Assembly (NCBI GenBank): GCA_024276495.1
Contig: JAJRXC010000030.1
Span: 1-38,571, forward strand
Source of the DNA: Actinomycetes bacterium
GTDB taxonomy: Bacteria; Actinomycetota; Acidimicrobiia; Acidimicrobiales; Aldehydirespiratoraceae
DNA: 38,571 bases
Direction: 5' to 3'
Positions within the stretch are counted from its first letter, which is position 1. Every line of letters begins with the position of its first letter. Below are positions 1-38,571 of this stretch, piece by piece. Position numbers and translations under genes: made by a program. The notes beneath the pieces were generated by a model. That model was not told where the DNA came from. It saw only the letters and a list, made by a program, of their open reading frames with translations, and did no database searches.

Positions 1-100
1 CCTCAGCCATCGCCCCCGCCATCACCCGCCGCTGCTTTTCGTTCAGATGCGGTGACACCGTCGCAAAGAACCCACGCAGATCACCCAGAGCCAGCTCCAC
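1..100 (-). CDS. Transposase, N-terminal fragment running off the left edge (ISAzo13-like)
   Basis: The minus strand from about position 100 (GTG start) to the window edge is open and translates to a helical N-terminus containing FFATVSPHLNEKQRRVMAGA. The PHLNEKQRR block matches, from memory, the conserved N-terminal region of ISAzo13-family DDE transposases (typically about 400 aa). Only about 33 residues are inside the window, so no catalytic residue can be seen. The start codon is a guess: the frame stays open further upstream, into the end of the tetR gene. The gene would lie just downstream of the TetR-family gene on the same strand. A conserved unknown protein with a similar helix is the alternative. 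Family assignment is moderate to low; the open frame itself is clear. Confidence 0.5.
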   Translation of the reverse strand, partial: MELALGDLRGFFATVSPHLNEKQRRVMAGAMAE

Positions 101-141
101 ACACCAACCCCATACCCCGCGACTTATCTCGTGGCGGACCC

Positions 142-771
142 TCAGTCGGGGAAGTAGCGGGCTTCCAACCCGGCCAGCACCGTCTCGAGGCCTTCGTTGA
201 ACCGTTCGTCGGCGGTGATCGTGGCGGCCACGGTCTGGAACTCGACCACCCGCTCGTCGGTACCCGGCTCACCTTGACGCTCGACCGCGCCCTGCATCAA
301 CCCGTGCTCCTGCACGAGCGTGCCGATCACCCAGTTCGACACCGTCGCGAACGCGAGGGCGCCTATGCGCACATCGTCGGTCATCCGTCGAGCGGCCTCG
401 ACGATGCGGGCGTCGAACTCGTGGGCCGACATCGAGCCGTTGGCCGGTGTGATCAACAAGGCGACCGCCCGGGGGTGCGCCGCAGCGACATCGACATAGG
501 CATGGGACAGGGCCCGCACATGGACCTTCCAGTCGCCCACCGGATCGCCGTAGGCCCGCACGACATCGCCGTAGAGGGTGTCGGCCACCGCGTCGAGCAG
601 GTCGGCCTTGTTGGTGACGTGGTTGTACAGCGACATCGCCTCGACCCCCAGCTCGGCACCGAGCTTCCGCATGCTCAAGGCGTCGAGACCGTGGGCGTCG
701 ATGAACACCAGGGCCGCGTCGGCGATCCGCTTGCGCGTGAGGGGTCGGCGCTCCAGGACGGTCACGGCCAT
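142..771 (-). CDS. TetR/AcrR-family transcriptional regulator
   Basis: A 209-aa DNA-binding regulator. The N-terminal helix-turn-helix occupies about residues 8-60, with the family pattern ADAALVFIDAHGLDALSMRKL followed by GVEAMSLYNHVTNKADLLDA. The remaining 150 residues look like the all-helical ligand and dimerisation domain, of the TetR C-terminal type seen in tetracycline-repressor-like proteins. I chose the ATG at 771 because the HTH begins at its normal distance from it; the upstream in-frame extension is Pro/Arg-rich non-coding-looking sequence. The gene starts 22 bp after the stop of the small gene at 794-1069, so the two may be co-transcribed. No operator palindrome is evident. The ligand is unknown, and no efflux or enzyme gene next to it suggests a target. 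Confidence 0.9.
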   Translation of the reverse strand: MAVTVLERRPLTRKRIADAALVFIDAHGLDALSMRKLGAELGVEAMSLYNHVTNKADLLDAVADTLYGDVVRAYGDPVGDWKVHVRALSHAYVDVAAAHPRAVALLITPANGSMSAHEFDARIVEAARRMTDDVRIGALAFATVSNWVIGTLVQEHGLMQGAVERQGEPGTDERVVEFQTVAATITADERFNEGLETVLAGLEARYFPD

Positions 772-793
772 CGAGTCTACGACTTGGCCACGG

Positions 794-1069
794 TCAACGT
801 CGCTGCCGCGCGCCCAGTCGCCGAGCGACGAACGCGGCATCGGTGGAGGTCGCGGCGGCCAGGGCGGCCAGATCACCCGGAGGGGCCACGATCCGTTCCA
901 TCGGCCCCCGCTGGAGAATCGCCATCAGGTCGAGATACCGGCAGTACACGTCATCCGCGGTGCAACTCGACGGGAGACCAACGGAGAGCGAACCGATGCT
1001 CAACCCGAAATGATCGACCTGCAGCGTGCGGTCGCCGGTGATCGTCTCGGGTATCTCGGTGAGGGCCAT
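794..1069 (-). CDS. Small hypothetical protein
   Basis: A predicted protein of about 91 aa that I do not recognise. It has a mixed alpha/beta-looking N-terminal half with two Cys residues (SSCTADDVYCRYLDL) and an Ala-rich C-terminal helix ending in Arg residues. There is no signal peptide or membrane segment. The start is either ATG at 1069 or the adjoining GTG at 1072, both just after a G-rich stretch (CTGGGGGTG) that could act as a ribosome site. It sits between the midA-like gene and the tetR gene, all on the same strand, with a 22-bp gap to tetR. Evidence for it being real is codon-position GC bias and packing only. Confidence 0.45.
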   Translation of the reverse strand: MALTEIPETITGDRTLQVDHFGLSIGSLSVGLPSSCTADDVYCRYLDLMAILQRGPMERIVAPPGDLAALAAATSTDAAFVARRLGARQRR

Positions 1070-1149
1070 CACCCCCAGAGAAGCGCACCGGCGCGACGCC
1101 GCCCAGAGTCACTCGGCCCAATTCGGTCGCGTCGCGAGGCGGCCGCGGG

Positions 1150-2265
1150 TCAGACCCGCCACTCCAGCACCCGGAAACCACCCATCCCGGCGGGATCGAG
1201 CAACGCCTCGGCCTCCCGGATCCGGCTCCGGGCGGTCAAGGCCGCGAGATCACCGATCCCGGCCGTCGCCGCCCAACGCCGCCGCCCCTCCTCGACGAGA
1301 CCGTCGATTCCGTGCGCACGCAGCCAGTCGGCCTGGGAACGATCGAGATCGGCCCGATCGTGCCGCTGCAACTGGTCGAAGGCGACATCCGCGGTGATGT
1401 CGCAACTCCCCGGCTCCCGCCGCCAATCGGCACCGCCTCGATGCCCACGATGGGTGCGCAACCATCCCGGTTGTCCGTCGTCTGTCCCCGACCGGGCCGC
1501 GAGCGTCGCGGTGGACCCGCCATAGTCGAACACGACCACCCGACCCCTGCCGATCGCGGCGCGAGCGGCGCGCAACCAGGCCCGGGCCCGGGGTTGCCAC
1601 GGAACCCGGACTCCGTGCGCCGCGGCCGGAACCAGCTCGTCGAGCTCGGCCGCCACCGCTCCCGCGAGCGGTACGGAATCCGCCTCCAGCCCGAACCGAC
1701 CCGACTCGTCCCGGTGACCGATCCGCAGGAGGCGCCATTCGTCGTCGAGACGAGCCGCGATGTCGAACGGCAGATTGTCGAGCAGCTCGTTGGCCAGCAC
1801 GACCCCGACGAACGTCGATGCTCCCGCGGTCGCCGCCGCGGCGACCGCCTCGGTGCCGGTCGCCCACGAGGACACGGCCGGATGATCCGGGTGGGACCGG
1901 CGTTGCCCCGACGACGACTCGACCAGATGCCACCGCAGCGCGCCCGCGACCAGCACGGCAGGGTCCGCGGCGACCACGGCCCGAACGAGCGTGCCGGGAC
2001 CGGCCCCCCACTCGACCACGGAGAACGGGTCGGGCCGGCCCATGTCGACCCACCACTCGTCGAGCGCCCCGGCGAGCACCGTCCCGAACAGCGGACCGAC
2101 CTCCGGCGCGGTCAGGAAGTCGCCTCGTCGCCCCGCCCTCCCGAGCGCCGCGTAGAAGCCGTGCGTCGGGTCGTAGAGGGCGACCTCGACATAGTCCGCC
2201 ACGAGAAGTGGCCCGGATGTGAGGATGCGGCGGTCCAACCGCTCGGCCAGCGACTCGTCCACCAT
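1150..2265 (-). CDS. MidA/NDUFAF7-family SAM-dependent methyltransferase (putative complex I assembly factor)
   Basis: A 371-aa class I methyltransferase of the COG1565/DUF185 (MidA) family. Landmarks are the N-terminal GFYAALG and GDFLTAPEVGPLFG block (residues about 36-61), the SAM-binding loop VVEWGAGPGTL (83-93), the family signature LANELLDNLPFD (158-169), and the C-terminal GSCDITADVAFDQL element. The length is normal for the family. The human member NDUFAF7 symmetrically dimethylates an Arg of NDUFS2, the NuoD homologue, and is needed for complex I assembly. Here the gene lies 37 bp downstream of nuoN of cluster 1, at the end of that operon, which fits a role in maturing this complex. 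The NuoD of cluster 1 keeps the target Arg (Arg69). That the enzyme acts on NuoD is inference; the family call is secure. Confidence 0.88.
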   Translation of the reverse strand: MVDESLAERLDRRILTSGPLLVADYVEVALYDPTHGFYAALGRAGRRGDFLTAPEVGPLFGTVLAGALDEWWVDMGRPDPFSVVEWGAGPGTLVRAVVAADPAVLVAGALRWHLVESSSGQRRSHPDHPAVSSWATGTEAVAAAATAGASTFVGVVLANELLDNLPFDIAARLDDEWRLLRIGHRDESGRFGLEADSVPLAGAVAAELDELVPAAAHGVRVPWQPRARAWLRAARAAIGRGRVVVFDYGGSTATLAARSGTDDGQPGWLRTHRGHRGGADWRREPGSCDITADVAFDQLQRHDRADLDRSQADWLRAHGIDGLVEEGRRRWAATAGIGDLAALTARSRIREAEALLDPAGMGGFRVLEWRV

Positions 2266-2302
2266 CGGGAACCGGCCGCTCGGGTGCTCGACCGCCGGCC
2301 GT

Positions 2303-3796
2303 TCAGCCGCCGGCGAGCAGGCTCACATCGGTGAAGTCACCGACGACGAATCCGAGCCCGAACACGATCGTGACGATCGCGGTGATGCCGATCGCGGCGA
2401 CGAGCGACACCGGCACGTCGACCCGGCGCAGATCGCCGTCGGGTACCTCCTCGGCCCACATGCCGATACCGACCCGTGCGTAGTAGTAGAGCGCGATGAC
2501 CGAGTTGACGGCGACCACGACGCCGAGCACCACGCCGCTGGCGTTGTTGGCATCGATGAGCGCCTCGATCACCCGGAACTTCGCGAACCAGCCACCCAAC
2601 GGCGGGATGCCGGCGAGCGAGAACAAAAAGATGGTCATGGCGACGGTGAGCCCGGGCGCGTACTGGAACAGGCCGCGATAGTCGGCGATCTCGGCGGAGC
2701 GAGTCTTGCGGGCGACCGCCATCACCACCGCGAAGGCGCCGAGGTTCATCGCCGCGTAGATCACCAGATACGTGACGACCGCACCGAGGGCGGTGTCGGG
2801 AACCTCGCCGATGACGGCGAGCGGCGCCAGCATGTAGCCGGCCTGGGCGACACCGGAGTAGGCCAACATGCGCACGATGTTGGTCTGGCGCAGCGCCATC
2901 ACGTTGCCCGCGGTCATCGATGCTGCCGCCAGGACCCACATCAGGGGTTCGACCACGTCGTCGCGACCGAGCAGACCGACGAACACGATGTTCATGAGCG
3001 CCACGAAACCGGCGGCCTTCGACGCGACGGACAAGAAGGCGGTGACCGGCGTCGGCGCACCCTCGTAGGTGTCGGGTGCCCAGGTGTGGAACGGGAACGC
3101 GGAGACCTTGAACGCGAAACCGACGATCACGAGCACCACACCGAGCACGACCACCGCGGTCGGGTCGGCGCCCCGGCTGACCGCCGCGTTGATGTCGGAC
3201 AGAAGCGTCGAGCCGGTGCTGCCGTAGAGCAACGACATCCCGTAGAGCATCACCGCCGACGCGAACACGCCCATCAGGTAGTACTTCAAGCCGGCCTCGT
3301 TGCTGCGCAGGTCGCGTTTGCGCCACGTGGCCAGCAGATAGGCGGGGATCGACAAGAGCTCGAGCGCCACGAAGATCGAGATCAGGTCACGAGACGACGC
3401 CATCAACACCATGCCGAGGATGGAGCTCAACAACAGGCCGTAGTACTCGTTCTCCCAATAGTCGCCTTCGGCGATGTAGTTGGTCGACAAGAGCACCACC
3501 ACATAGCCGGCGAGCACGAACATCGCCTTCATGATGAGCGAGTAGTTGTCGACGACGAACGCGCCCCCGAACATCGAGCGATCGTTGCCGTCGACCGCCA
3601 ACGTGATGATCGGGATCATGGTGGCCAACAACGCGAGCGACGCGAGTGGCGCAGCGAACTTGCGGCCCTTCTCCAGCCAGCCGATGTCCATCATCGTCAA
3701 CAGCGCACCGAAACCGAGCAGGGTCAGCTCGGGCGCGGCGGCGTGCCAGTCGATCGGCGGCCGCACGAAGTCGGCGGAGGCGAGCAATGCGAGCAT
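2303..3796 (-). CDS. nuoN: NADH-quinone oxidoreductase subunit N (cluster 1)
   Basis: A 497-aa polytopic antiporter-like subunit of the membrane arm, thought to move one proton per cycle. Essential-type residues are present: Glu146 in ALELLSIPAYLLA (TM5 Glu), the TM7 Lys in FKVSAFPFHTWAPDTYEGAP, and a Lys in the following VASKAAGF helix. About 14 hydrophobic segments are visible and the length is typical. The gene begins 2 bp after the nuoM stop and is the last nuo gene of the 11-gene cluster, followed by the midA-like gene. Nothing suggests inactivation. It is distinguished from nuoL and nuoM by the PFHTWAPDTYEGAPTP motif. Confidence 0.96.
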   Translation of the reverse strand: MLALLASADFVRPPIDWHAAAPELTLLGFGALLTMMDIGWLEKGRKFAAPLASLALLATMIPIITLAVDGNDRSMFGGAFVVDNYSLIMKAMFVLAGYVVVLLSTNYIAEGDYWENEYYGLLLSSILGMVLMASSRDLISIFVALELLSIPAYLLATWRKRDLRSNEAGLKYYLMGVFASAVMLYGMSLLYGSTGSTLLSDINAAVSRGADPTAVVVLGVVLVIVGFAFKVSAFPFHTWAPDTYEGAPTPVTAFLSVASKAAGFVALMNIVFVGLLGRDDVVEPLMWVLAAASMTAGNVMALRQTNIVRMLAYSGVAQAGYMLAPLAVIGEVPDTALGAVVTYLVIYAAMNLGAFAVVMAVARKTRSAEIADYRGLFQYAPGLTVAMTIFLFSLAGIPPLGGWFAKFRVIEALIDANNASGVVLGVVVAVNSVIALYYYARVGIGMWAEEVPDGDLRRVDVPVSLVAAIGITAIVTIVFGLGFVVGDFTDVSLLAGG

Positions 3797-3798
3797 GC

Positions 3799-5391
3799 TC
3801 AGCCCCCGGCCACCACGGAAGCACCGACCTCACATGTGGTCTTCAGACACTCGTTGAGCGACTGCACCACCGCCGGATCGGTCACCTCGAAGATCAGGCC
3901 CGGTGCGACGCCGAACACGACGATCAGGATCAGGAACGGGGTCCACGCCACCCATTCGAAGGTCGACACGTCGGTGATGTTGGGGTCGTCGGCGAACTCC
4001 GCCGACGGCTCCCCCATCGCCGTGCGTTGCAGCAGCCACAACAGGTAGCCGGCCGCGAGCACGGTGCCGATCGCGGCGACGACCATGTAGCCGCGGAAGA
4101 GCTCCTCCGAGATCGCCCCGGCCGGGTTGTAGGCCGAGAGGATCGCCGGGAACTCGCCCCAGAAACCCGCGAGGCCGGGCAGACCCAGCGAGGCCATCGT
4201 GACGAAGCCGAGGATCCATCCGAGCCGGGGCGCTTGCACCAGCATGCCGCCCAGCCGTTTGATCTCGAGGGTGTGGTAGCGCTCCTTCACCGACCCGGCG
4301 ATGAAGAACAGCATGCCGGTGATGAGACCGTGGGCGACCATGCCGTAGATGGCCGCGTTGATTCCGAAGTCGGTGAGAGTCGCAATGCCGAGCATCACGA
4401 AACCCATGTGGGCGATCGACGAGAACGCGATCAGGCGTTTCATGTCGGTCTGGGCGAGACATCCGAGCGCGCCGTAGATGATGCCGATCACGGCGACCGC
4501 GCCGATGACCGGGGCCCAGGCCTCGGCCGCCTCGGGCAGGAACGGGATCGCGATGCGGATGAAGCCGTAGGTGCCGAGCTTCAGCAGCACGGCGGCCAAG
4601 ATGACGGAGCCCTGGGTGGGCGCCTGGGTGTGGGCATCGGGCAGCCAGGTGTGGAACGGGAAGATCGGGACCTTCACGCCGAACCCGATGAACATGCCGC
4701 CGAAGATGACGAGTTGGGTCGAACGGACGATGCCTTCGCCGGCGGAGTCGGCCAGCGCCGGCATGTTGAAGGTGCGCAGGAGCTCGCCGGTGGCGGGGTC
4801 CTTGGCGAGGAAGAACAACGCCAGGAACGACAGGAGCATCAGCGCCGAGCCGAACAGCGTGTAGAGGAAGAACTTCAGGGAGGCGTAGCGGCGATCCTCG
4901 CCACCCCACACCGCGATCATGAAGAACATCGGGAGCAGCACGACCTCGAAGAACACGAAGAACAAGATGAGGTCCTGGGCGACGAAGGTGCCGATCATCC
5001 CCGTCTCGAGGATCAACATCAACATCATGAACGCCTTGGTGTTGCCCGGCGACGGGATGTGATCCCACGAGTAGACGAAGACCAGCGGCATCACCAGCAC
5101 CGTCAGCCCGATCAGCGGCAACGACATCCCATCGATGCCCATCGTGTAACCGGCACCGATGACCTCGATCCAGTCGGTGTCGACGAGATACTGGAGCGCC
5201 CCGGACTGGTCGTAGTCGAAGTCGATGAACAAGAAGACGGCGAGACCGAACGTGACGAGCGAGGTGAGCAGGGCCAGCGCCTTGTGCGTCTCCTCCTCCT
5301 TCTCGGGCACGAGCGCCATGAGCAGCGCACCGGCGAGCGGCGCGAAGACCAGCAGGGTCGGGAGCCAGTTGTTGGTGTCCAAGGTGTCCAT
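3799..5391 (-). CDS. nuoM: NADH-quinone oxidoreductase subunit M (cluster 1)
   Basis: A 530-aa membrane-arm proton-translocating subunit. The conserved TM5 glutamate is Glu149 (FFEVVLLPMFF), the TM7 lysine is Lys240 (VKVPIFPFHTWLPDAHTQAP), and the next channel lysine is Lys271 (LLKLGTYGF). Length and topology are typical of NuoM/ND4. The C-terminus carries two cysteines (NECLKTTCEVG) that are not part of the family core. The start ATG at 5391 lies 26 bp after the nuoL stop, and the stop is 2 bp before nuoN, so the three antiporter-like genes are in the usual L-M-N order. The channel residues indicate a working pump. Confidence 0.96.
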   Translation of the reverse strand: MDTLDTNNWLPTLLVFAPLAGALLMALVPEKEEETHKALALLTSLVTFGLAVFLFIDFDYDQSGALQYLVDTDWIEVIGAGYTMGIDGMSLPLIGLTVLVMPLVFVYSWDHIPSPGNTKAFMMLMLILETGMIGTFVAQDLILFFVFFEVVLLPMFFMIAVWGGEDRRYASLKFFLYTLFGSALMLLSFLALFFLAKDPATGELLRTFNMPALADSAGEGIVRSTQLVIFGGMFIGFGVKVPIFPFHTWLPDAHTQAPTQGSVILAAVLLKLGTYGFIRIAIPFLPEAAEAWAPVIGAVAVIGIIYGALGCLAQTDMKRLIAFSSIAHMGFVMLGIATLTDFGINAAIYGMVAHGLITGMLFFIAGSVKERYHTLEIKRLGGMLVQAPRLGWILGFVTMASLGLPGLAGFWGEFPAILSAYNPAGAISEELFRGYMVVAAIGTVLAAGYLLWLLQRTAMGEPSAEFADDPNITDVSTFEWVAWTPFLILIVVFGVAPGLIFEVTDPAVVQSLNECLKTTCEVGASVVAGG

Positions 5392-5417
5392 GTGAGAGGT
5401 GTCCTGGTTATTCGGAG

Positions 5418-7754
5418 CTAGAGAGCGAGCAAGATGATGAAGCTGCCGGCGAGCAGGGCCGCGGCGGCGAACATGATGGCGGCGTAGTTCTGGACCTTGC
5501 CGGAGTTGAGGTGGCGCAGTTCTTCACCGGTGGCGTCGGAGACCTTGCCACTGCCGTTGACGACGCCTTCGATCACCCCCTGGTCGATCGTGTCGTAGAC
5601 GAAGCGGCCGCTCTTCACCGAGGCCCGGCCGACGGCGTCGACGCCGCCGTCGATGACGTTCTGGTTGACCCAGTACGCCGCTCGGGCGAGTGGGCCCTTG
5701 GTGAACGCCACGATGACGCCGTTGTAGAGGTGATCGAGGTAGTACTTCTCGACCAGCACCTTGTGGCCGACCCGGGCGACCGGGTTGGTGGTGGTGACGC
5801 CGTTGGGCATGCCGGTGAGCGACACACCGGTCTTCTTCGCAAGCCGGTCGACCTTCACGAAGTAGTAGTAGAAGGCGTAACCCGCCCCGGCGAACGCGAT
5901 CAGGCTGGAGACGATCGCCAGCGAGTAGCTGGGAGTGCCGTGGGAGATGCCCGGGAAGTACGAGGCGCCGAGAGGTTCGATGTAGTGGCCGAAGCGCTCC
6001 TCCCAGGAGTCGGGCCACAATGCGAGTCCCTTCGGCATGTTGAGCAGACCGGCCAGGATCGCGAATCCGGACAGGATGTAGAGGGGAACGAGGATCCGCG
6101 GCCCCGACTCGTGGGGGTCGCCGTGGTGAGCTTCGGCCCCGTCGTCGGCCGCGTGGCCGCCGCGGTACTCGCCGTGGAAGGTGAGATACACACAGCGGGT
6201 CATGTAGCCGGCGGTGAGGGCGGCACCGATCATGCCCATCGTGAGGTGGAACGTGTAGGCCCCGTTGCCGCCGGTGCCCCCGAAGAAGTTCCAGCCGCCG
6301 GTGCCCACGAGGATCTCGTCCTTCGACCAGAAACCGGCCAGCGGGAACACCCCGGCCAGCGCCAATGAGCCGATGATGAACGTGATGTACGTCTTCGGCA
6401 TGAACTTGCGCAGACCGCCCATGTCCTTCTTCATGTCGAAGCTGTGCACGGAGTGGGCGACCGATCCCGACCCGAGGAACAGGTTGGCCTTGAAGAAGGC
6501 ATGGGTGAAGAGGTGGAACACGGCGGCGGTCCAGGCCCCGACACCGAGGGCCATCGCCATGTAGCCGAGCTGGGAGATCGTGGAGTAGGCGAGGACCTTC
6601 TTGATGTCGTCCTGCACGAACGCGAGCAGACCACCGAAGACGAGCGTGATCGCGCCGACGGTGGCGAGCAGGTTGATGCTCGACCCGTTGATCTGCATGC
6701 CCTCGTAGAAGACCGGGTAGAGCCGGGCGACCATGTAGATGCCGGCCACGACCATGGTCGCCGCGTGGATGAGCGCCGAGACGGGGGTGGGACCGGCCAT
6801 GGCGTCGGGAAGCCATGTGTGGAGGATGAACTGGCCCGACTTCGACATGACCGCGGCCATCAGCGCCGCCGCGGCGACGACCAACGCGGTCTTTCCGACC
6901 TCGCCGCGAACGATCGCGTTGTTGATCAGGAGCGTGTCGAAGGTCTTGCCGCCACCGGCCGCGAAGAACAGGGTGATCACGCCGACGATCAGGCCGACGT
7001 CGCCGACCCGGTTGGTGATGAACGCCTTCAACGCCGCGTCGCTGTTGGGTTTCTCCTCCCACCAATGGCCGATCAGGACGAAGGAACACACGCCCACCAG
7101 CTCCCAACCGACGATCATCTGGAGGATGTTGTCGCTGAGCACGAAGAACAGCATCGAGGCGGTGAACAACGACAAGAACGCGAAGAAGTGGGTGTAGCGC
7201 CGATCGCCGCCGACATAGTCGGTGCTGTAGACGTGGACCAGCAGCGAGATGAGGGTGACGACGAACAGCATCATCACCGCGAGGCCGTCGACCAGAATCC
7301 CGACGTTGAACTCGATGCCGCCCGACTGGAACCACTGGGTCGAGCTCTGCACGGCGACCGGCACCGGGCCTTCTTCCTCGCCACCTTTCTCGCCTTCGCC
7401 GCCGTCCTCCGCGGTGAGCACGAGCGAGTCGCTCGATGTCAGTCCGTCGTCTCCGATGACCAGTGCTTCCTCGCCGCCGGTTCCGGCCGGTTCGAAGTTG
7501 TCGCGATGATCGATCCACGCGAACCCGGTGATCACCGCGAGCACGAACGCGAGGCCGACCGCGGCGATGCCGATCTCGGCTCCCTTCTTCGGCATGCGTT
7601 TCCCGAAGAACAAGATGAGAACGAACGAGAGCGCGGGCAGCAACGGGATCAGCCACGCGTTCTCGAGGAACCAGTTGGCGTCGTTGGTGACCGACGGTGG
7701 CCCGGTCGGTGCTTCGGCGAGAAGCGGAGCCATTGATGCGAGCAGAGAGTTCAT
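5418..7754 (-). CDS. nuoL: NADH-quinone oxidoreductase subunit L (cluster 1)
   Basis: A 778-aa distal membrane-arm subunit, longer than the usual 600-670 aa. Key residues are Glu218 (GWELVGVCSF), Lys305 (MSKSGQFILHTWLPDAMAGP) and His330 (SALIHAATMV). A long C-terminal part fits the lateral helix and terminal TM typical of NuoL. Much of the extra length comes from an N-terminal leader of about 30 residues and an acidic Gly/Glu-rich insertion at about residues 81-137, between an early TM helix and the conserved GILVDGLAVMML segment. It sits 10 bp after the nuoK stop. The acidic insert looks like a flexible loop; its function is unknown. Confidence 0.96.
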   Translation of the reverse strand: MNSLLASMAPLLAEAPTGPPSVTNDANWFLENAWLIPLLPALSFVLILFFGKRMPKKGAEIGIAAVGLAFVLAVITGFAWIDHRDNFEPAGTGGEEALVIGDDGLTSSDSLVLTAEDGGEGEKGGEEEGPVPVAVQSSTQWFQSGGIEFNVGILVDGLAVMMLFVVTLISLLVHVYSTDYVGGDRRYTHFFAFLSLFTASMLFFVLSDNILQMIVGWELVGVCSFVLIGHWWEEKPNSDAALKAFITNRVGDVGLIVGVITLFFAAGGGKTFDTLLINNAIVRGEVGKTALVVAAAALMAAVMSKSGQFILHTWLPDAMAGPTPVSALIHAATMVVAGIYMVARLYPVFYEGMQINGSSINLLATVGAITLVFGGLLAFVQDDIKKVLAYSTISQLGYMAMALGVGAWTAAVFHLFTHAFFKANLFLGSGSVAHSVHSFDMKKDMGGLRKFMPKTYITFIIGSLALAGVFPLAGFWSKDEILVGTGGWNFFGGTGGNGAYTFHLTMGMIGAALTAGYMTRCVYLTFHGEYRGGHAADDGAEAHHGDPHESGPRILVPLYILSGFAILAGLLNMPKGLALWPDSWEERFGHYIEPLGASYFPGISHGTPSYSLAIVSSLIAFAGAGYAFYYYFVKVDRLAKKTGVSLTGMPNGVTTTNPVARVGHKVLVEKYYLDHLYNGVIVAFTKGPLARAAYWVNQNVIDGGVDAVGRASVKSGRFVYDTIDQGVIEGVVNGSGKVSDATGEELRHLNSGKVQNYAAIMFAAAALLAGSFIILLAL

Positions 7755-7764
7755 CCGGTGGCCC

Positions 7765-8064
7765 TCAGCCCTTCAGGAGATCGGCTTCGGAGAAGTCGAT
7801 GCTGCGGCGGTTGCGGTACATGAGCAAGACGATGGCGAGACCGATGCCGACCTCGGCCGCGGCCACGGCGATCGTGAACAGGGCGAACACCTCACCGGCG
7901 ACGTCGTCGGTGAGCGACCCGAACGCCACGAGGTTGATGTTGACGGCGTTGAGGATGATCTCGATCGACATCAACACGAGGATGCCGTTCTTGCGGACGA
8001 GCACGCCGTAGACGCCGATGCAGAACAGGGCGGCGGCCAGGAGCAGGAACTGGTTCAAGAACAT
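7765..8064 (-). CDS. nuoK: NADH-quinone oxidoreductase subunit K (cluster 1)
   Basis: A 99-aa, three-helix membrane subunit homologous to ND4L. Both buried glutamates of the family are seen, in [18 protein letters not shown] and in [16 protein letters not shown]. The ATG at 8064 is preceded by a good ribosome site (GAGGGG with an 8-base spacer). It lies 12 bp after the nuoJ stop and 10 bp before nuoL. NuoK, with NuoJ and NuoA, links the quinone chamber to the antiporter-like pumps. Length and residues are entirely ordinary. Confidence 0.95.
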
Positions 8065-8076
8065 GTGGTCGGCCCC

Positions 8077-8610
8077 TCAGTCTTTCCGGGCCACGACGAT
8101 GGCACCGATCAGGGCCGCGAGCAGCAGCACCGACACGGCTTCGAACGGGATGATGTATCGGGAGAAGATCGCGTCGGAGACTTCCTGAACCCGCTGCGGC
8201 TCGTCGATGACGATCCGGTCGTCACCCCAGGTGTCGATGAGGGCCAACGCCATGACGGAGAACAACAACACGCCGACGACGGCGGCCATCGCGTGTTTCT
8301 CCTCGCGGACGGTTTCGTCGTCGCCGAGCGACGCGCGGGTGAGCATGATGCCGAAGAGGAACAGCACGACGACTGCCCCGATGTAGACGAGCACCTGGGT
8401 GACGGCGACGAACTCGGCGCCGAGCAGGATGAACTGGGCGGCGACCCCGGCCAGGACGAGCACGAGCCACAGGGCGGCGTGCACGATGTTGATGGTCGTG
8501 ACGACCCGGTACGCCGAATAGAGCATGACGACGGCGATGAGACCGAAGAAGACGTTCTGGGCGACGTAGATGTCGGCGTCGGGTGAGATCGCGGCGAGAA
8601 GTGCGGTCAT
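8077..8610 (-). CDS. nuoJ: NADH-quinone oxidoreductase subunit J (cluster 1)
   Basis: A 177-aa membrane subunit (ND6 homologue) with about five hydrophobic segments. The conserved TM3 region is [20 protein letters not shown], the pi-bulge helix involved in coupling. The start ATG at 8610 overlaps the nuoI stop in an ATGA tetranucleotide, the usual mark of translational coupling. The longer upstream in-frame extension is Arg/Pro-rich and belongs to another frame of nuoI, so I rejected it. A charged loop follows TM4 ([20 protein letters not shown]). Confidence 0.95.
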
Positions 8611-9146
8611 GTGGGCGGCACCTTCAGCTTCTTCGCTTCCGAGCCGGCCTCGTAGTCCTCGAACTCGGGAACCGTCTCCATCCACTCCGACAGGCGCGAC
8701 TTGTCGTGGAGCAGGTCGGCGATGCGGGGCTCGGAGTACTCGTACTCCGGGGTCCAGAACAGGGCTTCGAAGGGGCAGACCTCGACACAGATTCCGCAGT
8801 ACATGCACAGGGCGTAGTCGATGTCGAAGCGGTCGAGAATGTTCTGCTGGCGAACCTTGCCGCCGGCCCGCCGCGGCGGCGCCTTCTCCTTGTGGCCCTC
8901 GATGTAGATGCACCAGTCGGGGCACTCACGGGCGCACAGCATGCACGCGGTGCAGTTCTCCTCGTGGAGCGCGATCACGCCGCGGGCCCGGGTGGGCGGC
9001 GCCTCCTTCTCGTGGGGGTACTGCACCGTTGCCGCGCCCCGTGACGGGGCCGGGATCGGCTTCTTCAGCCCGCCGGGGAACACGGTGCGCAGTATCGTGC
9101 CACCGGTGACACCGAGGCCTTTGATGAGTCCGGGTACGAGCGACAT
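8607..9146 (-). CDS. nuoI: NADH-quinone oxidoreductase subunit I, 2x[4Fe-4S] (cluster 1)
   Basis: A 179-aa peripheral-arm iron-sulfur protein carrying clusters N6a and N6b. Two ferredoxin-type motifs are complete: Cys65, 68, 71 and 75 ([12 protein letters not shown]) and Cys114, 117, 120 and 124 ([12 protein letters not shown]). It passes electrons towards NuoB. In an 11-subunit complex I without NuoEFG, NuoI is the likely surface where an external donor such as ferredoxin would dock, as in photosynthetic NDH-1; that role here is inference. A Lys/Arg-rich insert (residues about 86-101) lies between the two motifs. It begins 11 bp after nuoH and overlaps nuoJ by 4 bp. Confidence 0.96.
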
Positions 9147-9157
9147 GTTGATCCTGC

Positions 9158-10180
9158 CTAGATCCAGACCTTGAAGATCGCCGTCACGACGATGTTGGCG
9201 AGGCTGAGGGGAATGAGGAACTTCCAGGCGAGGCGCTGTAGCTGATCCTCACGGAATCGGGGGAAGGTGAAACGGACCCAGAACACGAGGAACGTGAGGA
9301 TCACGATCTTGGCGAACATCACCAGCGGCCCGAGGACGTTCATGATGTTGTCCGTCGGGTCGATCCCGGGGATGTACCAGCCGCCGAGGAAGAGCACGGC
9401 TGCGACGGCCGAGAAGACGCCGGCGGTCGCGAACTCGCCGATGAAGAACATCAAGAAGCGCATGCCGGAGTATTCGGTCATGTAGCCCGACACGAGCTCG
9501 GATTCGGCGATCGGCATGTCGAACGGCGATTGGGTCAGCTCGGCTTGCATCGCGATCAGGAAGATGAGGAACGCGACGCCCTGGGTGAGGATGTAGGGGT
9601 TGCCGATGCCGCCCCATCCGAAGATCTCTCCTTCGGCCTGGGCGAAGACGATGCCTTGCATGTTCATCGTGCCGGCCTGGATGACCACGCCGACCACGGC
9701 GAGGATCAGCGGGAGCTCGTAGGCGATGAGCTGACCGGTGGCCCGGAGGCCGCCGAGCAGGGAGTACTTGTTGGCCGAACCCCATCCGGCCATGAGGATG
9801 CCGATGACCGACACCGACGAGACCGCCATGGCGAGATAGATGCCGACGTCGTTGTTGACGAACCACGCGTCGGGCCCGCCCGGCACCACGACCACGAGCA
9901 GGAACGTGGAGGCGAGAACCACGAACGGGGCAGCCGCGAAGACGAACCGGTCCGCCTTGCGGGGGAAGATGTCTTCTTTCTGGAGATGCTTTCCGACCTC
10001 GGCGAGCAACTGGAGCGAGCCGTAGGGCCCCGCTTCCATCGGGCCGAGGCGGCTCTGCATGAACGACACCATCTTGAACAGGTGCACGTAGACGAGGGTG
10101 CCGGCGACGAGCAGGACCGCGCCGAGGCCGGCGCCGACCCGGATGGCCGTCTCTTGCCAGTAGGAGAGTTCCGCGATCAC
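9158..10180 (-). CDS. nuoH: NADH-quinone oxidoreductase subunit H (cluster 1)
   Basis: A 340-aa membrane subunit (ND1 homologue) forming the quinone chamber with NuoB and NuoD. Family landmarks are [19 protein letters not shown], the [14 protein letters not shown] loop, and the acidic loop [17 protein letters not shown]. The chosen start is GTG at 10180, which overlaps the nuoD stop as GTGA. The upstream in-frame stretch is His/Arg/Pro-rich shadow sequence of nuoD. The loop usually read as LADGxKLxxKED is [12 protein letters not shown] here, a mild divergence. About eight or nine TM segments are visible. Confidence 0.95.
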
Positions 10181-11349
10181 CGGTCGATGTCTCCGAGGAT
10201 GAAGTAGAGGCTGCCGAGGATCGTGATGATGTCGGGCACGTAGACGCCCTTCAACAACCACGGCGTGATGGACATGTTGTTGAACGACGCCGACCGGATC
10301 TTGACCCGATAGGGAACGAGATCACCCTTCGAGACGACGTAGTAGCCCATCACCCCGAGTGGGTTCTCGGTCTCCACATACGCTTCACCGGCGGGGACCT
10401 TGATGATGCGGGGGACCTTGGCCATGACCGGCCCGGCGGGGATTCCGTCGAGCAGCTGGTCGACCATGCGGGTCGCCTCGCGCACCTCCTGGAGCCGGAC
10501 CCAGAACCGGGAGAACGAGTCGCCGTCGGGGTGGGTCCAGACCCTCCAGTCGAGCTCGTCGTAGACGAGGCCGCAGGGGTTGTCGCGGCGTACGTCCCAG
10601 TCGACGCCCGAGCCGCGGATGTTGGCGCCCGACAGACCGTAGGACAAGCCGATGTCGGCGGGAATCACGCCGATCCCGCGGGTGCGGGCCTGGAAGATCT
10701 CGTTGCCCATGACGAGATTCTCGATCTCGTCGCAAAACGACCGCATCTTCTTCATCACTTGCTTCGTCTCGGTGACCCAGCCGGCCGGCAGGTCGTCCTT
10801 GAGGCCACCGATGCGGTCGAAGTTCGGGTGGAACCGGCCGCCCGTGGCGGCCTCGATCTGGTTCAGGATGTGCTCACGGTCGCGGAAGGCGAAGAAGACC
10901 GGGGTGACCGCGCCGACCTGTACCGCCATGTCGCCGAGGAACAGCACCACGTTGGCGATGCGGCTCATCTCGAACAAGAGCGTGCGGATCCACTGGGCCC
11001 GGGGCGGTGCTTCGACTTCCATCAGCTGCTCGGCGGCGAGGATGAACGGCACCTCGTTGGCGAAGCTGCCCAACCAGTCGATGCGGTTGATGAGGGTGGT
11101 CACCTGCGGATAGGTGCGGACCTCGGTGAGCTTCTCGTAGCCCCGGTGCATGTAGCCCATGACCGGGTCGGCGGCGATGACCTGCTCGCCGTCGAGCTTG
11201 GCGACGATCCGCAGGGTGCCGTGGGTGGCCGGATGCTGCGGACCGATGTTGAGGGTCATGCCCTCGGTCTCGAGCTCCAGGTTGACCCGGGCATCGGCGG
11301 CCTGGGCCGCGATGTAGCTGAGCTGTTGGCGATCCGTGATGTCGGTCAT
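10177..11349 (-). CDS. nuoD: NADH-quinone oxidoreductase subunit D (cluster 1), diverged quinone site
   Basis: A 390-aa 49-kDa-type subunit that with NuoB forms the quinone-reduction site. The N-terminal NIGPQHPATHGTLR keeps the site His (His43, equivalent to Thermus Nqo4 His38). By gap-free alignment to Nqo4 as I remember it, the quinone-ligand Tyr87 is Trp92 here (NRIDWLGSF) and Asp139, partner of the His, is Gln144 (GDMAVQVGAVTP). Arg69 (YMHRGYEKL) matches the Arg methylated by NDUFAF7 in mammalian NDUFS2. The C-terminal GDIDR end is canonical. The gene overlaps nuoC by 4 bp (ATGA). The subunit call is certain; the chemical effect of the substitutions is unknown. Confidence 0.96.
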   Translation of the reverse strand: MTDITDRQQLSYIAAQAADARVNLELETEGMTLNIGPQHPATHGTLRIVAKLDGEQVIAADPVMGYMHRGYEKLTEVRTYPQVTTLINRIDWLGSFANEVPFILAAEQLMEVEAPPRAQWIRTLLFEMSRIANVVLFLGDMAVQVGAVTPVFFAFRDREHILNQIEAATGGRFHPNFDRIGGLKDDLPAGWVTETKQVMKKMRSFCDEIENLVMGNEIFQARTRGIGVIPADIGLSYGLSGANIRGSGVDWDVRRDNPCGLVYDELDWRVWTHPDGDSFSRFWVRLQEVREATRMVDQLLDGIPAGPVMAKVPRIIKVPAGEAYVETENPLGVMGYYVVSKGDLVPYRVKIRSASFNNMSITPWLLKGVYVPDIITILGSLYFILGDIDR

Positions 11350-12119
11350 GAGGCGTCGGTGCTTTCGCCGGCATCCGCCGGATCCGCGGAAGTCGTCGAC
11401 GCGTCCTCGTTGTCACCGCCGGCATCCGCGTCGTCGGGCATGGCTTCGACGTCGACGATGCCGGGCCATGGCTTCACCCGGCGGGCCAGCAACGGGTAGT
11501 CCTTGCGCATCGGGTTGCCCTCGAACTCGCCGGGCAGGTAGATGTGGCGCAAGCCGGGATGGCCCGCGAACGTGATGCCGAACATCTCCCACGCTTCGCG
11601 TTCGTGCCAGTTCGCCCCGCGGTAGACCTCGACCCAGCTGGGAACGGTCATGTCGTCGGGGACATCGGCCTTCAGGGTGACGCCGCGATGATCGACGATG
11701 TCGTTGACCCGCGCCAGCACCTGGAATCGGGTGTCGCCACCGGCGAGACCCTGCTCCATCGGCTCGATGTCGGCATCGCCCGCGTCGGCGTCTTCGTCCT
11801 GCTCGAGGGTGAGGTCGACCTGGGAGTCCATGTCGCGCCCGAACGGCGAGGGCAGCCAGTCGATCGCGCTCAGGAAGTTGAAGTAGCCGAATCCCATGCC
11901 GGTTCGCAAGAACGCGGCCGTCTCGGCCCACGCGGCGGCCGTGACCCGGACGGTCAGATCGATGCCGGGTTCGATGTGGTGGCCGACAAGGGCATCGCCC
12001 AGCTCGCCGGTCAACTGTTCGAGCATCGCCTCGCGCACGGCGTCGGACGCGGGGGTCGCGTCGGTGTCTTCGGTCTCGGTGGAGTCTTCGCCCTGGGTGG
12101 GGGCGTCAGTCGACGACAA
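11346..12119 (-). CDS. nuoC: NADH-quinone oxidoreductase subunit C (cluster 1)
   Basis: A peripheral-arm subunit of about 257 aa (30-kDa homologue) that braces NuoD. The family block is clear: [20 protein letters not shown] followed by [14 protein letters not shown]. Acidic segments are unusual: an Asp/Glu-rich N-terminus, an insert around [15 protein letters not shown], and an acidic C-terminal tail of about 35 residues. The start is uncertain. TTG at 12119 has a well-spaced GGAAGGG eight bases upstream; GTG at 12128 is three codons longer but has no properly spaced ribosome site. Either start overlaps the end of nuoB, and the gene ends in a 4-bp overlap with nuoD. Confidence 0.92.
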
Positions 12120-12606
12120 TGGGCTCACCCTTCCAACGCTGCGCCATGTCTTCGTTCTGGATGCGCTCCTGAAGCAACACGATGCCTTCGAGGAGGGCTT
12201 CTGGGCGGGGCGGACAGCCGGGGACGTAGACGTCGACCGGGATGATCTGATCGATGCCCTTGGTGACGGAATAGGAATCCCAGTAGGGGCCGCCACAGTT
12301 GGCGCACGAACCCATCGAGATCACGTACTTCGGTTCGGGCATCTGTTCGTAGAGGCGGCGGATCGCCGGCGCCATCTTGTCGGTGACGGTGCCCGAGACG
12401 ACCACCAGGTCGGCTTGGCGGGGGCTGGCGGGCAGCGGGATCACGCCGAGGCGCATCACGTCGTAGCGGGGCGACCCGAAGGCGGCGCCCATCTCGATGG
12501 CGCAGCAGGCGAGGCCCCACTGGTAGACCCACAGCGAGTACTTGCGGCTCATGTTGAGCAGCGACGTGATGGGTTTCGGGATCTTCCCCGATTCGACGAG
12601 ACCCAT
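12106..12606 (-). CDS. nuoB: NADH-quinone oxidoreductase subunit B (cluster 1)
   Basis: A 166-aa subunit carrying cluster N2, the last iron-sulfur centre before quinone. All four ligands are present: Cys34-Cys35 (GLACCAIEM), Cys101 (MGSCANCGG) and Cys131 ([11 protein letters not shown]). The ATG at 12606 overlaps the nuoA stop by one base (TGATG). The longer upstream extension is shadow sequence of nuoA. The variant [12 protein letters not shown] differs from the [11 protein letters not shown] of the cluster 2 NuoB, showing that the two complexes are distinct lineages rather than a recent duplication. Confidence 0.96.
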
Positions 12607-12971
12607 CAGACCCACCGCAGCATTCCCTTGCGCCAGGCGTAGAGAAGGCCCAGCAACAAGATGTAGATGAAGATCGCCATTTCGATGAGACCGAACATCC
12701 CGTAGGCCTCGAGTCGTGCGGCCCACGGGAAGATGAACACCGCTTCGACGTCGAACATCACGAATAAAAGCGCGAACACGTAGTAACGGATGTTGGCCTG
12801 TGACCACATGTCGCCGGTCGGGTCAACGCCCGATTCGTAGGTCTCGAGCTTCTGCTCGGTGGGGTTCGAGGGTCGCAGAATTCGGCCGAGGCCGAGGAAC
12901 GCGGCCACCAGCGCGACGCCTACGAGACCAAAGATCCCGACAGTGAGATAACTACGAAGAAAATCCGACAC
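12606..12971 (-). CDS. nuoA: NADH-quinone oxidoreductase subunit A (cluster 1)
   Basis: A 121-aa, three-helix membrane subunit (ND3 homologue) and the first gene of cluster 1. The conserved second-helix region reads [18 protein letters not shown], with the Asp/Glu pair of the family. The start codon is GTG (12971). No convincing Shine-Dalgarno is seen; a TAGGGT hexamer 8 bases upstream suggests a leaderless transcript. The stop overlaps nuoB by one base. The length is normal, unlike the extended NuoA of cluster 2. Confidence 0.94.
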
Positions 12972-12979
12972 GAAGGAAG

Positions 12980-13009
12980 ACCCTAGCGATCGTGTTTCGG
13001 GCAGAACAA
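12980..13009 (-). promoter_or_regulatory. Candidate leaderless promoter of nuoA (cluster 1)
   Basis: The minus strand carries TTGTTC (13009-13004), an 18-base spacer and TAGGGT (12985-12980), which fits the actinobacterial TANNNT -10 element. The -10 ends 8 bases before the GTG start of nuoA, so transcription would begin at or within a base or two of the start codon. The rest of the 151-bp gap between nuoA and the broken HNH gene (12972-13122) shows nothing else that I can name. Confidence 0.4.
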
Positions 13010-13122
13010 AGCCGGGGAGCGATACGTTCCCGGCGCCGAGAACCTATCGTCCGCCGACGCTTCTCGCCGGGATCCGCGGCGATCTCCCGGGATCTCTCGC
13101 CGTCGTCTCCCGACCCGACCAG

Positions 13123-14303
13123 TCACGCCGCCCGGGGCCGGGCAGTCGATCTTCGCTTCTCCGGCGATCGCAGCTCCCATCCGTGGCCTCCCCGCGCCAA
13201 CGTGTAGCCGTGCTCATGGACGAGATGGTGATCGTCGGTGCACAGCAGGGCGAGGCTGTCGATGTCGGAGGCGCCCCGGGTCGGCGGTGCGAACGGCACG
13301 ACATGGTGGGCTTCACAGTGCTCGGGAGGCGCGCCGCATCCGATGCAGCCCCCATCGCGGGCGATGAGTTGCGTCCACTGGTCGTCGGTGGCGAGACGGG
13401 TACGTCGTCCCTGCCAGAGGACGGCGCCGTCCTGGCCGTAGATCGCGCCGAGGAACTCCGCGTCGCAGCAGATCCGCCCGAGCACCGACTGGGGCAGAGA
13501 CTCGCCGTGGCGACACTCGCCATTCCTTCGGGATCCTCGACCCGAAGGCGTGAACCGTCGACCTTCACCACCACCTGGTACTTCGGGTGGGGCCGCTTCT
13601 TCGTCGACATCATCGGCGCCGTCACGAGCCCGAGCAACGCGTCGGAGGCCCGTTGATCAGCGGTACGAATCTCGTCGGGAGATCCCCCGCGTCCGCCGTC
13701 GAGCCGCCAGAGCCGATCGATCTCGGCGCGCAGCCGCTTCTCGAACACCGCCCCGTCGTCGGGCGCGAACCGCCCGAAGATGCACCGCATCCCGTCGGCG
13801 TCGGTCCAACGACGAAACTCCCGGTCGGACCGTTGCCGCTCGTGGCGAGATCGCGCATCGCTGTCGCGCTCCTTCGCACCAGCCCACCGGCGGGCGGATC
13901 CGGCAAAGAGATCGGCCGGTCGCTCGGCGGCTGACCCGCTCAACTCCTCATCGACCTCCTCGGGTGAGGTTCGCTCCGCCGCGTCGGCGGCCGCGGTCGC
14001 GTGCTCCTCGGTGATCCTTCCCGTTGCCAGCGCATCACGAATCCGGGGCATCTTCTTCAGTTTCGACGCGGTCCGCGAGGCCTTTCTCGCAGCGCGCTTC
14101 GAGCGTCGGCCGGCCGAGCGGGTGAGACCCTCTCCGTCGAGGCCACCGTCGTCGAGATCGTCGATCACTGCCGTGTAGGCGAGTCGGCGCTCGACCACCC
14201 GGGACTCGAGCCGGGACAACGCGCGGAACCCGGATTCGAGCTCGGCCCGCGAGAGCCCCACCGGCTCCAGCGATCTCAGCTCCTCATGGGCAGATTCGAA
14301 CAT
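13123..14303 (-). pseudogene. DUF222-HNH endonuclease (13E12-type), frameshifted
   Basis: The DUF222 helical domain reads intact from ATG 14303 (FESAHEELRSLEPVGLSRAE) to about 13512. The HNH nuclease domain continues in a different frame from about 13509 to 13123, with CIGCGAPPEHCEAHHVVPFA and LALLCTDDHHLVHEHGYTL, including the catalytic HH and the zinc-type cysteines. Restoring one C around 13508-13510 (GCCAC to GCCCAC) rejoins the frames as SVAHGESLPQSVLGRICCDA, the normal linker of this family, giving about 393 aa. So a single base is missing, either a real inactivating deletion or a sequencing error. A LexA-type box lies directly upstream. Mycobacterial 13E12-repeat proteins of this architecture include LexA-regulated members. 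Confidence 0.85.
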
Positions 14304-14317
14304 GGACCCACCCTATA

Positions 14318-14331
14318 CGAACATACGTTCG
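14318..14331. promoter_or_regulatory. LexA/SOS box (CGAAC-ATAC-GTTCG)
   Basis: CGAACATACGTTCG is an inverted repeat that matches the Gram-positive/actinobacterial LexA site consensus CGAACRNRYGTTCG at every position. It lies 15-28 bases upstream of the ATG of the DUF222-HNH gene, where bound repressor would block initiation. This predicts induction of the HNH gene by DNA damage. The rhodanese gene upstream is transcribed towards the site and is not expected to be controlled by it. Confidence 0.75.
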
Positions 14332-14336
14332 CCCCC

Positions 14337-14353
14337 AAAACACCTGCGAGGTG
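14337..14353 (-). terminator. Possible short intrinsic terminator after the rhodanese gene
   Basis: On the minus strand CACCT-CGC-AGGTG forms a 5-bp hairpin immediately followed by TTTTGGGGG. It lies about 30 bases after the rhodanese stop and just before the SOS box. The stem and T-run are short, so the call is weak, but position and orientation suit termination of rhodanese transcription. Confidence 0.3.
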
Positions 14354-14382
14354 AAATCTCGAGGATGGCACGAAACCGTCGA

Positions 14383-14793
14383 TCAGGTGCCCGCGACGAG
14401 CTCGAAGCCCTCGTCTCTCCACCCCTCGACGCCTCCGATCATCTTCTTGACCGGTCGACCGAGGAGCGCGAGACGCCTCGCCGCCTTGTCGGCCCCGTTG
14501 CAGTGCGGTCCGGCGCAATAGACCACGAAGACGGTCCCGGTCGGATACCCGCGAAGTCGGCGCTCGTCGAGCTCGGGATGAGGAATGTTCACGGCGGCCG
14601 CGACATGACCGGCCGCGAACCCGGCCGCGCCACGCACGTCGACGAGCACGAAGTCGACGTCGCCGGCGGCCAGCGACTCGTGCACGTCCCAGCAGTCGGT
14701 CTCGTACGCGAGCAGGTCGGCGAAATGAGCCGCGGCCGCCGAGGCCGCCGCCGGTTCTGTCTCGGTGACGAGGGTGGTCGGTGGACGGGTCAT
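14383..14793 (-). CDS. Rhodanese-like domain protein
   Basis: A 136-aa single-domain sulfurtransferase-like protein. The CH2A-type elements LVDVRGAAGFAAGHVAAAVN and the active-site loop YCAGPHCNGADKAA are seen, with the persulfide-forming cysteine at Cys93; a second Cys (98) lies in the loop. The C-terminal VKKMIGGVEGWRDEGFELV is the classical rhodanese ending. I placed the start at ATG 14793 because GGAGGAG lies six bases before it; an in-frame ATG ten codons upstream has no such site. It is divergently transcribed from the FtrA-type regulator at 14886, a pairing that suggests the regulator controls it. The physiological sulfur donor is unknown. Confidence 0.92.
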   Translation of the reverse strand: MTRPPTTLVTETEPAAASAAAAHFADLLAYETDCWDVHESLAAGDVDFVLVDVRGAAGFAAGHVAAAVNIPHPELDERRLRGYPTGTVFVVYCAGPHCNGADKAARRLALLGRPVKKMIGGVEGWRDEGFELVAGT

Positions 14794-14873
14794 CAGGGTC
14801 TCCTCCGGTTCGAAGGTCCGCATCGTGGCGGAGATCCGCCTCCGCGACCAGTGGCAGTTTTGCCCTTGTTCAC

Positions 14874-14879
14874 TAAGAT
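14874..14879 (+). promoter_or_regulatory. Candidate -10 element of the AraC-family gene, leaderless type
   Basis: TAAGAT on the plus strand fits TANNNT and ends 6 bases before the ATG at 14886, so the transcript would start at the initiation codon. No clear -35 is present. The 92-bp region 14794-14885 is shared with the divergent rhodanese gene and is where the regulator would be expected to bind; no obvious operator repeat was found. Confidence 0.35.
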
Positions 14880-14885
14880 CCAGCC

Positions 14886-15842
14886 ATGAGGAATCGCCGG
14901 GTCGTCGCGGTTGCCTACGACGGCCTTTGCGCGTTCGAGTTCGGGGTGGCCTCCGAGCTGTTCGGCCTGTCCCGCCCCGAGTTCGGTGACGACTGGTACG
15001 ACTTCTCGGTCGTCGGCGTCGATGCCGGGCCGTTGCACCTGACCGGTGGGGCCACGATGCACGTCGATGCCGGCGTCGACGCCATCGGGGCCGCCGGCAC
15101 GGTGGTGCTGCCGGGCTGGCGCGACGTCGACGAACGCCCGCCCGACCCGCTGCTCGACGCGATCCGCGACGCCCATCGGGCCGGAACCCGCCTCTTCTCG
15201 ATCTGCTCGGGAGTGTTCGTGCTCGCCGCCGCGGGTGTGCTCAACGGCCAACGGGCCACGACCCACTGGCGCTACACGGATCAGCTCCGCCGGCGGTACC
15301 CCGAGATCCGGGTCGAACCCGACGTGCTGTACGTCGACAACGGCACCACCCTCACGTCGGCGGGAAGTGCCGCGGGCATCGACTGCGGACTGCATCTCAT
15401 CCGCCGCGACCACGGCGTGGCCGTGGCGAACCAGGTGGCCCGACGCCTTGTCGTGCCCCCGCATCGCGACGGCGGCCAGGCCCAGTTCATCACCGCTGCG
15501 GTGCCCGCCACCGGCGGAGTGTCCTTCGGGCCATTCATCGACAGCCTGCTGACCAGGCTCGACGAGAACCTCACCGTCGCCACCCTGGCCGCCGAGAACC
15601 ACATGGCCCCCCGCACCTTCGCCCGCCGATTCCGGGCCGAACTGGGGATCTCTCCGCATCGGTGGCTCGTGCAGCAGCGGGTCGCCCGGGCCCGGGAACT
15701 GCTCGAGACGTCCGACGACCCGATCGAGGAAGTGGCCCGCCGTTGCGGGCTCGGCACCGCAGCCACACTGCGCCACCACTTCGGCCGGGAGCTCCACACC
15801 ACCCCGACGCGCTACCGACAGGCCTTTCGAGCCCGACGCTGA
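14886..15842 (+). CDS. GlxA/FtrA-type transcriptional regulator (DJ-1/PfpI domain + AraC HTH)
   Basis: A 318-aa regulator and the only convincing plus-strand gene here. Residues about 5-165 form a DJ-1/PfpI-like sensor domain with the nucleophile-elbow Cys107 in FSICSGVFVLAAAG. Residues about 220-315 hold the two AraC helix-turn-helix motifs (TVATLAAENHMAPRTFARRF and EEVARRCGLGTAATLRHHFG). This architecture is FtrA/GlxA, and FtrA-type genes are often next to rhodanese genes, as here. The effector is unknown. The gene ends 24 bp before a 20-bp inverted repeat that separates it from the convergent gene at 15942. Confidence 0.93.
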   Translation: MRNRRVVAVAYDGLCAFEFGVASELFGLSRPEFGDDWYDFSVVGVDAGPLHLTGGATMHVDAGVDAIGAAGTVVLPGWRDVDERPPDPLLDAIRDAHRAGTRLFSICSGVFVLAAAGVLNGQRATTHWRYTDQLRRRYPEIRVEPDVLYVDNGTTLTSAGSAAGIDCGLHLIRRDHGVAVANQVARRLVVPPHRDGGQAQFITAAVPATGGVSFGPFIDSLLTRLDENLTVATLAAENHMAPRTFARRFRAELGISPHRWLVQQRVARARELLETSDDPIEEVARRCGLGTAATLRHHFGRELHTTPTRYRQAFRARR

Positions 15843-15865
15843 TCTCCACCGCGCCGTCGACCACC

Positions 15866-15928
15866 AGCCCTGGTTCTGTGACATCGGGGGGCCGTAGGGC
15901 CGTCCGCAGATGTCACAGAACCAGGGCT
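15866..15928. repeat. 20-bp perfect inverted repeat between convergent genes
   Basis: The left arm 15866-15885 (AGCCCTGGTTCTGTGACATC) is exactly complementary to the right arm 15909-15928, with a 23-base GC-rich loop between them. It lies between the stops of the AraC-family gene (plus) and the CrtC-like gene (minus), so it could act as a bidirectional terminator. There is no T-run on either side, and the 20-bp perfection is more than termination needs. A REP/MITE-like mobile palindrome is an alternative. Confidence 0.7.
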
Positions 15929-15941
15929 TGGGGAACTGTGG

Positions 15942-17072
15942 TCAGTCGGCGACGGCGTCGGGGGAGTCCCAGCCGTTGGGGAAGTAGAGCCCGGCCACGA
16001 GATTCTCGTGCATGCCGTAGCCGACCCGACCGTCGTTGGTCTCGTGGCGGCACAAGGTCTCGTTGAGAAACGCGATGTCGAGACGTTCGGCCGGGGGCCC
16101 GATCGGGGTGACGACGCCCTGGACCACCTCGTCGTCGCCCTGCCAGACCCCGTGACCCCACTCACCGTCGTAGATGTAGCCCGAGCCGGCCTTCAGATAG
16201 ACGGTCTTCAGCGGCGTGGTGGTGATGCGCAGATCCGACGCGCCGTCGCCGCTGAACCACAGCTCCGCCGTCGCGACCTCGCGGGTACCCGGGTGATACG
16301 TGATGTCGATCTCGGGCCGCCCGAGATGTTCCGCCTCGCGGTCGTCACCGAGGTTGTAGAGCTTCACCGCCTCCTCCAACAGCCGACGACCGGCGTGGTC
16401 GTTGTCGATCGTCACCTTCACCATGTGGTCGTCGAACTGGATCGGGATCCAGTTGTGGAAGAACCCCATCGTCATGTCGGGCGAGATCTTCGCGCCGATG
16501 CCCTTCGGCTCCGGCTCGCCGATCCCGTGGCGGATCCCCCAGCTGTGATCACGGGCCCCGAGCCACCGGTCGGGCGTGACGTCGTGGCGGGTGCCGTCGA
16601 CCTCGATCCAGCCCTCGTAGCAGCCCACGTGGGCGAGACGGTAGGTGTCCTGGGTGAGCCGCCGCCCGACATGGGTGATCGACTTCGGCTCGGGCAGCGC
16701 CTCGGTGGTCGCCCGGAAGGTGACGTCGAGGGACAGGCCCCACTCGTTTTGCTCGCAGACGAGACGCAGCGTGCGCAACCCCTCGATCACCTCGACCCGC
16801 AAGGGACCCACGGAGGTGTCCATGCGATCCGAACCGAGCTCGCGCGATCCCCGCACCGTGAACTGCTGATCCCCCACTGCGACAGAGACGAAGGCGTCGG
16901 TCACCCCGAGGTTCGGATACTGGCCCATGCCGAACACCATGAAGAGGGTGTCGTCGGAGCCGTGCATGTTGAAGTAGTAGCGGTCGTAGAAGTGGCGATC
17001 ACCGGTGAAGACCGTGTCGATCGGTTCGGGATACTGGTGGATCAGATAGTCGTCACCGGGGCCCAGAGGCAT
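15942..17072 (-). CDS. Uncharacterised lipocalin/CrtC-like protein
   Basis: A 376-aa soluble protein rich in beta strands, aromatic residues and short charged turns, without signal peptide or TM segment. Blocks such as DRHFYDRYYFNMHGSDDTLF, DRWLGARDHSWGIRHG and the Trp/Gly-rich YDGEWGHGVWQGD recall the CrtC (hydroxyneurosporene hydratase)/AttH double-lipocalin fold, including the conserved DHSWG. I cannot assign a substrate. It starts 9 bp after the stop of the APH-fold kinase gene, with the ribosome site AGGAG overlapping that stop, so the two are probably translationally coupled. Kinase plus CrtC-like pairs appear, from memory, in lipid or terpenoid-related contexts in actinobacteria; this is inference only. 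Confidence 0.75.
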   Translation of the reverse strand: MPLGPGDDYLIHQYPEPIDTVFTGDRHFYDRYYFNMHGSDDTLFMVFGMGQYPNLGVTDAFVSVAVGDQQFTVRGSRELGSDRMDTSVGPLRVEVIEGLRTLRLVCEQNEWGLSLDVTFRATTEALPEPKSITHVGRRLTQDTYRLAHVGCYEGWIEVDGTRHDVTPDRWLGARDHSWGIRHGIGEPEPKGIGAKISPDMTMGFFHNWIPIQFDDHMVKVTIDNDHAGRRLLEEAVKLYNLGDDREAEHLGRPEIDITYHPGTREVATAELWFSGDGASDLRITTTPLKTVYLKAGSGYIYDGEWGHGVWQGDDEVVQGVVTPIGPPAERLDIAFLNETLCRHETNDGRVGYGMHENLVAGLYFPNGWDSPDAVAD

Positions 17073-17081
17073 GTCGTTCTC

Positions 17082-18161
17082 CTACTCCTCGACTCGATCC
17101 AGCACGTTCCAGCGGAGCGCGCAGGCCATCATCCCCGACAGCATCTTCTCGAAACGTCGACGGGTTCGGTCCTCGGGCGGTGCCCCGGCGGTGATGACGC
17201 CGTTGAGCGTCGACACCGCCGCGGTGCAGTGGAACTGGAGCGACGCCGCCGCGTCGTCGAGCACCTCGTCGCGTGACCAGTCCGGTCCACCGGCGCGAGC
17301 CAGCGCCGCCCGGTAGACATCGAGCAACTCGCCCTCCTCGGCCACGGATTCGTCGGTCGCCCCCAGGCCGAGGAACCAGGCGAGATCGCCACCCGGGAAG
17401 CTCTTCATCGGTGTCTGCCAATCGACGACGACCGGCCCATCGGGGGCCAGGATCACGTTGTCGAACTCGTAGTCGCCGTGGATCATCGTCCAGGGGCGTT
17501 GCGCGTAGCGGTCGAGCCACGTCTCGGTGTCGTAGATCCACGTGCGTTCGAAGAAGTCGAGGATCTCGACCGGGGCCATGTCGGGGCGGGCCGAACGCAT
17601 CGCCGGCCAGGCCTCCTGGATGATCGGGATGCCGAGCCGCAGCGAGGGAAGCGTCCAGTCGATCGCCCAGTCGAGGTCGCCGTACGCGTCGCTCATCCAG
17701 AACCGGCCGTGGAGCGTGCCGAGCTGTTCCACGAGCACCGAGAACGTCTCCACATCGGGACCGGCCAGGATGTCGCCGGGTGGCCCGTCGATCCGTTCGA
17801 GGATGAGCACCCCGAGGCCCGACTCCTCGTCGTATTCGTTGACGAAGCAGTCGGGGACCGTCATCGGGACCGCGTCGGCGAGATCACGGTAGAACCCGTT
17901 CTCCCGTTTGTAGGAGTTCATCACCGAGTTGTACATGCGCGCGAGGTCGTCATCGAGCGGGCACTTGCCGATCATCGAGGTGGGCAGGTCGGTGTCGCCG
18001 GCGTAGCCGAGGTCGATGACCGCGACCTCGCCCATGATGCCGCTGAACCCGTCGAGTGGTCCGACCTCGACCGACGTCACCTCGGCGTCGTGACCGTTCG
18101 CGGCGAGCCGCTCCGAGACGAACTCGGGCGTCAGCTCGGAAAGAGAACGGGGCAGCGGCAT
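17082..18161 (-). CDS. Phosphotransferase of the APH/ecdysteroid-kinase-like superfamily
   Basis: A 359-aa protein-kinase-fold small-molecule kinase. The catalytic loop is MIHGDYEFDNVIL (HGDxxxxN) and the metal-binding motif is VVVDWQTPMKS. The N-terminal lobe has the pattern GFSGIMGEVAVIDL and a Lys in MIGKCPL likely for ATP. Length and the long helical insert WLDRYAQRPW resemble EcKL/ACAD10-like phosphotransferases rather than antibiotic-resistance enzymes. ATG 18161 is chosen for the strong GAGGAGG ribosome site seven bases upstream. It is coupled to the CrtC-like gene downstream and begins 34 bp after the VanY-like gene. The substrate is unknown. Confidence 0.85.
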   Translation of the reverse strand: MPLPRSLSELTPEFVSERLAANGHDAEVTSVEVGPLDGFSGIMGEVAVIDLGYAGDTDLPTSMIGKCPLDDDLARMYNSVMNSYKRENGFYRDLADAVPMTVPDCFVNEYDEESGLGVLILERIDGPPGDILAGPDVETFSVLVEQLGTLHGRFWMSDAYGDLDWAIDWTLPSLRLGIPIIQEAWPAMRSARPDMAPVEILDFFERTWIYDTETWLDRYAQRPWTMIHGDYEFDNVILAPDGPVVVDWQTPMKSFPGGDLAWFLGLGATDESVAEEGELLDVYRAALARAGGPDWSRDEVLDDAAASLQFHCTAAVSTLNGVITAGAPPEDRTRRRFEKMLSGMMACALRWNVLDRVEE

Positions 18162-18195
18162 GTGACATCCTCCTCGTCGAGAAGACGAAGGTAGT

Positions 18196-19401
18196 TCACA
18201 CGGCCACCGCGGCACGAAGTACGGAGGCGAACTCGGCCCGGCTCACCTGGACACCGAGCGCACCCACCACCCCCGGCTCGAACCCTGCGGCCGGTACCGG
18301 CCCGCGGATCCCCACCACCGCCGGACGGTCGTCGAGTGTGACGAGACGAACCACCAAGGCGAACGCCTCGTCGGGGCTCAGGAGCCCGTCCGGCGAGAAC
18401 GTCGTGGGGCTGGTGCCATGAACGACCCCGAGCTGCCACAACCACGCGACCGCCGACGCGAAGACGTCGTCGGCGAAGACATCGACGAACGGGGAACCGC
18501 CGGCCGGGGCCGGCGCGCCGTGGAGGCGCCACAACAGCGACGCCGCTTCGCCGCGGGTGATCGGATCGTCGGGGCAGAACCGACCCGGCCGGCAACCGAC
18601 GGTCACCCCCAGGTCGGCCAGCCAGGAGATGTCGTCGGCCCGCTCGCTCGTCGCCGCGTCGCAGAACCCGGTCGGATCGGTGACCCCGGTGGCGCAGGCG
18701 ATGCGGCCGGCACCGACCCAGGCGAGCTCCCACGGTTCCGGGTCGGGCCCCATGCGCTCACCGTCTCGCGGATAGGAGGGAACGAAGCCGTGGGCTCGGG
18801 GCGCGGCGAAATCGGCGGCGGACAGCCACGCGTAGGCGGCGGTGTTGACGAAGCCGCCCTGTTCGACGCCGGCCTGGGCGACATCGAGCACGAACCCCGT
18901 TTGATGGCGCGAGTAGCCCGGTGGGGCGGCGAATCGCAGCGTGGTGTCGATCGCGGCGTCCGATGTGCGCCCGCCCAGGCGGCGCAGGAAGAGCGCCTGT
19001 TGACCGTCGAGGTCGCGATACGCCGAGCGGAGCTCGAGCGCGACCCCGTCGGCGCGGGCGGCGGCCTTCAGCTCGAGCCAGGCCTCCGCGACCGGGGCCT
19101 GGAGACGACGGCCGTCGACCCACACCAACTCGGTGGTCACCACCGGCTGACGCCGATACCCGCGTTGCTCGGCGGCCCTGCGGATACGAGCATCGAGCTC
19201 GGCGTCGCCGGTTATCTCCCCGAAGTGGTCGAGCACCTCCGCGGCCGGCCGACGGACTCCCCGGAACGCCGCGTCGTCGAACATCGACAGATAGGCGGGC
19301 GCCGAGATCGGGACGTCCTGCACACCCCCTGCCTCACCGGGGACGACCGGGAGGACGGCGACCACCACGGCAACGAGCGCGCGTCGGACGATCCGCGCCA
19401 T
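18196..19401 (-). CDS. Secreted VanY-like D,D-carboxypeptidase with S-layer-homology repeats
   Basis: A 401-aa exported protein. Residues 1-26 look like a signal peptide (Arg-rich start, then AVVVAVLPVVPGEAGG). A VanY/peptidase M15 domain spans about residues 80-232, with SAYRDLDGQ, the metal-ligand motif SRHQTGFVLDV (His166, Asp173) and the catalytic-type Glu222 in EPWELAWVG. The third zinc ligand, normally His in ExxH, is Glu225 here. Residues about 255-400 form three SLH-like repeats (for example FCPDDPITRGEAASLLWRL) that would hold the protein on cell-wall polymer. It trims peptidoglycan stem peptides if active. Its start lies 1 bp after the upstream membrane-protein stop, so it may be read from the nuo transcript. 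Confidence 0.85.
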   Translation of the reverse strand: MARIVRRALVAVVVAVLPVVPGEAGGVQDVPISAPAYLSMFDDAAFRGVRRPAAEVLDHFGEITGDAELDARIRRAAEQRGYRRQPVVTTELVWVDGRRLQAPVAEAWLELKAAARADGVALELRSAYRDLDGQQALFLRRLGGRTSDAAIDTTLRFAAPPGYSRHQTGFVLDVAQAGVEQGGFVNTAAYAWLSAADFAAPRAHGFVPSYPRDGERMGPDPEPWELAWVGAGRIACATGVTDPTGFCDAATSERADDISWLADLGVTVGCRPGRFCPDDPITRGEAASLLWRLHGAPAPAGGSPFVDVFADDVFASAVAWLWQLGVVHGTSPTTFSPDGLLSPDEAFALVVRLVTLDDRPAVVGIRGPVPAAGFEPGVVGALGVQVSRAEFASVLRAAVAV

Positions 19402-19402
19402 C

Positions 19403-19870
19403 TCAGGATGTCGGGAACGCGACGACGCGGCGAGCCAGCCACGCCGCAGTTCCCGAGAACAGGGCGCCCGGCCCGGAGAAGCGCAGGATCGTGGGGAACC
19501 GGTTGAAGAACTCCCTCACCCCTCCGGCCGGCTCCGCGAACAACGTCTCGAAGATCGACAACAAGGCGAGGACCAACACGAGCACCGCGACCCGAAAGAC
19601 CGTTGCCCGCAGACCAGGCGTGACGTCGACCGCGGGAGTCGCCGCGATCAACACCGCCGCGGCCAACGTCACCAGCCCGGTGGTCGGCCCGGCACCGGTC
19701 AACGCGCTTCGGATCGCGTCGCGTCCCGACTGGCCGTCGATGAGCCGAAACGCGATCGGGGCGAGGGCCATCACGACCGCTGCGATGGCCAGCACCAGCG
19801 TGACGACCTCGCGGGCTTCGTCCCAGGGGACGAGATCCGGACCGGGCTCGTTCGGTCCGGCGGGATCCAT
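19403..19870 (-). CDS. Small membrane protein of unknown function in the nuo operon
   Basis: A 155-aa protein with a short acidic N-terminus (residues 1-20) and four hydrophobic stretches, around residues 22-43, 66-82, 91-108 and possibly 134-148. I recognise no family motif. It begins 3 bp after the nuoN stop of cluster 2 and ends 1 bp before the VanY-like gene. This packing suggests co-transcription with complex I, so an accessory or assembly role is possible but unproven. An envelope role shared with the VanY-like protein is equally possible. Confidence 0.7.
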   Translation of the reverse strand: MDPAGPNEPGPDLVPWDEAREVVTLVLAIAAVVMALAPIAFRLIDGQSGRDAIRSALTGAGPTTGLVTLAAAVLIAATPAVDVTPGLRATVFRVAVLVLVLALLSIFETLFAEPAGGVREFFNRFPTILRFSGPGALFSGTAAWLARRVVAFPTS

Positions 19871-19873
19871 CGA

Positions 19874-21610
19874 TCAGCCGACCAGGGCCAAGACGGCGTC
19901 GCCGGCCAATTGATCGATCGGTCCGGGCACGACACCGAAACCGATGGTCAACACGAGAGCGACCCCCACGGCCAACGCGGCCGTCGGGTGAACTACGATC
20001 GGCTCCCGGTCGTCGTCGGCGGCGGTGCCCAGGTACACCGACAACACGATGCGGAGATAGAGGAACGCAGAGACCACGGCGGAGACCATCGCGACGACGG
20101 CCAGCCAGAACGAACGGGCGTCGACCGCCGCGCCGATGACCTCGAACTTGGCGACGAACCCGCTGGTGAGCGGCACGCCGGCCTGGCCGAGCAGGAACAA
20201 GGTGAGGGTGAACGCGAGCACCGGGTTGCGCGCCGCCAGGCCGTCGAGATCGTCGAGGCCGGTTCCCCGATCGCCCCGACCCGACACGATCGACAAGACG
20301 CCGAACGACCCGACGACCATGAAGGTGTAGCCCGCGATGTAGAAGACCACGGCGGCGACTCCACGATCGGTCGCGGCCTGAACTCCCACGAGGATGAACC
20401 CTGCGTGGGAGATGGACGAGTAGGCGAGCATGCGTTTCGCATCACGCTGGACGATCGCCATCACCGCACCGACGACCAGGGTGAGCACCGCGAGGGCGTA
20501 GATGGCCGGTTGCCAGTCGTCTCGATAGTCGAGGAAGGCCAGATAGAAGACACGGACGAGGGCGGCGAAGCCGGCGGCCTTGACCGCCGATGCCATGAAG
20601 GCAACGACGGGGGTGGGGGCACCCTGATAGACGTCGGGCGTCCACGAATGGAACGGCACCGCGGCCACCTTGAACCCGAACCCGACGAGCAGGAGCGCGA
20701 ACCCGGCGAGAAGCATCGCGTTGTCGAGGATGATGACACGATCGAGATAGGCGCGGATCTCGAGCAGATTCAGAGAGCCGGTCGCCCCGTAGATCAGGGC
20801 CATGCCGTAGAGCAGGAAGGCCGATGAGAACGCGCCGAGCATGAAGTACTTGAGGCCCGACTCGAGCGACTCGGACCGGCGGCTGTGCATCGCGGCCATC
20901 ACGTAGACCGCTATCGACAACGTCTCGAGACCGAGGAACAACACGATGAGGTCGTTGGCCCCGGCCATCACGACACCACCGGCCGCCGACAGCATCATCA
21001 AGACGTAGATCTCGGGTCCGTCGATGCCCTCGCGGCGAAGATAGTTGTCGAGCAGGAGTGCGGTGAGCACGACCGCCAGGGCGATGACGCCGGTGAAGAC
21101 CAGCGCGAAACCGTCGATGCCGTACTGGTTGCCGATGGCGGCGACCGGTCCACCCGAGCTGGTGATGCCGGCGAGCACCTCGTCGGCGGTCAAGGCCGTC
21201 GACCGGAACGAGTCGTTCCACAACTCGACGGTGGCGACGAACGCGACCAGCCCGACTCCGACGGTCACGGCGGCGTCGAAACCGATCCGCATCGAGCGGA
21301 CGAACGCGGCCGCCACGACGAGCAAGGCGATCAGGCCGACGTAGAAGAGCGGTTCGCCGATGTCGTCACGAACCCCGGACAGCGGCACGTCGTCGCCCAC
21401 GAACCCGCCCACGAACCACATGGCGAGCACGGTGACGGGGCCGATTGCCGCGGTCGCCGATGCCTCGACATCGGCGGGAAGCCGCTTGACGATCGAGCGG
21501 AACATGATCAACACGACCGCACCGATCGCGAGGGCGAGGATCGGGGCCAGAGCCGACCAGACGACCTCGGGGGTGTCGACGGGCGGATCGGCGAGTTGGA
21601 ACACCATCAT
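19874..21610 (-). CDS. nuoN: NADH-quinone oxidoreductase subunit N (cluster 2)
   Basis: A 578-aa antiporter-like membrane subunit. The conserved core has Glu229 (GLETLSIAVYVMA), the TM7 Lys in FKVAAVPFHSWTPDVYQGAP, and a further Lys in SAVKAAGF. It is about 80 residues longer than the cluster 1 NuoN, all at the N-terminus: the shared segment after the first helices (GIDGFALVF) begins near residue 164 rather than 83. That extension contains two extra hydrophobic stretches (about 17-37 and 56-75). The start overlaps the nuoM stop as ATGA. The proton-channel residues are intact. Confidence 0.95.
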   Translation of the reverse strand: MMVFQLADPPVDTPEVVWSALAPILALAIGAVVLIMFRSIVKRLPADVEASATAAIGPVTVLAMWFVGGFVGDDVPLSGVRDDIGEPLFYVGLIALLVVAAAFVRSMRIGFDAAVTVGVGLVAFVATVELWNDSFRSTALTADEVLAGITSSGGPVAAIGNQYGIDGFALVFTGVIALAVVLTALLLDNYLRREGIDGPEIYVLMMLSAAGGVVMAGANDLIVLFLGLETLSIAVYVMAAMHSRRSESLESGLKYFMLGAFSSAFLLYGMALIYGATGSLNLLEIRAYLDRVIILDNAMLLAGFALLLVGFGFKVAAVPFHSWTPDVYQGAPTPVVAFMASAVKAAGFAALVRVFYLAFLDYRDDWQPAIYALAVLTLVVGAVMAIVQRDAKRMLAYSSISHAGFILVGVQAATDRGVAAVVFYIAGYTFMVVGSFGVLSIVSGRGDRGTGLDDLDGLAARNPVLAFTLTLFLLGQAGVPLTSGFVAKFEVIGAAVDARSFWLAVVAMVSAVVSAFLYLRIVLSVYLGTAADDDREPIVVHPTAALAVGVALVLTIGFGVVPGPIDQLAGDAVLALVG

Positions 21611-23211
21611 TCGCCCCCCTCCGCATCGGCTTCTTCGCCACCGGGCGCCTCATCGACCGCAGGGGCGAGATATCCGGCAGTTGGTTCCTCGAAGTCGGGG
21701 ACGTTGTCCTCGACGTGTTGGATCAGGGCGTCGACGGCCGGTTCCATCCGGTCGAGGACCGGTTTGGGGTAGACGCCGAGGAAGACGATGGCGACGATGA
21801 ACGGCACGATGATCAGACCCTCGCGCAACGTGAGGTCGGGCATCGTCGCGTTGTCGCCTTCGGCCGGTCCGTGGAACACGCGTTGATAGGCCCACAGCAG
21901 GTAGAGGGCCGCGATGATGACGCCGGTGGCGGCGACGACGGCCCACCAGCGGTGGGCGGCGAACGCGCCGAGCAGGGTCAGGAACTCACCGACGAAACCG
22001 TTGAGGCCCGGAAGGCCGATCGACGAGAGCATGACCACCATGAACGCGGCGGCGAAGATCGGGGCGGGCTTCTGCAATCCACCGAGCTCGCTGATCTGGC
22101 GGGTGTGACGCCGCTCGTAGATCCAGCCGACCAGCAGGAACAGGGCGCCGGTCGAGAGCCCGTGGTTGACCATCTGCAACAGGCCGCCCTCGATGCCTTC
22201 GGTGTTCAGGGCGAAGGTACCGATGATGATGAAACCGAGGTGGGCCACCGACGAGTAGGCCACGAGACGTTTTAGGTCGCGCTGCATCGTCGCCGCGATC
22301 GCGCCGTAGATGATGCCGATCACGCCGAGTGTGACCAGCGCCGGCGCGAAGTAGACCGCCGCCTCGGGGAAGAGGTAGATCCCGAAACGCAGGAACCCGT
22401 AGGTGCCCAGCTTCAACATGACCGCGGCCAGGATCACCGAGCCGGCAGTGGGGGCGTTGGTGTGGGCGTCGGGCAGCCAGGTGTGGAAGGGGAACAACGG
22501 CACCTTCACCGCGAACGCGATCGCGAACGACAAGAAGATCCACCGGGCCGTGGTGGTGGCGATGGCCTGCGACTCGGCCAACTCGACCAGGTCGAACGTC
22601 AACACGCCGGTCTCGGCCTGATTCAGGAACGCCAGCGAGAGAATGCCGACGAGCATGAACGCCGAGCCGAACATGGTGTAGATGAAGAACTTGGTGGCGG
22701 CGTAGGCCCGTTCGCCGTGACCCCACTTGCCGATCAGGAAGTACATCGGCACGAGCACGATCTCGAAGAACACGAAGAAGGCGAAGAGGTCGAGAGCGAG
22801 GAACACCCCCATGCATCCGGCCTCGAGAACGAGCAGCCACGCGTAGTAGGACTTCGGTTCGTGGTCGGCGTCGACCGCGACGATCGCCACCGGGAAGATG
22901 AAGCCGGTGAGGATGACCAGCCAGAGCGAGATCCCGTCGATTCCCAGGTGCCACGAGATGCCGAGACCCTCGATCCAGGTCTGACGGTTCTCGAGTTGGA
23001 ACTCGGCGGCGCGGGCGACTTCGAAATCGGTCAGGACCCAGATCGCGAGCGCGCCCGTTGCGGCCGACACGAGAAACGCGACCTGTTTGAAGTGTTCGGG
23101 GCGGCTGTTGGGAAGGATCAGCAGCACCATCGCGCCGAGCATCGGCAGCACGATCAGCGCGGTGAGGACGGGGAAGGACGTAGCGGTCTCGGCAGCGAGT
23201 AGTGATGTCAT
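21607..23211 (-). CDS. nuoM: NADH-quinone oxidoreductase subunit M (cluster 2)
   Basis: A 534-aa proton-translocating subunit. Glu150 (FFEIVLVPMYF), Lys236 (VKVPLFPFHTWLPDAHTNAP) and Lys267 (MLKLGTYGFLRFG) are the channel residues. The C-terminal 40 residues form an acidic tail ending in a Glu/Gly-rich stretch. The ATG at 23211 immediately abuts the nuoL stop, and the gene overlaps nuoN by 4 bp. It shares architecture with the cluster 1 NuoM but differs throughout, consistent with an old divergence. Confidence 0.96.
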   Translation of the reverse strand: MTSLLAAETATSFPVLTALIVLPMLGAMVLLILPNSRPEHFKQVAFLVSAATGALAIWVLTDFEVARAAEFQLENRQTWIEGLGISWHLGIDGISLWLVILTGFIFPVAIVAVDADHEPKSYYAWLLVLEAGCMGVFLALDLFAFFVFFEIVLVPMYFLIGKWGHGERAYAATKFFIYTMFGSAFMLVGILSLAFLNQAETGVLTFDLVELAESQAIATTTARWIFLSFAIAFAVKVPLFPFHTWLPDAHTNAPTAGSVILAAVMLKLGTYGFLRFGIYLFPEAAVYFAPALVTLGVIGIIYGAIAATMQRDLKRLVAYSSVAHLGFIIIGTFALNTEGIEGGLLQMVNHGLSTGALFLLVGWIYERRHTRQISELGGLQKPAPIFAAAFMVVMLSSIGLPGLNGFVGEFLTLLGAFAAHRWWAVVAATGVIIAALYLLWAYQRVFHGPAEGDNATMPDLTLREGLIIVPFIVAIVFLGVYPKPVLDRMEPAVDALIQHVEDNVPDFEEPTAGYLAPAVDEAPGGEEADAEGGE

Positions 23212-25533
23212 CTAGAAGCTCGCCCTCGACAGGAACCAGGCGAGCAGGGCGACCGCCCCGACCGCGACCATGGCGGCGTAGGAACGAACCAACCCCGACT
23301 GCAACCGGCGGAGTTGGCCTCCACCGCTGCGCACCACACGACCGACTCCGTTGACGGCGCCGTCGACGAAGGTCGCGTCGAACCACGCCACGAAGTCGAA
23401 GCCCTTGCGGCCCGGACCGCCCATGAAGTTCGTGATCGCCTCGTCGTAGCGCCAGCCACGGGCAAGGATCGGGAGCTCCACCTTCGACGCGGGGAACCGG
23501 TTGCCGAGATAGATCGCGGCGGCCACGAGGATGCCGAACAGGCCGCCCGCGACCGCGATCGCGGCGAGCACCCATTTCAGTCCGGCGCTCGCCGTGAGAT
23601 GAGCCGGGTCGACGAGGGTCGGCTCGAGCCACCGGCCGAGGAACTCGACGTCGCTCGCGAACGGCAGGTTGAGCACGCCACCGATCGCCGCGGCGACAGC
23701 GAGGAGCACCAGCGGCACCGTCATCTGCCACGGTGACTCGTGGGGGTGGTACTCGCGGCGGGCGCGGGCCGGTTCGGGGAGGTCGGCTTCGTCGAGATCG
23801 CCCATGTCGGGCGCGTCGAACAACGAGAACTCGGTGCGCAACCCACCGGAGGTCGCCGCGGCCGCGACTCGGGCGACCTCGGCTTCGGCCGCGGCGACGG
23901 CACCCCGGGCGGCCTCGACCGTCGCAGTGGTCTCCTCGAGCGCGGCTTCGGCCTTGGACACACCCTCACGGGCCTTGTCGAGGTTCTTCGCGGCCTTGTC
24001 GGTGGCTTTCTCGTCGTCGGGGTCGACCTCGGCGGCTTCACGCTCGCGGGTGGCGAGCTTCTCGCGGGCCTTCTCGAGCTTCTCCGCCGCCTTCGTGACC
24101 GCCGACTCGGCTTCGCCGATGCCGGCTTCGGCCTCGGTGAGGGCGGACTCGGCGTTGGCGACCCGGGTCGACCACACGTCGGCGATCTCCTCGGGCCGCA
24201 CGTCGGCGAACCGGTAGCGCCCGTAGAAGGTCATGAAGACCTGGCGGCTCATGTAGAACGCGGTGAGGATCGCGGTGACGAAGCCGACTGCCCACAGGCC
24301 GTAGCTCTCCTGCCAGGCGAAGGCCAAGATCTCGTCCTTCGACCAGAATCCGGCGAAGGGCGGAACACCGGCGATGGCCAGCCATCCGACGATGAAGGTG
24401 GCCGAGGTGATCGGCAGGAACTTGCGCAGCCCGCCGTAGTGGCGCATGTCCTGGTCGTCATCCATTCCGTGGATGACCGATCCCGAGCCGAGGAACAACA
24501 GGGCCTTGAAGAAGGCGTGGGTGATCATGTGGAAGATCGCGGCCACGTAGGCGCCGGATCCGATCGCGAGGAACATGTAGCCGAGTTGGCTCACCGTCGA
24601 GTAGGCGAGAACCTTCTTCACGTCGTTCTGGGCGATCGCGATCGTTGCGGCCACGAGCGCGGTGATCGCACCGATCCAGGCGATGGTGGCGGGGGCCCAG
24701 GCGGCCGAAGCGTCGATCACTCCGTTCATGCGGGTGAGCAGGTAGACGCCGGAGGTGACCATCGTGGCGGCATGGATCAACGCGGAGACCGGAGTGGGAC
24801 CCGCCATCGCGTCGGGCAACCAGACGAACAGGGGGATCTGCGCCGACTTTCCGACCGCGCCGACCAGCAGGAGGATCGTGATCGCGGTGGCGGTGGACTC
24901 GGCCAGGTTGGCGTCGGCCGCGAAGATGTCGACATAGCGGATCGAACCGATGGTGGTGAAGGTGAGGAACATGGCGACCATGAATCCCCAGTCGCCGATG
25001 CGGTTGGTGATGAACGCCTTCTTACCCGCGCTGGCGTTGGCCTCGTCGGTGAACCAGAACGAGATCAGGAAGTAGGAACAGGCCCCGACCCCCTCCCAGC
25101 CCAGGAACGTGAGCAGCAGGTTGTCGCCGAGCACCAGCATCAGCATGGAGAAGGCGAACAGGTTCATGTAGAGGAAGAACTTCGAGAACTTCTCGTCGCC
25201 GTGCATGTAGCCGATCGAGTACAAGTGGATCAGCGCGCCGACACCGGTGATGAAGAGCGTCATCGTCACCGACAACGGATCGACCAAAAAGCCGACATCG
25301 ACAGAGAAGTCGCCGGCCGGGATCCACTCGAAGAGGGTCTGTCCGAACTGGCGTTGCTCCTCTTCCTCACCGACGAGACCGAAGAAGACCACGACTGCCG
25401 ACGCGAACGAACCGCCCATCGCCAGGGTCGCGAGCCAGCCGGCTCCGGGCTCACCAAGCCGGCGACCGAACAAGAGGATGAGGAGGAACCCGGCCAGGGG
25501 GAACGCGGGGATCAGCCAGACTGCTTCGACCAT
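23212..25533 (-). CDS. nuoL: NADH-quinone oxidoreductase subunit L with coiled-coil insertion (cluster 2)
   Basis: A 773-aa distal proton-pumping subunit. Glu147 (GWEGVGACSYF), Lys229 (GKSAQIPLFVWLPDAMAGP) and His254 (SALIHAATMV) mark the channel. An insertion of about 105-150 residues (about residues 447-597, bases about 23745-24195) separates MTFYGRYRFAD from YHPHESPWQMTVPL, where the family normally has a short loop. It is Ala/Glu/Lys-rich with heptad-like repeats (for example AAEKLEKAREKLATREREAA) and should fold as long helices, probably a coiled-coil hairpin. It is in frame and has the codon use of the rest of the gene. Its role is unknown. Confidence 0.95.
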   Translation of the reverse strand: MVEAVWLIPAFPLAGFLLILLFGRRLGEPGAGWLATLAMGGSFASAVVVFFGLVGEEEEQRQFGQTLFEWIPAGDFSVDVGFLVDPLSVTMTLFITGVGALIHLYSIGYMHGDEKFSKFFLYMNLFAFSMLMLVLGDNLLLTFLGWEGVGACSYFLISFWFTDEANASAGKKAFITNRIGDWGFMVAMFLTFTTIGSIRYVDIFAADANLAESTATAITILLLVGAVGKSAQIPLFVWLPDAMAGPTPVSALIHAATMVTSGVYLLTRMNGVIDASAAWAPATIAWIGAITALVAATIAIAQNDVKKVLAYSTVSQLGYMFLAIGSGAYVAAIFHMITHAFFKALLFLGSGSVIHGMDDDQDMRHYGGLRKFLPITSATFIVGWLAIAGVPPFAGFWSKDEILAFAWQESYGLWAVGFVTAILTAFYMSRQVFMTFYGRYRFADVRPEEIADVWSTRVANAESALTEAEAGIGEAESAVTKAAEKLEKAREKLATREREAAEVDPDDEKATDKAAKNLDKAREGVSKAEAALEETTATVEAARGAVAAAEAEVARVAAAATSGGLRTEFSLFDAPDMGDLDEADLPEPARARREYHPHESPWQMTVPLVLLAVAAAIGGVLNLPFASDVEFLGRWLEPTLVDPAHLTASAGLKWVLAAIAVAGGLFGILVAAAIYLGNRFPASKVELPILARGWRYDEAITNFMGGPGRKGFDFVAWFDATFVDGAVNGVGRVVRSGGGQLRRLQSGLVRSYAAMVAVGAVALLAWFLSRASF

Positions 25534-25537
25534 CGCC

Positions 25538-25843
25538 CTACCCCCTCAGCACCGAGACGTCGTCGGCCGTCGCGCCGAGGCGTCGGCGGTTGATGGCCAC
25601 CACGAGGGCGAGGCCCACGACGACCTCGACCGCCGCCACGACGAGCACGAAGAAGACGGCGATCTGGCCGCCGACGTCGTTGAGCTCGGCCCCGAGCGCC
25701 ACGAACGTGATGTTGACCGCGTTGAGCATCAACTCGATGCACATGAACATGACCAGCGGGTTGCGCCGCACGAGCACGCCGACCGCGCCGATGGCGAAGA
25801 GGATCGCCGAGAGCACGAGGTACCAGTCGGTGGTGACGTCCAT
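25538..25843 (-). CDS. nuoK: NADH-quinone oxidoreductase subunit K (cluster 2)
   Basis: A 101-aa, three-helix membrane subunit. The two buried glutamates are in MCIELMLNAVNITFVALG and VVAAVEVVVGLALVV. The start is ATG 25843, which overlaps the nuoJ stop as TGATG and has GGGGG six bases upstream; the adjoining GTG at 25846 is the alternative. It ends 4 bp before nuoL. Ordinary in every visible respect. Confidence 0.95.
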   Translation of the reverse strand: MDVTTDWYLVLSAILFAIGAVGVLVRRNPLVMFMCIELMLNAVNITFVALGAELNDVGGQIAVFFVLVVAAVEVVVGLALVVAINRRRLGATADDVSVLRG

Positions 25844-26502
25844 CACTCACCCCCCGCGTCGCCGGCGGACCGTTCGCCGTCGGCCGGGTCGGGTTCGAGG
25901 TCACTGTCGTTGGCGCCGTGAGGAGCGGCCGAGGACGGCTCCATGGGAGCAGGATCGAGGTCGTCGAGCAGGTCGTCGCGGCCGATCGACCGGGTCAACA
26001 CGACCGCGCCGATCACCGCGATGGTCAGCAGCGCGGCGGTGATCTCGAAGGACATCGCGTAGTCGCTGAACAGCACCCGGCCGAGACGTTCGACATCGGT
26101 GAAGCCGCTGTCGAGCGCCCGGTCGCCGCCCCGGCGGATCGCCCCGGTGAGGTTGTCGGTCGCGATGGTGGTGATCACCACGCCGAGGCCGACCAACGAG
26201 GCACCGATGATCGCGGCGAGCGGCTGCTGACCGGCGATCGGCTCCTTGAGTTGCCAGTCGACGGTCTTGTCGACTCCGAGCAACATGATGACGAACAAGA
26301 AGAGGATGACGATCGCGCCCGCGTAGACGATGACCTGGACCGCCGCTAGGAAGTGGGCGTCCTGGAGGACGAAGATCACCGCGACGCCGGTGAGGGTCTC
26401 GATGAGGAACAGGGCGGAATGGACCGGGTTCTTCGCGGCGACCACACCGATGCCACCGGTGAGGATCAGGGCCGCGCCCACGATGAACACGCTTGCTTCC
26501 AT
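25843..26502 (-). CDS. nuoJ: NADH-quinone oxidoreductase subunit J (cluster 2)
   Basis: A 219-aa membrane subunit. The conserved TM3 segment is AAVQVIVYAGAIVILFLFVI. Five hydrophobic segments are followed by an acidic, Pro/Ser/Asp-rich C-terminal tail of about 40 residues that the cluster 1 NuoJ lacks. The start at 26502 overlaps the last base of the nuoI stop. It couples the quinone chamber to the pumps. Confidence 0.95.
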   Translation of the reverse strand: MEASVFIVGAALILTGGIGVVAAKNPVHSALFLIETLTGVAVIFVLQDAHFLAAVQVIVYAGAIVILFLFVIMLLGVDKTVDWQLKEPIAGQQPLAAIIGASLVGLGVVITTIATDNLTGAIRRGGDRALDSGFTDVERLGRVLFSDYAMSFEITAALLTIAVIGAVVLTRSIGRDDLLDDLDPAPMEPSSAAPHGANDSDLEPDPADGERSAGDAGGE

Positions 26503-27167
26503 CAGTGCTCGCCGCCTTCCTCGTCGATCGCCGACTGGCCCCGTTCGGGGGGCCGGACGCCGTAGCCGAGCTCACCGGCCCAGTGCACGACACCTTCGTA
26601 GCGATGATCGCCGGCCGGAGAGGTCGCCCGCATCCAGCCCGATGTCATCTCGTCGTCACCTTCGCGCCAGTCCTCCCACGGCAGCTTCTTCGGTTTTCCG
26701 TCGTCGTCCACGAGCAGCTCGTTCTTCGTGTAGATCGCGTCGAGACGGTTGGTGAACGAGAACTCGAACAGCTTCGACTCGGTGATGGCCTGGGTGGGGC
26801 AGGCCTCGACGCACAGGTCGCAATGGATGCAGCGCAGGTAGTTGATCTCGTAGACGTAGCCGAAACGTTCACCCGGCGACGTGGGCGCGGCGGGATCGTT
26901 GTCGGCGCCTCGGACGTAGATGCACTTGGCCGGGCAGACGCCGGCGCACAGCTCACAGCCGATGCACTTCTCCATGCCGTCCTCGTAGCGGTTGAGGACA
27001 TGACGGCCGTGGAGCCGCTCGGTCTTCTCCCGCTTCTCGTCGGGCGCACCTTCTTTGCCCATGCCCCCGCGGTAGTCGAGGGTGACCGTGCGGCCCGACT
27101 CGTCGAACTTGAAGAACTTCCGGGCGGTGACGGCGAAGCCGCGCAGGTAGTCCATCGGGTCAGCCAT
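26502..27167 (-). CDS. nuoI: NADH-quinone oxidoreductase subunit I, 2x[4Fe-4S] (cluster 2)
   Basis: A 221-aa iron-sulfur subunit with clusters N6a and N6b: Cys68, 71, 74 and 78 (CIGCELCAGVCP) and Cys113, 116, 119 and 123 (CIHCDLCVEACP). The N-terminus (YLRGFAVTARKFFKF) looks like the amphipathic anchor helix of the family. A C-terminal extension of about 90 residues follows the clusters and ends in acidic residues. The start overlaps the nuoH stop by 8 bp. In this complex it receives electrons from NuoG and passes them to NuoB. Confidence 0.96.
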   Translation of the reverse strand: MADPMDYLRGFAVTARKFFKFDESGRTVTLDYRGGMGKEGAPDEKREKTERLHGRHVLNRYEDGMEKCIGCELCAGVCPAKCIYVRGADNDPAAPTSPGERFGYVYEINYLRCIHCDLCVEACPTQAITESKLFEFSFTNRLDAIYTKNELLVDDDGKPKKLPWEDWREGDDEMTSGWMRATSPAGDHRYEGVVHWAGELGYGVRPPERGQSAIDEEGGEH

Positions 27168-28413
27168 GGTCGACCCCCTCGCGCTCGAGGCGGTCCTGGC
27201 GGGCGCTGCGAACCGCCGCCATCAGCAGGCTCGCCATCACCATGCAGACCGCCATGAACCCGGCGACGAATCCCGCGGTCTGGGCTCCGGACCAGTTGCG
27301 CACGTCGGCCACTCGCAGACCGGCCAACAACAGGAACCATCCGAGCGCGAGCGGTATGAGGAGCTTCCAGCCGAGATCCATGAGCTGGTCATAGCGGAAC
27401 CGGGGCAGGGTCGCCCGCACCCAGACAAGGCCGTAGAGGAAGACGAGCAGCTTGGCGAAGAACCAGATGATGCCCCAGATCCAGGCGGGGCCGAACAGGA
27501 CCGGACCGGCCGGTCCACCGAGGAACAAGGTGACGATGATCGCCGACATCGTGATCTGGTTCATGAACTCCGCGAGGAAGAACAGGGCGAACCGGATCGA
27601 GGAGTACTCGGTGTGGAATCCACCGACCAGCTCCTGTTCGGCCTCGACGAGGTCGAAGGGTGGATGGTTCAGCTCGGCGAGACCGGCGATGAGGAAGATC
27701 ACGAACGGGACGAACCCGGTGAGCAGGATGTTCCAGTTCGGAACGACGCCGCCGAATCCCTCGCCGGCCTGCTGGGCGACGATCTCGTTGGTGGACAGTG
27801 ACCCGCTCTGGAGCACGACGGCGGCGATCGCCAGGCCGAGCGCGGCCTCATAGGAGACCATCTGGGCAGAGGCCCGCACCGAGCCGAGCAGCGGATACTT
27901 CGAGCCCGAACCCCAACCCGCGAGCATGATGCCGTAGATCGCGATCGACGACATCGCCAAGAAGAACAAGATGCCGACCGGCGGATCGGCGACCTGGAGG
28001 AAGGTGAGGTTGTCGCCCCATCCGAACGCGCCGGTGACGGTGGTGCCGTCGGCCAGCGTGCGGGTCTCGTTGAAGTTGCCGCCCAGCGGCACGATGGCGA
28101 ACACGAGAAAGGCGGGGACCAGCGACAGGTACGGGGCCAGCTTGAACACGAACCGGTCGGCGTTCTCGGGGACCAGGTCCTCTTTCATGAAGAGCTTCAC
28201 GCCGTCGGCGAGCGACTGCATGATTCCCCAGGGGCCGGCCATGTTGGGGCCGATCCGGTTCTGGAAGTCGGCGATGACCTTGCGCATGAACCAGATCTTG
28301 AGCATCACCGCGACGAGCAGGAACACGAACGCGACGACGACCTTCAACAAGACGAACAGGAGATCGCCGGTGTCGACGCCGTCGACGAGCATCGGGTCGA
28401 GAGCGGAGATCAC
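27160..28413 (-). CDS. nuoH: NADH-quinone oxidoreductase subunit H (cluster 2)
   Basis: A 417-aa membrane subunit, longer than the common 320-350 aa. Family blocks are FQNRIGPNMAGPWGIMQSLA, DGVKLFMKEDLVPENAD and the acidic loop EAEQELVGGFHTEYSSIRF. Extra length comes from a polar insert after LGGNFNETRTLADG and from the C-terminus. I chose GTG 28413, which overlaps the nuoG stop as GTGA. The in-frame stretch upstream is Arg-rich shadow sequence of nuoG, so the 700-residue reading is not real. Confidence 0.95.
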   Translation of the reverse strand: MISALDPMLVDGVDTGDLLFVLLKVVVAFVFLLVAVMLKIWFMRKVIADFQNRIGPNMAGPWGIMQSLADGVKLFMKEDLVPENADRFVFKLAPYLSLVPAFLVFAIVPLGGNFNETRTLADGTTVTGAFGWGDNLTFLQVADPPVGILFFLAMSSIAIYGIMLAGWGSGSKYPLLGSVRASAQMVSYEAALGLAIAAVVLQSGSLSTNEIVAQQAGEGFGGVVPNWNILLTGFVPFVIFLIAGLAELNHPPFDLVEAEQELVGGFHTEYSSIRFALFFLAEFMNQITMSAIIVTLFLGGPAGPVLFGPAWIWGIIWFFAKLLVFLYGLVWVRATLPRFRYDQLMDLGWKLLIPLALGWFLLLAGLRVADVRNWSGAQTAGFVAGFMAVCMVMASLLMAAVRSARQDRLEREGVDHG

Positions 28414-30890
28414 GGCCGCTCCACCCGCACGTCGGTCACCAGGGCCGAGCCGTCGACCAGGACGTTGGCGCTCCAACCCGGGACCGAGAAGGGAATCGCC
28501 GCGGTGCCGGCGGGCACACCCGCATCGGCGGCCACCGGCGCGAGGAGATGACCCTGCCCCGACTCGATCTTGACGACGCTGCCGGCCTCGACGCCGAGCT
28601 TGTCGAAGTCGGCCGGGTTCAGCCGGACCTCGATCGATCGGGCCAGGCCGACGCCGACCGGCGAGTGGCGCAGCGCGACACCGTCGTCGTACATGCGCCG
28701 CGACGCCACGAGCCGCAGCGAGTAGGCGTCGTTGGCGGGGCCTGTGTCGGCGGACGGGGGCGGCACGACGATGTCGCCGTTGCCGCGGATCAACACGCCG
28801 TCGATCCGGCCGGCCGCCAGCGTCTGCTCGTCGAGCCCGGCGTGGACCGGCGAGACGGCGGCGAACTCGGCTCGTATCGCGCCCGGGGAGTCGAGGCCGA
28901 GATCGGTGCCGAGCCGGCGCGCGATCTCCGCGGCGATCATCCAATCCGGCCGGGAGGTGCCGGCCGGGGTGACCTTCTGCTCGCAGACGCTGATGCGACC
29001 CTCGAGGTTGGTGAACGTGCCGCTCGTCTCGGTCGGGGCGGCCGCGGCGAGCACGACATCGGCGAACCGCATCGTCGAGTCGTTCGGGAGGATGTCGACA
29101 GCGATGACGAGGCCGGCCCCGTCGAGACCGCGCTCGGCGAGCGACCGATCGGGACAGTCGTTGACCGGGTCCGCCCCGAGCATCACCAGCACGTCGATCT
29201 CGCCGGCGGCTGCCGCGGTCAAGATGGCGGCCGCGTGCTTTCCGACGGTCGAGGGAACCGCCGGCCACGCCTCGGCGAACCGGGCCGCGCCCGCTTCGAG
29301 GGTCGTCCGGCCGGGCAACAAGCCGGGGCTGAGCCCGGCGTCGAGGGCCCCGTGGACGTTGCCGCGGCGCAGCGCCGAGAGGAACGCGACATCGGCCAGC
29401 CCGCAGAGCGCGTGGGCGGCATCGAGCACCGCCGATGGCGACTCCGCGAGCGAGGCCCGACCGAGCACCACGGTGACCGGGCCGGAGATCGCGGCCGCGG
29501 CCGCGGCGATGGCCGGCGCGTCGACGCCGGCCGCGGCGACCGCGTCGCCCGAGACCGCGGCCACCAGTGCGGCCGCGAGATCACCGACCTCGCCGGGCCG
29601 GGGATGCAGCGAGTGCGCGGCGAGACCACTCAGGCCGCCCCGGTGCGGTGTCAGCTCGATCAGGGTCGCGCCATCTTCGATCACCGCGTGACGCAACCGC
29701 AGGTAGAGCGCCCCCAGTTCCTCTTTGGGGTCCGGACCGCAGAGGATGATCGTGCCCCCGGGCCGGCACGCGTCGTCGATCGTGGCCCGGGGAAGACCCA
29801 GCACCAGTTCCGGCGCAAGGCCGTCGTCGAGCTGGGCGTCGACGTTGTCGGTGCCGATCACGCCCTTCATCAGCTTGGCCCACACGTATTGGGCCTCGTT
29901 GGTCATCCGGGCTCCGCCCAACACACCGACCCGTTCGGGGTCGATGCCGGCGAGCGCATCGGTGACGAGGGTCAACGCCGCGGCCCATCCGGCGGGCACG
30001 AGATCCCCGCCAGCGGTCCGGTGCATCGGAGCATGGAAGCGGGCCTCGGAGTTGAGGGCCTCGAAGGCGAACCGTTCCTTGTCGGACAACCACCCCCAGT
30101 TGACGGGGTCGGCATCGATGCCGAGCACCCGCAGGACCTGGTTGCGAGACGACTGCACGGCGATGCGCGACCCGACCGAATCGGTCCACGCGGTCGAGAT
30201 CGTCTCCTCGAGATCCCACGGCCGGGCCTTGAACCGGTAGGGCGTGGCGGTGAGGGCGCCGACCGGACAGATCTGCACGGTGTTGCCCGAGAAGTAGGAC
30301 GAGAACGGCTCACCGGGGAAGGTGTTGACCTGGGTGTTGTTGCCGCGGTCCATGAAGTGGATCAGCGGATCGCCGGCGACCTCGTCGGCGAAGCGGGTGC
30401 AGCGATCGCACAGGATGCACCGTTCGCGGTCGAGATAGACGGTGTCGCTGATGGCGAGGGGCTTCTCGTAGTGGCGCTTCTCCTCGATGAAACGCGACTC
30501 ACCCGGTCCGTAAGCGACCGTCTGGTCCTGCAACGGGCATTCGCCGCCCTTGTCGCAGACGGGGCAGTCGAGCGGATGGTTGACGAGAAGGAACTCGAGC
30601 ACGCCGTCCTGGGCCTTCTTGGTCAGGTCGGTCTCGGTCTCGACGATCATCCCGTCGCTCACCGGCAGCATGCAGCTCGGCTGGAGCGCGGCACCGCGGC
30701 CGGTGTCGACCTCGACGAGACACATGCGGCACATGCCCACCGGGTTCATCCGCGGGTGGTAGCAGAATCGGGGGATGTAGGTGCCGGTGCGCTCGCAGGC
30801 GTCGATCAGCAACTCGCCGGGCTCGGCGTGGACCTCGGCGCCGTTGACGGTGACGGTGACGGTGCTCACACCGTCTCGCGTGTCGGTCAC
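28410..30890 (-). CDS. nuoG: NADH-quinone oxidoreductase subunit G (cluster 2), N7 site lost
   Basis: An 826-aa subunit of the NADH-oxidising module. It has the 2Fe-2S site Cys43, 54, 57 and 73; the His-ligated 4Fe-4S site His105, Cys109, 112 and 118 (HPLDCPVCDKGGECPL); and 4Fe-4S ligands Cys158, 161, 164 and 208. A molybdopterin-oxidoreductase-like domain follows. The CxxCxxxC that binds extra cluster N7 in Thermus, E. coli and mycobacteria aligns with Ala234, Asp237 and Ser241, and the fourth ligand with Ser269, so N7 is absent. The start is GTG (30890), overlapping the nuoF stop as GTGA. N7 is off the main electron path, so activity is still expected. Confidence 0.96.
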   Translation of the reverse strand: MTDTRDGVSTVTVTVNGAEVHAEPGELLIDACERTGTYIPRFCYHPRMNPVGMCRMCLVEVDTGRGAALQPSCMLPVSDGMIVETETDLTKKAQDGVLEFLLVNHPLDCPVCDKGGECPLQDQTVAYGPGESRFIEEKRHYEKPLAISDTVYLDRERCILCDRCTRFADEVAGDPLIHFMDRGNNTQVNTFPGEPFSSYFSGNTVQICPVGALTATPYRFKARPWDLEETISTAWTDSVGSRIAVQSSRNQVLRVLGIDADPVNWGWLSDKERFAFEALNSEARFHAPMHRTAGGDLVPAGWAAALTLVTDALAGIDPERVGVLGGARMTNEAQYVWAKLMKGVIGTDNVDAQLDDGLAPELVLGLPRATIDDACRPGGTIILCGPDPKEELGALYLRLRHAVIEDGATLIELTPHRGGLSGLAAHSLHPRPGEVGDLAAALVAAVSGDAVAAAGVDAPAIAAAAAAISGPVTVVLGRASLAESPSAVLDAAHALCGLADVAFLSALRRGNVHGALDAGLSPGLLPGRTTLEAGAARFAEAWPAVPSTVGKHAAAILTAAAAGEIDVLVMLGADPVNDCPDRSLAERGLDGAGLVIAVDILPNDSTMRFADVVLAAAAPTETSGTFTNLEGRISVCEQKVTPAGTSRPDWMIAAEIARRLGTDLGLDSPGAIRAEFAAVSPVHAGLDEQTLAAGRIDGVLIRGNGDIVVPPPSADTGPANDAYSLRLVASRRMYDDGVALRHSPVGVGLARSIEVRLNPADFDKLGVEAGSVVKIESGQGHLLAPVAADAGVPAGTAAIPFSVPGWSANVLVDGSALVTDVRVERP

Positions 30891-32320
30891 GCGATCACCT
30901 CCTCGGCCACGGTCTCGGCCACCACGGGAGCCGATGCGACCGGGATGGAGTCGCGTTTGGTGATCTTCGCCTCGTACTCGTGGCGGAAACGGCGGATCGT
31001 CGACGTGATCGGCGCGACCGACGACGGGCCGAGCGGGCAGATGGTGGTCTGCTTGGGCGGGAACGGGATGGCCTCGAGGCTCCGGTCCGGATCGGCCGCG
31101 ACCGGGTAGGGGCCGGGGCTGATGTTGTCGGCGATGTCGAGCAGCAGATCGATGTCGCTCGGACGACCCTCGCCGTCGAGGATGCGTTGGAGGATGCGCT
31201 CCTCCCAGGTCGTGCCCTCACGGCACGGCGTGCATTTCCCGCACGACTCACGGGCGTAGAAGCGCACGAGCCGAAGGGCGGCCTTGACCGCGTCGGTGGT
31301 CTCGTCCATCACGACGATCGCGCCCGAGCCGAGCATCGATCCGGCCGCGCCGACCGGACGGGCTTCGAGCGGCAGATCGAGTTGCTCCTCGAAGAACCAC
31401 GGGGCCGAACCACCGCCGGGAACGAACATCTTCAGCTCGTGACCATCGCGGATGCCCTGGCAGAAGTTGTCGCCGTAGAGCAGTTCGCGGAAGGTGGTGA
31501 CCCCCTGCTCGACCTCGTAGACACCGGGCCGACGCACGTGGCCCGACACGGCGAACATGCGGGTGCCCGGCGAGTCGTCGGAGCCGTAGGTCTTGTACTG
31601 GTCGGCACCGTTGCGCATCAACCAGGGGAGATTGGAGAGGGTCTCGACGTTGTTGACGATCGTCGGCTGACCGTAGAGGCCGATTGCCGCCGGGAAGTAG
31701 GGCGGCTTGAGCCGGGGCATGCCGCGGTTGCCCTCGAGGCTCTCGATCAGCGCCGTTTCCTCGCCGACGATGTAGGCGCCCGCTCCCCACGTGAGCACGA
31801 TGTCGACCGAGAAGTCGGTGCCGAGGATGTTCTTGCCGACATAGCCCTTCGCGTAGGCGTCGTTGAGAGCCATCGCGATGTGTTCCTGGGCCAGCGCCAT
31901 CTCGCCGCGGACGTAGAGGAAGCACTGCTGCAGCCCCAGCGCGTAGCAGGCGATCAGACAACCTTCGATGAGCTGGTGCGGATCGCGCTCCATGAGCAGA
32001 CGGTCCTTGTAGGTGCCCGGTTCGCTCTCGTCGCCGTTGACGACCAGATAGTACGGATACTTGCCGGGCGGCATGAAGCCCCACTTCACGCCGGCCGGGA
32101 ACCCGGCCCCGCCGCGGCCGAGCAGGGTGGCGTTGCGGACCTCGTCGTGGACCTCGGAGGGTCGACGATCCAGCGCGGCCTTCAGCCCGAGGTATGCGCC
32201 GGTCGCCTCGGCCCGGCCGATGGTGAACGAGTCCTCGTGGGGGAACCGGGCGGTGACGATCTTGGGTCCGTCGTTGTCGACATACCCGGGCGCGTGGGGG
32301 ACGTAGGCGTGCGTCGGCAT
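30887..32320 (-). CDS. nuoF: NADH-quinone oxidoreductase subunit F, FMN and NADH binding (cluster 2)
   Basis: A 477-aa flavoprotein where NADH is oxidised. The glycine-rich GRGGAGFPAGVKWGF (68-82) and the VVNGDESEPGTYKDR block bind NADH and FMN. Cluster N3 ligands are Cys360, Cys363 and Cys366 (ESCGKCTPCREGT) and Cys428 (TTICPLGPSS). A C-terminal extension of about 30 residues follows the usual end. The start overlaps the nuoE stop by one base and the stop overlaps nuoG by four. It is the only nuoF in the window; cluster 1 has none. Confidence 0.97.
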   Translation of the reverse strand: MPTHAYVPHAPGYVDNDGPKIVTARFPHEDSFTIGRAEATGAYLGLKAALDRRPSEVHDEVRNATLLGRGGAGFPAGVKWGFMPPGKYPYYLVVNGDESEPGTYKDRLLMERDPHQLIEGCLIACYALGLQQCFLYVRGEMALAQEHIAMALNDAYAKGYVGKNILGTDFSVDIVLTWGAGAYIVGEETALIESLEGNRGMPRLKPPYFPAAIGLYGQPTIVNNVETLSNLPWLMRNGADQYKTYGSDDSPGTRMFAVSGHVRRPGVYEVEQGVTTFRELLYGDNFCQGIRDGHELKMFVPGGGSAPWFFEEQLDLPLEARPVGAAGSMLGSGAIVVMDETTDAVKAALRLVRFYARESCGKCTPCREGTTWEERILQRILDGEGRPSDIDLLLDIADNISPGPYPVAADPDRSLEAIPFPPKQTTICPLGPSSVAPITSTIRRFRHEYEAKITKRDSIPVASAPVVAETVAEEVIA

Positions 32321-32952
32321 CAGCTCTCCCCTCCCGCATCGTCGGCTTTGGCATTGCGAGCCAACCAGACGGGCGCCTCGCGGGCATCTTCGGGCGCCAC
32401 GATACCGGCGCCGGTGTCGGCCGGAATGTGCTGGCGGACCAACGCCAGGGTGCCGTGCTCGGGCACGTCGTCGGCCCGCCCGTGGCGCAGATCATCGATG
32501 AGCGCGTCGAAGTCGGCGTCGCTGACCCGCAGCCGGTAGCGGTAGTTGACCTGCAGACACGGCGCTTCGGTGCAGGCCGCGATGCATTCGACGTCTTCGA
32601 GGGTGAACATGCCGTCGGCGGTGGTGCCGCCCGCCTTCACCCCGAGGGTGGCCTCGGCGTGAGCGAGCAGGTCCTCGGCACCGAGAAGCTGGCAGGCGAT
32701 GTTGGTGCACACGTTGACGACATAGGTGCCGACCGGATGGAACTTGAACATCTCGTAGAACGAGCCGGTGCCCTTGACTTCCGCCGGGGTGGTCCCGGTG
32801 AGCTCCGCGATCTGACGCATGGCATCATCGGTCACCCACCCGTCCTGCTCCTGGGCCAGGTGGAGGAGGGGGATCAGCGCCGATTTCGGCCGCGGATACC
32901 GCGAGATGATCTCTCGAGCGGTCGCGAGGTTCGAGTCGTCGAAGTACGTCAT
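32320..32952 (-). CDS. nuoE: NADH-quinone oxidoreductase subunit E, [2Fe-2S] (cluster 2)
   Basis: A 210-aa thioredoxin-fold subunit with cluster N1a. The ligands are Cys82 and Cys87 (VCTNIACQ) and Cys123 and Cys127 (ECIAACTEAPC). The ATG at 32952 has GGAGG six bases upstream; the longer upstream reading lacks such a site and is Ser/Arg-rich. A C-terminal extension of about 45 residues is predicted disordered. It lies 22 bp after the nuoD stop, one of the larger gaps in this operon. Confidence 0.95.
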   Translation of the reverse strand: MTYFDDSNLATAREIISRYPRPKSALIPLLHLAQEQDGWVTDDAMRQIAELTGTTPAEVKGTGSFYEMFKFHPVGTYVVNVCTNIACQLLGAEDLLAHAEATLGVKAGGTTADGMFTLEDVECIAACTEAPCLQVNYRYRLRVSDADFDALIDDLRHGRADDVPEHGTLALVRQHIPADTGAGIVAPEDAREAPVWLARNAKADDAGGES

Positions 32953-32974
32953 CGTGTCCCTCCGGCCCTGTCGA

Positions 32975-34243
32975 TCATCGGTCGACCTCGCCCATGATCG
33001 GGTCGACGGAGGAGATGATGGCGACGCCATCCGCGATCAGGCCGTCTTTCATGAGGTGCGGCATCGTCTGGAGGTTGATGAACGACGGACCACGGACGTG
33101 CATCCGATAGGGGTGGCTGGTGCCGTCGCTGACCAGGTACACGCCCAGCTCGCCGCGGGGGCTCTCGACACAGGCGTAGGTCTCCCCGGCCGGGACCTTG
33201 TAGCCCTCGGTGAAGATCTTGAAGTGGTGGATGAGCGCTTCCATCGATTGATCGATGCGGATGCGGGGCGGCGGTGTGACCTTCTTGTCCTGGACCCGGT
33301 AGTCGCCGCTCGGCATCTTGTCGATGATCTGACGGACGATCCTCATCGACTCGCGGATCTCGTTGAGGCGGATGGCGTAGCGGTCGTAGCAGTCGCCGTA
33401 GGAGCCGACGATGACGTCGAACTCGACCTGGTCGTAGGCGAGATAGGGCTGGTCGCGGCGGAGGTCGGCCGGGTAGCCGGTCGACCGGAGCACGGGCCCG
33501 GTCGCGGAGAGAGCGATGGCTTCGTCGGCGTTCATCACGCCGACCCCCTGGAGTCGTTCGCGCCAGATCGGCTGTCCGGTGAGGAGGATGTCGTACTCGT
33601 CGAGACGGGGCGGGATGAGATCGAGCAGTCGAACCACCTCGTCTTCCCAGCCGTCGGGCAGGTCGGCGGCGACACCGCCGGGACGGATGTAGTTGTGGTT
33701 CATCCGCAGACCGGTGACCTTCTCGAAGAAGCGCAGGACTTCTTCTCGTTCGCGCCAGCCGTAGATCATCATCGAGACCGCTCCAAGGTCCATGCCGTTG
33801 GTGGCCATGAAGAGCAGATGCGACGACATGCGGTTGAGCTCACACATCAGCATCCGGATCCAAGTTGCTCGCTCGGGTATCTCGAGGCCGAGGAGCTGTT
33901 CGGTGGCGAGGGAGAAGGCGAGCTCGGTGAACAGCGGCGACGCGTAGTCCATGCGGGTGACGTTGGTGCAGCCCTGGAGGTAGCTGAGCTGCTCGGCCTG
34001 CTTCTCCATGCCGGTGTGGAGGTAGCCGACGACCGGCTTGGAGCGCACGACGGTCTCGCCCTCCATCTCGAGCATGAGGCGGAGGACCCCGTGGGTCGAC
34101 GGATGCTGGGGACCCATGTTGAGCAGGACCCGCTCGTCGTCGGCCATCGTGTCGGGGTCGTTCCCGATCTCGGATGCCTCGGCCTCGCTGAGCCGCAGAA
34201 CCGCGGAGTCGTCGCCCCGACGCATCACCCGTTCGGCCGTCAT
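32975..34243 (-). CDS. nuoD: NADH-quinone oxidoreductase subunit D (cluster 2)
   Basis: A 422-aa 49-kDa-type subunit with a canonical quinone site. His51 (GPQHPSTHGVLR), Tyr100 (TRMDYASPL) and Asp152 (NGMDLGAVS) correspond to Thermus Nqo4 His38, Tyr87 and Asp139. The position of the NDUFAF7-modified Arg is Thr77 (YLHTGMEK), as in Thermus. The N-terminus is extended by about 35 charged residues. It overlaps nuoC by 4 bp. The contrast with the NuoD of cluster 1 is the clearest functional difference between the two complexes. Confidence 0.96.
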   Translation of the reverse strand: MTAERVMRRGDDSAVLRLSEAEASEIGNDPDTMADDERVLLNMGPQHPSTHGVLRLMLEMEGETVVRSKPVVGYLHTGMEKQAEQLSYLQGCTNVTRMDYASPLFTELAFSLATEQLLGLEIPERATWIRMLMCELNRMSSHLLFMATNGMDLGAVSMMIYGWREREEVLRFFEKVTGLRMNHNYIRPGGVAADLPDGWEDEVVRLLDLIPPRLDEYDILLTGQPIWRERLQGVGVMNADEAIALSATGPVLRSTGYPADLRRDQPYLAYDQVEFDVIVGSYGDCYDRYAIRLNEIRESMRIVRQIIDKMPSGDYRVQDKKVTPPPRIRIDQSMEALIHHFKIFTEGYKVPAGETYACVESPRGELGVYLVSDGTSHPYRMHVRGPSFINLQTMPHLMKDGLIADGVAIISSVDPIMGEVDR

Positions 34244-34794
34244 CGGATGTTGCTCGCAGCCTTGAACTGCACCGGAATCTCGCCGACGGCGTAGTCCTTG
34301 CGCAACGGATGGCCGACCCAGTCGTCGGGCATGAGGATGCGGCTCATGTCGGGATGGTCGACGAAGTCGATCCCGAACATGTCGTAGACCTCACGTTCGA
34401 GGTTCTCCGAGCCGGGCCAGAGATCGAACAGCGTCGCGACCGCGGGTGCGTCGGCCGGCACCTGCACCCGGATCCGGATTCGTTCGCCGGAGTCCGGGTT
34501 GCGCAGCTGGGTGACGACCTCGAACCGTTCGGCGACGACGCCGGCGGGGAGCCCCCGGGGCGCGGCGTAGGTGAGATAGTCGACGGCGGTGAGATCGACG
34601 AGCTGGACGAAGCCGTCGGCTTTGGCCGCGGCGGCGAGATCGGAGTAGGTGGCGACGTCCGTGTGGAGGACGACGTCGGTTCCGATCGGGTCGATGATCC
34701 CGCCGTACCTCGTCGCCGGCGCGTCATGTTCCGCCGTCGTCGCGTCGCCCTCGGCCTCGTCATCGGCCGTGGAGGTGTCGTCGTCGGCCACCAT
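34240..34794 (-). CDS. nuoC: NADH-quinone oxidoreductase subunit C (cluster 2)
   Basis: A 184-aa 30-kDa-type subunit. The signature is LEREVYDMFGIDFVDHPDMS followed by GHPLRKDYAV. The first 30 residues are acidic and Thr/Ala-rich, probably disordered. The ATG at 34794 overlaps the nuoB stop by one base (TGATG); the longer in-frame reading upstream is Arg/Pro-rich shadow sequence of nuoB. It is separate from NuoD, unlike the fused NuoCD of enterobacteria. Confidence 0.95.
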   Translation of the reverse strand: MVADDDTSTADDEAEGDATTAEHDAPATRYGGIIDPIGTDVVLHTDVATYSDLAAAAKADGFVQLVDLTAVDYLTYAAPRGLPAGVVAERFEVVTQLRNPDSGERIRIRVQVPADAPAVATLFDLWPGSENLEREVYDMFGIDFVDHPDMSRILMPDDWVGHPLRKDYAVGEIPVQFKAASNIR

Positions 34795-35390
34795 CAGCTC
34801 CCGATGGTGAGGCCGGCGGTTTGACCGTCGCGCTGTTCGATGACGAGTCCGGCGCCGGCGCCGGTCTCGTCGCGCCGCTTGAGGAGCTCGCCGGTGTGGA
34901 TCTGTTCGTGGAGGGTGAAGATGGCGTGCATGAGGGTTTCGGGACCGGGCGGGCAACCCGGTGCGTAGACGTCGACGGGCACGACCTGATCGACGCCCTG
35001 CACGATGGCGTAGTTGTTGAACATCCCGCCGCTGGAGGCGCACACGCCCATGGAGATGACCCACTTGGGTTCCATCATCTGGTCGTAGACCTGGCGGAGG
35101 ACCGGGGCCATCTTCTGGGAGACCCGACCGGCGACGATCATCAGGTCGGCCTGGCGGGGCGAGGCCCGAAAGACCTCCATCCCGTAGCGGGCGAGGTCGT
35201 AGTGAGCGGCGCCGGCTGCCATCATCTCGATCGCGCAACAGGCGAGACCGAAGGTGGCCGGCCAGCAGCTGCGGGTCCGGGCCCAGTTGACGAGCGACTC
35301 GACGTTGCCGGTGATGAAGTTGTGTTCGAGCCCACCGAGGCCGTGTTCGGCGATCTCGTTCGTGTCGCCGAGTCCGGGAAGGTGCGGCAT
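34794..35390 (-). CDS. nuoB: NADH-quinone oxidoreductase subunit B (cluster 2)
   Basis: A 198-aa subunit with cluster N2. The ligands are Cys51-Cys52 (GLACCAIEM), Cys117 (MGVCASSGG) and Cys146 ([11 protein letters not shown]). The N-terminus has an extra 20 residues and the C-terminus a polar tail. The ATG at 35390 overlaps the nuoA stop by one base. It is the canonical form, with the GGMFNNY motif after the third cysteine. Confidence 0.96.
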
Positions 35391-35896
35391 CAGGCCGCCT
35401 CGGGGTCGTCGAGGGCCGCGGCTTCGGACTCCCGGATGTCGGGGGCGGGCCCTCGGTCCTCGAGACCGACCCGTCGAATCGTCGATGTGGTGGTGCGATC
35501 GGCCGACACCATGCCGGTCGGTGCCGCGGTGTGCTTCAGCGGCCCCCATTCCAGGGCGCCGGCCCCGATGAGGTAGATGAACGACTCGAACACCGCGAAC
35601 GAGAAGATCATGATCAAGACGAGGCCGAACAGACCGAGGCCGCCCTGGGCGACCGCCCACGGGTAGAAGAAGATGATCTCGATGTCGAAGACGATGAAGA
35701 TCATGGCGACGAGGAAGAACCGGACCGGGAACCGTTCGGGGGTGTCCCGGGTCGGCACGATGCCGCACTCGTAGGCGGCCCGCTTCGCCTGGCTCGGATC
35801 GCGGGGGGCGAAGATGCCGGACGCCACGAAGCTCGCCGCGGCGAACAGCGCAGCGAGAACCAGGAGCGCCAGCAACGGGAGGTACTGGCCGAGCAT
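35390..35896 (-). CDS. nuoA: NADH-quinone oxidoreductase subunit A (cluster 2)
   Basis: A 168-aa membrane subunit. The conserved helix is [20 protein letters not shown]. About 45 extra residues follow the third helix, hydrophilic and ending Glu/Asp/Ala-rich, which the cluster 1 NuoA lacks. The ATG at 35896 lies 2 bp after the stop of the unknown 376-aa gene, so the nuo genes are continuous with the cytochrome c pair upstream. No separate promoter is visible before it. Confidence 0.94.
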
Positions 35897-35898
35897 GG

Positions 35899-37029
35899 TT
35901 ACGCCGCGCCGGCGAACTCGGCCCGCCGGGCCATCACGACCTTGTCACGCTCGTGGAGCATGTAGGCCAACGCCAGGAAGATGAGCAGGGAACCGATCGC
36001 GACGAACGCGGGGAGTTGGCGGAGGTTGCCGAGGTTTCGGATCATCACCACCGAGATCACCGGCTGGGTCTCGTCGACGATCGGCCGTTTGGGCGCGGTG
36101 CCGGGGAGATTGTCGATGGAGTCTGCGGTGACGGCCTGGACCTGGATGATGGCGTAGCCGGTCGGGTGCTTGAGCGTGAGCGCGGTCCGGATCTGGGTGG
36201 AGATCCGGTCCCAGCGGTTCGGGTCCTCGGGCAGTCCACGCTTTCCGCCGGTGGTGAAGCCGTTGAGAATGCGGAACTCGTTTTGTGAACCGAAGTCGAA
36301 GTCGGGGCTGTCGAGCAGGAACGCGATGGCCGACGCCTGTGCTTCGCCCATGTCGGCGGTGGACAACAACCGCCAGGGGCCCAGCTCGTCGAGGTCGGAG
36401 GGGATGAGGCTCGGCGCGACCGCGGCCAACTCGGAGAGCGTGATCGCCTGGTTCCGGGCCGTCTGTTCCTCGGCCAGCGCCGCGAGCTCTTCGTCGGTCT
36501 TTCCGACGATCTCACCTTGGGGGAGCGTGTCGACGGTGACGGTGCCGAAGTCGGTCCAGGCCAGGCGGAGCTCGGCCAGGTCGGCCAGTTCCGACGCGGA
36601 GAGGCCGTCGGGCTGCCAGTCGCCGGGTCCGAAAACGCTTTCTCCGTATTTCTCGACCGCGGCGGCGTGGGCGTCGACCAGCAGATCGTGGGCGTTGGGC
36701 AGCCGTTCAGAGCTCAGTTCCTTGGCTCTGTCGAGTTCGGCGAAGTCGAGGGCGCGGCCGCCGACATCTCCTTCCACGATCTCGAGCTGCTCGAAGACGG
36801 GACGGTCGCCGGCGTAGCCGATTCCGTAGATCCACCAGGTCGTCGCCATGATGGTCATCCAGCCGAAGAACCCGGCGCCGGCGATCAGGGTGCCGAGACG
36901 CACGCCGGTGTTGGTCGAGATGACGAGCCAGACGGAGCCCATCAAGACGACGACCCCGGTGAGGACCGCCATGAAGCCGCGAATCTCTGGGTCCCAGGCG
37001 AGGCCGGCGATGACGTTGACCATGTCCAT
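35899..37029 (-). CDS. Unknown membrane protein between cytochrome c and nuoA
   Basis: A 376-aa protein that I do not recognise. Two N-terminal TM helices (about 18-39 and 44-70) are followed by about 260 hydrophilic residues with acidic helices, then one C-terminal TM helix (about 340-362, [19 protein letters not shown]) and a short basic end. There are no CxxCH or other metal motifs. The start overlaps the cytochrome c stop by one base (TGATG), and the stop lies 2 bp before nuoA. The tight packing implies a partner of the cytochrome, and perhaps of the cytochrome-quinol chain feeding it. A bc-complex or supercomplex linker is a guess. Confidence 0.8.
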
Positions 37030-38507
37030 CAGAGGTTCCTCTCGAAGGCAACGATCGCGTCGATCTGGTCGGAGTTGAGCAAGGCGGGGTAGTCGGTCTC
37101 GAGATCGTTGGCGATCCCGGGGCCGACGGTGTTGGATTCGGTGCGGGCGGCGAAGCCGGGCATCTGACCGTTGCCGCCGGAACCACCGCGGCCGTAGGGC
37201 TGGCCGATGGTCTGGCCGGTCTCGATGAACAAGGCGTGGCTGCGGGCGGTCCCGAACTGGTCGAGCGTCGACCCACCGGTCAGGTTGGGTCCGAAGAAGC
37301 CGCCACCCTGGTTGTAGCCGTCGGGCAGGATGGATTCCGTTGTGCCGTTGGCCCGGATGGTGAATCGCTCGGCGCCGTCGAAGCTGAACCCGTAGGTGTG
37401 GCAGCGGGCGCAGCTGTAGGTGCCCTCGGCGGCGGGGTTGGTGAACAGGAACTCGCCGTAGCGCAGATAGGTCTCCTGGTTGGCCACGGCGCCGGGGGTG
37501 GCGAGGAGCTCGAGCGCCGCCCAGCGGAGGTCGTCGTCCCGCTCGGCGTCGGCGAGGGAGGGATCGTCGTCGATGGCGATCATGCGGGCGGTCTCGGCGA
37601 CGGCCTGGGCGTCGGCGATCCACTCCGCCGCGTCGGCACCGAGCTGTTCGCGGCCGGCGTCGCGGGCCGCGAGCAACGCGTCGTTCGCCGCGGCCAGGTC
37701 GACGCAGAGACTGTTCTCGGCATCAGTCGGGTCGGAGCAGTCGAGATCGAGCTCTTCGACCGGCAGCGTCGCGTCGAGTTGGGCGGCTTCGGCCTCACGG
37801 ATGGCGACGGCGTAGTCGGCGTCGGATTCGGCGACCAGCATGTCCTCGACCCGCTCGATCACGCCGCTCTCCACCTCCGAGGCGATGGTTGCCGCGTCGA
37901 TCTGGATCGAGCGCAGATAAAAGAGGATCTCTTCGAGCTGTTGGTTGGTCAACGGACCGCCGCCGCCGGCGCCCCACGCCGGCATCACTCCGTTGCGACC
38001 GAAGTTGAGGGTGTGGAGGATCTCGTCCTCGGAGAAGCGGGACAGCACCGTGTTGAGCGCCGGCGCCTTCCACACGACCTGGGCGACGAAGCCACCGGCG
38101 TCGTCGGTGATCGCGGTGGTGACGGCACCACCGGCCCCGGCCGCACCATGGCAGTTCACACACTGGGCGCCTTCGACATAGAGCTCTTCGCCGCGGTTGG
38201 TGAAGATCCGGGCGGTGTCGATGTTGCGGCCCTCGGCGCGGCCGGGCTCACCGAGCCAGTAGAACGGCAACGCGAGGGCGATGATCGTCAACATCACCAG
38301 GTTGGCGAGCAGGGCGATGTCGAGCCGCCGGCCCTCGAGATCCTCGTCGAGCAGCGCCGGACTGCGGTTCGGCGCCAGTTCGATCTCCGACCCGACCTCG
38401 GCCTTGGCCGCCCGAATGTTGAAGAAGAGGTAGACGAGCCCACCGATGAAGACGATCGCCAGGATGACGAAACCGATGGTGCGTTGTGTGGATGCGGCGA
38501 GCAGCAT
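37029..38507 (-). CDS. Membrane-anchored diheme cytochrome c
   Basis: A 492-aa electron carrier. Two TM helices lie near residues 10-30 and 64-84, followed by two c-type heme domains: CVNCH at 116-120 with axial Met175 (GVMPAWG), and CARCH at 366-370 with a likely axial Met449 (GQMPGF). Between them is a helical, acidic spacer of about 150 residues (210-355) containing two further Cys (257, 268). It probably passes electrons at the outer membrane face, as in actinobacterial QcrC-like or oxidase-linked cytochromes; which complex it serves cannot be seen because its upstream neighbours are outside the window. No good ribosome site precedes ATG 38507. The remaining 64 bases to the window edge show nothing I can support. 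Confidence 0.88.
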   Translation of the reverse strand: MLLAASTQRTIGFVILAIVFIGGLVYLFFNIRAAKAEVGSEIELAPNRSPALLDEDLEGRRLDIALLANLVMLTIIALALPFYWLGEPGRAEGRNIDTARIFTNRGEELYVEGAQCVNCHGAAGAGGAVTTAITDDAGGFVAQVVWKAPALNTVLSRFSEDEILHTLNFGRNGVMPAWGAGGGGPLTNQQLEEILFYLRSIQIDAATIASEVESGVIERVEDMLVAESDADYAVAIREAEAAQLDATLPVEELDLDCSDPTDAENSLCVDLAAANDALLAARDAGREQLGADAAEWIADAQAVAETARMIAIDDDPSLADAERDDDLRWAALELLATPGAVANQETYLRYGEFLFTNPAAEGTYSCARCHTYGFSFDGAERFTIRANGTTESILPDGYNQGGGFFGPNLTGGSTLDQFGTARSHALFIETGQTIGQPYGRGGSGGNGQMPGFAARTESNTVGPGIANDLETDYPALLNSDQIDAIVAFERNL

Positions 38508-38571
38508 GCGAGTGAAGGTCAGTTTCGGAAGAGTCGGGATGGGAACGGACGGGAATTTCTACCAGGTGTCA

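Follow-up and report, generated by a model that had tools for sequence, protein, structure and literature searches.

A midA-type methyltransferase gene beside one of two complex I operons, and a nuoD1-midA pair found outside the operon in related genomes

The window, by which we mean the whole stretch of 38,571 nucleotides that was analysed, carries two gene clusters for complex I, and at the downstream end of the first of them lies midA, a gene of the NDUFAF7/MidA methyltransferase family. It is very probable, in our judgement, that MidA, with SAM as methyl donor, places two methyl groups (symmetrically, by analogy) on Arg69 of NuoD1 alone while the 11-subunit complex I is being assembled. 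We infer the catalysis, its site, the symmetry of its product and the role of the mark in assembly from the family and predicted fold of the protein, its linkage to the operon, its co-occurrence with an Arg-type NuoD, the reciprocal residues of NuoD and NuoB, and the presence of nuoD1 near midA in genomes where it lies away from the operon. The features on which the argument turns are these:

1150..2265, (-) strand: midA, encoding an NDUFAF7/COG1565-type SAM-dependent methyltransferase (PF02636; 371 aa, ATG start)
2303..12971, (-) strand: cluster 1, nuoA to nuoN, 11 subunits (A-D and H-N; nuoEFG absent) by Pfam and NCBIfam scans
10177..11349, (-) strand: nuoD1, encoding the presumed substrate (PF00346, E 3.5e-78; NCBIfam PRK12322)
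11143..11145, (-) strand: Arg69 codon (motif GYMHRGYEK), presumed site of methylation
12106..12606, (-) strand: nuoB1 (start inferred), with Thr73 (codon 12388-12390) at the switch column (SGT)
19874..35896, (-) strand: cluster 2, nuoA to nuoN, 14 subunits (nuoEFG present)
32975..34243, (-) strand: nuoD2, with Thr77 (codon 34013-34015) in GYLHTGMEK; the target residue is absent
34794..35390, (-) strand: nuoB2 (start inferred), with Arg89 (codon 35124-35126) at the switch column (AGR)

An earlier note on this DNA had described a MidA/NDUFAF7-type methyltransferase gene 37 bp downstream of nuoN in cluster 1, and the open reading frame, the PF02636 match and the gap (nuoN1 ends at 2303, stop included) all agree with that description. 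The same note gave Arg69 and Thr77 for the NuoD proteins of clusters 1 and 2, and both can be read in the motifs listed above. Downstream of midA, and on the same strand, is a gene for a TetR-family regulator (142-876). The roughly 6.8 kb between the two clusters (13044-19870) hold DUF222, rhodanese, Rv3169-family, APH-type kinase and VanY plus S-layer-homology genes; in another genome (G016) the two nuo clusters are less than 140 bp apart.

Several measures place MidA in its family. Its PF02636 match (E 1.9e-30; 106.6 bits in the Pfam scan, where the cut-off is 23.3) is the sole PF02636/COG1565 match in the assembly (4.33 Mb, 111 contigs); the protein has no match in NCBIfam. An AF2 model made from an alignment of 24 relatives (mean pLDDT 90.3) superposes on Dictyostelium MidA (5ztz) with Z 35.1 and an rmsd of 2.6 over 335 residues, so the whole-protein fold, on this predicted model, is that of NDUFAF7/MidA. 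The other solved matches are two Burkholderia COG1565 structures (Z 34.3 for 4g67, and 33.7) and Rhodopseudomonas 1zkd (32.8); after these COG1565-type structures, the next-ranked match falls to Z 13.6. At E 0.001, a search of solved structures with the sequence profile returned only those three proteins, and identity to 5ztz is just 21%.

The residues of the SAM site and of the family are present as well: GAGPG (87-91), N159-E160, D163, D247-Y248 and D289. Eleven columns are invariant across the 24 rows of the alignment, including E160, D163, D247, Y248 and D289, and with the profile aligned to 5ztz, G89, N159-E160, D163, D247-Y248, D289 and Q311 are invariant or nearly so in those rows. The same cell also encodes a NuoD with the target Arg, NuoD1 Arg69. 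Among 14 control genomes, PF02636 was found in three (Caulobacter, Synechococcus and Haloferax), and E. coli, one of the controls, had no match to it.

Why would MidA serve the 11-subunit complex alone? We suggest that it does so because NuoD2 has Thr at the target column and takes its N2-side Arg from NuoB. Hameedi et al. describe, in the available part of their report, a Thermus NuoD with Thr whose space is filled by an Arg of NuoB (PMC8042128). The window holds both states of this switch, NuoD1 Arg with NuoB1 Thr73 and NuoD2 Thr with NuoB2 Arg89. For 62 fetched loci that yielded both subunits together with a legible NuoD motif, NuoD and NuoB pair as Arg-Thr in 54, Thr-Arg in three, Arg-Trp in three and Arg-Pro in one (G276), with one not read; no Arg-Arg or Thr-Thr pair occurs among the 62. 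The Arg-Trp pairs all come from family f38 (L161, L163, L159), where a divergent NuoD reads GNLHRG(V/I)EK and the switch column of NuoB holds Trp (AGW). In the NuoB set, all 22 Thr-NuoD loci have Arg in NuoB, three of them sharing genomes with the three Thr-Arg pairs of the 62-locus count. The arrangement is thus like the intersubunit switch between Thermus and Yarrowia as excerpted from PMC8042128, with Thr in either NuoD or NuoB and Arg in its partner; unlike there, the two states here lie within one genome, and they have been counted over tens of loci.

A second site in NuoB may be recorded alongside. The motif around the hydroxylated Arg of the mammalian subunit, VVFRASPRQ in the accessible part of PMC3750175, is kept in NuoB2 (VFRASPRQ), and in NuoB1 the Arg is replaced ([10 protein letters not shown]). 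Of 22 Arg-type NuoB proteins, 20 carry this Arg (the exceptions are G085 and G062), whereas none of eight Thr-type ones does.

On the proposed course of events, SAM would bind MidA at GAGPG, and the Arg69 loop (HRGxEK) of newly made NuoD1 would be dimethylated ahead of NuoB docking. In the assembled complex 1 the methylated Arg would then lie beside iron-sulfur cluster N2; complex 2 would draw its N2-side Arg from NuoB and require no methylation. Where a genome has the Arg and lacks MidA, the enzyme presumably works with the residue unmethylated, as that of E. coli does.

The chemistry itself has precedent. Human NDUFS2 is methylated on Arg85 by NDUFAF7 (PMC3829151, in part), and the available portion of PMC3750175 reports that Arg65 of the 49-kDa/Nqo4 subunit of Paracoccus denitrificans is symmetrically dimethylated and gives the homologous Arg249 of E. 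coli as unmodified. A review names alpha-proteobacterial homologues of NDUFAF7 as the bacterial side of the reaction, in the section consulted (PMC9006661). Dimethyl-Arg at this site is therefore already known in a bacterium, going by the accessible account of Paracoccus, and the window is not the first bacterial case. The homologous Arg of a bacterial complex I is common to that proteobacterium and to our DNA; there the mark was seen, and here it is predicted. With the human and Dictyostelium NDUFAF7/MidA systems the window shares the fold (predicted), the SAM site, the invariant residues and a target Arg within HRGxEK of the partner NuoD. It differs from them in that midA adjoins the operon of its presumed substrate and that a second complex I, lacking the target, is encoded in the same cell.

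What is new is this one-of-two-complexes setting together with the wandering nuoD1-midA pair described below; in the open-access literature searched, no title or abstract had midA-nuoD linkage as its subject. The pairing of MidA with Arg-NuoD extends across a phylum other than the proteobacteria, and it comes with an internal control, in that one cell has two complexes and the target in one. The two-complex setting makes the effect of the mark on cluster N2 testable separately from that of the Arg itself. In addition, the switch between NuoD and NuoB and the pairing of nuoD1 with midA should help annotators to decide which complex I enzymes could be methylated.

The linkage was surveyed at three depths. 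Upstream of midA in 80 named-species loci, nuoN1 lies within 600 nt in 70 and within 12 kb in five more; of the remainder, four have no upstream room and one has no nuo gene. GYMHRGYEK was found in all 45 loci with a readable NuoD1 motif. These loci are the best 80 of 559 relatives, so this sample leans towards the window's own kind.

For the class as a whole we used 375 genomes, the nearest relatives being mostly Acidimicrobiia. MidA is present in 289 and the NuoD1 motif in 287: both occur in 264, MidA alone in 25, Arg-NuoD1 alone in 23 and neither in 63 (Fisher p 1.4e-31, a test that ignores kinship among genomes). Ten of the MidA-only genomes are at least 90% complete, and all ten have a Thr-type NuoD. 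In three of them nuoD1 is apparently cut by a contig end (G321, G441, G449), three have further PF00346 matches with no readable motif (G530, G572, G431), and in four the sole NuoD is Thr-type, two with a weak MidA (G525, G554) and two with a strong one (G493, G503). Seven of the 23 motif-only genomes are at least 90% complete; four of these were searched with the A1 profile, which recovered a MidA fragment in G461 and no MidA in G145, G508 or G378, all with Arg-NuoD1.

The phylum set comprised 296 evenly sampled genomes, with MidA scored by PF02636 and the Arg motif defined as G[Y/F]xHRxxE[K/R], the narrower HRGxEK missing HRAAEK and HRAFDK and giving chance matches. MidA is present in 89 genomes and the Arg motif in 174 (78 with MidA, 96 without). 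An Arg-NuoD could be placed in 80 of the 89 MidA genomes, many being read in fetched NuoD loci and the rest by motif alone; it lies within 12 kb of midA in 45 of the 80 and within 27 kb in 48. The remaining pairs are mostly on different contigs (f14, 12/12; f38, 3/3; f29, 2/2; and others). The survey that the earlier note had proposed, run here within one phylum, thus finds MidA with Arg-NuoD, and near it in 45 of 80. One MidA genome (G224) has an Arg match that was not placed, and in eight no Arg-NuoD was found: G178, G242, G253, G264 and G277 are 64-83% complete, and G092, G208 and G279 are 93-96% complete. In G279 an intact-looking MidA gene stands beside a Thr-type nuoB1, and nuoD1 was not found. 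We count these three near-complete genomes against our reading, along with G493 and G503, whose strong MidA is accompanied by a Thr-type NuoD only. Also counted against it are the other MidA-only class genomes of high completeness, the three Arg-NuoD1 genomes in which the A1 profile recovered no MidA, the families with midA and Arg-NuoD on separate contigs, the NuoB Trp and Pro beside an Arg-NuoD, and the low identity to 5ztz.

It is important to remember that the relation runs in one direction. The Arg as a predictor of MidA was rejected, given that 96 of 207 MidA-less genomes match the motif, and with the unmodified Arg of E. coli this bears out the caution of the earlier note that Arg alone is not diagnostic. 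Some of the MidA-less matches may be hydrogenase-type proteins (HRGLEK, f32, f45).

In some genomes the operon has come apart. In 15 genomes from eight families (f19, f20, f31, f40, f43, f54, f57, f60), the nuo1 cluster lacks nuoD1, and an Arg-type nuoD1 is located elsewhere, less than 7 kb from midA. Of 16 genomes whose nuo1 stretch was retrieved, 15 have no nuoD1 there; in the other, G181, the contig breaks off at nuoC. In all 16, nuoD1 is near midA. With gene ends taken from simple ORF calls, the two genes stand tail to tail with overlapping stop codons in G192 and G138, overlap in G182, abut in G095, and are 30-31 bp apart in G170 and G181 and 173 bp apart in G023. They are 1.6-6.7 kb apart in G007, G049, G106 and G171, and 2-3 kb apart in G062 and G085, where midA was recognised by its PF02636 match only. 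In G204 midA and a lone nuoD1 share a strand, and in G021 midA diverges from a nuoC1-nuoD1 pair. Most of the 15 nuo1 clusters are otherwise in order (in G062 just A, B, C and I are seen, and that of G204 is interrupted by two gaps of 5 kb), and nuoB1 lies about 318 kb from nuoD1 in G049 and 199 kb in G023. The f31/g45 genomes measure 7-10 Mb. By contrast, all 20 MidA-less loci that were fetched hold nuoB and nuoD within a stretch of 4.1-5.5 kb. That midA is found near the displaced nuoD1, and not near other subunits, points to NuoD among the subunits as its partner.

Such a partnership could also consist in binding, with MidA acting as an assembly factor for NuoD1 and methylation absent or irrelevant. 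Linkage and co-occurrence would then look identical, and some MidA genomes do read HRAAEK or HRAFDK, without Gly after the Arg. Yet the Arg is retained in those very variants, the SAM-site and family residues are conserved, and the wild type rescued a Dictyostelium knock-out that a methyltransferase-deficient mutant failed to rescue, according to the consulted section of a review (PMC9006661); we consider binding alone improbable. We give still less credence to a substrate elsewhere (a different subunit of complex 1, some other protein, or DNA, which has been proposed for Wolbachia), with MidA riding along in the operon. Wolbachia MidA expressed in E. coli was reported to methylate DNA, a result that its authors call "preliminary" in the part of PMC12455994 seen, and a few genomes retain MidA with no Arg-NuoD found. 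Against this, it is the displaced nuoD1 that has midA nearby while the rest of nuo1 does not, and MidA is also absent from 63 of the 88 class genomes that lack the NuoD1 motif.

Least credible of all, to our minds, is that linkage and co-occurrence reflect mere shared ancestry, that is, one operon inherited within one class. The 375 genomes are indeed related, and Fisher's test takes no account of it; the layouts, however, are several (after nuoN1, tail to tail, same strand in G204, divergent in G021), f19 falls in a different part of the NuoD tree from f20, f54, f57 and f31, and the presence of MidA requires at least nine changes on that tree. Methylation of NuoD1 by MidA, which remains our preferred reading, matches the maturation step for one of two complexes that the earlier note suggested, and the survey linkage, the co-occurrence and the displaced pairs in 15 genomes support it.

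The second residue after the Arg also varies with MidA. In MidA genomes it is Tyr in 35, Ala in 11 (plus 17 as HRAAEK), His in five, Val in four, Met in two and Phe in one; four of the 17 cases counted as HRAAEK read HRGAEK in fetched loci, and HRAFDK adds G052 and G064. In MidA-less genomes it is Phe in 39, Leu in 15, Ile in seven, Val and Met in two each, and Tyr, Gln and Pro in one each. This tally covers part of the phylum Arg matches, 24 f24 rows (Gln or Lys; 23 of them MidA-less) being left out. On a NuoD tree built with the motif masked, 4-5 of seven independent pairs show this trend and none shows the opposite (p 0.06-0.25, for residue classes picked after the data had been seen). Family f23, with Phe and MidA, is contrary, and E. 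coli, which has Ala at this position in an unmethylated protein, would run contrary too. We offer as a tentative and rather doubtful suggestion that nuoD1 and midA evolve as one unit and move out of the operon together, and that once MidA has been lost, NuoD1 adapts by changing the residue two positions after the Arg. If this were true, that residue would be a sequence mark separating methylated from unmethylated complex I.

Among the rows left out, the one with MidA reads HRSKEK (G141), and the other NuoD of that genome reads HRGYEK on the midA contig. At L145 (G141:C498) and L283 an Acidimicrobiia-like contig of 15,771 bases carries nuo1 with midA in the genome of another family; this contig is likely mis-binned.
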